The notes beneath the pieces were generated by a model. It saw nothing but the letters and a program-made list of their open reading frames with translations, searched no databases and was not told where the DNA came from. Below are positions 1 to 64,000 of a stretch of DNA of 64,000 nt, piece by piece. Origin of the DNA: Triglochin maritima (Eukaryota; Streptophyta; Magnoliopsida; Alismatales; Juncaginaceae); the NCBI GenBank assembly GCA_963682175.1, contig OY821775.1:31556053-31620052 (forward strand), in the 5' to 3' direction. A program made the translations under genes and the position numbers. Numbering within the stretch: position 1 is the first letter of the stretch; each line of letters begins with the position of its first letter.

Positions 1-97
1 TTTTCACCATTCCATTGAAATCGTGCTTAAGTTTTTAAGAGTGCATTTAGTCTATTCACCCCCTTTAGACTAATTCTAGGGCTAATTAGATCCTACA
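1..97 (+). repeat. Element A 5' LTR, 3' end only
   Basis: Ends in GATCCTACA directly before the primer site. The same text recurs with few changes at about 4650-4755, which identifies both as the two LTRs of one element. Confidence 0.85.
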
Positions 98-99
98 TT

Positions 100-112
100 T
101 GGTATCAGAGCC
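100..112 (+). other. Element A primer binding site (tRNA-Met type)
   Basis: TGGTATCAGAGCC, two bases after the LTR end. It is complementary to the 3' end of initiator tRNA-Met, the usual primer of plant copia elements. Confidence 0.9.
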
Positions 113-149
113 TTGTTTATTGCATTTAAACAAATTAATCTTTGTAGTG

Positions 150-1803
150 ATGACCCAACAATGTGAGGGATTCCATACTGATAGACCTCCTTTGTTTAAT
201 TGAACAAATTATGCTTATTGGAAGAAACACATGATCAATTTTATCCAATCCTATGATATTAAGTTGTGGGTGTCTCTTCAAATTCCATATGTTAAAGCTA
301 AGGAACTTGAATTCAAGTGTGCTAGAGATGAATCAAATGAATGTCAAACTTATGAACATCCTCATTTGTGGATTAATAGAAGAAGAATATGGTTGGATAA
401 ATGACTATGACTCCGCATTTGAGGCTTGGCGCATGCTTGAAACTCACTTTAAGGGAAGATCGTCCATTAAGGAAACTAGGATAGATTCTTTCATGCAAAA
501 ATATGAAATGTTTTCTATGAAACCTAATGAAACCATAAACGAGATGCACACTTGCTTTACCTATATTACTAACTCTTTGAAAAACCATGGTAAGGTCTTG
601 ATTGATAGTGAGAGGGTGTAGACGTTTCTTAGGGACTATCCATCAAATGGCACAAAAAGTCTATGGCTATTGAAGAAGCCAAAAAACTCTCCAAATTGAA
701 GATGGAGGATCTCATTGGAAGCTTCATGGCTTATGAGATACAAATGGAAGAAAGGAAGGAGAAGCAAAAGGAGTGGGAAAGTTTAAGATGGAAAGAAAAT
801 ACAATTGCTCTTCGATCAACCTCCGATTCAGAATTGTTCGTATATGTCATAATCCAACAAATCAAAAAAATTCTTGCTAAGGGAAAATTCACAAAAGGAA
901 AAGGTGAATCATCTCGAGGTCTCACGTGCTATGAGTGCAACAAAGTTGACCACATGAAGAAGGACTGCCCCTTGCTTGGGCTGAGGGATCATGATAGAAG
1001 AGACGAAACAAGATACCCTCCTAGAAGAGAAAAGGAGGAGAGACCAAGGAGAGATAGAGAAGAAAGACCCTCAACAAGAGACAAAGAGGAGAGACCTAGA
1101 AGACGAGAACAAGATGATAAAAAAAAGCATCACGAGAAAGATGGGAAGAAAGCTCTCAAGGTTACTTGGGATGATTCAAGCTCATTCATGACTTCCGGTT
1201 CCGAGTACTCTCAAGATGAAGAAGAAAACATGTGTTTCATGGCCACTAAAGATGTTGATGAGGTATCCTCTTCTGAACTTGTTAAATGCTTTTCATGAAC
1301 TTGCTGAGGAATATCAAATAATTTGTCATAAGAACAAGTTAGGAAGAAAAGTACATCTAGATTTAACCATCAAATAAGAAGCTTTAGTTAAAGAAAATGA
1401 ATTTCTCACCAATGAGATAAAAACCTTGAAATCTACCAATGTTTGCAATACTAATGAAGATCTTGTTGCCAATAATAAAAAACATACAAAAGATCTACAG
1501 AAATTCACATTGGGAAGAAAAATCCTTGACATGCTTTTTGGCACCCAAACTCAATCTCTAACAAAGCATGACTTACGATACAAGGGAGGGAAACAAAAGA
1601 AATCTATCAACATACTTGTTAAATTGAATGATTCCCTTGTTAAGAAAGTTAATTATTCAAATGTTTGGGTACCTAAGACTACTCAAGTTTGGGTACCAAA
1701 CACTAACCCTCAAGGACCCCAACAAATTTGGGTACCAAAGCCTTCACTTGTTTTCTTGTTTGTAGATAAAAGCAAGGAGAAAGGGCAAGGGGATACTCGA
1801 TAG
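150..1803 (+). pseudogene. Element A gag (broken)
   Basis: The likely start is the ATG at 150, just after the leader; the following residues resemble the plant copia Gag opening (RPPLFN, then NYAYWKKH) but a stop interrupts them. The central part (253-621) is the UBN2-type capsid region with the usual ETRIDSFMQKYEMFSM and INEMHTCF stretches. At about 930-972 a CCHC zinc knuckle, CYECNKVDHMKKDC, has the normal CX2CX4HX4C spacing, and an Arg/Glu/Lys-rich tail follows to about 1150. A coiled-coil-like part (1290-1540) and three VWVPK/IWVPK repeats (1660-1740) close the region. Several frames are needed to read it, so it is not functional. Confidence 0.8.
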
Positions 1804-3186
1804 TGGATGTTCGAGATACATGACATGAGACTCCCATGTCCTATCAAACTTAAAACCTAAGAATGTAGGAACCGCCACATTTGGAAATAACGCTAAATGT
1901 CATATTCTCGGCATTGGTAATGTTGGCAATCATTCTACTCCAACTATTGAGAAAGTCTTACTAGTAGAAGGTTTGAAGCATAGCTTGCTTAGTGTTAGTC
2001 AATTAACCAATAAAAATTACTTAGTTGTTTTTGATAAGACTACTTGCTATATCATTTCCAAACTTAACATGAAAACTATTTTCAAGGGTCATAGGTCAAA
2101 TAACAATTACATCGTGCATGTTGATAATCTAAATAATATGGCTTTTGAAACTTGTTTAGTTGCCTCACATGACGAAGCTTGGTTATGACAACTGTTTGGG
2201 ACATATTAGTATGTCACAATTGCACAAATTATCCAAACTTGAACTAGTTAGAGGACTTCCGAAAATCGATTTAAAAAAGGACAAGCTTTGTGATGCATGC
2301 AAATTTGGAAAACAATTTAAATCATCCTTCAAATCATTAAATGTGGTATCAACTTCAAAACCTCTTGAGCTTCTGCACCTAGATCTTTTTAGACCTTCAC
2401 ATACCATTAGTTTAGGAGGCAAAAGATATGCCTTTGTGATTGTTGATGATTTTTCATAATTTACTTGAGTTTTATTTTGAGCAAACAAACATGATGCATT
2501 TGAAAGATTTAAAAGTTTTTGCAAATGTGTTCAAAGGGAAAAGGATTCCAATATCATTGCTATTCGTAGTGATCATGAAGGACAATTTGAAAATGAGTCA
2601 TTTCAAAAACTTTGTGAAAAATATGGCATTGAGCACAAATTTTATTTTCCTCGCACTCCTCAATAAAATGGGGGTAGTTAAGAGGAAGAATAGAACACTA
2701 CAAGAAATGACAAGAACCATGCTTATGGATAAAGGTCTTCCAAAGTAATTTTTGTGTGAAGCCCTTAATACCTCTTGCTATGTCTTAAACAATGTTCTCA
2801 TTCGACCAATTTTAAAGAAAACACCTTTTGAGCTTTGGTATAACAGTATTCTGAAGATTGCCTATTTCAAATCTTTTGGTTCAAAATATTTTGTCCTCAA
2901 CACTAAGGATAACTTGGATAAATTTGATGCAATATCCAATGGGCTCATCTTTTTAGGGTATTCTGATAGGAGTAAAGCTTATAGAGTTTACAATAAAAGA
3001 ACTAGTTGTGTTGAGGAATCTCTACACGCCAACTTTGATGAATTGGCATGTATAGATAACTACTCTCTTGATGATGACTACATGGATATCATTAGACATG
3101 TTTCATCACAAGATGCTACCCTTGAGTCTCACCAAGATCCTCTAAGTTCTCCACAAGAGGATAAAGAGGAACTTCCCAAGGATTAA
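1799..3186 (+). pseudogene. Element A protease and integrase (broken)
   Basis: The aspartic protease signature DSG reads at 1799-1807 (followed by CSRYMT), with a stop soon after. The usual leader of the integrase, LLSVSQL, is at about 1982. The pre-integrase zinc region contains GHISMSQLHKL and LCDAC (2200-2310). The first catalytic Asp lies in LHLDLF (about 2380), the second in RSDHEGQF (about 2565, other frame). The position of the catalytic Glu reads VVKRKNRTLQE (about 2680), so Glu is replaced by Lys. A further part (2752-3186) is the integrase C-terminal region with FELWYN and FLGYSDRSKAYRVYN. The stops, frame changes and lost Glu show that it is dead. Confidence 0.8.
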
Positions 3187-3215
3187 ACCTATATAAGGGA
3201 TCATCCGAAGGACTT

Positions 3216-3785
3216 GTGATAGGAGATGTCTCTCAAGATGTGACAACATGGTCTAGAGCTCATGTGGTTTGTGACTCTTACACTTTTATCTCCAAATTAG
3301 AACCCAAGAAAGTCGAACAAGCATGTAATGATGAATTTTGGTTAATGGCCATGCATGATGAGTTAAAACAATTTGTCCGAAACGACGTTTGGGAACTTGT
3401 TGAAAAACCAACAAATCAAACTATTATTGGAACTAAGTGGATCTTCTGAAACAAACTTGATGAAGACGGGAATGTAGTTAGAAAAAAAGCTAGACTCGTT
3501 GCTCAAGGCTACCGCCAAGAGGAGGGGATAGACTTTGACGAAACTTATGCTCTTGTTGCTCGTATGGAAGCCATCCGTATGCTTCTATCTTATGCATATT
3601 TTATTGATATCAAACCTTTTCAAATGGATGCTAAAAGTGCTTTTCTAAATGGCTTTATTTCTGAAGAACTTTATGTGGCAAAACCACCCGGATTTGTAAA
3701 TGAAACTTACCCGAACTATGTATTTAAACTCAAGAAGTCTCTTTATGGACTCAAGTAAGCTCCTAGAGATTGGTATGAGAGTTTG
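3216..3785 (+). pseudogene. Element A reverse transcriptase, N-terminal part (broken)
   Basis: The copia RT start is clear: ACNDEFWLMAMHDEL, then NDVWELVEKP and GTKWIF (3216-3449). After one stop it continues with KARLVAQGYRQEEGIDFDETYA, then MDAKSAFLNG and KKSLYGLK (3451-3758). The text breaks off just after APRDWYESL (about 3785). The YVDD active site and the whole RNase H domain are missing, apparently by a deletion that joined the RT directly to LTR sequence. Confidence 0.8.
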
Positions 3786-4755
3786 GAGAACCACCGTTCT
3801 ACTTGTGCTAGTATACAATGGTCGAATACACATACTTCAACTAACCCAATTCGTATTTTGGCCACCAGTTGAACAATGCCATGACGGCGGTTGATCGGAT
3901 CAAAAACATTTCGAGCTCCAAACTCCTTGTTATTTTCGGTCAAACTGGTCTCCTTTTTGTCCGACCGTTACTCATTTGTTTATTATTATTCTTGTCAAAA
4001 CCATTAGAATGGTCGACCGCTCCTAATCTTGGTTCGACCGTTCACTTAAGTTCTAGCCTTAGTGGTTCGACCAACCTGTACTTAAATTTGAATATTTTGT
4101 TATTTATAAGAAAATGGTCGACCATTTCTCCCGTACCGGTCGAACGTTGGTGGACAAATTTGTGTTCATAACTTTTCTATTTGTGTATCTTACATAAATC
4201 CTTTTCAAATCAATCCCAACAGCTAGATTAAGTTTGGAGCCTATAAATAAAGCTTAGAACAACCATACAAGGTTACCAATCCTTACTTCTAAAGCTCTCA
4301 TACTCATACAACTCTTTTGTGCTTTAAATATTCTCATTGTGCTCAATCATCCACTTTAATCATTCAAGTGCAAGATTAGAAGTTGCTACTAAGATCCTTC
4401 AGCAAAGTGTTGTAATAGATTTCAGAGTGAAGCTTTTCTCGTATTGTGAGAAGGTTGTCCAAGCTTGGCAAGGGTGTTCGCAAGCTTAAAGTGTAAAGGC
4501 AAGATCTCCCGACCTGGAATGGGAAGACAGATTAGTGGAAAACGTGAAGTTTCTCAAAGAGGAGCAATTCCTAAGAGAGGACTAGGATCCGGTTGGTGGA
4601 TCCAAACCTGTATACATCGGTGTTATGGTTTGCATCTCGTACTCTCTAGCTTTATATTTTCACTGTTCCATTGTAATCGTGCTTAAGTTTTTAAGAGTGT
4701 ATCTAGTCTATTCACCCCCTCTTTAGACTAATTCTAGGGGTAATTAGATCTTACA
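3786..4755 (+). repeat. Element A 3' LTR, 5' part deleted
   Basis: Sequence after the RT break has no coding sense but carries GGTCGACC-type motifs (3890-4150) as in the other copia LTRs here. It also has a likely TATA box (CTATAAATAAAG, about 4242-4252) and ends in the same text as the 5' LTR (to TTACA at 4755). The expected TGTTGG start is absent, so the deletion that removed RNase H also took the first part of the LTR. Confidence 0.7.
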
Positions 4756-6798
4756 ATTACTTCATCTGAAGTATCATAATATGTAATGACATTAAATATG
4801 GGATTTCAATCCCTATTACTTCAATAACTTGATGTTTTGGTTGACATGGTAATGCCACTATGTTGGGTTCTTCGTGTACTCTCAAGCGTTTTGGTATAGA
4901 ACTTATACACATTCACATAATATCCGTCATAAAATGTAACCTTAGCATTTGGACCTCTTGCTTGCCATTTGAAGTCCTCAACAACAACTGAACTCTCTTG
5001 ATCATGCATATGATTCACAAATCACAAAACAACCTTTCAAATTGATCACCGTGCATTTTTTTCAAGTTGATGAGGGTTCAAGTTCATGTCACTTGAAGAT
5101 ATTTTCCAAATAGAGTAGATATGGTTCCATAGTATCTAGATTAAACAATACGTAACAATGAGCTTGTTCATCCTGATTATAGCGGTTCTTCATCTTGCAT
5201 GACATCTATATTATGTTGAACGAGAAGATTCATACAATATGGGAGTTGGAAAAAATAGATTTTTTCTTTCGACCATAAGTTTCACTTCTTCTACATCTTT
5301 TCTCCTCCTTTTATGCCAGGGTTCTAGCGGTTTTCCAAACTGAATGCTTTCATCACTGGAGAGTTGCTGAGCACTTCATTCCTGATAACACAGGCATCAT
5401 GACACAAATGATGATCTTCTCGAAGCCATCTTTGATGGCCCACAAATGACTCTTTCATTCGCGCTTCAATCAAATACTACTTGTATCCTTATTGCATGTA
5501 TCCTTACAGCCGCGTGAATCTTGAATTTGTTTTTGAATCTGCATCTTTTGTGGAAACCCCATTCATAATATTTTTAATTCCTCAATTAATCATTGTAGGT
5601 ACACATCGATGTCATTTCTAGGTGCTTGAAGACGAGGAATTAGCAGAGACATGATAAAATAAGGTTACTTCATGCACAAAATCACTGTCCAAGTGATGTG
5701 ACTTGATGACATTGTACCAAAAGGACTAAACTCGTCGCTTGCCAAACCCAACCTAATATTTCATGGTTTTGCAACAAATTCAGGATATGTTTTGTTAGGT
5801 GATTCCACACTAGCGCATTAGTAGAATTATGAAGAGAAATATCAACGTTTCACTCTTCTTAATGTTACCTCATCTTTTTCGCAACGTCCTTGTTCTTCTA
5901 CAACCTACGTAGTCTTGGAATCAATGGGAAATGTGTCAAAACGTGGCCTAATTTTTTTGGGATTAATCCGACTTCATCTACTCTTCCTTGTGACCATCAA
6001 AACATCCCTCATTGGCCAGAAACTTCTTTATTCACATCTTATTTCCAGTACAACATGCAATCTTTAGGACAAGCATCAACCTTCTTGCAACTGAGCCCTA
6101 ACTCTTGAACGACTTTCTTAGTTTCCAAATATGACGCCAAAGTATCTCTGACTCTGGGATTATTTTTCGAATCTAAGCAAGAAGCATAAAGAATGACTTA
6201 TTGCTCCAACCGTTCAAAATTTTCAAATGAAAAAGATGAACTAAGAATGACAACTTCATGATTTGTTTACATCTTGCATACAACGGTTCCTCATCCTCAT
6301 TCACAAGTTTCGAAAAAGGATCTAGGTTACCGACACAATCAGCTTCTTCCATGTCATATTTGTCATCCATAAAATCTTCAATTTCAACATTTTCATAATT
6401 ATTACTTCCATATTCCTCATCAATTCCTTCGCCTGCAACATCTCTGTAAATGTCTCGCAACATTCCTTGCATGTTGTCAACAATATTTGAAGTTGAATTG
6501 AAAGTTGACGGGAATTTTGTAGACGGTCCACATGGTTTTTTCCATGATGTATCCACATAGGATAATCCGGCATAAAACCTTTTAGGAGAACATGTTCACG
6601 AATTTGTTGTTAATTAAGAAGTGCTTGTTTTGAACATTTCTTGCATGGGCAAAGCACAACACCATCCGATGTTTCCAAATTTGCACTTGCGAAATCTAAA
6701 AACTCATCCAACCCTTTTATGTATTCAAGTGTGACTTTGTCATCTATTTGTAACAAAGATTTCTTCGGTACGTTCCATAGCATATATAAGTCACACAA
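4756..6798 (-). pseudogene. CACTA (En/Spm-like) transposase TNP2, decayed remnant
   Basis: Read on the minus strand, pieces of a CACTA transposase appear in the right order. At 6798-6610 is the transposase-associated domain (EYIKGLDEFLDFASANL, then LCPCKKC). At 6573-6173 are FMPDYPMWIHHG and LSFLVHLFHLKILNGWSNKSF. Weaker pieces of the TNP2 core follow (LGLSCKKVDACPKDCMLYWK near 6060; RPRNDIDVYL near 5600; FQLPYCMNLLVQHNIDVM near 5230). A DUF4216-like end is at 5018-4821 (VTFYDGYYVNVYKFYTKT, RTQHSGI). Frames change repeatedly, stops are common and much of the TNP2 core is missing. I did not find CACTA terminal repeats. The right end of element A abuts the DUF4216-like part, so A probably inserted here. 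Confidence 0.75.
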
Positions 6799-7689
6799 AC
6801 TATTATATCTAAATTGCTACATATTAATAAAATAAGTTTGTCAAAACTTCCAGCGGAACCTCCCCTCAAATGTTGAATATGAAAAATTTACGTCCTGAAT
6901 TTAAAAGATAAGATCAATCCATCTCAAATCATACACAAAGGTGACAATAAATTCATATATTCAACGTACCAAAAAATATATCCATATCAAGTCAAACTGC
7001 AATTTCAATTCCATCTCAAATCATACTTAATACTGATAGTCAATTCATATATTTCAATCCCCGTTCCACCATCGTCTCACTCTCTCCCTTAACCAATCCC
7101 CAACACAACGTCTTCTACAGTTCTACCAAAACCTCAACTCTAGTTCTAACCTCAATTATCTCCTTCTTCCATAACCCCAACTTTAGTCCCAATCCCCAAT
7201 TTACTTCATTCTTTAAACTCAATTTTAAGACCTAATTTATTCATTGACCATAGAAAATTGACATCAAAGCTTTAATCCAAACATATTTTCATCCGCAACA
7301 CTAGATCCACATTCTCACCAACATCCCCCTTAATTCCACCTTTGCAATCCGAATCATCCACATGAAAGCCTAAAAATCCGCCATCTCTAACACTTTTCAC
7401 ACCAAAAACTAACGTTTAGGACAATATTAAGCAAAGTTTAATCCTCAAAGCAATTTCACACCAAAAACTACATGTTCAAGCAAGCAAGACAAATTGATGA
7501 AATAATCCTAAATTAGCCCATACTACTACATATTCAAAAGAAGCACATATTTCCAAATCATTGAAGCAATCCTAAATTAAGAAATTAATAAGCATTTTTT
7601 AATTTACAAAATTTGTACCTTAATGATTAGTAGCATATCATACATTCTATTAATGCTATATATCCTTTATTTTACCTGAATGTTTTGCT
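6799..7689. other. AT-rich stretch, no gene seen
   Basis: About 890 bases with no coding pattern or repeat structure that I recognise. It may be the 5' region of the CACTA element to its left. Confidence 0.4.
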
Positions 7690-8347
7690 ACTCGAGTGTT
7701 TGTTTGTGGTATTTTAGGTATTAGGTAATAAAGAAGAGAAAGTAAGAGAAAGGGACTGAAATGTAAGAAGAAAGGACCCAAATAAAGCAAAATGAACCTG
7801 TTTTTCATGCACGAGGACCCATCTCCAAATCAGGAAGGACCCAGATGAAATCCAAAAGGACCTAAACGCACGAAAAACATTTCAGGAGTAAAAATCCCTC
7901 AAAATCATGATCTTGAGGAGTATTTTGGCAATTAAAGACAAACATGCTCAAACCAGCAGACCAGGAGTGCACCCCACGTGCAAAATAGGATGTTTAAGTT
8001 ACTATAGAAAATTGGGGCCGATCAGACCCAATTGATCTGCCAGTGGTGGATTTTGATCCGCCGCTAGTGGATTATTTTGGTCCAATGGGTCCCCCATTTC
8101 TCTGGTGGCTTCGTCTTGATTATATGGGTGCAACAGACTAGAGAAAATTATTACAACCGTCGGATCGCTCTCAGATCCATTTATACCACTCTTTCTTTTA
8201 TAAATAACAATGTTTCTTCTTCCTTTTCTATTCTTCTCCACTTCCACCATTTGAGTAGGTTAGTTTTTACCCAATTTGGCTGCAAGTAGAGGAAGGTGGA
8301 TGAAGATTGTAATCTCACATTTTCTTTAATTTAAGGTTGGATTCATG
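7690..8347 (+). repeat. Old LTR fragment of the Athila-like gypsy family
   Basis: Scattered blocks match the U3 region of the gypsy LTRs at 25405 and 38416: the 'aaaggacccaaa' and 'ggacctaaa' runs, 'gaggagtattttggcaatt', a GATCCGCCGCTAGTGGA pair in the place of the family's twin palindrome, and a TATAAATA box at about 8200. Divergence is high and the start is unclear. Sirevirus B cuts it at 8348. It could instead be a separate related family. Confidence 0.5.
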
Positions 8348-9858
8348 TGTTGGTTTTTTGTTCTTAATCTATGTCTTGATGACTTAATCATTCTAATCTT
8401 AATTATAAATCAATGTAGAGTAGCACACATATTACATTGCACATATATTGCTTTGTGCTAACTTCTGCAGGTGATCAAGACTCAAAAAAGAAAGTATTCA
8501 AGTCAAGACATGTAATCAAACTCATTTGAAGACATGTAATTTACATTTCTTTAGAGTCTTAGGAGCTTTATGTAATTGAGCATACTTGAGCTAAAAACTA
8601 CTCAAACACACACTAGGTTCCTTATAGAAGTCACACACAAAATTTCATATAATTTGGACTTCAATAGATCACCCAAACGTAGACCGAAAAACACTAAACA
8701 CTTAACCTGAATTGTCTGCCCACATTCGGTCGACCGAAACAGACCGTTCGGTCGACCGAGCGATCATTAATCCTGTTAGTGTTTTACTGCCCGGTTTCGG
8801 TCGACCATGCATACCTTTTCAGTCGACCGTGTAAACTTATTTATACGACCATTAGATTTGTCATATTATACCCAACGGTCGTATTCGTATTATTTCCATA
8901 TAACCCCAAATACATTTAGTGTATCGGTCGACCGAGGACCTTGTTCGGTCGACCGAACTTATGAAAAATCAACAAACCCAAAGTGCCTGTCTGTTTTTGG
9001 TTGACCGTATTCCTTGTTTTGGTCGACCGAATATGATCTTGTTTATCAACCCCGTAGAGCCTGTTATAAATCGGTCGACCGAACCTATCTCGGTGTTCGA
9101 CCGATCATTTAAGTGAACTTAAGTCAAAGCCAAAATTGACCAACAGGTCGACCGACATACCCGATTCGGTCGACCGATTTTGTTCTGAATTTGGTCCTGC
9201 AGATTTCTATTTTGTGTAACTTATATAATCTTTACCCAATTAATCCCCAACGAATATAATTGTCTTGGAGCTTAGAAATAGAGTTGTAAAACAGATTTTA
9301 ACACAACTCTCCTACTCCATATTGTCCCCTACATTAGAGAGAAAGATCCACACACTCAAAAGCTCAAAACCTTCCACACTTAGTAATCAATTCCATATTC
9401 TACTCAAGTGTGCTCAAGATTAGAGAGTGTTGTTCCACTCCATTGTTGTCAAAGGAAGCAAGGGTCTTGGTGAAAGCCCAAGACAAAGAGTATAGACTTT
9501 GGTGAGAGCCCGAAGTGATCCTCTTGGATTGTGAGAGGAGTAGCCAAGCTCGACGAGGGTTGTTCGCGAGCTTGAAGACTTGTAAAGGCGTTCTCTCCCG
9601 ACTCGGAACGGGGAGTGGTTAGTGAAGTCGTGAGCGGAGCTCGGTGATCCGAGCGGAGCTTGCAAGAGATGACTAGGACCCAGGTGGGTGCCGAACCTCC
9701 GTAAAATCCCCCGTCTCCTTTGTGGTTTGCATATTTCCTTCCCTTTTCCTTGCTTGCTTGTTTATTTGTTTTAATTCCGCTGCATATACTTGATCGATTA
9801 AACAAGTAGGTAATTAGGGTTAACAGTGATTAAAATTAGAGACCCTCACGATCCAACA
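8348..9858 (+). repeat. Element B 5' LTR
   Basis: Starts TGTTGGTTTTTTG and ends CCAACA. It aligns along its length with the J LTRs (31608-33105, 35459-36979). Contains the palindrome cluster at 8727-9177 and a transcript-start region with the CTCGACGAGGGTTG stretch (about 9548) shared by all members. Confidence 0.85.
8727..9177 (+). repeat. CGGTCGACCG palindrome cluster in B LTR
   Basis: Repeated copies of CGGTCGACCG or one-base variants at irregular spacing (for example 8727, 8749, 8928, 8947). They are dispersed rather than in strict tandem and lie upstream of the presumed promoter. Confidence 0.85.
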
Positions 9859-9860
9859 TT

Positions 9861-9873
9861 TGATATTAGAGCC
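9861..9873 (+). other. Element B primer binding site (mutated)
   Basis: TGATATTAGAGCC, two changes from TGGTATCAGAGCC, two bases after the LTR end. Confidence 0.75.
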
Positions 9874-9910
9874 TTGTGAGCTAAATCACACACTTAATCG
9901 TATTTTTAGC

Positions 9911-11514
9911 ATGGCTTCAACATCTAATCATGTAGGGTTTGTGCACCACTAGACCACCATTGCTAAATTGGTCAAATTATGATTGTGGGAAGAATATGAT
10001 GAAAATATTCCTAATATCTAATGACCTCAAGTATTGAATGTTTCTTTAAAATCCCTACACACCCCAAATGAAGATGATTTAGATTCACTTTCTAGGCCCA
10101 AAATGAAAGAAATTGAGATGTACTCAAAAATCATGGACATTCTTTATTGTGGTCTTAATGAGGGTGAATACAATAGAATTAGGGGTTGTGAAAGTGCATA
10201 TGAAATATGGCATAGATTGAAAATGCATCATGAGGGTGATAGCAAAACTAAGGAAACCCGCATTAGTCTCCTCATGCATAAATATGAGATTTTTTCTATG
10301 CCAATCGGTGAAAACATAAGCGAAATGAACACTCGCTTCACCAATATTACTAACTCACTTTTGGTTCTTGGAAGAAGAATAAATGAAGGAGAGATGACAA
10401 GAAAATTCTTCCGGTCGCTAAGCAACGATTAGGAAGATAAGGTGGTTGCAATTGAAGAAGCACACGATCTTTCTCAACTCAAGATGGAGGAGTTAATTGG
10501 AAATCTCATGGCTTATGAGCTACAAATTAACCATCGAAAGGAGAAGGAAGCGTCCAAGAAAAAACCTACCTTGGGATTACATGCAAATATTGAGCTACCA
10601 AGAAGGAGTGTAGAAGATGAGGATATTAAAGTCCTAGCCAAAAACTTCTTCAAATACCTTAAGAAGGATAAAGAAGAAAAGCATGAAAGAAGAGGTAGAA
10701 GAAGTGAAATGAGAGAAAAGGCGAAGGAGAAGGAGGAGAGTGAAAATGAGAGAAAAGAGAAGGAGAAGAAAAATGAGAGAAGGGAGAGAAGGAGAGAAAA
10801 GGAGAGGAGTAAGAGAAAAGAGAAGAGGTTGGAAGCTCACAAGGCTACTTGGGACGATTCATCGTCTTCATCCTCATCCCAATCAACCGCACCTTTATCA
10901 ACAAAGGAATATGCACATGTGTGCTACATGACAATTCAAGATGAAGGAAGTGAGGTATCCTCTAACTCTTACTCTACTAGAACACATTCTTGCTCATCTA
11001 AGTCATATGCTAGTGATAGTTCATGTTCTAAAGAAGAGACATTCACATGATGAACTTCAAAATGTATTTCATGACTTAGTCAAACAATACGAGATTATTA
11101 GTGAAAAGAACAAGAATGCTAGAACGAAAATCAATGATCTGAAATGCCAAATTGATATAGTCATGAATGAGAAGAATGAGGTCCTTGCTAGACTTGAAAA
11201 TAATGCGTCAACTCTTGATAATTTAAAAGCAACACCTATAGATGTTGAACAATTAGATCTTCATGCTTGCAATGTGCAATTAAGAAAAGATTTAGAAAAG
11301 TTCACAAATCTAACTAAGATGCTTGATATGCTTTTAGGAATTTCAAAGACAATCTTTGCAAAAACATGGTTTAGTATATAATGCAAAATTGAAAAACCAT
11401 GCATCTCATACAATTTTAAATGGAAAACACTTAGTTGTAGAGTATAGCTCTTCAAGTGTGTGCTCCTAAAACAAAAATGGTTTGGGTTCCCAAAGCAAAT
11501 ATTCAAGGACCCAA
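9911..11514 (+). pseudogene. Element B gag (broken, 3' end lost)
   Basis: The ATG at 9911 opens the usual plant copia Gag start (MASTSNHVGF), interrupted by early stops. A readable part at 10034-10432 is the UBN2-type capsid region (LYCGLNEGEYNRIRG, then AYEIWHRLKMHH and ETRISLLMHKYEIFSM). After one stop, 10442-11050 continues with IEEAHDLSQLKMEELIGNLMAYEL. A charged stretch of Glu, Arg and Lys follows (about 10660-10840) where element A has its zinc knuckle, then KATWDDSS and a Ser-rich part. The coiled-coil tail is in another frame (11050-11380). No CCHC knuckle is present. It ends at the junction with element C. Confidence 0.8.
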
Positions 11515-13501
11515 ATTAATCAGATTAAATGCAATGCAAGCTACTTAAGCATCTAAAATCAATGCATATACAGGATACAGAACAAGCTCAAGGAAGAGTC
11601 TCCGGATACCCTCCTAACAGCCCCCAAACAAATCAGAATCAGAACATCCCAATCAGAAATCAAATAAAACTCATAACAGCAAGCAATCATAACCGGATCG
11701 GCAAATCAAGAAAATAACTAATCGAGTCATCTACGGGTTATGATAAGGATGTTATAAGGTCTGATATCCTAAGGGTCATACATAACCATATCATAACACT
11801 TCACTTCTGTAACATATAGACATGAAAGATGCAAAAGGATGATGCATTACAGCTTGATATATCAAAATCAAACTCCACAATAATCGATAGCATGCATCCT
11901 TAATTTCAGGGTGTATATGCAATGATAACTGAAACCTCAGAGCATGATCATAGTGGATATGAGTATGGATTACATGTATATCAGTAGGATAATCATGCTG
12001 GAACATGCATAAAATATTAGTAGACAGTATAGATCTCTAAACTAGCATACATGCGTGGAACAGGTTAATATGTTGCTTTAGAATATGACACAATCAGCAC
12101 ATGATATGAAAAAGCTCGTTTACATTCATAAGTGCATGCATGACTACAACATCAGGAATACACACACATCAGATCATATAACCACATTATATCTGCTACT
12201 GAAACACAACAAGTCATATAGAGCAAAACACATTCAACACATAGAACACGATAACTTACAACAGGCAAGCTAACAAGTTCAATCGACTCACAACCAGATG
12301 CATGAGTCCCTTACCACTCCAACGCACGTGCTTAGAGTATCCCTCTCAGGCGGTCTATGGTGGGAGAGGGTCAGTAGAGATCCATCCAAGCAGCTCAGCC
12401 CAACAACCGAGCAAGCTGATGCACATGGTGCACTAACCGCATGGCTAGCCCATACAAGCGCACCCTGCTCAGACCGAGCTAGCCCATCAAGATCCCCCTC
12501 ACCATAGCCTCCCTAGGATTGTTGCACACCTTTTCCTGACCCTGCCACCGTCTAGAAGGGCTGGACCAGCCAGCTGATCCAAACAAGTGTCATGAGGGTT
12601 GAAGACAAATCCTAGTCGGATCTTGTGTGCACAAGCCACACCCAGCCAGATCCGTGTCCACCCCAAAACTCAGCCCAGAAGAAACCTAATCACTCATGGT
12701 CGGACCTCAATGGAGCTCGCTGGAGCCCCGGTCCCTCTGGCTGCCCCACAGGCAGCCCCATCTAGCGCATGCTCCATGCGCACGCTAGATGGGAACTCGG
12801 TTGATGGTGCAACCGATTGCACCAACCACCAGCATGGTGCTGGATGGCCCTCCAGCCACACCTCCTCCCACAAAACTCTTCAATGGTCAGGAGCATAGCT
12901 GATTAGCAAGGAAGTTGCCTGAAATTAGCCGGAGATTATGCCCACCAAACTTCTAGCCGCACCACAGGTTGTACTAGATGTCGCTTGTAGCCTCACTAGA
13001 TTTGAAGTTTGCTGGAGCACCACCTGAGTGGCCTGACCACGTGGCTGAGGAATGGATGAGGCGGACGAGACATGTGGGAGGTGAAGAGGTGTGCAAGGGT
13101 TTTCTGGTGGGAGAGGCGTTTTGTTAGCTTGCGAGGACTCTTCCATTTCCACCTTCATGGCTAATCAAGCCACCTCAATACATGCCAAAAATGGCATCCG
13201 CAAAGACATCCCAAAAGACACAAAAATGCACATTGAAACCCTAATGCAACCCTTCCAATTCCATGGCACTTCAACACGGTTTTAGTCCAAAATGAACCTA
13301 CACTCACTCGGACCCAAATTGAGTTGATCGAGTCAAACAACCACGCACTCGCCCGATGTTTCGCACCCGATCGACCAACAATAAATCCGATCAAATCTAC
13401 CCAAATAAGCATGCCATAACACAATTTGACATTCCAAGAAGTCAATTATGCATAACCGCGGAGAGTGGACTTATTATTATAGCAGCAGAGCGGGTATTAC
13501 A
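11515..13501 (-). repeat. Element C left (3') LTR, truncated
   Basis: Matches 17101-19097 closely base for base; the first ~800 bases of the LTR as seen on the plus strand are absent. Ends GGGTATTACA. An apparent ORF at 12298-12507 is mirrored at 17887-18096 only because the LTRs are copies of each other. Confidence 0.85.
12757..12827. repeat. Two adjacent hairpins in element C LTR
   Basis: The first inverted repeat (12757-12793) pairs CCCATCTAGC with GCTAGATGGG and, inside it, GCATG with CATGC around CTC. The second (12799-12827) pairs GGTGCAA with TTGCACC around CCGA, with flanking GGTTG and CAACC. The right LTR copy (about 18345-18418) keeps the second hairpin's GGTGCAA/TTGCACC stem and a weaker version of the first. 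Confidence 0.7.
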
Positions 13502-13516
13502 ACCTACCCCCTTAAA
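13502..13516 (-). other. Element C polypurine tract
   Basis: On the minus strand it reads TTTAAGGGGGTAGGT immediately before the 3' LTR (TGTAATACCC). Position and composition fit a plus-strand priming site. Confidence 0.75.
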
Positions 13517-16287
13517 TAAATTTCATCCTCGAAATTTGATATCACTAACAAGGTGTATGAGAACAACAAATAAAACATGGAATTAATGACAAGATCTTGA
13601 CTCAAACCTTGCAATAACAACAAAAACAACGGGCACCACAAAAACAGTGCCAACAATGGCCATAAGACAATGAAATACAAGTGTCATGATAGGCATACAT
13701 TCTGAAAACTAATCATGAATAAATCACATGAATCCAACAATTAACAACCTATATACGTATGACCTAACAACAACAAGCTAATCATGCATGATCATAATGT
13801 ATATTGACAACAAACTAATTAGGAAGGTCACACAAAATACAGTCACTAAATATACATGAACATATAATATATTTATATCTATATGTACAAGGTGTATGAG
13901 ACCAACAAAAAAAACATGGAATTAATGACAAGATCTCAATAGACAATACTCATGCACAAGATATATCTAGGCAGCAATTAAATCATGTTCTAATAACAAG
14001 ATCTCCATGCGTTTTTATATCTACATGCACATGATGTATGAGGATAGCAATTAAGACGTGTAATCATAATAAGATCTCGATGGATAAATATATGGGCATG
14101 ATGTATCTATACAACCAATAAATCATGGAATCAAAGTCATAATATCACAACACGAACTTACTTGCATGCACGACATGCACTCACGTCATCATACACATAA
14201 CAGAAGCAACAACAATTATAATAAATTAAGTATAACACATGCCATATTAATTGTATTTCATGGGAATCAAACATGCAACCTGTGGGAGCTATGGTCATGA
14301 TGAGATGATTACACAACACTTCACTCTACTATAACAAATTCGTGGGTTTAGAATTCATTCCTGCATGAATCTAGCTATATTTAGGAGATATATGTGACCA
14401 TATGCATAATATAAGATCCCACGATGCAATCATGATAATACAAGTGATAGGCATGCATGCATGAGTAGATGGCAAATCACTTCTGATTCCAACATTTTAG
14501 AGCATAGCATCATGCACATTATTGAATTAAAATGTTCGGTTAGCCTTTTCATGTAGTGCAATTTCCTGTTTCCAGCAACGATGTCATGCATACAAGTATA
14601 ACTTCCTAACAATAATCTAGACATGAATATTCCCATAAATCTAGTAGATAAATAATACATAGGCATGTAGCATCTTAACAACAACTTAAGAAAGAATCAC
14701 ATGTATTTAGCAAATAAAGATATATCAACATGTAGCACCTTCACAACAATTAAATTATGGGATAAAAATAAAAATAAAAACCACATCTCAAAGGATAATT
14801 ATACATGTATGTGATGTACCTAATTAACAGAAAATGAAATTCAAACAATAGCATGTATTTAGTAGGAGAAACACATCCATAACAAAAGGAGGTATCACAA
14901 AAGAAATACTACAAGCATTATATGGCAAGAACATTAAATTTTAGACCACATGCACGTTACTTCTAGAAACACCCAACATGATCAGAGATGATATGAACAT
15001 GCACAAGTATATAACAATAACATAAGGTAATGAAACATGCTTGTAATATCAACAGTCCAAACCGATTTATAAATTGATATACATGTATGCATTCAGATTT
15101 GCTTACTACTTATAAGTCATAGAATGAGTTGCATAAAACATGGATAAGTTCTGATTTCATTTTCAATGGAGACCATAACAAGACATATTAGAGGAGGTAT
15201 AGGAAAATCATATTATATATGTGATATCGCTACTGCTGGAACGAAATGAAACTAGATTAGCAATCAAAGCAATCGACACATAACAACCCTACCGATTGCC
15301 TCAACATCAGAATTGAAAATATGCAACTTATTCTCAGATGAGATGTCATGAATATATCTTAGGAAATTTTCAAATTCGAGCGTATACTTGTATTGATCGG
15401 TACTGGACTAAAATCAAAATAAGTCATGCTGTAGTATTTAGACCTATTAGCTAGGTCACACATAGATATCAGATCTGTGATCAATAATGATTCATGCAAA
15501 TATCACTAGAACAAAGTCATGAAATGAAGGAGCATGAGTTCTAAAATCAGTAACACACCCTAGAAAAATCACAAGTTACAGCATGTTAAATACAATAACA
15601 AATCAACCAAGATTTCAAACAACAAGAGTGGTGGCAAATCACGCACAAAATGCATGCAAACACAACCCCAACTTGCTCCCCACAGCACAGCCTCATCCCT
15701 TCTGGTTTCTTCATCAAACCAACAAGGAAAGCATGAAGCAAGGGTCGTGCTAGTGGGAGAAAAGCCCAGCCAACCTCTGAAATTCGGATGATGCTACAAA
15801 GTCCACACTATCAGGTGGATCTCCACTTGTGCACTCCGAACCTAAGATCGGCTAACCCAATGGTGTTGGACTAAACTTCATCCAACACCCACTCTACATC
15901 CTCTTATGCTAAGGAGGCAGAAGCATACCTGAAACTAGTCGAGAAGATCCTTAGATTTTGCTGGAATCCCGCTGCAACTGCCTCCCATGCTTGCTATCTA
16001 GTCGCCTGTTGCACTTGCACTTCTTGCTTACTTGACTGGGTGGACTTGTTGGTGATCTCGACACAAAAATGGGGAAGGCGGCAAGGGAACTGATAAAGGT
16101 AGATAGGGCTAGGTGGTTTTGGTCTCCAAGCACACAAGGCAATCCACAAGAAAGCAATTTAACCAATGCAAATATGATCTATCACTATTAGAATGCAATT
16201 CTAAAAGATAGTTGAGTACCGACAGGGTTTGGGCAAGATGCCCCACTGGCGAGTCTTCGGATTCTATACACTTTAGGGACCGCCCTG
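13517..16287 (-). other. Element C interior, no coding capacity seen
   Basis: AT-rich, with many short ORFs but no Gag, knuckle, protease, integrase or RT motif on either strand. Near-repeats such as 'acaaggtgtatgag' with 'catggaattaatgacaagatct' occur at about 13550 and 13890, suggesting old internal duplication. It can only have been copied using enzymes from another element. Confidence 0.7.
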
Positions 16288-16300
16288 ACTCTGATACCAA
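16288..16300 (-). other. Element C primer binding site
   Basis: The plus strand reads ACTCTGATACCAA, the reverse complement of TTGGTATCAGAGT, two bases before the LTR start at 16303. Fixes the element's orientation as minus. Confidence 0.85.
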
Positions 16301-16302
16301 GT

Positions 16303-19097
16303 TGTAACGCCCCCGATCTCGTGGGTATGCACACTGGGAAAGACTACAAGTGTCGCGATCAGAGACCTCCGCGATGACCGAAGGAGTTTCAAAAGACAGA
16401 CCAAACAACGACTCGACAATACGTAGAGAGATCATACATGGATAGACTAACATAAAACATAACTGAAAAGTGAGAGATTATCCATATATGGTAACAAGGT
16501 CAAATACATTACATCGAGTTGAAAAGGGAAATACATCATAAATAATGCGGAAGCAAAAGGCAAAATGAAGAATATGGTCGACGTGTCCCTCGTGTACAGA
16601 ATCTTCGACTACTCGTCCAGTCTACCCTGTAGGAATCTAAGTAGTTGCAAGCACCGCATAAACATATGCGTAAGTTTTCTTTAGAGAAAACCCAGTATGC
16701 CCCTGGCCCAATCGGAGTTAGAAAAGCATCCGAAACGGAAATAGAAAAGCACATAATGCAACAGAATGCTGCAACTCCCTATGCCGTGTCGGTCGGGCAC
16801 ACCCGAACCATTCCACGAAAGGAACCAGAACACCAGCCTCGCTGGTCAAAGGTGGTCACTCGACAGTGACCCACAACTCGGCACAAAGCAGTGCGCCGGA
16901 TAAGTTTCCCAATTCATAGCAAATGACCTACATGGTGCCATCGAGAACTTGGGAACACCTACCCTGAGACAGAATGGCAGCGTACCTGCCCAGGACTTAT
17001 CTTATGCCTCGCCTCCCAACATGAAGGTCTTATGCGAGTGGCCTATGCAGCTAGAGGACCCATTCGTGGCCCGTCGACCCAGAAAATAGAACGTGCCGAG
17101 AATTATTAGTCAGATTAAATTGAATGCAAGCTACGTAAGCATCTAAAATCTAATGCATCTACAGGATACGGAACGAGCTCAAGGAAGAGTATCCAGATAC
17201 CTCCTAACAGCCCCCAAACAAATCAGAATCAGAACATCCCAATCAGGAATCAAACGAAACTCATAACAGCAAGCAATCATAACCGGATCGGCAAATCAAG
17301 AAAATAACTAATCGAGTCATCTACGGGTGATGATAAGGATGTTATTAGGTCTGATATCCTAAGGTTCATACATAACCATATCATAACACTGCACTTCAGT
17401 AACATATAATCATGAAAGATGCAATAGGATGATGCAGTACAGCTAGATATATCAAAATCAAACTCCACAATAATCGAAGCATGCATTCTTAATTTCAGAG
17501 TGTATATGCAATGATAACTGAAATCTTAGAGCATGATCAGAGTTGATATGGGTATGGATTACATGTATATCGGTAGGATAATCATGCTAGAACATGCATA
17601 AAATATCATTTGACAGTATAGATCTCTAAACTAGCATACATGCGTGCAACGGGTTAATATGTTGCTTTAGAATATGACACGATCAGCACATGATATGAAA
17701 GAACCCGTTTACATTCATAAGTGCATGCCTGACTACAACATCAGGAATACAAACACATCAGATCATATAACCACGTTATATCTGCTACTAAAACACAACA
17801 AGTCATATAGAGCAAAACACAACTAACACATAGAACACGATAACTTATAATAGGCAAGCTAACAAGTTAAATCGACTCACAACCAGATGCATGAGCCCCT
17901 AACCACTCCAACCCATGTGCTTAGAGTATCCCTCCCAGGCGGTCTATGGTGGGAGAGGGTCAGTAGAGATCCATCCAAGCAGCTCAGCCCAACAACCGAG
18001 CAAGCTGATGCACATGGTGCACGAACAGCATGGCTAGCCCATTCAAGCGCACCCTGCTTAAACCGACCTAGCCCATCCAGATCCCCCTCACCTTAGCCTC
18101 CCTGGAGTTGTTCCACACCTTTTCCAGACCCCTTCCACCATCTAGAAGGGCTGGAACAGCCAGCCGATTCAAAGAAAGAGTCAAGAGGGTTGAAGACAAA
18201 TCCTAGTCGGATCTTGTGTGAACCAGCCACACCCAGCCAGATCTGTGTCCACCCCAAAACTCAGCCCAGAAGAAACCTAATCACTCCTGGTCAGACCTCA
18301 CCGTAGCTCGCCGGAGCCCTGGTCCCTCTGGCTTCCCCACAGCCAGCCCCATCTAGCGCATGCTCCATGCGGACGCTAGAAGGGAAATCGGTTGATGGTG
18401 CAACCGATTGCACCAACCACCAACATGGTGCTGCCTGGCCCTCCAGCCACACCTCCTCCCACAAAACTCTTCAAGGGTCAGGAACATTCCTGATTAGCAA
18501 GGAAGTTGCCTTAAATTAGCCAGAGATTCTGCCCACCAAACTTCTAGCCGCACCACAGGTTGCGCTAGACGTCACTTCTAGCCTCGCTGGATTTGAAGTT
18601 TGCTGGAGCACGACCTGAGTGACCTGACCACGTGGCTGAAGAGTGGAAGAGGTGGTGGAGATGTGTGGGTGGTGAAAAGGTGTGCAAGGGTTGGCTGGTG
18701 GGAGAGGCTTTTTGTTAGCTTGCTAGGACTCTTCAATTTCCAAGCCTTCATGGCTAATGAAGCCACCTCAACACATGCCAAAAATGGCATCAGCAAAGAC
18801 ATCCCAAAACCCACAAAAATGCACATCCAAATCCTAATGCAACCCTTCCAATTCCATGCCACTTCAACACGGTTTTAGTCCAAAACCGATCATACACTCA
18901 CTCGGACCCAAATTGAGTCGATCGAGTCAAATAACCGCGCGCTCGCCCGATGTGTCGCACCCTATCGACCAACAATAAATCCGATAAAATCTACCCAAAC
19001 AAGCATGCCATAACACAATATGACATTCCAAGAAGTCAATTGTGCATAACCGTGGAGAGTGGACTTATTATTATTATAGCAGGAGAGCGGGTCTTAC
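16303..19097 (-). repeat. Element C right (5') LTR
   Basis: About 2.8 kb, from TGTAACGCCCCC to GGGTCTTAC. The last base or two before the pyrimidine tract differ from the left LTR end (ATTACA), so the junction with the tract is slightly eroded. The first 800 bases have no counterpart on the left. Confidence 0.8.
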
Positions 19098-19951
19098 TCC
19101 TCCTCTCTCCTCTGTCATTGTCATTATCCTTCTCCCCCTCTCTTCTCTCTTCTTATTTTCTCTCTCCTTCTTTGTATTTCTCTTTCTTCTGTCCTCCCTC
19201 CATTATCTCTCTTATCCTTATCCCTCTCTCCCCTCTCATGCTTCCTCTTTCCTTTCTCTCCCTTCTCATTATCCTTCTCTCCCCTCTCGTGCTTCCTCTT
19301 TCCTTTCTCTCCCTTCTCTTTCTCGCCCTCTCCTTCTCTCTCCTCACCCTTCTCTCTCTCTCCGTCTCTCCTTCTCTCTGTATCTCTCACACTACCGCTC
19401 TACCCCTCTCTTCTCTCCTTTACCTCTCTCCTTCTCTACAACTCTTCCCTCTTCTCCTTCTCTCTTGTCCCTCTCCTCATATCTATCTCCCTCATATTCC
19501 CTCTATTTCTCCTCTCCGTTCCTTCTTATCCCCCTCTACTTTTTCTCTCGTTATCCTTCTCTCTTCTTCTCCTCCTCTCTCTCCGTCTCTTGCTCTCTCT
19601 CCTTCTATCACACTCCTTCTCCCCTTATATATTCTACTTTCTCCCTCTCCCCTCTACTTCCCCTGTCTCTCTTCTCTCCTCCTTCCCTCTCTTCTCTACC
19701 TCTCTCGTTCCCTCTCTCCCGCCTCTTCCCTCATCTCTTTCATTCTCTATCTCCCTCTTATCCTCTTCTCCCTCCATCCTTCTTCCCCTCCTTCTCTTGC
19801 TCTCTCTCTCTCTTCCTTCTTCTCCATCCTCTATCCTTCTCCCTCTACTTCTCTCGCTTCTCATTTTCCCTTCTTTATCATCTCTTCCTTATCTCCCTTT
19901 CCCTTCTTTATCCTCTCTTCCTTCTCTCCCACTCTCCTCCTATCTTCCCTA
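19098..19951. repeat. Pyrimidine-rich low-complexity tract, left part
   Basis: About 850 bases consisting mainly of CTCTCT, CTTCTC, CCCTCTC and similar blocks on the plus strand. Long open frames here (for example 18950-19954) encode only Ser/Leu/Pro repeats and are not genes. Confidence 0.9.
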
Positions 19952-22144
19952 TGAAAGGAATGCGTTCTAAAAGTTTTACTTTTATATGTCAATTATTATG
20001 AATTTGATGTGTAAAATTTTTTTTCCTTGATTATGATATTCATCTTTTGGAAGTGTTAAGGAAGAGGTGTTTGGTCCTTAACCGTAGAGCTCTAAACGAT
20101 AATAGTTTACATAAATCAATAGTTATTCACAAGCATGGTAATTAACATGGAACATTAATCACCAAGATAAGATTGTCATGTTGGTCATCGTCTCTTGTAG
20201 CTCTACAAATAATTGACGACACAAGTATATAAAAGAGGAAAAGATTACTTTTATATATTGAATAGACCTAACAAGTAAAACATTATGGAATTGTGTTTCG
20301 TGTCATTAATGTTTTACTGTGTCTTGGATCCTAAGATATGAGACTTATATCTTTTCACTCAAGAAGTGTTTAATTTGATTATTGTCAAAAGCTATCTATG
20401 AGTATAGTGATAAAGGCAATAGTTGGTTGAACATGACTTGTGCTGGAAAAGATAGCTATAAAAACGATTATCGTTGCCCCTCTTAATTGAGTGATGATAT
20501 TAGTGGGCCCCTTGATAAAGCAAAATTATAATGTGCACAATGTAACTTGAGTTAAGTTACATAGTTATAATTAGCTTACAGAGATCAAGAAATGATAATA
20601 ATACAAAGGTGACACATTTCTACTTTGTATATATTTTTAATATCATGAGGCAAGGGACGGACACAAGTGGTGCACTTACATCACTAAATGGATCGTGTTT
20701 TGGTTCGAGTGGAACAAAGACATCTATGCTAATTGGGTAACTATAATGTGTAGCTAGATACCGCTTATAGTTTGGGATATTAAGTGTTTAGTATCACTAG
20801 CAATTTGGCTTAGATCCTCTTATATGTCACACCACAAAATAAGGAAACAAGAAGCTTGATTTTGAGTTCATATGATGTGTTGGCTTTCATGAGAAAAAGG
20901 GACACATGTGGTGAATGAATAAAATCAATATGTCATGAGAATTGACATAATTAGAATCATAAAAAATTCATATGAGGTGTATATATTATGGGGTGTAATA
21001 ATTTAATATTACATAGGATAATATATTACATAAGATATGAATTTGCTAAAAACTCCAAAAGATCAAAAAATTGGAAATAAATCCAAAATTTGACAAAGGC
21101 AAATTCGGGGTAAAAAACAGTAAACCGTTTAGGGTTCGGTCGACCGAGGTGTCTTCGGAATGGTGAACCGAACGGGGAATGGGTGAACACAATTGGTTGA
21201 CCGAAATTGTCTGGAGTGCTTGTACAATGGGTTCGGCCAACCGAGCGTGAACGGTCAACCGAGAGAAAATATCCAGGAGATATCTTGGGATATTTTCGGT
21301 AGACCGAAGGTGACACGGTCGTCCGATGAATATTCACCAGGAGTAATTTTGGTGGGTCAACGGTCGACTGGAGCAAGACGCGGATCGTCCGAAATATTCC
21401 AGAGAAGTTTTCTCATGCATATTCGGTCAATCGTCTAGCTCACGATCCACCGAAGATGTGTTAAAACCGAATGGTTCAGTTCACCGAGAAGAATTCTTCG
21501 TCAACCGAACAATACGACTTTTGCCTGAATTATTAGGAGAATAATAAGATTATGGGTTTGATTAATTCCAGATTTAATTAAACATTTTTTAGGATGCTTA
21601 TGTGGCAATTTGAGATTAAGTTTAGGAGAGAATAAGCAAGAGATCATGGCTAAAGAATTGTTATTGATAAGGATGTTTTGGGAGCCTATAAAAGGACCCC
21701 TCATCCTACTTATTTATGTTAATGCAAAAATTATTTCTCTCATTAATCTTTGCCTTAATCACCATGAAAATCTCTTAATAGTTTTAAGTTTTGGATATAA
21801 AAAACTCAGGAGCCTAAAGAGGGGTTATTAGCTAGATTCTAAGCTTAATTAAAGATTGATTGGCTAGCTTCTTTCTGTCTAATCTTGCTTAGAGTTTGGT
21901 GAACACTTGGAGGCGAATCGAAGGGCGTTTCGATGAGCAACGAAACTCCAGATCTTCTGAAAGATTTTAGAGAACCTTTAGATATGATCCTCTATCCTTT
22001 GTTTATTTTAATATGTGTATCAATGCATGATATTAGAATAAACAAATACATGTACATAAAATCAATGAAAATATGAAATCGATCTTGTATGTTTGTATTA
22101 ATGTTTTTAAAATATATACATACATAGGGACATGAAATCCTACA
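19952..22144 (+). mobile_element. Element D: lone copia LTR (family of element E)
   Basis: Begins TGAAAGGAATGCGTTCTAAA and ends GAAATCCTACA, matching the E LTRs (52691-54741, 60450-62475) block by block. No primer site or internal sequence adjoins either end, and pyrimidine-rich sequence lies on both sides, so it is a solo LTR. The flanking five bases (cccta and ctact) do not match, so the target duplication has been lost or a later rearrangement occurred. The region 20038-21130 contains the shared GAGACTTATATCT and TGGATCGTGTTTTGGTTCGAG blocks. Confidence 0.8.
21137..21510 (+). repeat. CGGTCGACCG-type cluster in D LTR (diverged)
   Basis: One exact TTCGGTCGACCGA at 21136-21148 and many variants (GGTTGACCGA, CGGTCAACCGA, CGGTAGACCGA, CGGTCGACTGG). 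The cluster occupies the same LTR position as in E but has drifted. Confidence 0.75.
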
Positions 22145-22557
22145 CTACTCTATTCTCATTCTCTCTCCCTCTTCCTTCTCTCTCTACTCTTCTTATCCTC
22201 TTTTCTAAACTCTCATCTCTCCCTTGTCTATCTTTCATTCTCGCTCTCCGTCTGTCTTCTCTCTTCCTTTCCCCTCTCTCTTTTCTTCTCCCTCTCTCAA
22301 CTTCTCTACCTCTCCCCTCCTCTTCCCTCTTCTCCTTCTCTTCATCTGCTTCTTCTCCCACTCTCCTTTTTCTCTCCGCCCTCTCCCTCTTGTCCCCCTC
22401 TCTCTCTCTTTCTGTCTCTCTACCCTCATCTCGCTTCTCCTTTTCTTATTCTCTCTCATTCTCCCCCTCTTATCCACTTTCTCTTTTCCTTCTCATTCGT
22501 TCCCTCCTTATCCTTCTACCTCTATCCTTATCCTCTATCCTTCTCTCTTCTTCTACA
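22145..22557. repeat. Pyrimidine-rich low-complexity tract, right part
   Basis: About 410 bases of the same CT-rich composition as 19098-19951. With element D removed the two parts form one ~1.26-kb tract, which abuts the leader of element H at about 22557. Confidence 0.9.
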
Positions 22558-22985
22558 GGAGAGATGAGATCTCTGGATCTTGACTTACTTGTTGGGCTTG
22601 GTGGTCCTCGTCGTAGGGAGGTGAGACGTGTTGAGGCCGTGTGACCTCGCAGTTAGGCGTCGTCAAGCTGTAAGGACCTATAGCGACGTTAGGATTGTTT
22701 GAGCCTTGTTTGCTTGTATGCTTCTACTTGTACTCACCCGCCGTAGCATAAGGACTTCTTGCCTTCTCTCCTGAGTCATTCTCTCTCTTCTATGTCCTCC
22801 CATCTTCTCCTCTACGCACATTCTTTGTTATAAAAAAAGTTTTGGTTTGTGTGTGTGCACCTTTGTGCATGCTTGTGTGGGCACGAGACGAGAGTTGCCG
22901 TTTGACAAGGCGTGTCGTCAATCCTGCTGCGGTAGTCAATTTCTCGACGCCTCCCTCCTATCGTGTCACACACAGTCCGGGTTCA
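22558..22985 (+). other. Element H leader
   Basis: Shares GAGATCTC.GGATCTTG, 'cgtagggaggtgag' and 'gttgaggccgtgtgacctc' with the leaders of K (27565-27830) and L (40608-40760). Non-coding. Confidence 0.75.
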
Positions 22986-25404
22986 CTGGCTGCTCATTAG
23001 CATGAGGAGGAGGAGTTGCTGGACCCACCTGTTATACTTGTTCTTCCTGTTCTTGCTCACATACCTCTCCGTGATCGATGCTACCCGAGCCGTACCATTC
23101 TACTCTCATTTGTTGTATTGCCAGAGGCAAATGGGAACCACTTTGAGGTTAAACCTCAGTTTATTTCCATGCTCCCTCACTTCACTGGGAAGGGTGACCC
23201 CTATATCTTTCTCAGGGAATTTGAGGAGGTTTGTGCTATGTTCAAGCTGCAAAAACTTAACACAGACTCCATCCATCCTAGGCTTGTTCCCTTTGCACTG
23301 AAGGATGATGCCAAGAAGTGGTTGTGCAGTGATTGACATCATTTCATGCTTACATTTGTATCTTATATCCATTATCTTTGACCTAATTAATGCAACGTAA
23401 CGAGTTTTACCTTTGAATTTCAGAAATAAATTGATTTGAAGAGAAGTGGCATTAAAGGACCTGAATGTAAGATCGAAGGACCAATGTAAGATCGAAGGAC
23501 CTGAATGTAAGATCGAAGGACCAGTGATGGGAAACAACAGCCCGATCCAAACCCTGTAGACCACCAATTAGCAGTCTCAGACCGCTGATTGGTGGTCCAG
23601 GTTAGTCCGGATCCGCTAAGATTTCTATAAGGTGTGTATTAGAGTGTATTTTGTCTATTTCTGGTATATGTATAGTCCCATACCGGGGGATTGTCCCGGA
23701 TTACCTTTTTTTATGGCTATAAATAGAACTCTCCCTCCTCTCTTGTATCCCATCACTATCTTTGTGGCCATCCTATCTACTAGAAGTAAAAGCCTTAAAG
23801 CAAAAACCCTGGTGGAGAGAGGCTACTTGTAATTGAGTGAATAATAATATATTTTTTCCTTGGGATGAGTTTCAGTATGCATTCCTCAAGAAGTACTTTC
23901 CAAATCATCGGACAAAAAAACTGAGGAACGAAATCAATTTGTTTTATCAGCATGAGACCGAATCATTCCATGCATACTTAGAGAGGTTCAATGAGCTACT
24001 ATCCTCATGCCCTCACCATGACATCGAGTTGTGGTGCCTGTGTCAGATTGTTTATGAGGGTCTTCACATCCCTTCCTGAACGCTCCTTGAGTCCATGTGT
24101 CAAGGAGAGTTTTTAAGAAAGGATGAAAGGGACGCATGGGCTTTCCTAGAAGACCTCGCTGAGAAAACCATGCAGTGGGAGAGTGTGAGGGAACCACCAG
24201 CATCATCTAGCATAGGAGCGAGGATCGCAAATGCAAACTTGACTATATTGGGTGCTGCATTTGCCGTTGATACGACTACGACAACCGAGGAGTGCATGGT
24301 GGCCTTAATGCGCCATATGTATTCTATTGAGCTCAAAAACCGACACGATGTGTCACATGTGTCTGCATCTGGTCCAATTCCCTATCATTTATGTGGTAGG
24401 ATAGGTCATATCGGGGGTGAGTGTGCATCCATTCCTCCTGAGATGGAACATGTCAATGCCATCTATGATAGATCCAGGAATGACCCATATTCATCATCAT
24501 ATAACCCTGGATGGAGGAACCACCCTAATTTTCATGGAACCATAACAATGCCCGAGGTGGTCCTTCAAACTTTTCTCGACCACTTAACTGACCACACCAA
24601 CCTCCCACGCATTCCCAGTCTTATCACCCACCCCAAAGTCAAAACACCAACCCACCAAGTTTCCCAAATTCTAACAACTTGGAAACCCGATTTAATTTTC
24701 TTGAGAACTTAACTTTTGGACTTGAGAATGCTGTAAAAAACTTTATCTCGTCCATGAGCCAAGTTCTCACTTCGAATCAGCAGACCATCAAATCTCTCGA
24801 GTTTTGGATAGGCTAATTGGCTCAGTGTGTACATGAGGGAGAGAGAGGGAGTCGCCTAGCCAACCTGTGGCTAATCCCCGTGGTCAACTTCACTCGAACA
24901 TGCAAAATGCAAGTTCAAGACCACAGGGGGGGGGGGGGGCAAGTGAACTATGTGGAAGAACCTGTGGACCATGTCAATGCCATTGTGACCTTGAGAAATG
25001 GGAAGCAGGTCAACAACCACGTTTCCTTGCAAGTAAATCCATCTATGTAGCCCCTTGTGGGAATGATGGTGAGAAAGAGGCCGACGGTGAGAGTAATACA
25101 CCAATACCTCATTCTCTGGCTCCGTATAAGACATACCTACCAAAAGCTCCTTATCCTAGTAGGTTGTCTAAGAAACAGAGTGACAGTGTGGATAAAATGC
25201 TGGAGATATTCAAGAAAGTGAATGTCAACATTCATTTGTTAGACATGATTCAACAAATACGTCCCTATGCAAAATTCCTGAAGGATCTCTGTACGACTAA
25301 GAGGAAAACCAATGTCCATAGTAAAGCCTTTTTGGCGGTTAATGTGAGTTCAATCATTTCAAACCCATCATATGTAAAATTGAAGGACCCAGGTAGTTCA
25401 ACAA
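22986..25404 (+). pseudogene. Element H gag (broken)
   Basis: Athila/gypsy-type Gag. At the position of K's ATG (27979) the codon reads CTG (22986), so the start is lost. 23016-23329 encodes the capsid start (NGNHFEVKPQFISMLPHF, then LKDDAKKWL). A truncated LTR (23330-23857) interrupts it, and the capsid resumes with WDEFQYAFLKKYFPNHR and SCPHHDIELW. A TGA at about 24077 stands where K has an Arg codon. The knuckle reads YHLCGRIGHIGGEC, with its first Cys changed to Tyr. A run of 14 G at 24926-24939 shifts the frame. The linker 24950-25404 (APYPSRLSKKQSD; KDLCTTKRKTN) runs into the K insertion. Confidence 0.8.
23330..23857 (+). repeat. Truncated gypsy LTR inside H gag
   Basis: Begins TGATTGACATCATTTCATGC, the start of the K and L LTRs, and contains their palindrome region and TATAAATA box (about 23718). 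It stops at about 23857, some 500 bases in, where gag resumes. About 25 bases of gag are missing at the right junction, so insertion was followed by deletion. No target duplication remains. Confidence 0.75.
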
Positions 25405-26788
25405 TGATTGTCATTATTTCATGCTTACATTTGTATCTTATATCCATTATCTTTCACCTAAACAATGCTACATGACGAGTTTTATGTTTAAATTTCAGAA
25501 ATAAATAGGTTTGAAGAGAAGAAGCATAAAAGGACCTAAAAGCAGGAAAAATGACTGAGTTGAAAGACTCGAGGACTAAGATGCAAGATCAAAGGACCTG
25601 AATGTAAGATCGAAGGACCAATGAGCAAACAAGAATACTCCACACCATCATGGGGACTATTTTGGCAATTCTATTTGGGTCGGAGCTCCAGCAAGCGAAG
25701 TAGATGCATCAAAGACAAACAAAGCCATCCAGAAAAGCCCTGAAGAAAATCCAGAGCGATCCAAACCCTGTAGACCACTAATTAGAGGTCTGGGACCTCT
25801 AATTGGCGGTCCGAGTTGCTCCGGATCCACTAAAATTTTTGTAAGTCGTGTATTAGAGCGTATTTAATCTATTTTTGGTATTTGTTTAGTCCCATAAAGG
25901 GGGATTGTCCCAGATTCCCTTTTTCTATGGCTATAAATAGAACTCTTCACCTTATATTGTAATCACCCATTGCTTGGTGGCATTCTCTATACTTGGAGTA
26001 AGCCTTGGCGCAAAAACTCAAGGTGGAGAAGAATGCTGCTTGTGATGTGAGTCATTTAATAAAATAATTTTTCCATTGTTTTGTTCTTATGTTGTTTCTT
26101 TATGCATGCTTAGGTTAGTTTTATTTCTTTGATTGTAGACTAAAGTAGTTAGAATGTTTCCTTTCTTCTTTAGTTTGATTGTTAAAATAATGTGTCGTGA
26201 GTAGATCCATCCCCCTTTGGGGCTGGAGATGATGTTCATACATGCATTAAAGAATGGATATGAATGCTTTATATTTTGATTGTGTTGATAAATGTGAATG
26301 TATGCGTGATTGTTAGAGTAGAATACTACACTTGATGGGTTTTACCACACATCTTAGACACCTCCCATCTTGTTTAGGTTCTGAAATAACCAGCTCGTGT
26401 ATATGAAAGTTAATCAACTAGGTTAGTGAATGGGTTGATAGGTTTTGCCATAACCTTTAGACACTTCCTATGCATGAAAACACTACCTACATTTGTACCT
26501 ATAGAATGCATTCTTCACCATCTTTTTACATGTGTTCACACACTCCACCCCTAGGGGTCATTCTCTTACTGATTCCAGCTTAGTGTTAAGTTTCTTTAGT
26601 TTAGTTCGAAGTAATTGTTAATCACTTTCCATTGCATTTCTCTTCATAGTAGTTTAATGTAGCATAGATTAGCTTAGACAAACTCTTCTCCCTTGTTGTT
26701 GCCACTTGATTTATGAAAAACTAGAGTGGTCTCTCCTGCCCGTGGATCACCGACGTCGTGCACTTACGGTAGTTTAAACGATTAAACA
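25405..26788 (+). repeat. Element K 5' LTR
   Basis: 1384 bases, TGATTGTCATTATTTC to GATTAAACA. Contains the family's twin palindrome in diverged form (about 25765-25802), a TATAAATA box at 25932-25939 and the conserved GTGCACTTACGG stretch before the end. Confidence 0.9.
25932..25939 (+). promoter_or_regulatory. TATA box of K 5' LTR
   Basis: TATAAATA, preceded by 'tttttctatggc' and followed by GAACTCTTCACC. The same context recurs in every LTR of this family that keeps the region (23718, 38943, 44623, 45792). Confidence 0.75.
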
Positions 26789-26794
26789 AGTTTT

Positions 26795-26812
26795 TGGCAC
26801 CGTTTCCAGGGA
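26795..26812 (+). other. Element K primer binding site (Athila type)
   Basis: TGGCACCGTTTCCAGGGA, six bases after the LTR. It differs from L's TGGCGCCGTTTCCGGGGA by two bases. The TGGCGCCGTTGCCGGGGA type is usual for Athila elements (tRNA-Asp). Confidence 0.85.
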
Positions 26813-27978
26813 GGTGCCAGTCCAGACTCTGGTTTGGACGATTCGAGTGGATTTAATATGTGTTTTGTAGTTTGCTTTGTTTCAGGAAGCTCTGGAGCTC
26901 AAGGGAAGACATCTGGAGAAATTTTGAGGCAAACAACAAACTTCACACCGCCAATCAGTGGCCTTACACCGCCAACTGGCGGTCTGGTAAGCTCTGTTTC
27001 TCTTGTTCTTTCTTTGGCTTGTTCCTTTATCTGTTAGAGTGATCCGGGGATCAATTTGGCATGTTCTGACTTAAAGTTTGCCCCCAGATCAATAATCTAT
27101 CTCCCTTTAAGCAACTTGGACCTTAAACCCCAAAGCAAAAGATTAGGCATTCTTTCTTGTTTAGGTAATGCACCATGTACTCGACTTAGGCACGTATATT
27201 GTCTTTTCTTTTAGCTTTACTTTCAATTATTGAGCGCTGGCGTGAGGTACGCATTTCTGACTCTCATTCATGCATTTCGTATGAACATGTATTAGTTAGT
27301 AGGAAGTGCATTGCAACAAGTGTTAGTTGAGCGTTTGTTTGGAGAGTTGATTGTTAGATTAGGACTCCAAAATGCTACTGAGGAGGGGTTGTCCCATATA
27401 GATAAGGTGGGGGATTTTATCACCCTTTCCTTCGCCTCAAAAACCACACTAATCAAGAGCCTAATTTTAAAATCAAGTAGACATTGACCCTAAGGATTTC
27501 GGGCGCATTAGGAGAGTGATCATGTCCCGACCGTCATGGCCTGATCGGCGTCGCCCATTCTGTCGATAGTAGGAGAGACGCGATTTCCGGATCTTGACTC
27601 ACTTGCTGGGCATTGTGGTCCTCGTCGTAGGGAGGTGAGGCATGTTGAGGCCGTGTGACCTCCCAGTTAGGCGTCGTCTAGCTGTAAGGACCTATAGCGA
27701 CCTTAGGACTGTTTGAGCCTTGTTTGCTTCTACATGTGGCATAAGAACTTCTTCCCTTCTCTCCTGAGTCATTCTCTCTCTTCTGTGTCCCTCTATCTTC
27801 TACTCTACGCACATTCTTTGTTTTATAAAAAAGGTTTTGGTTTGTGTGTGCACCTTTGTGCATACTTGTGTGGGCACGAGACGAGAGTGGCCGTTTGACG
27901 AGGCGTGTCCTCAATACTGATTTGGTAGTCGATTTCTCGACACCTTCTTCCTCTCGTGTCGTGCATAGTCTGGGTTCA
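26813..27978 (+). other. Element K leader, non-coding
   Basis: About 1.2 kb between the primer site and gag. Contains a second twin-palindrome module (about 26948-26985: ACCGCCAA...TGGC and ACCGCCAACTGGCGGT) and the conserved block at 27565-27830 shared with H and L. Only short chance ORFs. Confidence 0.75.
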
Positions 27979-30388
27979 ATGGCTGCTCAATTCCGCGAGG
28001 AGGAGCAGTTGCTGGACCCACCTATTCCAGTTGTTGCACTTGTTCGTCCTGTTGTGGCTCCCATACCTCTACGTGATCGATGCTACCCGAGCCGTACCAC
28101 TCTAACCTCATGCATCGTATTACCAGAGGTGAATGGGAACCACTTTGAGGTTAAACCTCAATTCATTTCTATGCTCCCTTACTTCACTGAGAAGGGTGAC
28201 CCCTATATCTTTCTTTCTCAGGGAATTTGAGGAGGTCTGTGCTATGTTCAAGCTGCAATAACTTAGCAAAGACTCCATCCATCTTAGGCAAGTCCTTTTT
28301 GCACTAAAAGATGATGCGAAGAAGTGGTTGTACAACAACCAAGCGAATGCCTTTAGGACTTGGGATGAATTTCAATCTGCATTTCTCAAAAAGTACTTTC
28401 CAAATCATCGGACTCAAAAATTGAGGAACAAAATCAATTCGTTCTATAAACCTGAGACTGAAACATTTCATGAATATTTAGAGAGATTCAAGGAGCTACC
28501 ATCCTCATGCCCTCACCATGGCATCGAGTTGTGGCGCCTTGGTCGGATTGTCTACGAGGTTCTTCACATCCCGTCCCGAACGCTCCTTGAGTCCATGTGT
28601 CAAGGAGAGTTCAATGGAAAGGATGAAAGGGAGGCATGGGCTTTCCTAGAAGACCTTGCTGAGAAAACCATGCAATGGGAGAGTGTGAGGGAACCCCCAT
28701 CATCATCTAGCATAGGAGCGAGGATCGCAAATGCAATAGATCGGGTGCCACATTTGCTGTCGATACCACTAGGGCCACCGAGGCGCGCATGGCGGCCTTA
28801 ATGCGCCGTATGGATCCGATTGAGCTCCAAAACCAACAAGAGTGCGCCTCACATGTCCACATCTGGTCCAGTTCCTTGTCATTCATGTGGTATAATAGGT
28901 CATGTTGGAAGCGAGTGTGCGTCCATTCGTCCTGAGATGGAACATGTCAACGTCATCTATGATAGGGCTAGGAATGACCCATACTCATTATCTTATAATC
29001 TCGGATGGAGGAACCACCCTCATTTTTCATGCAACCCAAATAATGCCCCGGGTGGTCCTTCAGACTCCTCTCGGCCACCTAACCAACCACATCAACCTCC
29101 CATGCATGCACAATCATATCAGTCATCCCAAGCTCAAATCACCAATCAATTGAGTTTCCCAAATTCCAACAATATGGAAACCCGATTCAATTCGCTTGAG
29201 ACCATGACTTGTGGACTTGAAAACTCAATGAATTTTTTTATGTCAACCACAAGTCAAGTTCTCACTTCAAATAAGCAGACCATCAAATCTCTAGAGCTTT
29301 AGATCGGCCAATTGGCTCAGTCTGTACATGAAGGAGAGAGGGTCTCTGCCTCGCCAGCAACAACACATGCAAAATGAGAATGTGGTACCTCGGGGGTGGC
29401 AAGTGAACCATGTGGAGGAACCTGTTCACCATGTCAATGCCATTGTAACCTTAAGGAATGGAAAACAGGTTGACAATTACATTTCCTTGCCACCACCACC
29501 ATCTATGCTGCCCCTCAGTGGGAATGGTGGTGAAGAAGAGGCTGAGGGTAATACACCAACGCCTCCTTCTCAAGCACTGCAGAAAACCTACCTGTCAAAA
29601 GCTCCCTATCCCAGTAGGTTAACCAAAAAGCAGAGTGACACAATGGACAAGATATTAGAGGTGTTTAAGCAAATGAAGGTTAACATCCCCTTGTTGGATG
29701 TCATCCAACAAATACCTCAATATGCCAAAGTGTTAAAAGATCTCTGCACAACCAAGAGGAAGACCAATGTTCCTAAGAGAGCATTCTTAGTTGCAAATGT
29801 AAGCTCACTTTGGTCCAATCCCACCTACACAAAATACAAGGACCTTGGGTGTCCTACTATTCAATGTACGATAGGGGACACTAGCATGAGTAATGTATTG
29901 CTTGATTTAAGATCGGCGGTCAACCTCCTCCCAATTTCTGTTTATCAACAGTTGAACTTGGGATAATTGAAACCAACTAAGATCACCCTCCAATTGGAGG
30001 ATAGATCCATTCGTATTCCAAAAGGGATTATCGAGGACGTGCTTATCAAAGTTGGAGATTTTATATTTCCAGTCGATTTTGTCATCCTCGATACCAATCC
30101 TATTGCAAACACCCACTCTCAAACACCTTTGATTTTGGGTAGACCATTTCTGGCAACCTCCAACGCCTTAATTAATTGTAGAAATGGTCTCATGAAGCTC
30201 TCATTCGGTAACATGAGTGCCGAGTTTCGTGTGTTCAACTCTTGTAGGCAACAAGAGCTCACAAACCAACCTTTAAATCTCAATCTCTTCCACCAATTAG
30301 AGAAAGCACCGCAAAATCAACGAACACCCCTAACACCAATGCAACCTGTTGAGAATGTTTGTGGGCCCAGCGAAAACTCATTTCCTAT
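27979..30388 (+). pseudogene. Element K gag-protease (broken)
   Basis: The ATG at 27979 (MAAQFREEEQLLDPP) is the start expected from the family. The capsid domain runs to about 28800 (NGNHFEVKPQFISML; ALKDDAKKWLYNNQ; FLKKYFPNHRTQKLR; PSCPHHGIELWRLG). A knuckle CHSCGIIGHVGSEC (CX2CX4HX4C) lies at about 28878-28919. A linker and a retropepsin-like domain follow; its active site reads LLDLRSAVNLLP, with Arg for Gly, and RPFLATSNALINC and GLMKLSFGN come later. Lesions: a TTTC duplication near 28210, TAA near 28258, a frameshift near 28735, TAG at about 29300, TAA at about 29964. No RT follows; the frame instead continues, across solo LTR M, into the C-terminal domain. Confidence 0.85.
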
Positions 30389-31363
30389 TGATTGACATCA
30401 TTTCGTGCTTATATTTGTATCTTATATCCATTATCTTACACTTAAGCAATGCTATGTGATGAGTTTTTTGTTTAGTTTTCAGGAATAAATACATTTGAAG
30501 AGATGAACATAAAAGGACCCAAAAACTGGGAAAAAGGACTGAATTGTGAGATCTGGGGACAAAGATGCAAGGGAGAAGGACCTGAATGTAAGACATTTGG
30601 GGGGTGGAGTAATTAGTTTAAATATGTGTGAGTAGTTCCATCCGCATTTGGGGGGTGGAGTAATATGTGATATGATCATGTAGTGTATTAAGTGTGTGTT
30701 ATCTTTATCCCTTGAGCTTTATATGATTTCCATAACCATATAATGGGTTTTCACTTTTATCTTTTATATGCTAATGCTCTTGAATGAATCTTTGCTTATG
30801 CTTTGATGAGTGGACCTATTTTATGGGGAATGATAAGGTTAGGATATGGATGAAGTTAATATTGGAAACATAAGTTGTAGTGTATGTACTCTTGTTGCCT
30901 TTACCTTGGTTAATGTCTTGTATGTTTTAATGATATTGGGTTATCTTAATTCATATGGAGGCATAGTAGGGTCTAGTCTTTATACATGAGTTCATTTAGC
31001 TTCATTCCAATTATTGTATTGTATGTTTCAATGATGTAGTCTTATCTTAATTGATGTGGAGGCAAAATTGGATGTAGTTTTATGATTTAATGCACTACAT
31101 GTTGTGAGGAGCTTAATTGAACACACACACACACCTCTTTATATTCACATTACTTCTCTACCCCCTATGGGGTTTAGTTTTTATTGCTTATCTTTCATTT
31201 CCTTTTGCATTCTAGTGTAGTTAGTGTAATCAATCTTTCTCTCCCTTTTTTACCACTCGCCTTCGCACAATCCAGACGTCGACACACCTCCCAGTGGACG
31301 ACCCATATTTGCCACTGCTTCAACGCGGTCGTGCACTTGCGATTTAAATAAAACAATCAATCA
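30389..31363 (+). mobile_element. Solo gypsy LTR M inside K
   Basis: Begins TGATTGACATCATTTCGTGC and ends AATCAATCA, with near-identical target duplications CCTAT (30384-30388) and CCTGT (31364-31368). At 975 bases it is ~400 shorter than L's LTRs: the part with palindromes and TATA box is missing near 30597. Taking out the LTR and one duplication restores the K reading frame across the site, which confirms the boundaries. Confidence 0.85.
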
Positions 31364-31607
31364 CCTGTCTTTGCAATGCAACATAGTAAGCTGACATCAA
31401 ACATGAATGCCCAAAGGGAATGTTCGTTGCATGATTCCGTGGAGAGAATTAGTGAGGGGGACACACCTCAGCATATGCCCATTCCAGAAGGTGCATCACC
31501 CGTGTCCTAGGGCTATTGAGCCCTTTGAGCTTCAGATTGTCTCCAACAAAGACCCACCTACACCGAGCTTATGCTTCATGATATAAATGATGGTGGGAAG
31601 TCCTTGT
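31364..31607 (+). pseudogene. Element K C-terminal domain, first part
   Basis: Continues the K frame after solo LTR M: open from 31364 to a TAG at 31508, with two further stops before J begins at 31608. The last residues before J (HDINDGGKSL) line up with L's YIANEGIRSS. Sirevirus J then interrupts the frame. Confidence 0.65.
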
Positions 31608-31984
31608 TGTTGGTTTTTTGCCTTAATTTATGTTTTGATGATTCAATCATCCTAATCTAAATTCTGATCATGTAGAGTAGCACACATGTTGCATTGCACA
31701 TATATTGCTTTGTGCTAACCTCTACAGGTGATCAAGACTCTAGGAAGAAAGGAAAATCAAGTCAAGACATGTAATCAAGCTCTTTTGAAGACATGTATTT
31801 TGTATTTTCTTTGAGTTTTAGGAACTTGTGTAAATTGAGCATACTTGAGCTAAAAACTACTTAAACACACACTAGGTTCCTTATAGAAGTCACACACGAA
31901 ATTTCACAGAATTTGGACTTCAATAGATCACCCAAACTTAGACCGGAAAACACTAAACTTGAACTCTAACAATCTGCCCACATT

Positions 31985-32456
31985 CGGTCGACCGTAACAG
32001 ACTGTTCGGTCGACCGAGTGATCAATTATCCGGTTTGTGTTTTCACTGCCTAGTTTCGGTCGACCGTATGAACTTATTTTTCCGATCGTTTATTTTGTCG
32101 TATTATACCCAATGGTAGTATTCGTATTAACCAAATATACCCCAAATACATTTCATGTATCGGTCGACCGAGGACCTTGTTCGGTCGACCGAATATCTGT
32201 CTGTTGACAAACCCGAACCTCCTGGACAAAATCGGTCGACCGCAAGACCTTAGCTCGGTCGACCGAATTGATCATTGTTTTTCAACCCCAAAGAGCTTGG
32301 TGCAAATCGGTCGACCGAACCCTTTTCGGAGTTGGACTGATCACTTAAGTGTAGCTAAGTTGTAGTGTTGGGTGGTCGACCATTACCTAACCGGTCGACT
32401 GAACTGCATTCAAAACTGTCAAACGGTTGACCGTTCAGACCGATCCGGTCGACCGA
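31985..32456 (+). repeat. CGGTCGACCG palindrome cluster in J 5' LTR
   Basis: About eleven GTCGAC cores in ~470 bases by eye, most within CGGTCGACCG and often TTCGGTCGACCGAA. Spacing is irregular. Confidence 0.9.
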
Positions 32457-32552
32457 ATTAACTCAGAATTAGGTCCTGCGAGTTTCTGTTTTGTGTATCC
32501 TACACCAACACTCACCCAATCAACCCCAACAGATCTATTCTCTCTAATGCCT

Positions 32553-32561
32553 ATATAAAGA
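32553..32561 (+). promoter_or_regulatory. Likely TATA box of J 5' LTR
   Basis: TATATAAAG about 100 bases downstream of the palindrome cluster. The same order occurs in the 3' LTR (36425) and, as TATAAATA, in the E family. Confidence 0.65.
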
Positions 32562-33107
32562 GTTGTAAAACACATTTTAACACAACTCTCCCACTATATA
32601 CTTGTCCAATACATTAGAGAGAATCCCAAACACTCTAAGCCTCCGATTTCCACACTTAAGATCAATTCCAATCCTTCTCAAGTGTGCTCAAGTTTAGTGA
32701 TTGATTGTCCCACTCAAGTTTGTTGCTGTCAAAGAAGAGTAAAGGTTTCGGTGAAAGCCCGAAGCATCCCACTAGAATTGTGAGAAGTGGAGCCAAGCTC
32801 GACGAGGGTTGTTCGTGAGCTTGAAGATTGTAAAGGCGTTCTCTCCCGGCCCGGAACGATGAGTGGTTAGTGAAGTCATGAGTGGAGCTCAGTGATCCGA
32901 GCGGAGCTTGCAAGAGAGGATTAGGACCCGGGTGGGGTGCCGAACCTCTATAAAAATCCCCCGTCTCATTGTGGTTTGCATTTCTATTCTTTACTTGCTT
33001 GTTTGTTAGTTTAATTCCGCTGCATATCTTTGATAGATCAAACAAGTAGGTTATTAAGATTAATTGTGATTAGTATTGTGGACCCATAACCCACACGATC
33101 CTACATT

Positions 33108-33120
33108 TGATATCACAGCC
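33108..33120 (+). other. Element J primer binding site (mutated)
   Basis: TGATATCACAGCC, two changes from TGGTATCAGAGCC. Confidence 0.75.
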
Positions 33121-33157
33121 TTGTTAGCTAATTCTCATACTTAATAGTATTTTTAGC

Positions 33158-34801
33158 ATGGCCTCTACTTCATCTAATCACATAAAATGATTATGCACAA
33201 CTCGACCTCCCTTGCTAAATGGGTCAAATTATGATTATTGGAAGAATAGGATGAAGATTTTCCTAATTTCTAATGACCTTAAGTATTGGATGTTTCTTCA
33301 AAATCCATACACACCCCAAATGAAGATGAATTAGATTCACTTACAAGACCCAAAATGAAAGAAATCAAAATGAATTCAAAAATTATGAACATCTTGTATT
33401 GTGGCCTTAATGAGGATGAATATAATAGGATTAGGGGTTTTGTAAGTGCATATGAAATATGGCATAGATTGCAAATGCATCATGGGGGGATAGCAAAACT
33501 AAGGAAACCCGCATTAGTCTCCTCATGCATAAATATGAATTTTTTTCTATGCAAATCGGTGAAAACATAAGGAAAATGAACACTCGCTTCACCAATATTA
33601 CTAACTCTCTTTTGGTTCTTAGAAGAAGATTAAATGAAGGAGAGATGATAAGGAAATTCCTGTGGTCGCTAAGTCACGATCGGGAAGATAAGGTGGTCAC
33701 AATTGAAGAAGCACACGACCTTTCCCAACTCAAGATGGAGGAGTTAATTGGAAATCTCATGGCTTATGAGCTCCAAATTAACCATCGAAAGGAGAAGGAA
33801 GCCTCCAAGAACAAACCAACCTTGGGATTACATGGAAATATTGACCAACCAAGTAGGAGTGTAGAAGATGAGGACATTGAAGTCCTAGCCAAAAACTTCT
33901 TCAAATACCTCAAGAATGATAAAGAAGAAAAGAATGAAAGAAGAGATAGAAGAAGTGAAAAGAGAGAAAAGAAGAAGGAGAAGGAAGAGAGTGAGAATGA
34001 GAGGAGAGAAGGGGAGAAGAAAAAGGAGAGAAGGGAGAGGAGAAGAGAAAAGGAGAAGAGCAAGAGAAGAGAAAGGAAGGAGGAAGCACACAAGGCTACA
34101 TGGGATGACTCTTCATTTCCATCATCGTCGTCGTCTTCCTTCCAAAGTAGAAGAGAGGTGGCTCACTCATGCTTCATGGCTGTTGAAGATCAAAGTGAGG
34201 TAGAATCTAACTCATGTTCTAATAATTCATGCTCAACTAAGTCATATTATAGTGATAGCTCAAACTCTAGTGCAAATAATGAAAATTATACACATGATGA
34301 GCTTCAAAATGCATTCCATGACATAGTTAAACAATATGAGATCATTTGTGAAAAGAATAAAAGTGCTAGAAAGCTAATCAAAGATCTCCAAAGCCAAATT
34401 GAAACATGTATGAATGAGAAGAATGAGGTGGTTGCTAGACTTGAAAATAATGCATCAAATCTTGATAAATTAAAAGCAACACCTATAGATTGTGAACAAC
34501 TAGATCTTCAAGCTTGCAATGTGCAATGAAGAAAAGATTTAGAAAGGTTCACACATGTAACTAAGATGCTTAACATGCTATTAGGAAGTCAAAGACAATC
34601 TTTGCAAACCATGGTTTAGGATTTAATGCTAAATTGAAAAACCATGCATCTTATACAACTTTAAATGGAAAGCATTTAGTTGTAAAGCATACTTCCTCAA
34701 ATGTGTGGGCTCCTAAAACCAAAATAGTTTGGGTTCCCAAAGCTAACATTCAAGGACCCAAACTTGTTTGTGTACCTAAATCTACACTTGTAGGTGCTTG
34801 A
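33158..34801 (+). pseudogene. Element J gag (broken), no zinc knuckle
   Basis: The ATG at 33158 opens MASTSSNHIK, interrupted by a stop; then NGSNYDYWKNRMKIFL, the UBN2-type Gag start. Frameshifts occur near 33310 and 33487 (a G-run). The long open part 33525-34529 carries MHKYEFFSMQIGENIRKMN and EEAHDLSQLKMEELIGNLM. A run of about 60 residues that is almost all Glu, Arg and Lys (33915-34090) follows, then KATWDDSS, a Ser-rich part, and a heptad-like coiled coil with DELQNAFHDIVKQYEIICEK. A nonsense codon at 34527 and a frameshift precede the VWVPK-type end. The final stop at 34799 is at the same place as in F. It has no CCHC knuckle. Confidence 0.85.
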
Positions 34802-35458
34802 GGAAGAAATCGGTGGTGACCGGGCGAGCTTAAGAGTCAAATTTAAAGCCGGGTGCATCACCGAATGAATGGTAGAACCAATTCAAACTTCAAGTTGGTA
34901 TATTTTCATATCCTCTAAATTTTTCGATAAAATTGGTTCTAGTCTAGGATACATGCTCAATTGACATATCATTTACCCATTCATTGCAAATCCTAAATGT
35001 TTGAATAACATCCATACTTTTTAGAGTCAAATTATCTAAATGGATGTAAAAAGGGGAAATGAAAACATCACATGCTAAATTGTAGTATTTGCTTGATGTT
35101 AATAGGGGAGAATTAAGAATTGAACTTAATTGAAAAATCGTATTCATATCGATAGGGGGAGCTTATTGAATATCATTTTCTTAGAGTAATGAAGTGCAAA
35201 ATTTAGGGGGAGCAACTTCATTACAAGACATCCACATTGAACTTCAATCGTATAAACTTTCTTATATAAATATCATTTTTTTGATGGATGTCAAAGGGGG
35301 AGAGATAATTAAGGGGGTAAAACTTGGAATTTGAGTTGAATTGAACAAAAAATATGCACATCCATAGGGGGAGCATTTATATGCATAGATTACTTATAAA
35401 AATTCCATGTATTAAGATATAGTTAAGATATAGGTTGCCATCATCAAAAAGAGGAGAT
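34802..35458 (+). other. Element J 3' non-coding region with repeated polypurine tracts
   Basis: Purine runs of the form AGGGGGAG recur at about 35152, 35204, 35293 and 35365, and AAAAAGAGGAGAT (35446-35458) stands directly before the 3' LTR. Multiple polypurine-like tracts upstream of the 3' LTR are a known Sirevirus trait. Confidence 0.8.
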
Positions 35459-36979
35459 TGTTGGCTTTTTTGCCTTAATCTATGTTTTGATGATTCAATC
35501 AACCTAATCTTAATTATGATCATGTAGAGTAGAACACATGTTGCATTGCACATATATTGCTTTGTGCTAACCTCTACAGGTTATCAAGACTCAAGGAAGA
35601 AAGGAAAATCAAGTCAAGACATGTAATCAAGCTCTTTTGAAGATATGTATTTTGTATTTACTTTGAGTCATAGGAACTTGTGTAAATTGAGCATACTTGA
35701 GCTAAAAACTACTTCAACACACACTAGGTTCCTTATAGAAGTCACACACAAAATTTCACATAATTTGGACTTCAATAGATCACCCAAACTTAGACCGGAA
35801 TACACTAAACCTGAACCCTAATAGTCTGCCCACATTCGGTCGATTGTAAACGACCGTTCGGTCGACCGAGTGATCAATTATCCTGTTTGTGTTTTCACTG
35901 CCCGAATTCGGTCGACCGTATATGCCCTTTCGGTCGACCGTATGAACTTATTTTTCCAACCGTTTATTTCGTCGCATTATACCCAACGGTCGTATTCGTA
36001 TTAACCAAATATACCCCAAATACATTTCATGTATCGGTTGACCAAAGACCTTGTTCAATCGACCGAATATTTGTCTCTTGACAAACCCGAACCTCCTGGA
36101 CAAAATAGGTCGACCGCAAGACCTTAGTTCGGTCGACCGAATTGATCATTGTTTGTCAACCCCAAAGTGCCTGGTGTAAATCGGTCGACTGAACCCTTTT
36201 CAGAGTTTGACCGATCACTTAAGTGGACCTAAGTCGTAGCGTTGGGCGGTCGACCGTTACCTAATCGGTCGACCGAACTGAGTTCAAAACTGCCAAATGG
36301 TCGACCGTTCAGACCGATCCGTTTGACCGAATTAACTCAGAATTGGGTCCTGCGATTTTCTATTTTGTGTATCCTACACCAAGACTCACCCAATCAACCC
36401 CAACAGATCTATTCTCTGTAATGCCTATATAAAGAGTGGTAAAACACATTTTAACACAACTCTCCCACTACATACTTGCCCAATACATTAGAGAGAATCC
36501 CAAATACTCCAAGCCTCCAATTTCCACACTTACGATCAATTCCAATCCTTCTCAAGTGTGTTCAAGTTTAGACAGTGATTGTCCCACTCAAGTTTGGTGC
36601 TATCAAAGAAGAGTAAAGGTTTCGGTGAAAGCCCGAAGCATCCCTCTCGGATTGTGAGAGGTGGAGACAAGCTCGGCGAGGGTTGTTCGCAAGCTTGAAG
36701 ATTGTAAAGGCGTTCTCTCCCGGCCTGGAACGGGGAGTGGTTAGTGAAGTCGTGAGCGGAGCTCGGTTATCCGAGCGGAGCTTGCAAGAGAGGACTAGGA
36801 CCCAGGTTGGGTGCTAAACCTCTATAAAAATCCCCCGTCTCATTGTGGTTTGCATTTCTATTCTTTACTTGCTTGTTTGTTAGTTTAATAACGCTGCATA
36901 TCTTTGATAGATCAAACAAGTAGGTTATTAGGATTAATTGTTATTAGTATTGTGGACCCATAACCCACACGATCCTACA
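35459..36979 (+). repeat. Element J 3' LTR
   Basis: 1521 bases, closely similar to the 5' LTR, with a palindrome cluster at 35836-36330. Confidence 0.9.
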
Positions 36980-36984
36980 CTTGT

Positions 36985-37295
36985 TGGATGACTTAGGGAG
37001 AAGCCCCATTCTTAGTGATGCAAGTTTGCTGCATCCAACGAATGAGCTTGAGGAACTCATTTTGATGCACCCACCTATTGGTTGGAGGGTTTTGTTCGAT
37101 GAGCAAACAAACGCTAGTGAGGAAACACAACTTCACTCATTCATGTTGCCTACACCCAACCAATATCATGAGGGGTTCGAGTCTTTCAGCTTTGACCTTT
37201 CACCCGTCATGACACCTCAGAGTACCAGTGAAGTTTGCCCATCTCGGCAAGTCTCTGGTCCTCATAAGTCGATGTTCTCATTTGATGTTCCTTGA
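36985..37295 (+). pseudogene. Element K C-terminal domain, second part (RT-derived?)
   Basis: Removing J and one CTTGT copy joins this frame to 31607 without a shift. It is open to a stop at 37293. It aligns with the end of the L protein: LLDDLG against SLEDTLG, then HPPIGWRVLFD (37068-37100) against HQPVGWRVWID, then FMLPTP against FLLPLP. The GWRV..D core is that of the Athila-type RT start. Upstream stops make the whole K protein non-functional, though this segment itself is open. Confidence 0.7.
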
Positions 37296-38415
37296 CCAAA
37301 TGATTATGAGAATATCTTTGTTGATGAATGTATCTTGTAAAAAAAAGAAAAGAAAAAAGAAAAAGTAATAAAAGACTTTCACGTATTTGTATCCCTTCTT
37401 TAGGATCTCACAGGTTTTGGTGGAATTCGGGTTTGTGTCCATCCGCATAACCATGAACTTCCTTTTTTGGGTTTTGCGTGTGTTTAACATGTGCAAAACC
37501 GTTGGGAGGCAAAGTAAAAAGAAAGATCCCAAAATTGTCTTGAACTTGATGTAATAGGATACCTAGTATACCGACTTTAGGTATTATTGAGTCGTTAGGA
37601 TGAACCCCGGTTTTCCCTCGGTGGGCGAGTAATCATAGGGTTTCAATACTCAAACATTTAAAGTAGTCCACCTTGAACCTAGTGAGTCAATTATTCGTGT
37701 CGGTTAATATAAGGAAATTTGTTGTAGTCAAGGACCCTTTAAATATTGTTTTGAGAAATTAAGTGTAATGGTTTTGGTTCATGTGTAAATAAGAAATAAG
37801 TGAGTAGGTGTTCTCTGTTCTCGCGCGGCTCCTATAACTCGGGAAATTAGGTCTGAGGGTTCTTTGTGCCTGGTGCCTTTGAGACATCTGACTTGGGATG
37901 CACTGACCGAACTCCCGTTACATGGGTGGTAGGGATTGCCCTATGTGGAGATTTGGGGAAAGGTGTACGTGATAATGTAAGTCCTCATAGGCAATGATGC
38001 ATGAAATCTGACCCTTGGAGAATGAAACTCTAACTAGTAAGAAAAACAAGAAAAGCCAAAAAAATGTAGGAAAAGAAACAAAAAGAAAAAAAGTAATGCA
38101 AATAAGAGCCTTAATGGTCCTTACACTTTGTATCACTTGAGGATGTTGAGGTTGTCCATGTCTTGCACTTAAGTCCTTAATCAACTTTCACGAATGATTC
38201 ATTAGGCTAGGTGTGTGTATTGATTACATATATAGAGTCGGCCCGTAGCATTACTGCGTCCAATGATCGACAAGATGAGTCATCGAGTCATGTAGCTAGG
38301 TTGAATAATGCATCTTTGTTCGGATTTTGTGGGTATATCCGCTGAAAACCCTCAGGAGACAACACTCCTCCTCTTTGGCGACAAGGTGGTTTAATGGCTT
38401 GTTGCACGTGCTAAG
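37296..38415 (+). other. Element K 3' untranslated region (interrupted by L)
   Basis: Matches the region after the L reading frame: 'gttttgcgtgtgtttaacatgtgcaaaaccgttg...' style blocks, the CTCACTTGG and GGGTGGTAGGGAT blocks, and A-rich purine runs at 37338-37370 and 38041-38097. It stops at CTAAG (38411-38415), the target site of L, and resumes at 45503. No gene seen. Confidence 0.75.
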
Positions 38416-38784
38416 TGATTGACATCATTTCATGCTCATATTTGTATCTTATATCCATTATCTTTCACCTAAATAATGCTATGTTACGAGTTTTATGTTT
38501 AGTTTTCAGGAATAAATAAATTTGAAGAGATGAAGCATAAAAGGACCCAAAAGCTGGGAAAAATGACTGAATTGTGAGATCTGTGGACCAAGATGCAAGG
38601 AAGAAGGACCTGAATGCAAGACCGAAGGACCTAAGAGCAAAACAGAATACTCCTCACCATCATGGGGAGTATTTTGGCAATTCTATTCGGGTCGGAGCTC
38701 CAACGTGCAAAATAGATGCATCAAATACCAACAAAGCCTTCCAGAAAAGCCCACAAGAAATTCCAGAGCGATCCGGACACTGTA

Positions 38785-38823
38785 GACCGCTAATTAGCGG
38801 TCCAAGACCGCTAATTGGCGGTC
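38785..38823. repeat. Twin 18-bp palindromes in L 5' LTR
   Basis: GACCGCTAATTAGCGGTC (38785-38802) is a perfect palindrome. Three bases on, GACCGCTAATTGGCGGTC (38806-38823) is the same with one mismatch. The pair recurs at 44464-44502 in the 3' LTR, diverged in K and H LTRs, and as a variant pair in the leader at 39975-40013. Confidence 0.92.
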
Positions 38824-38942
38824 ACATTTGGCCCAAATGCGCTCAAATGTCTCCTGGACTTGTATTAATGTTCGTTTAGGCTATTTTTGGTGTTTGTTTA
38901 GTCCCACATCGGGGTATTGTCCCGTTTGCCTTTTTCCATGGC

Positions 38943-38950
38943 TATAAATA
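38943..38950 (+). promoter_or_regulatory. TATA box of L 5' LTR
   Basis: TATAAATA about 120 bases after the twin palindrome, in the same context as in the other LTRs of the family. Confidence 0.75.
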
Positions 38951-39823
38951 GAACTCTACACCTTCCATTGTAATCACTCCATATTTTAAGTTGTTATTCT
39001 TCCTACTATAAGTGAGGCCTTGAAGCACACACTAAAGTAGGAGGATGCTACTTTTAATGTGAGTCATTTTAATACAAGTTTTCTTTATTATGTTGTTTGT
39101 TTTATGTTTCTTGTTTTACTTTGCTTAATCTCATTTCATTAGTTTTATTAGCTTAGTTAATATGCTTTCTTTGTTTAGTTTAATAATTAGTGTAATGTTT
39201 AGTGAGTAGTTCCATCCCCTTTGGGGGGTGGAGTAGATGTACATACATGCATTAGAGAATGGGATGAATGCTTTAATTTCAATGTGTTGATTAAACATGA
39301 ATGTATGCTTGCTTGTTTAGGATAGAATTTATAACTTGATGAGTTTTGTCAAAATGATTAGACACCTCTCATGCTTGTTTAGGTTCTGAAATAAACAACT
39401 TGCATATGTAAATGTTAATCAACCAAGTTGGTGAATAGATTGATAGGTTTTGCCATAACATTTAGACACTTCCTATGCTTGATAAACACCACCTTCATGT
39501 GCTTAAAGAATGTATTCTACACCCACCTCTTTGCTTGTGTGCACTCACTCCACCCCTTAGGGGTTTTCCATTCCTGAAATTCCAGTACTTCTATTTTGTT
39601 CTAAGTTTAGTTTTTATTTGATCATTTATTTCTTTGTTTCGCATTTCGTACTTCTTAGCGTAGTTTAGTGTAGAGTAGCGTAACCAACTCTCTTCTCCAT
39701 TATTTTCGCCACTTGATTTCGTGCAAACAAGAGGCTACTCACCTCCCTGAGGGCGACCCGTACTTGCCACCGCTTCATCGCGGCCGTGCACTTGCGGTTT
39801 AATTAAAACGTTCAACAAGTTTT

Positions 39824-39841
39824 TGGCGCCGTTTCCGGGGA
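39824..39841 (+). other. Element L primer binding site
   Basis: TGGCGCCGTTTCCGGGGA, one base from the Athila-type tRNA-Asp site, six bases after the LTR end. Confidence 0.9.
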
Positions 39842-40971
39842 CGTGCCAGTCCAGACTCTTGTTTAGACGATTCGAGTGGATTTGATTTTTTTTTTTAGTT
39901 TTGTGTTGTCTCAGGACATTTGGGATTCAAGGATAAAGCAGCAGGAAAAATTTGGGAACACTTCAAGCCCTCAAGACCGCCAAATAGCGGTCTGGGACCG
40001 CTGTTTGGTGGCCTGGTGAGACCTTTTCACCCCCAGTTTTCTTCTGTTTGTTTCTATTTACAGTTTAGTTATCTGGGAGCCCAATTTGGCATGTGTGAAC
40101 CTATAGTTTGCTCCCAGATCAATAAATAACCAATCAACCCTCCTTTAATCAACTTGGACATTAAAACCCAAAGCAAAAGATTAGGCATTTGCTATGTTTA
40201 GGTCATGCATCATCTAGTAATGACTTGAGCATGTCAATTGTCTTCTCTTAGTTTTAATCTTTGTCGTTGATTGCTGGAGCGAGGTACGCATTCCTTAACA
40301 CTCATTCACGCATTAGGACATTCATTAGTGAGTAAGGTTTGCATCGAAACAAGAGTGAGGTGAGTGTTTGCTTGGTGAGTTGCTTGCTAGCTTAAGGATC
40401 AAAACATCTTAAGGGGCACCACCTATAGTCTTCAAAGATAAGGCGGGGGATTTCATCACCCCTTCCTTAGCCCCAAAAAGCACACTCAAGTAAAGCCTTA
40501 ATCTAAAAGCAAGTAGACATTGGCCATTAGGACTTGGGCGCATTAGGAGAGTTAACCGGTCACGACCGTCATAGCCTGATCGGCGTCGCCCACTTTGTCG
40601 ATAGTAGGAGAGACGAGATCTCCGGATCTTGGCTCACTTGCTGGGCATTGTGGTATTCATCGTAGGGAGGTGAGGCGTGTTGAGGCCGTGTGACCTCGCA
40701 GTTAGGCGTCGTCTAGCTGTAAGGACCCATAGCTAGCCTAAGCTTGTTTGAGCCGTGTTTGCTAGACTAGGCTTCTAACCTCACCCTTTACCCACGCTAG
40801 TTTTTAGGGATTCGTCCCTTCTCCTCTGAGTCATCTTCTTCTCACCTACTTCTACGTTTTAGTCTCCTCCCCTTTACACTCTCTGTTAGCGTTTTAGGGT
40901 CGAGTCGAGCACTTTTTGCGAGGTTGGCCTCGTGGTGGTGAGAGTGATCGACTCGAGAGTTCTTTGTCGAG
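39842..40971 (+). other. Element L leader
   Basis: Non-coding. A variant twin palindrome (GACCGCCAAATAGCGGTC at 39975-39992 and GACCGCTGTTTGGTGGCC at 39996-40013) lies ~130 bases after the primer site. A block at 40608-40760, including GAGATCTCCGGATCTTGG, is shared with K and H. Confidence 0.8.
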
Positions 40972-42483
40972 ATGGATGGTTACATGGGCGACCATCCCTA
41001 TCATTGTTGGGACCAGGACAATTCTCCCTGGTACTCCGGACCCATGCAACCTGGGGTGGCTCAGACAAACACCCCGTATGGTTGGGATAATCTTCATTGT
41101 GTGACTGAGCAATCTTCATATAGGGGTGATATGAGAGAGGCACCGACTGCTAGATCTCCATCTAGTAACGTCGGATCATATGTTGGTCATCAAACTGAGA
41201 CATAGCAAGAACCTTTGGCCTCTTTCATGCTTGTGGTAGAAGACATGAGTGCACCGGTGGCTCCAGTAGCCGTACCGTGTCGCTGTTGTGGGTTGAGTGG
41301 TCATGTTTGCGGGGAATGTCCTTATGTTCCCTCAGAGCCTGAGTATGAGCATACCTTTTCCCAAAATGCTCAATATGACCATTACGCATCCACGTACAAC
41401 CCGAGAAGGATGGATTCATGGGGAGACAATTCTTATTCAAATTCTTATACATCACTCCCACCCCAGTACCCTCCTTCTGAATATCCTGAATTCTACCAAC
41501 ACCCCACGACCAATCATTGGACTCATTCTCAGCCCATCACCACCCAACCCATCCATTTCCCAAATTCTGACATGAACCTCACAGTTGACCCCAAACTTGA
41601 TTCTTTGGAACAAGCCCTCCAAACGTTCATGGAAACCACTCAAAATGTGTTGAAGTCCAATCACGATTCCCTGCAAACTATGGAAATGTATGTGGGTCAA
41701 ATTACACAACAATTAAGTAAACGTGAGGAGGGTGACATTTCTTGTCAACATGTGGATTCATCGTTTGATATCGAACCACCACCACATTCACAAATTCGAA
41801 GCACAATCTTTCAGAGTCAATCTCTTAGTCAGTCTGAGGGACTTGGGGTTTCAATTCACGATCACATTGTGGGGGATTCGATCCGAATTGAGAATAACAT
41901 GGACCAATTTCATTATGAGTCGGCACAGGATTGTGCCCTATCTTTTTGTCCCATGGCCCTTGAGCCACATGATCTTCATGTTGTGCCCCTTAAGGACTCA
42001 CCTCTGGTGGAGCAAGAGCTCCCTAGTACCCTCAATTTCAAACCACTTGATGAGATTTTGCCTCTCACTATTGTTCCTGATCATCTTGGAAATGATGGAA
42101 CATCAAACAACTACATTGCAAATGAGGGTATTAGGAGTTCCTTAGAGGATACCTTGGGTATGAGACCCACTTTTTGTTCGCCTGGTGAGTCGGACATGCC
42201 TAACGAGTTTCTTGACCTCGTTCCGGCTCACCAGCCAGTTGGTTGGAGAGTTTGGATTGACGATCATAACTTCAGCAGCGCAACAAAAGATTTTCTTCTT
42301 CCGTTGCCCCTTATTTCCCAAACTCTCGAGAGGTTCAAGCTCTTTCAGTTTGATCCTTTGATTGAGACGCCTTTGCGTCCAATTCATGAACCTCTCATTT
42401 CATCTTATGCTCTTTGTGAAGGGGGCCCACGCATGAGTATTCTGGCCCCGCGTGGTGTCATGTTCCCTTTCCAAGTACATTGA
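40972..42483 (+). CDS. Element L protein: zinc knuckle plus RT-derived C-terminal domain (one in-frame TAG)
   Basis: The ATG at 40972 (MDGYMGDHPYHCWDQ) opens a frame of 503 codons with one TAG at 41203-41205. If that stop is respected, a 422-codon frame remains from 41215. The N-terminus is Tyr/Pro/Asn-rich and looks disordered. A knuckle CRCCGLSGHVCGEC (41278-41319) has CX2CX4HX4C spacing. LDSLEQALQTFMETTQNVLK (about 41595) is a coiled-coil-like part seen in Athila Gag tails. The C-terminal half has no Gag match. Its block at 42241-42336 has GWRV, then ID, AT, PLP and LER at exactly the spacing of the Athila-type RT start. No YxDD site is present. I infer an RNA-binding Gag-like protein carrying an RT fragment. 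The function is unknown. Confidence 0.75.
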
Positions 42484-44094
42484 CCCACTTTTGAGATTCC
42501 CATTTGATGTCTTTTGACAAATGAAGATGGGAACTTATGATTATACATAGTTATATTCAAAAAAAAAAGAGTGTAATAAAAGACTCCTGCAGTGAGCATC
42601 GATTGTTGTGGGCCCCAACCCTTGTGTACTTGGGCCCAATCTCTTCACGTATTTATCTCCCTTCTTCAGCTTCTCACAGGTTTTGAGGGAATTTGGGTTT
42701 GTGTCCATCAACATGACCCTGAACGTCCCTTTGTACTTCATGTTGGTGAGATCTTTCCTTTTTCATGCATGTATCCCTGTAGTATCTTGTTCACATTCAT
42801 TGAGGACAATGCATGAAGTAGGTGTGGGCGGTGTTTTACGTGTGTACATAGTCGAGTCTTTTTCTTTTGGTTTTATTTTCTTTTGTTTGTACTGCTAGGG
42901 TCATGTTCGTGTGCCACATTTAACATTGATATATCTGCTTGCCATGATCCTTGGGTGACTTGTCTTCTTTTGCTTGCCGAGTGCTTTAAAGTTTTCACAT
43001 TTCTTTCAAAATCTTCATGTGTTTGCGAAAGAAAATGTTTTTGTGGGTTTTGCGTGTGTTTAGCATGTGCAAAACCGTTGAGAGGCAAAGTAAAAAGAAA
43101 ACTCCCAAAATTGTCTTGAACTTGATGCATTAGGATTTCTAGTTTATTGGCTTTAGGTCTTGTCGAGTCGTTAGGATGCACCCTGGTTTTCCCTCAGGGG
43201 GCGTGTAATCATAGGGTTTCAGTACTCAAACATTTAAAAAAGTCCACCCTGACCCTAGTGAGTCAAATAATTCGTGTTTGTGAGTATAAGGAAGTTTGTC
43301 GTAGTCGAGGGCGCTTAATCTCTTTTTGTGAAACTTAAGTGTAGGGGTTTTGGTTTCCATATAGATAAATAAGTGGTGTTCTCTCTTCTCGCACGGCTCC
43401 TATCACTCGGGAAAGTAGGTCTGAGGGGACTTTGTGCCTGGTGCTTTCGAGTCATCTGACTTGGGATGCGCCGACCGAACTCCCGTTACACGGGTGGTAG
43501 GGATCGCCCTATGTGGAGATTTGGGGGAAGGTGTACGTGATAGTGTAAGTCCTCATAGGCAATGATGCACGAAACCTGACCCTAGGGAGAATTAAACACC
43601 AACCAATAAAATGCTCCAAAGAAAAAGAAAAAAAAAAGAAAAAAAGGAAAAAAAGAAGAAAAAAAAGTCAAATAAGAACCAAAATGGACTTTACACATTG
43701 TATCACATTCAGAAGTTAAGGTTGCCCATGTCTTTCACTTAAGTCCTTGACTAACTCTCACGAATAACTCATTAGGCTAGGTGTGTGGACCGATTACATA
43801 TGTAGAGTCGACCCATAGTATTACCGCGTCCCATGATCGACAAAATAAGTCCAACGAGTCGTGTAGCTAGATTGATTAATGCATCTTGTTCGGATTTTGT
43901 GGGTATATCCGCTGAAAACCCTCAGGAGACAACACTCCTCCTCCTTGGCGACATGGAGGTTTAACGGCTTGTTGCACGTGCTAAGTGCAACCGTGATTCC
44001 TACGAAAGTGAGTTAGGATTTCTTGTTTTTTTTCGCATGCTTTTCTCTTTCTTTGTTTTGCTCGGGACTAGCAAAAGTTAGTTGTGGGGGTATT
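42484..44094 (+). other. Element L 3' region and polypurine tract
   Basis: Non-coding, shared with K. Includes an inverted CATTGAGGACAATG (about 42799-42812), an A-rich purine tract at 43617-43672, and GTTGTGGGGGTATT (44081-44094) directly before the 3' LTR as the polypurine tract. Short frames such as 42608-42898 lack support. Confidence 0.75.
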
Positions 44095-45497
44095 TGATTG
44101 ACATCATTTCATGCTCATATTTGTATCTTATATCCATTATCTTTCACCTAAATAATGCTATGTTACGAGTTTTATGTTTAGTTTTCAGGAATAAATAGGT
44201 TTGAAGAGATGAAGCATAAAAGGACCCAAAAGCTGGGAAAAAGGACTGAATTGTGAGATATGTGGACCAAGATGCAAGGAAGAAAGACCTGAATGCAAGA
44301 CCGAAGGACCTAAGAGCTAAACAGAATACTCCTCACCATCATGGGGAGTATTTTGGCAATTCTATTCGGGTCGGAGCTCCAATATGCAAAATAGATGCAT
44401 CAAATACCAACAAAGCCTTTCAGAAAAGCCCACAAGAAATTCCAGAGCGATCCGGACACTGTAGACCGCTAATTAGCGGTCCAAGACCGCTAATTGGCGG
44501 TCACTTTTGGCCCAAATGCGCTCAAATGTCTCCTGGACTTGTATTAATGTTCGTTTAGGCTATTTTTGGTGTTTGTTTAGTCCCACATCGGGGGATTGTC
44601 CCGGTTTGCCTTTTTCCATGGCTATAAATAGAACTCTTCACCTTCCATTGTAATCACTCCATATTTTAAGTGGCTATTCTTCCTACTAGAAGTGAGGCCT
44701 TGAAGCACATACTAAAGTAGGAGGATGCTACTTTTACTGTGAGTCATTTTAATACAAGTTTTCTTTATTATGTTGTTTGTTTTATGTTTCTTGTTTTGCT
44801 TTGCTTAATCTCATTTCATTAGTTTTATTAGCTTAGTTAATATGCTTTCTTTGTTTAGTTTAATAATTAGTGTAATGTTTCGTGAGTAGTTCCATCCCCT
44901 TTGGGGGGTGGAGTAGATGTACATACATGCATTAGAGAATGGGATGAATGCTTTAATTTCAATGTGTTGATTAAACATGAATGTATGCTTGCTTGTTTAG
45001 GATAGAATTTATAACTTGATGAGTTTTGCCAAAATGATTAGACACCTCTCATGCTTGTTTAGGTTCTGAAATAAACAACTTGCATATGTAAATGTTAATC
45101 AACCAAGTTGGTGAATAGATTGATAGGTTTTGCCATAACATTTAGACACTTCCTATGCTTGATAAACACCACCTTCATGTGCTTAAAGAATGTATTCTAC
45201 ACCCACCTCTTTGCTTGTGTGCACTCACTCCACCCCTTAGGGGTTTTCCATTCCTGAAATTCCAGCACTTCTATTTTGTTCTTAGCTTAGTTTTTATTTG
45301 ATCATTTATTTCTTTGTTTCGCATTTCGTACTTCTTAGCGTAGTTTAGTGTAGAGTAGCGTAACCAACTCTCTTCTCCATTATTTTCGCCACTTGATTTC
45401 GTGCAAACAAGAGGCTACTCACCTTCCTGAGGACGACCTGTACTTGCCACCGCTTCATCGCGGCCGTGCACTTGCGGTTTAATTAAAACGTTCAACA
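44095..45497 (+). repeat. Element L 3' LTR
   Basis: 1403 bases, nearly identical to 38416-39817; twin palindromes at 44464-44502 and TATAAATA at 44623-44630. Followed by the second CTAAG. Confidence 0.92.
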
Positions 45498-45502
45498 CTA
45501 AG

Positions 45503-45610
45503 TGCAACCGTGACTCCTATGAAAGTGAGTTAGGATTTCTTGTTTTTTCTTCTGCTTTTCTCGTTCTTTGTTTCGCTCGGGACTAGCAAAAGTTAGGTGT
45601 AGGGGGTATT
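45503..45610 (+). other. Element K 3' UTR end and polypurine tract
   Basis: Resumes K's 3' UTR after L (TGCAACCGTGACTCC) and ends in GGTGTAGGGGGTATT before the 3' LTR, as in L. Confidence 0.8.
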
Positions 45611-46668
45611 TGATTGTCATCATTTCATGCTTACGTTTGTATCTTATATCAATTATCTTTCACCTAAACAATGCTACGTGGCGATTTTTATGTTTGGTAT
45701 GTGGGTCTTGTATTAGAGCGTATTTAGTCTATTTTTGGTATTTGTTTAGTCCCATAACGGGGGATTGTCCCGGATTCCCTTTTTCTATGGCTATAAATAG
45801 AACTCTTCACCTTATATTGTAATCCCCCATTGCCTGGTGGCATTCTCTCTACTTGGTGTAAGCCTTGGCGCAAAATCTCAAGGTGCAGAAGAATGCTACT
45901 AGTGATGTGAGTCATTTAATAAAACAATTTTTCCATTGTTTTGTTCTTATGTTGTTTCTTTATGCAAGCTTAGGTTAGTTTTATTTCTTTGATTGTGGGC
46001 TAAAGTAGTTAGAATGTTTCGTTTCTTCTTTAGTTTAATTGTTAGAATAATGTGTAGTGAGTAGATTCATCCCCCTTTGGGGGTGGAGATGATGTTCACA
46101 CATGCATTAGAGAATGGATATGAATGCTTTATATTTTGATTGTGTTGATAAATGAAAATGTATGCTGGCTTGTTAGAGTAGAATACTACACTTGATGGGT
46201 TTTGCCACGCATCTTAGACTCCCATGCTTGTTTAGGTTCTGAAATTACTAGCTTGTGTATATGAATGTTAATCAACTAGGTTAGTAAATGGATTGATAGG
46301 TTTCGCCATAACCTTTAGACGCTTCCTATGCATGAAAATACTACCTACATTTGTACCTATAGAATGCATTCTTCACCATCTTTTTACATGTGTGCACGCA
46401 CTCCACCCTAGGGGTCTTTTTCTTACTGATTCCAGCTTAGTGTTAAGTTTCTTTAGTTTAGTTCGAAGTAATCGTTAATCGCTTTCCGTTGCATTTCTCT
46501 TCTTAGTAGTTTAATGTAGCATAGATTAGCTTAGACAAACTCTTCTCCCTTGTTGTTGCTACTTGATTTCTAAAAAACCAGAGTGGTCTCTCCTCCCCCA
46601 TGGATCGACCCGTATTTGCCACGTCTTCACCGACGACGTGCACTTGCGGTAGTTTAAACGATTAAACA
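45611..46668 (+). repeat. Element K 3' LTR (internally deleted)
   Basis: Same subfamily as 25405-26788 but ~330 bases shorter: at about 45695 the text jumps from TTTTATGTTTGG to the segment just downstream of the twin palindrome, so the palindromes are gone. TATAAATA is kept at 45792. Followed by AACAA. Confidence 0.85.
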
Positions 46669-46673
46669 AACAA

Positions 46674-47317
46674 TTTCATGTATCATTGGGGACTCTCGCA
46701 TTAATAATGTCTTGCTAGATCTAGGATCGGCGGTTAACCTCTTACCAGTTTCTGTGTATCAACGATTAAGCCTAGGGGAGCTCAAGCCTACGAAAACAAC
46801 TTTGCACTTGGTTGATCGTTCGATCAAAGTCCTGTTGGTGGTCATTAAAGATGTCCTAATCAAGGTCGGTGATTTAATATTTCCTGTTGACTTTATCATC
46901 ATTGAGATTGAACCAATCCAGACTACCCACTCTCAGATTCCATTGATTTTGGGTAGACCTTTTTTGGCGACCTCAAATGCCTTGATCAATTGTCGTACTG
47001 GACTCATGAAATTGTCGTTCGGGAACGTTACCGCAACATTCCATGTGTTCAATATGTCTAGGCAGCCGGCATCTTTCGAGGACCCCATGGAAATTAATCT
47101 TATCTTGGACTTGGAAGAAGAAATAGAAGAAGAGTACCCCCTGATTCATGAAAATCTAAGTGCCTACATCATGTATGATTACGATCATGAAGAGGACGGG
47201 GGTGAGTTGAGAAATGATGTGCATGTTATTCAGTACATGCGAGCTCCTCCTATCTTACATCTCGATCTAGATATCACACCTTGCCTTGAGGAACCACCCA
47301 CAATTGGGCTTAAATAA
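46674..47317 (+). pseudogene. Element H protease (resumes after K)
   Basis: Gypsy retropepsin-like domain. The active site reads LLDLGSAVNLLP (Asp-Leu-Gly at 46718-46726), as expected for Athila-type proteases, and RPFLATSNALINC and GLMKLSFGN follow at about 46960-47030, matching K at 30140-30210. The frame is open from 46712 to 47317 with an acidic tail (DLEEEIEEEYP). Its first residues (IGDSRINN) continue the H gag linker that broke off at 25404. This part alone looks intact, but gag and RT on either side are broken. Confidence 0.8.
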
Positions 47318-48200
47318 CTCCCTAAGGAACTGAAACACAATTTTTTTGGTCCCGACAGGTCATTTCCGGTTATTATTTCATCGATGTTGACTGGTCATCA
47401 AGAAGAACGTCTGATTCAAGTCCTAAAGGAGCACAAATCAGCTATTGGGTGGTCCTTGAAGGACATTAAAGGGACAAGTTCCGACGTCGTGCACCACCAC
47501 ATCTTTATGGTGGATGAGGCACGACAACGTCCCGACCCACAGAGGCATTTAAGTCCAGCCATGACAGAAGTAGTTAAGAAAGAGATCATCAAATGTTTAG
47601 ATCATGGCATCATTTTTCCCATTTCGGACAGTACTTGGGTAAGTCATGTCTAGGTTGTGCCCAAGAAGTTGGGTATCACTGTTGTCCAGAATGACAACAA
47701 TGAGTTGGTACCCACACGACTTCAAACTGGGTCGCGAGTTTGCATTGACTAAATGAAGTTGACACGGTCACACGTAAGGACATGTTCCCTCTACCTTTCA
47801 TCGACCAGATGTTGGAGAGACTCGCTGGGCACGCCTATTATTGTTTCCTTGATGGTTATTCGAGGTATAATCAAATCTTAGTCACCCCAGAAGACCAGAA
47901 GAAAACTGTGTTCACTTGTCCTTTTGGGACGTTTGCTTATAAACGGATGCCTTTTGGACTATGCAATCTACCAACAACATTCCAACGTTGAATGTTGAGT
48001 ATCTTTTCCGATATGGTTGAGAACTTCCTTCATATTTTCATGCATGATTTCTCGGTTCATGACACCTCCTTTGATGAGTGCTTGCACCACCTGAGCCTTG
48101 TTCTGAAGAGGTGTCCAGAAACGAACTTAGCCCTTAATTAGGAAAAGTATCATTTCATGTTTATAAAAGGCATCATTTTGGGTTACGTGTTATCTCAATA
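47318..48200 (+). pseudogene. Element H reverse transcriptase, N-terminal part (broken)
   Basis: Athila-type RT. 47384-47653 reads LTGHQEERLIQVLKEHKSAI and IKCLDHGIIFPISDSTWVS. After a stop, NELVPTRLQTGSRVCID (about 47699-47749) is followed by a one-base frameshift, then MFPLPFIDQMLERLAGHAYY and RMPFGLCNLPTTFQR (47782-47991). The active-site region reads FMHDFS where FMDDFS is expected (about 48040), so the first catalytic Asp is His. The text ends at about 48200, joined to copia RNase H sequence. The connection and RNase H domains and integrase of H are missing. Confidence 0.8.
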
Positions 48201-48430
48201 GGAGGTCTCAATCAGGATATGTCTTTATTTTGAATGGTGGAGCAGTGAGTTGGCGTAGCTGGAAACAGACTACGCATGTGATTTCGTCGACGAAGGCAAA
48301 ATTGTTTTTTATAGGTGGACACAAACAACAACATAGCTGATCCATTCACCAAACCCTTTTCTCAAGCCAAGGGTGAAATGCATTTCAAGTCCATGGGTTT
48401 GAAGAACCATGTAAAGTGGATTGTTGAGTA
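48201..48430 (+). pseudogene. Copia RNase H fragment (family of element E)
   Basis: SGYVFILNGGAVSWRSWKQ at 48213-48270 matches E at 59927-59985. After an internal deletion of roughly 225 bases it resumes at the segment matching E 60220-60360 (NNIADPFTKPFSQAKGEMHF). Only the end of the pol gene remains. It directly follows gypsy RT of H at 48200. Confidence 0.8.
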
Positions 48431-48508
48431 AGATAAGAGGGTTACCCTAGTTATTACAGTTTTTTACATTTATAATGTACATGAAAGGACTTTGATAACG
48501 TGAGAGAT

Positions 48509-48940
48509 TGAAAGGATTGTGTGTTCTAAAATCATTATTTTATATGTCTTTTATTATGAATTAAATGTATAAACATTTTGTTCCTTGATTAATGTATTCC
48601 TCTTTTAGAAGAGTTAAGGAATAGGCTCTTAGTAATTCACCGTAGAGCTCTAAAAGATAATGGTTTACATAAATAAAAAGTAATTCACAAGCATGGTATT
48701 TAAGATGGGACATTAATTGCCAAGATAAAATTATTATGTCGGTTAACGAGGCATTGTAGCTCTACAAGTATTTAACAACATGAGTATATAAAAGAGGAAA
48801 ATGATTTCTTTTATATATTAAATTGACCTAATAAATGAAACATTATGGAATTGTGTTTGTATCACTAATGTTTTCATTGTGTCTTTGAATCCTAAGATAT
48901 GAGACATATATCTTTTTCACATGAGAAATTTATAATTTGA
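48509..48940 (+). repeat. Copia LTR fragment (E family), 5' part
   Basis: Begins TGAAAGGATTGTGTGTTC, the E-family LTR start, after a short 3' UTR. It stops at about 48940, where Sirevirus F's LTR sequence takes over. Confidence 0.75.
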
Positions 48941-49999
48941 AACAGTCCGACCGGTCGACCGTGACCATTTCGGTGAACCGTCTACACGTGTCATTTGACC
49001 ATTAGACTTGTCGTATTATTTCAACGGTCATTTTTCAAAAACCCCAAAATACAAGTGATAACCGGTCGACCACAGACCTTGTTTCGGTCGACCAAACATA
49101 AACATTTTGAAAATCCCTAAGTGTCTGTCATTTTTCGGTCGACCAACCCAACCATTTTGGTTGACCGAACCTAAACATTTTTTGCCACCGCACAGAGTCT
49201 GTTATTTTCGGTCGACCGAACAAACCTTTTAGTTCAACGGATAAGTTAAGTTATAGCAGTTTTCGTTCGTCCATTCATTGCTTGTTCAACCGTTTTGTTT
49301 CTGGACTTTTTTTGGATTTTCCTGGACTTCATTTATGGACGACTTCCGGTCAACCGTTAAGCCCGATTCAGTCGACCGAACTTGCCCAGAACTATGCCCT
49401 GTGCTTTTCTCTTTTGTGCTTCTTACACAAACACATACCATATTTAGCACAACGGCTATAAACTCCCTTAGAGCTTATAAATAGAAGTTCCCGAACCTTA
49501 TTTAACTAACACTTCGACTCTTATTTGCCTGCGACATTAGAGAGATCAATCCAAACATTTCAAGCCTTAATTTCCACACTTTAGATCAATTCCAATCTTA
49601 CTCATGTGTGCTCAAAGTTAGTGTGTCATACTCTTGGTAACTTGTTGCCATCAAGAAGTTGTAAAGGTTTTGGTGAAATATCGAATTGTGAGAGGAGGAG
49701 CCAAGCTCGGCGAGGGTTGTTCTCGAGCTTGAGGATTGTAAAGGCATTCTCTCTCAGCCTGGAACGGGGAGTGGATAGTGAAGTCATGAGTGGAGCTCGG
49801 TGATTTGAGCAGAGCTTGCAATAGAGGACTATGACCCTAAACCCTAAACCCTCGCACCTCTATAAAAACATCGTCTTCCATTGGGGTTTGTAATATTTTC
49901 TTTGCTTGCTTTTGTTTGTTTATTCCACTTTATCCTTCATCAAACGAGTAGGAAATCAGTTTAAAAGTGATTAGAATTAGGGGCCGTTAGGATCCTACA
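48941..49999 (+). repeat. Element F 5' LTR, start missing
   Basis: Aligns with J's LTR from the palindrome cluster (48945-49380) to GGATCCTACA. A short telomere-like stretch lies at 49835-49852 where J and B have other sequence. Confidence 0.8.
49835..49852. repeat. Telomere-like repeat in F LTR
   Basis: CCCTAAACCCTAAACCCT, two and a half units of the plant telomere repeat. The matching place in J (about 32923-32945) reads GGACCCGGGTGGGG. Confidence 0.85.
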
Positions 50000-50001
50000 T
50001 A

Positions 50002-50013
50002 TGGTATCAGAGC
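50002..50013 (+). other. Element F primer binding site
   Basis: TGGTATCAGAGC, exact, three bases after the LTR. Confidence 0.9.
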
Positions 50014-50050
50014 ATAGGTGCTATTTTCATATACTTAACCATATTTTAGC

Positions 50051-51622
50051 ATGACTAGCACATCTAATCATGTAGAGGGTTTGTGTACTACTAGACCTCC
50101 TTTGCTTAGTGGGTCAAATTATGACTATTGGTAGAATAGATTGAAGATTTTCGTAATTTTAAATGACCTCAAGTATTGAATTTTCTTACAAAACCCTTAC
50201 ACAACCCCTAATGAAGAAGAAGTTGCCACATTAACTAGAGCTAAAATGAAAGAATTTGAAATGAACTCTAGTATAATGAACATACTATTTTGTGTATTAA
50301 ATAAGGGTGAATATAATAGAATTAGGGTTGTGAAAGTGCATATGAATTAGGCTTCAAATGCATCATTAGGGTGATAGCAAAATAAAGAAACTAGGATTAG
50401 TCTTCTCATGCACTAGTACGAATTTTTTTCTATGCACATCGGTGAGAACATAAGAGAAATGAACACTCGCTTCACTAATATCAATAATTCTCTTTTGGTT
50501 CTTGGAAGAAAAATTAGTGAAGGCAAAATGACAAGGAAGTTCCTCCGGTCACTCAACAACAATTGGGAAGATGAGGTCGTCGTAATTGAAAAAGCACATG
50601 ATCTTTCCAAACTAAAGATGGAGGAACTCATTGGAAATCTCATGGCCTATGAACTCCAATTGAGTCATACAAAGGAGAAGGAAGCTTCCAAGAAGAATCC
50701 AAACTTGGCATTACATGCAACTTCCGATGAACCCAGATGAAGAGAGGCGAATGAGGACATTGAAGTCCTTGCTCAAGACTTCTTCAAATGTTGAAGAAGG
50801 ATAAAGGAGAAATGAGAGAAATAAGAGGAAGAAGAGAGGAGAGAAACAGAAAAGGAGAAGGAGGAGAGTGAAAATGAGAGAAGAGAAAGAGAGAAGAAGA
50901 GAAAAGGAGAATAGCAAGAGAAGAGAAAGGAAGGAGGAAGCTCACAAAGCCACTTGGGATGATTCTTCATCCTCATCATCATCCTCCATGCAAAGTCGAA
51001 GGGAGGTTGCTCAATCATGCTTCATGGCTATGAGGATGAACAAAGTGAGGAAGATTATAACTCTTGCTCTACTAGATCAATTTCATGCTCAAATAAGTCA
51101 TATTCTAGTGATCGCTCAAACTCAAATGCTAATGATGAATCATACACATATGATGAGCTACAAAATGTATTTCATAACTTAGTTAAACAATATGAGATCA
51201 TTTGCGAAAACAATAAAAATGCTAGAAATTTAATAAATGATCTCCAATGCAAAATTGAATCAATAATGCATGAAAAGAATAAGGTGATTGCTAGACAAGA
51301 GACAAATGCATTAGAACTTGGTAGTCTAAATGCAACACCCATTTATATTGATCAACTAGATCTTAAGGCATGTAATGTTCAACTAAGAAAAGATCTAGAG
51401 AAGTTCACAAATGGAACCAAGATGATTGACATTCTTCTAGCTAGTCAAAGGAAATCCTTGGATAAACATGGTTTAGGATATAATGCTTCATATGTTAAAA
51501 ACAATGTAGTTGATACTATTTTGAATGGAATGCACTTAGTTGTAAAGCATAACTCTTCAAGTGTGTGGGCTCCTAAAACCAAAATACTTTGGGTACCCAA
51601 ATCTACACTTGTAGGTGTTTAG
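50051..51622 (+). pseudogene. Element F gag (broken), no zinc knuckle
   Basis: The ATG at 50051 opens MTSTSNHVEGLCTTRPPLL, close to J and B. Stops and frameshifts follow in the capsid part. 50432-50740 reads EEAHDLS-like text (EKAHDLSKLKMEELIGNLMA). A charged Glu/Arg/Lys stretch (50800-50940) again replaces the knuckle, then KATWDDSS. 51017-51622 is an open coiled-coil tail (YDELQNVFHNLVKQYEIICE; KACNVQLRKDLEKF) ending in SSVWAPKTKILWVPKSTLVG and a stop, matching J's stop. Confidence 0.85.
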
Positions 51623-52338
51623 AGATGGGAGATCCGTAGTGACCAGGTAAGCTTGCAAAGTCAAATTCAAAGTCGCTTGCACTATCGAAAAAAGATTGGA
51701 ACCAAATTTGAGGATCAAATTGAGTAAAAATTTATCTATCCTCTACATTCATGTTAGATTGGTTCTAATCTAGGACATTTTGAATGCTTAATTGTCACAT
51801 CCTTTATCACATTCATTGATCAATTAGGATATGCTTCATGTACATCTTTAATGGGAGAAAAATGATTCTTATGCCTAATTGATATCATTCATTGCATATC
51901 TTAGAATTTTGGGAGAAAAACACATCCTATGCCTTAGTGTCAATTTTTCAAATGGATGTCAAAAGATGATAAAACATCACATGCTTATATGTTCATTATT
52001 GGTTGATGTTTAATCGGGGAGAAAAAAATTGAACTTAATTGACATATTATATTCATATTGATAGAGGGAGCTTAATGAATATATTTAATTTAGACTAAAG
52101 AAGTGCACATTTAAGGGGAAGGAACTTCATACAAGAATTTTGGGGGAGAAAATAAATTCAATGAAAAATCTTATTTTTGATGGATGCCAAAGGGGGAGAG
52201 AATATTTGGGCTAACTTGATATTTACATAAAATTGAACACAAACTATGCACACTCATAGGGGGAGCATTTATATGCATAGTTTACGTCTAGAAATTTCAA
52301 GCATTAAGATATAGGTTGCCATGAAAAAATTGGGAGAT
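51623..52338 (+). other. Element F 3' non-coding region with repeated polypurine tracts
   Basis: Purine runs at about 52059, 52114, 52141, 52192 and 52257, in the same order as in J, with TTGGGAGAT (52330-52338) next to the LTR. Confidence 0.75.
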
Positions 52339-52564
52339 TGTTGGCTTTTTGGCCTTAATCTATGTTTTGATGATTTAATCAACGAAATCTTAATTATAAT
52401 TATGTAGAGTAGCACACATTATGCATGACATATATATTATATTATGCTAACTTCTACAGGTGATGAAGACTCAAGGAAGAAAGGAATTCAAGTCAAGACA
52501 TCTAATCAGGCTATTGAAGACATGTAATTTTGTATTTCTTTTGAGTCTTACGAACTTTGCGTAC
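52339..52564 (+). repeat. Element F 3' LTR, first 226 bases
   Basis: TGTTGGCTTTTTGGCC start as in J; broken at 52565 by the 3' end of a minus-strand LINE. Confidence 0.8.
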
Positions 52565-52690
52565 TTTTTTTTGCAAAGCAAAAGGGAGGCTTAGCCTCTA
52601 AAAAATGTATTAGTAAGAAACTGTTTACATCTACCAAAATTTGTTCGTTTAGTTCGCGGGCGTATGCCACATGAATAATCGGCTTCTCCG
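52565..52690 (-). mobile_element. LINE 3' end (poly-A tail and 3' UTR)
   Basis: The plus strand starts with a T-run followed by GCAAAGCAAAAGGGAGGC; on the minus strand this is the end of a LINE with its poly-A tail. It is separated from the LINE body at 62481 by copia element E, whose target duplications (CTCCG, 52686-52690; CTCCC, 62476-62480) mark the split. Confidence 0.75.
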
Positions 52691-53862
52691 TGAAGGGAAT
52701 GTGTTCTAAAAGTTTTACTTTTAAATGTCAATTATTATGAATTGAATGAGAAATCATTTTGTTCCTTGTTTCTGTTATTCGTCTTTTAGAAGTGTTAAGG
52801 AAGAGCCTCTTGGTCCTTAACCGTAGAGCTCTAAAAGATATTGGTTTACATAAAACAAAAGATATTCGCAATCATGGTAATTAACATGGGACATTAATTA
52901 CCGGGATAAGATTGTCGTGTTTGGTCATAGATCATTGTAGCTCTACAAGTGAGTGACAACACGGGTATGCAAAAAAGGAAAATATTACTTTTGTATACTG
53001 AATAGACCTAATAAGTAAAATATTATAGAAATGTGTTTCTGTGTCATTAATATTTTACTGTGTCTTTGGTCCTTTGATATGAGACTTATATCTGATCACT
53101 TAAGGAATACTTAATTAGATCAGTGTCTTAAACTATCCATAAGTGTAGTGTAAAGGCATTGGTTGGTTAAGTACAACTTTTGTTGGAGAAGATAGTTAGT
53201 CAAAAGACTATCATTGCCCCTCTTAATTGAGTGATGATATTAGTGGGCCCCTTGATAAAGCAAAGTTATAATGTGCACAATGTGATTTGAGTTAAGTCAC
53301 ATATTTATAACTAGCTTAAAGAGATCAAGAAATGAATACTAATACAAAGATGACACAATACTACTTTGTGTGTATTCTTAATATCATGAGGCAAGGGACG
53401 TACACAAGTGGTGCACTCCATCACTAAATGGATCGGGCTTTGGTTCGAGTGGAATTAATACATCTAACTAATTGGGAGCTATAATGTGTAGCTAGATACC
53501 GCTTATAGCTTGTGATATTAAGCTCTTAATATCACTACCGACTTAGTTTAGATCCTCCCATAGGTCACACCGCAAAACTGGGAAACAAGAAATGAGGATT
53601 TTGAGTTCATAAGATGTGTTGGGTTTCATGTAGAAAATATGACACATGGGGTGAACAAGCAAAATCAAAATTATGTTGTGATTAATAACATAATTAGAAT
53701 CTAAATAAAATTCATATGTGATGTAAATATTATGGGGTGTAATGATTGATCATTGCATAGGATAATATGTTACATAAGTTGTGAATTTACTACTAATCCC
53801 GATATGTCAAATTTTGTAGGGGTTAAACCGAAATTTGACAAGTCTGCAAAACAGTGCTCCAA

Positions 53863-54092
53863 CGGTCGACCGGTTAGCAGTAAACGGTCGACTGATCGGG
53901 CACGGTCGACCTGACATGTCTCGACCGATAACAGGGAATTTTCATCTGTTCGAACGGTCGACCGAAAGTAATCGGTCGGTCGACCGAACATCGAGATGGA
54001 ATAATTCCTGTTACGAACGGTCGACCGAGTTATTGAACGGTCGACCGAAACATGGTTCGAGCGGTCGACCGAACCTCCAAACGGTCGACCGG
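53863..54092. repeat. CGGTCGACCG palindrome cluster in E 5' LTR
   Basis: About nine GTCGAC cores in 230 bases, most in AACGGTCGACCGAA context. The 3' LTR cluster (61621-61826) has fewer because of a 24-base deletion between two repeats. Confidence 0.9.
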
Positions 54093-54271
54093 TCCAGACG
54101 GTTTTCAACAGAATTAATTTAAGAATTAATTAGATCATGCATGGAATTGGTCCATAATTGATTTAATTCGTGGCTAATATTATTTATTATTGAATAATGG
54201 ATGGTTAGATGGAATTTTGCATGAAATCATGGGCAAGGGGTTGCACATGAATAGGTAATTTGGACAGTGCT

Positions 54272-54279
54272 TATAAATA
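54272..54279 (+). promoter_or_regulatory. TATA box of E 5' LTR
   Basis: TATAAATA, ~180 bases after the palindrome cluster; repeated at about 62006 in the 3' LTR. Confidence 0.7.
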
Positions 54280-54742
54280 CAAGTTTATCTCATTACCTCC
54301 AAAATTAATTCATTATTACTTATGCAAAAATTCTCTCTCCATAAATCTCCACGAAAATCCCTTAATTCTTGAGTTTAGTTTTAGTTCTTAACAGATCATC
54401 TTCTCAAGGGAATTAAAGAGGGGTTAGTAATTGCATTCTAAACCCTATCCGAGATTGAGAGACTAGCTTCCCTCTCTCCGATCTTGTTTAGAGTTTGGTG
54501 AATACTCGGAGGCATCCGGCGCAGCGAGGAGCATCCCCAACGTCTCCGAATCTTCAAAAAGTTTTAGAGAACTTCTAGGTATGAATTTCGGAGCCCATAT
54601 TTGTTTTAATAAAGTTTTGAAACTAGTTATTGAAACAAATTGATGCATGCATGAAATAAATCATAGAAAATTGTAAATTGATCCTTATTGTGCATAAAAA
54701 TTTCGAAAATAAATATGTACAATTAAACATGAAATCCTACAG

Positions 54743-54754
54743 TGGTATCAGAGC
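54743..54754 (+). other. Element E primer binding site
   Basis: TGGTATCAGAGC, one base after the LTR end; exact initiator tRNA-Met type. Confidence 0.92.
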
Positions 54755-56250
54755 ATAGGGTTCAATTTTCTCATGATTTATGGCTGTAAACAAATTTAGT
54801 TTACTATGTAGGATTTAAACAATTCAATTTACCGGTTTTTTCGGTCTATGAATGTTTGTTGATGTAATTCTCCATAATAATTTGTTCTGAATGCTTTAAG
54901 TGTTTTAAAACATGCCATGTAATTATTAGAATTAAGATTTAGACATTTTTCTAACTTGCAATAATTTCGTTTTAAGTATAAACGATTATTTTGTAAGAAA
55001 ATCAACAAAACCGAAAAACTGTGATTCATCTTTGCATTGAAATTTGGATGGACAGCGGTTCATAATTAATTTTTGAACTATGGATGCATGAAAAACTTTT
55101 TTAATGGATTTCAAAATGTTTTTCAAAGAATTGTTTGGGATTCTAGATGCTTGATAAACTAGGTTGGATAGTTTATAGCGATATTGCATGCATGGATGCT
55201 CGAGTTGTCTTTGCAGGAATTATGGGTTTATATGTTCCAAATCAGCAGTTATGAATGTATCTAATCCTTATTATACAGGGGCTTATGTATGTAAAAGCCA
55301 AAATTCTCTCTCTTTCCGTCTTTTAGATAATTGCATTTGCATATGAGAGGTTTTTACATAGGACTTGCACTAGTTGGTTTTTATCGAATGTGAGGAGCAT
55401 GTTTATTTTCTGTAAAATCTACATCTCCGGTGCAAGAGGAAGTCGCCGCTGTAGCGCATCGATCAAGGATCGAAGATCAGGGATCGAAGATCGAGGATCG
55501 AAGGGAACATATAAACTCACACGATGTGGATTGTGTGAATGTTTAATTTCTATTTTTATCTTGCTATGCATGTGATGAATGTGTTGAATGTTAGGATGTG
55601 TATGATTAATAATATGCATGATAACCTAAAATTGTAAATCACATGTTAAATTGTCCAAACAAAAATTAAGAATAAATTTCTTTCTTATTTCATCCACTAG
55701 CAGCCATTGATCGAGGGATACTCTGCTCGCCCTTAGCGGGAGATAACTCCCTCCATCTTTGGGAATAGTGGGAGATATAATGGTTGTCTGTTGTAGTGCC
55801 ACAATTAAATATATGAGGTGTGTTTCACCCTAGTGAACCCCAAGTATGTTTAGTTGTGAATACAATGGATAAACGTATCTCGTATCAAATGAAAATAAGT
55901 TTTCTTAACATTACCTAGAGCCCTCGCTCGATTTTGGCAAAACGTTTTTCTTACGAGGATAGGTCGTATTCCCTCATAATTAAAACGACAAGAGTCACAA
56001 AAGTTTGAAGATGCTAAATGTGGCTAAAATTCAAAAAGGTTGTGATTAGAAAATGTTTTCTTACCTTGATATTGTAATGTATTCGATAGCCCTTAGCTAG
56101 TCTATATTACGATTGATGGGATCTTGGATTGTTGCATTTATGGGCAAAATTTTTATTTGCAACATTTACATTTATATTCAATATATGTATGCATGTGTAT
56201 TAAAACATAAAATTGGCATTAAAATCCTATATGATTTATTTTGTAGAAAA
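54755..56250 (+). other. Element E leader
   Basis: 1.5 kb, AT-rich, non-coding. A short imperfect tandem repeat of GATCGAAGATC/GATCGAGGATC type lies at about 55460-55502. Confidence 0.75.
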
Positions 56251-57321
56251 ATGTCGAACATCCAACCTATCGTACGATCCATGATAGAAAAACACCCTTT
56301 AGGAAATGATGGCTCAAACTTTATTAGTTGGCAACTCAAACTCAACATCATGTTAAAGTTTGAGAAACTATTAGACATTTTGGAAGGTCCAATCCCAAAG
56401 TGGAATGAGAGATTAACCGATGAAGAGAAAGAGGCTAAAGCCAAGTGGGAAGACCAAGAGAACCAAGTTCACGGTCTCATGCTAGCGTCCATGGGTGACT
56501 CGCTTCAAACAAAATACTTGGATTCAAAACCCAAGAAGACCATGGAGGCTTTATCAAAGATGTTCATGGATAGTGCCCGAAAGGAGCGCTATAAGACCAC
56601 CATCGCACTCACAAGGTGTCACATGGCGGAGGGAACATCGGTATCCATGCATTTTCTCACGATGCAAGGGTACCTTGAGAAGTTGGCAAAGCTCTCTTCA
56701 CCAATGCCCGAGGACATTGTTGCAGATATGATTCTTGGCTCTCTAGCCACGTCCTTCAAGGACTTTGTGATGCATTACCACGTGCGTGAAAAAGGGGTGA
56801 GTCTTGAGGAGCTGCACAACGCTCTCAAAACTGCGGAAGTTGACATGGGCAAGGGTAGGGACAAGCATGTCCTTGCCGTCCATGGGAGGAGCCAAAAGAT
56901 TGGTAAAGGAAAGGGCAAATCTACCAAAAGTTGTGGTTCAATCAAGAGAAAGGGAGTAGGAGGTGCTCGTGCGAGTGCCTCGAGGGGGAAATCTCAGAAA
57001 TCTCCAACTCCCAATACGGAGTGCTTTCACTGCGGTGAAAAAGGACACATTTGCCCAAATTGCCCCAAGTACAAGGAAGACCTTGACAACGGAGTGATTG
57101 AACGTCGGCGCCCCAAAAAGGCCAAAGGTATATTTGTTATTGAAATAAATTTAGCCACCTCTGTCCAGGATTGGGTAATTGATACCAGATCTTGTGCTCA
57201 TATAGTTTCTAATGTGCAACTACTCATGGATAGGAAGGAACTCGTCAGGAACGAGGTAGAATTGAAGGTTGGAAATGGTGCGAACGTGTCTGCGGTTGCA
57301 CAAGGTTCTGTGGTGCTCTAA
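56251..57321 (+). pseudogene. Element E gag and protease start
   Basis: I take the ATG at 56251 (MSNIQPIVRSMIEKHPLG) because the open residues before it (from 56113) are hydrophobic and unlike Gag. Residues about 20-230 form a copia capsid region (SNFISWQLKLNIMLKF; LDILEGPIPKWNE; FKDFVMHYHV). A basic stretch precedes the knuckle CFHCGEKGHICPNC (57022-57063). The protease site reads DTRSCAHI (57181-57204), with Arg in place of the Gly of DTG/DSG, which should inactivate it. A TAA at 57319 ends this part; the same frame then continues. Confidence 0.85.
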
Positions 57322-58085
57322 TTATGTAGTGGTTTAAATTTATGCCTAAAGAATGTTTATTATGTGCCTTCGATTAGCAAGAACATTATTTCTGTATCAT
57401 GTTTAGATATGGATAATTTTAATATAAATATTTCAAATTCTTGCTTGTCTATATCGAAGAATGGTGTTTTCTATGCAAATGCATTCATAAGGAATGGTCT
57501 CTATTTGCTTGAATTGAATGATAAACAAATCTTTAATATCAATAATAAAAGACTTAAAACCACTCACGAGAATGATACTCTCTTGTGGCACTATCGTCTT
57601 GGTCACATAAATGAAAAGCGCATCAAGAAATTGCAAGAAGCTAACCTTCTTGGTCTACTTGATTTTAAATCATTGGAGACGTGCCAACCATGTATAATGG
57701 GAAAAATGACCAAAAATCCTTTCAAGAAGAAAGGACCAAGTGCGAGTGGCTTGTTGGATTTGATACATTCCGATGTATGTGGTCCAATAAGTACTAGTGC
57801 ACGAGATGGTTTCAGGTACTTCATTACGTTCACGGATGATTATAGTCGTTATGGCTATGTTTATCTAATGAGAAACAAAAGTGAGTCCTTTGAGAAGTTC
57901 AAAGAATTCAAGAATGAAGTAGAGAACCAACTCGACCAGAAAATCAAGTCTCTATGAACGGATCGTGGAGGTGAGTACTTAAGTGCCGAATTTGACTCAT
58001 ACCTAAAGGAGTTTGGTATTGTACCTCAACTCACCCCTCCTGGTACACCTCAGTGGAATGGGGTATCCGAAAGGAGGAATAGACT
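57322..58085 (+). pseudogene. Element E integrase, zinc and core part
   Basis: Same frame as gag. LRLGH-type zinc region (LWHYRLGHINEKRIKKLQ, then CQPC, 57585-57700). The first catalytic Asp is in HSDVCGP (57772). A TGA at 57955 stands where Arg is expected before TDRGGEY, whose Asp (57961) is the second catalytic residue. The Glu in VSERRN (58069) is the third, so the DDE triad is complete. A short deletion near 58083 shifts the frame. Confidence 0.85.
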
Positions 58086-58964
58086 TTGCTCGACATGGTT
58101 CGGTCAATGATGAGTCATGCGGAATTACCTCTTTACTTTTGGAGTTATGCACTACAAACTGCGGCTTACACACTAAATAATGTTCCATCCAAATCCGTGG
58201 AGAAAACTCCTTATGAGCTATGGAGTGGTAAAACACCTAAGCTCAGTTTTCTAAAGATTTGGGGTTGTGAGGCTTACGTCAAGAAATTGATGTCGACCAA
58301 ACTTCAACCAAAAGCGGATAAGTGCTTCTTCATTGGTTATCCTCGTGAGACAAGAGGATACTACTTTTGGCATATCACCTCCAATCGAGTGATTGTAGAG
58401 AGGGATGCCACATTTATGGAAAAGGAATTTCTAGAAAGAGTAAAAAGTAGTGGGAGTAGGGTTGTGCTTGAGGAATCTCAAGATACTCTACAAGATCATG
58501 ACACGAATGATGACGTTCAAGATCATGAAGGCCCAACTGAGATTCCTTTGGTTAGTGGGAGCGTGAGCAAGAGATCATCACAAGAAATTGTGAGAGAATC
58601 TCAATCATCCCCACCAAGTGTACGTTCAAGAATTGAACGTGAACCAACTCCTCAAGAAATTGTAGAAGAAGTTCGAGAGACACAAGAAGAACCAAAAGAA
58701 CTAAGAAGGTCAACAAGGGAAATGAAGAAACCCGACTTGTATATGGGACTTCATGAAATCATGGTACTAGATACCAATGATCCCTTGACCTTCCAAGAAG
58801 CAATGGAAAGGGAAGACTCCAAACTATGGCTTAAGGCCATGGAATCCGAAATAGAATCCATGTATGATAATCAAGTTTGGAACTTGGTTGACCTTCCTCA
58901 AGGGAAAAAGCCATTCAAAATAAATGGGTTTTCAAGAGGAAGATGGACATGGATGGGGACTTAA
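58086..58964 (+). pseudogene. Element E integrase C-terminal part, linker and RT start
   Basis: Continues after the frameshift: LLDMVRSMMSHAELPLYFW, then KTPYELWSGKTPKLSFLKIW and CFFIGYPRETRGYYF of the integrase C-terminus. A charged linker follows (58430-58720), then the RT entry with REDSKLWLKAMESEIESMYD and NQVWNLVDLPQGKKP. A second frameshift at about 58920 separates it from the RT core; the two frames overlap at 58943-58964. Confidence 0.85.
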
Positions 58965-59644
58965 CAACCCACAAAGCGAGACTTGTAGCGAAGGGTTTCA
59001 CTCAAGTTCAAGGAATTGACTATGATGAAATGTTTTCACCGGTTGCCATGTTCAAGTCTATTCGGATAATGCTCGCTATTGCTGCATTTCATGATTATGA
59101 AATATGGAAAATGGATGTCAAAACGGCGTTCCTTAATGGGAACTTTGAGAAGGATGTGTACATGGTACAGCCTCAAGGTTTTGAAGATCAAAAGAATAGC
59201 AAAAAGGTATGCAAGCTTCAAAGATCCATTTATGGATTGAAGCAAGCATCAAGGAATTGGAACAAACGCTTTGACGAGGAAGTGAAAAAGCTTCACTTCA
59301 TTCAAAGTAAGGAAGAACCTTGTATATACAAGAAGGTTAGTGGGAGCCATGTAGTATTCCTAATCTTATATGTCGATGACATATTGCTTATGGGCAATCA
59401 TATTCCTTTGCTTGAGCAAACGAGAAGTTCATTGAAATCTGCATTTTCAATGAAAGATATGGGTGAGGCTCAATACATCTTGGGAATCAAGATATATCGA
59501 GATAGATCTCGTAGACTCATTGGCCTCAGTCAACGTACATACATTGACATGGTCTTGGAAAGGTTCAAGATGAACAACTCCAAAAAGGGCAGTGTGCCAA
59601 TGAGTATGGGTGTGCAACTCAAGAATTCTCAACGTGCGCAATAA
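58943..59644 (+). pseudogene. Element E reverse transcriptase core
   Basis: KARLVAKGFTQVQGIDYDE, then KMDVKTAFLNGNFEKDVYM, RSIYGLKQASRNWNKRF and the active site YVDD (59369-59380) all read as expected, then MKDMGEAQYILGIKIYRD. The catalytic residues are present. A TAA at 59642 cuts it from the RNase H domain, and upstream lesions prevent its translation as part of a Gag-Pol protein. Confidence 0.88.
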
Positions 59645-60364
59645 CGTAAGGACTTAGAGTACATGAAGGATGTCCCTTATGCTTCGGCAATTGGGTCGAT
59701 CATGTATGTGATGACTTGCACAAGACCCGATGTCTCGTATGCTCTAAGCGTGACAAGTTGTTACCAATCCAACGCAGGTCCTGAGCATTGGACTGCGGTC
59801 AAGAATATCCTGAAGTACCTTAACCAGACTAAGGATAAGATTCTTGTTTATGGAGGACAAAGGGAATTGATAGCCGAAGGGTACTCGAATGCGAGTTTCA
59901 TGAGTGATCCAGACGATAGAAGGCCGCAATCAGGATACGTCTTTCTTCTGAATGGTGGAGCTGTGAGTTGGCGTAGTTGGAAGCAAAGCACTACGACTGA
60001 CTCAACCACTACTTCCGAAGTAATGGCTGTCGCTGAAGCGAGCAAGGAAGGAGTGTGGATTAAGAAGTTCCTTGAAGAGCTTGGAGTAGTTCCCTCGAGC
60101 GAGGGACCAATAGAGCTATTTTGCGACAATAGTGCGTATATCACGCAAATCAAGGATCCCAAATCACACCACAAAGTGAAGTACATGGATCGCAAGTACT
60201 TCGTGACGCGTGACCTCATCGACGAAGGCAAAATAAATCTTTTATGGGTGGACACCAACAACAACACAACTGATCCATTCACAAAACCCTTATCCCAAGC
60301 CAAGGGCGAAATGCATTTCGAGTCCATGGGATTGAGGAACCATGTAGATTGGCTTGATGATTGA
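59645..60364 (+). pseudogene. Element E RNase H
   Basis: Same frame as the RT after one stop. PYASAIGSIMYVMTCTRPDV, LNGGAVSWRSWKQ, ELFCDNSAYI and NTTDPFTKPL are typical of copia RNase H. The first catalytic position reads GYSNASF where GYSDASF/GYTDS is usual, so Asp is Asn, a probable loss of activity. Ends with the pol stop at 60362, 85 bases before the 3' LTR. Confidence 0.85.
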
Positions 60365-60449
60365 TATGTAATGGGGTTTACCCTAGTTATTATTGTTTTA
60401 TACATTGAGTATGTATGTGAAAGAAAACTTTAATAATAAGTGGAAGATT

Positions 60450-62475
60450 GAAGGGAATGTGTTCTAAAAGTTTTACTTTTAAATGTCAATTATTATGAAT
60501 TGAATGAGAAATCATTTTGTTCCTTGTTTATGTTATTCGTCTTTTAGAAGTGTTAAGGAAGAGCCTCTTGGTCCTTAACCGTAGAGCTCTAAAAGATATT
60601 GGTTTACATAAAACAAAACATATTCGCAATCATGGTAATTAACATGGGACATTAATTACCGGGATAAGATTGTCGTGTTTGGTCATAGATCATTGTAGCT
60701 CTACAAGTGAGTGACAACACGGGTATGCAAAAGAGGAAAATATTACTTTTGTATACTGAATAGACCTAATAAGTAAAATATTATAGAAATGTGTTTCTGT
60801 GTCATTAATATTTTACTGTGTCTTTGGTCCTTTGATATGAGACTTATATCTGATCACCTACGGAATACTTAATTAGATCAGTGTCTTGAACTATCGATAA
60901 GTGTAGTGTAAAGGCATTGGTTGGTTAAGTACAACTTTTGTTGGAGAAGATAGTTAGTCAAAAGACTATCATTGCCCCTCTTAATTGAGTGGTGATATTA
61001 GTGGGCCCCTTGAAAAACCAAAGTTATAATGTGCACAATGTGATTTGAGTTAAGTCACATATTTATAACTAGCTTAAAGAGATCAAGAAATGAAAACTAA
61101 TACAAAGATGACACAATACTACTTTGTGTGTATTCTTAATATCATGAGGCAAGGGACGGACATAAGTGGTGCACTCCATCACTAAATGGATCGGGCTTTG
61201 GTTCGAGTGGAATTAAGACATCTAACTAATTGGGAGCTATAATGTGTAGCTAGATACCGCTTATAGCTTGTGATATTAAGCTCTTAATATCACTGCCAAC
61301 TTAGTTTAGATCCTCTAATAGGTCACACCGCAAAACTGGGAAACAAGAAATGGGGATTTTGAGTTCATAAGATGTGTCGGGTTTCATGTAGAAAACATGA
61401 CACATGGGGTGAACAAGCAAAATCAAAATTATGTTGTGATTAATAACATAATTAGAAACTAAATAAAATTCATATGTGATGTAAATATTATAGGGTGTAA
61501 TGATTGATCATTGTATAGGATAATATGTTACTTAAGTTGTGAATTTACTACTAATCCCGAAATGTCAAATTTTGTAGGGCTTAAACCGAAATTTGACAAA
61601 TCTGCAAAACAGTGCTCCAACGGTCGAGCGGTTAGCAGTAAACGGTCGACTGATCGGGCACGGTCGACCGGACATGTCTCGACCGATAACAGGGAATTTT
61701 CATCTGTTCGAACGGTTGACCGAAAGTAATCGGTCGGTCGACCGAACATCGAAATGGAATAATTCCTGTTACGAACGGTCGACCGAGTTATTGAACGGTC
61801 GACCAAACCTCCAAACGGTCGACCGGTCCAGACGGTTTTCAACAGAATTAATTTAAGAATTAATTAGATCATGCATGGAATTGGTCCATAATTGATTTAA
61901 TTCGTGGCTAATATTATTTATTATTAAATAATAGATGGTTAGATGGAATTTTGCATGAAATCATGGGCAAGGGGTTGCACATGAATAGGTAATTTGGAGA
62001 GTGCTTATAAATACAAGTTTATCTCATTACCTCCAAAATTAATTCATTATTACTTATGCAAAAATTCTCTCTCCATAAATCTCCACGAAAATCCCTTAAT
62101 TCTTGAGTTTAGTTTTAGTTCTTAAGAGATCATCTTCTCAAGGGAATTAAAGAGGGGTTAGTAATTGGATTCTAAACCCTATCGGAGATTGAGAGACTAG
62201 CTTCCCTCTCTCCGATCTTGTTTAGAGTTTGGTGAATACTCGGAGGCATCCGGCGCAGCGAGGAGCATCCCCAACGTCTCCGAATCTTCAAGAAGTTTTA
62301 GAGAACTTCTAGGTATGAATTTCGGAGCCCATATTTGTTTTAATAAAGTTTTGAAACTAGTTATTGAAACAAATTGATGCATGCATGAAATAAATCATAG
62401 AAAATTGTAAATTGATCCTTATTGTGCATAAAAATTTCGAAAATAAATATGTACAATTAAGCATAAAATCCTACA
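60450..62475 (+). repeat. Element E 3' LTR
   Basis: 2026 bases, preceded by a weak polypurine tract AAGTGGAAGAT. Matches the 5' LTR closely; its main difference is the 24-base loss in the palindrome cluster near 61803. Confidence 0.9.
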
Positions 62476-62480
62476 CTCCC

Positions 62481-64000
62481 TACCACCTATTTGTACTTAC
62501 GTGAAGGTCAAGTAGTATAAGGAATTAATTACATCTCATCAAATTACAGAAGTTGGAGTTAGTTCCAAGTATCCTGAAAATGTCTCGCTTCTCCTTCAAA
62601 TTTGGTGAGTTTGGATGCTTTATAGCTCATGCTCCGGATTATATCTTTGACTACAACAATGGTAGCTTGCGGTTGCTTCCTCTCGCCCTCAAAAATCCTA
62701 CAGTTCCGCTCATGCTAACATTCATATATCGCAGCACTTACCTCCCACTTTCTGACCACTTTGTCAAGTCGGCTTCCACTCACATGTGAAAGTCGCACGA
62801 CCTCACTCTCCCGACCGCTTGCTGCAGTTTGGTGGAGCTGCATGAGGTTGAGGAGACACCTCCACACCTACTTTGTGTATTGACAATTCCAGAAAAGATG
62901 CTCCATGTCTTCCTCTTGGTCTTCACATAGCACACAAGTTGGGTCTAGATTGACGCCTCGCTTTATCATTCACCGCTTTGTGAGCAGACACCCCTTCAAT
63001 GCTCGCCAAGCTGTGAGTGTGTGCTTTGGGACAGCAAATTTGTGCCATACCATCCCCGCCCAAGGGACTTTCCTGCGAGGTTGCCTCACCCAACTCCATA
63101 CTTCCTTCATCCCAAGTGTTGCACCTGTCCCATCTGGTCTAACCGGTCTATCCTCTCCTCCATGAATGCCCACTTGGCTTATCCTTGAGCAAACTTCTTC
63201 CATCCTGCTGGATCGTGGGGGAGGGAGGTACCATGACCCTTCTCTGATGAAGTACTCCACCTTTACGTCCCAAGGAACCCCAACTCGTGAAGCTGGTCAC
63301 CCCAGCTTGTGCATTGAAATGGTTCACCACACCAAGGAAATTGGAAAAACGGAATTGCTTCCCTATTTCCCACCTCATATTGGATGTCTCCTAGCAATAT
63401 CTCGGACTCACAGCAGACCTCGCCATGCCCATGATGAGGTAGGTGGTGGTCTTGCAAGGCATATGGTGCGGTTCCATAGGTATTTTCGCCGAACACACTT
63501 AGCCCAAAGGGAAGTGTTGTCCGCCACCACAAGCCAAAACTGCCAGAGAAGGCCCGCATCATTCCATTCCGTTAGCCTCCTTAATCCGAGGCCTCCATCG
63601 TCTTTTGGAGTACAAACGTCCTTCCAAGCCACCACCACCCACTTCTTCTCCCCTCCCCAAATAAAATGGAACATTATGCTATCCCATTCATGCAAGACGC
63701 TTCTTGGTAGAAGAAACGCTGAAGTCCAATAAATGCTGAATGAGGTGAAGACACTCCGTACTAGTTCCACTCACCCAGCCATAGAAAGAATCCTTTGTTG
63801 CGATGTTGAGAGGCGAGCCTTTAGCTTGTTTATGAGTGGTACACAATGGGATCTCCCCATTCTTCTAGCAAATAATGGAAGCCCAAGATACACCACCGGA
63901 GAAGCCTTTCGCTCCATCCCAAGGTGTGCCTCGATCCAAGCTCCATTCGTCCCATCTCCCCCCATGAAGACCTGACTTTTCGAGGCGTTAAATTTCAGAC
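62481..64000 (-). mobile_element. LINE (non-LTR retrotransposon) reverse transcriptase C-terminal region, broken
   Basis: Read on the minus strand from 64000: SKSQVFMGG, then VVYLGLPLFARRMGRS (63965-63771), the end of the plant LINE RT. Next are FIWGGEKKWVVVAWKDVC and GGLGLRRLTEWNDAGLLWQF (63770-63408). Then comes the zf-RVT-type region VPWAGMVWHKFAVPKHTLTA (63260-62970) and a Cys/His end, CVLCEDQEEDMEHLFWNC (about 62950-62890). Several frame changes show decay. The 5' part of the LINE, with the endonuclease and RT catalytic core, lies beyond the window. Its 3' end is at 52565-52690, split off by element E. Confidence 0.8.

Follow-up and report, generated by a model that had tools for sequence, protein, structure and literature searches.

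Organization of the Locus

Element L occupies positions 38416–45497 of the window, by which we mean the whole 64,000-nucleotide stretch of Triglochin maritima DNA that was analysed. Its two LTRs (5′ LTR, 38416–39817; 3′ LTR, 44095–45497; both on the forward strand) are 98.1% identical to each other, and the TSD CTAAG could be read directly from the sequence on the left (38411–38415) and on the right (45498–45502). Just after the 5′ LTR lies a TGGCGCC-type primer-binding site, TGGCGCCGTTTCCGGGGA (39824–39841, forward strand), which we take to be the tRNA-Asp type of Athila, and a purine-rich run ahead of the 3′ LTR (44081–44094, forward strand) represents the polypurine-tract region. L thus has the paired LTRs, TSD, primer-binding site and polypurine tract of an LTR retrotransposon. 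The close identity of its LTRs indicates that the insertion is recent, in agreement with the first-pass annotation of this DNA.

Only one open reading frame of at least 150 amino acids is found within L, and its upstream part is interrupted by a TAG codon. A Pfam scan of eight L peptides (the main frame and seven others) detected none of the capsid, protease, RT, RNase H or integrase domains of an autonomous Athila element. With the RT HMM described below, L gave no above-background match outside a single block of 46 residues. The L protein resembles the Gag proteins of two neighboring elements, J and H, with scores that were reached by 0 of 1000 shuffles in each case, which places L in the Athila lineage of Ty3/gypsy elements. 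We take H to be an Athila-type element; some of the RT matches behind this label bear plant gag or RT names. Judged by its LTRs, its Gag similarity and the lack of Pfam enzyme domains in the peptides scanned, L is probably a non-autonomous Athila-type LTR retrotransposon, as had been proposed from the sequence.

L is part of a nested stack of elements (22557–48200) in which J (25405–46668, TSD AACAA) is inserted in H, between gag and protease, and J in turn holds both L and a third element at ≈31608–36982 (LTRs 91.5% identical, TSD CTTGT). At the J locus, a module related to the C-terminal part of the L protein follows the capsid, the knuckle and a protease-like sequence, at the place where the RT would be expected to start. 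This diverged relative is open for 103 codons (36984–37292, forward strand) and has 35% amino acid identity to L. A further piece of it lies upstream of the inserted element (31503–31559, forward strand) and is followed by a stop in its frame, so that the J-locus copy is broken upstream by both the stop and the insertion. An L-type LTR piece, for which neither a TSD nor a primer-binding site was seen, is also present within J (30389–31361). Lying between the protease remnant of J and the C-terminal module, it may have arisen by LTR recombination; because of it, the exact make-up of J is uncertain.

The 3′ untranslated DNA of L (42644–43987) is 84.7% identical to that of J (37378–38417), with ≈84–85% in each of two stretches, far above the 51% DNA identity of the adjoining coding part. 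L and J therefore look mosaic, and the contrast suggests either recombination or a constrained cis region. Arabidopsis Athila elements are described as recombining among themselves (PMC2410132).

Elsewhere in the window, an LTR-like pair (52691–54741 and 60449–62475, 96.8% identical) encloses a peptide with a CCHC knuckle (57022–57066), suggesting that the 52691–62475 region is a further recent LTR element. Two direct repeats of ≈2 kb each (11515–13500 and 17105–19097, 91.9% identical) are probably the LTRs of another element.

The L Protein

The first-pass annotation had treated 40972–42483 as one frame that is kept open. This holds for the main open frame (41206–42483, forward strand; 425 codons plus stop, first ATG at 41227), but not for the region upstream, where codon 78 is TAG (41203–41205) and ends a segment of 77 codons in this copy (40972–41202, forward strand). 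The relative P0001 lacks a stop throughout this upstream segment. Because of the TAG, the L copy in the window probably does not make the full-length protein.

The N-terminal part of the main frame is homologous to Gag. It contains a CCHC zinc knuckle of the form C-x2-C-x4-H-x4-C (41278–41319, forward strand), in a region that aligns with the Gag of both J and H, and a Gag-type coiled coil (41605–41730, forward strand) that aligns with J Gag. The alignment of 41206–41730 with J Gag scored 156 over knuckle and coil, and that with H Gag scored 106 over the knuckle region; neither score was reached by any of 1000 shuffles. The start of the frame (40948–41202) had no clear similarity to Gag (63 of 1000 shuffles reached the score with J, and 182 of 1000 with H). 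A Retrotrans_gag capsid domain is present in J (28262–28798, forward strand, E = 3.3e-18) and in H (E = 1.3e-14), and was not found in the main L frame or in the seven other L peptides. At the DNA level, L and J are 88.5% identical in 40504–40763; the similarity fades beyond 40763, and only a weak match reappears at the knuckle (56% identity along 139 bases), a pattern that fits a deletion that took out the capsid.

After the knuckle and the coil come a linker (42004–42192, forward strand), an RT-like block (42202–42339, forward strand) and a C-terminal tail (42340–42480, forward strand). The linker possibly derives from the connector between protease and RT. Compared with the corresponding connector of H, the linker of P0003 was matched by 1 of 300 shuffles, while those of L and P0004 were matched by at least 6 of 300. 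An HMM test of the linker gave 73 of 5000 shuffles, and a whole profile of three members gave 546 of 5000. The similarity is weak, and descent of the linker from the protease–RT connector of Gag-Pol is only suggestive. A profile of the tail brought up no other window peptide above background.

An AF2 model of the 425-residue frame, calculated from five sequences, had a mean pLDDT of 38. The only high-confidence helix was formed by residues 134–175, corresponding to the coil. The RT-like block had no confident fold in this model (pLDDT ≈30); the structure prediction called for in the first-pass annotation was uninformative for everything but the coil.

Homology of the Block to Reverse Transcriptase

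The block was originally recognized by eye from a series of residues shared with the start of Athila-type RT (G-W-R-V, I-D, A-T, P-L-P, I, Q and L-E-R), all of which are present in the frame ending at 42483. The match, first described as free of gaps over 32 positions, in fact extends over 46 residues (42202–42339), 21 of which are identical to the RT consensus; when the register was slid, the best alternative gave 6 identities out of 46. The corresponding landmarks in H, GSRVCID and PLPFIDQMLER, are present as well, on two separate pieces of RT (47654–47749 and 47749–47988, both on the forward strand).

An RT HMM was built from 43 Athila-type fragments among the best 120 of 1052, chosen for reaching upstream of the block. 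L aligned without a gap to positions 6–51 of this profile and scored 17.3 bits, a value reached by 0 of 5000 shuffles. P0003, which had been retrieved without any RT input, scored higher than L (19.8 bits, 0 of 5000 shuffles). The J-locus relative scored 5.3 bits (2 of 5000) and P0004 scored 0.2 bits (92 of 5000). The alignments of all four family members begin at profile position 5 or 6. Against a background of 2035 six-frame peptides from the window, each of at least 20 residues, L ranked third, below the two H pieces (155.4 bits for 47749–47988 and 25.7 bits for 47654–47749) and above a fourth peptide at 6.2 bits. H was also recognized by Pfam as RVT_1 (47764–47991, E = 7e-7).

Profile–profile comparison, another check called for at the outset, gave a similar result. 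With hhalign, the four-member family matched the RT alignment with a probability of 95.7 and a score of 55.9. Among 300 column-permuted decoys, 299 scored 24.9 or less; the remaining one scored 133 over only 7 aligned columns, and was judged to be an artefact. Furthermore, matches to the RT consensus are concentrated at the positions that do not vary among the four family members: 10 of these 13 positions agree with RT, compared to 11 of the 33 that vary (Fisher p = 0.009).

Other searches were less informative. When a profile of the block was run back over the window, the H RT pieces were the top non-family peptides, yet with E values of only 0.11 and 0.43, and with profiles of the whole C-terminal part they stayed at background level among the window peptides. 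Pfam recognized no domain in any of the four C-terminal family members, and a search of solved-structure profiles with the family gave no match. When sequences were compared in pairs, a match to the L block at the level of 1 of 300 shuffles was obtained even with an unrelated frame at 48167, and the small pairwise shuffle tests of 300 each were therefore not relied on. A view first suggested by the J-locus relative, that the likeness to RT was due to chance, was dropped after the HMM, shuffle, hhalign and invariant-site results.

The block is thus homologous to RT by profile, shuffle and invariant-site tests, and we conclude from these sequence comparisons that it descends from RT fingers. The similarity stops at profile position 51, and the catalytic palm motifs of RT were not found in L. 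In its main outline, the original description of L as a zinc-knuckle protein fused to a finger relic that has lost the RT active site was therefore correct.

Relatives and Sequence Constraint

Three relatives of L were found in JGI data and compared as proteins. P0001 (326 amino acids, 77% identity with L along 249 residues) came from a protein search, and P0003 (158 amino acids, 87% identity) and P0004 (225 amino acids, 69% identity) from a two-sequence profile search. No relatives were found in viral contigs, in bacterial and archaeal genome contigs or in plasmids. L, P0003 and P0004 terminate at identical residues. The related copies suggest that the fusion may have been maintained over a long time, bearing in mind that predicted-protein collections are biased toward intact frames. 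We take the first 11 residues of P0004 to resemble a Copia RT motif, which suggests that its frame may begin at a boundary with a different element.

Of the parts of the protein compared, the RT block shows the lowest conservation in each of the three pairings of L, P0003 and P0004. Between L and P0004, for example, 25 of 47 residues are identical in the block, compared to 43 of 63 in the linker and 40 of 48 in the tail. Between L and the J-locus relative, block (18 of 47) and tail (14 of 38) are about equally conserved. This pattern argues against the view, implied by the first-pass annotation, that a functional finger fold has been singled out for preservation. The RT stub is apparently not the most protected part of the protein, though its RT-like core positions are kept.

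The C-terminal parts of L and the J-locus relative differ at silent and replacement sites with pS = 0.68 and pN = 0.43 over 101 codons. The difference is significant (Fisher p = 7e-4, from rounded counts), with the qualification that it represents one pair, aligned by protein and near silent saturation. In neutral simulations at the observed overall divergence of 0.485, 0.4% of 500 runs kept the observed score with zero stops, and at a divergence of 0.68 no run did. The pass rates rose at lower divergence, to 4.8% at 0.35, 12% at 0.25 and 21.4% at 0.153, the level of the 3′ untranslated DNA. Long-term constraint at the protein level is thus likely for the C-terminal part of L.

Discussion

We consider it reasonably probable that the single gene of L is a contracted remnant of Gag-Pol, that the element is mobilized in trans, and that the gene, where intact, encodes an RNA-binding accessory protein. 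The simplest history would be a stepwise contraction of Gag-Pol, in which the part of pol past the fingers was lost first, and the capsid and protease were lost afterwards in L. Copying of L would then depend on the enzymes of a related autonomous Athila element able to recognize its LTRs and primer-binding site. An intact L protein would be expected to bind the RNA of the element through the knuckle and to multimerize through the coil, and may thereby have an accessory role similar to that of a nucleocapsid. Its RT stub would be non-catalytic, surviving as part of a protein rather than as a piece of an enzyme. The L protein might also have the putative role of an adaptor or dominant partner that was first proposed for it. 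We give only tentative credence to the stronger proposition that L belongs to a lineage of non-autonomous plant retrotransposons with a dedicated trans-acting protein of their own, evolved from Gag-Pol to bind RNA and self-associate, that has shed the capsid and enzyme domains and retained an RT-finger stub, that has been selected at the protein level between lineages now near silent-site saturation, and that would steer the RNA of the element to the RT of its partner or control that partner.

The gene could instead be a functionless passenger, left by an internal gag-pol deletion and open only through its youth, in an element that moves by its cis signals alone. The nonsense codon already present in the recently inserted L would be expected in that case, as would the low conservation of the block relative to the other parts whenever two of L, P0003 and P0004 are compared, and an AF2 model that is confident in the coil alone. 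Neutral runs at low divergence also often remain open. However, the C-terminal parts of L and the J-locus relative are near silent saturation and can still be aligned, remain open and have a pN lower than pS, and the C-terminal residues of L are shared by P0003 and P0004. Taken together, these observations make a mere passenger rather doubtful in our view. Nor is chance a satisfactory account of the C-terminal part, which would then be an unrelated domain with an accidental resemblance to RT. A block spotted by eye in a 64-kb window invites this suspicion, as do the empty Pfam and solved-structure searches, the weak RT scores of the J-locus relative and P0004, the whole C-terminal profiles that leave the H RT at background, and the match to the unrelated frame at 48167. 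Shuffles, window background, profile–profile comparison and the enrichment at invariant sites all point the other way, and P0003, in whose retrieval RT played no part, has a better RT score than L. We therefore regard an accidental resemblance as highly improbable.

A restraining role would make use of the same anatomy: a Gag fragment with a knuckle and without a capsid might poison the assembly of the partner's particles or occupy its RT, in the manner of the Ty1 p22 inhibitor. Consistent with this, all that L retains of Gag is its C-terminal part, and the peptides scanned gave no capsid match. However, an inhibitor would hinder the movement of L as well, and P0004 has kept little of the RT block. 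We consider restraint improbable, and return to the contracted Gag-Pol remnant with an accessory function as the preferred reading.

Non-autonomous Athila families of Arabidopsis are described by Marco and Marin (2008; PMC2410132) as having no pol and as carrying ORFs maintained by purifying selection, with the enzymes presumably supplied by other families. L resembles them in its Athila lineage, its lack of pol and its apparently conserved ORF. The ORFs of the Arabidopsis families are of the Gag-only or Gag-Env type, whereas in L no capsid was found and the frame has gained a new tail next to its relic of the RT fingers. TR-GAG elements encode a GAG protein and can move (PMC8704663); like L, they are LTR elements with a single ORF of Gag origin and are presumed to be moved in trans, but L has no recognizable capsid (Retrotrans_gag) and so differs from TR-GAG in this respect. 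Diaspora of soybean, a relative of Athila and Calypso without env, offers a further comparison and, unlike L, has a full gag-pol ORF (PMC1142308). For a restraining role, the nearest known precedent would be the Ty1 p22 inhibitor (PMC4599808), which is likewise a C-terminal Gag fragment from a retrotransposon. It arises from an alternative Ty1 transcript, whereas the gene for the L protein lies in a distinct, non-autonomous element and includes material from Pol.

A comparable fusion of a knuckle and an RT stub is not described in the titles and abstract openings of the open-licence literature searched, which is weak evidence of novelty. Compared to the known non-autonomous Athila and TR-GAG elements, the new features of L are the missing capsid, the RT stub and the new tail. 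The persistence of LTR elements without pol is a question already raised for Athila (PMC2410132), as is the effect of their proteins on an autonomous partner, which they might help, exploit or restrain. An L-type Gag fragment with an RT stub and no recognizable capsid, apparently conserved as a protein, provides a concrete case in which such persistence can be tested.
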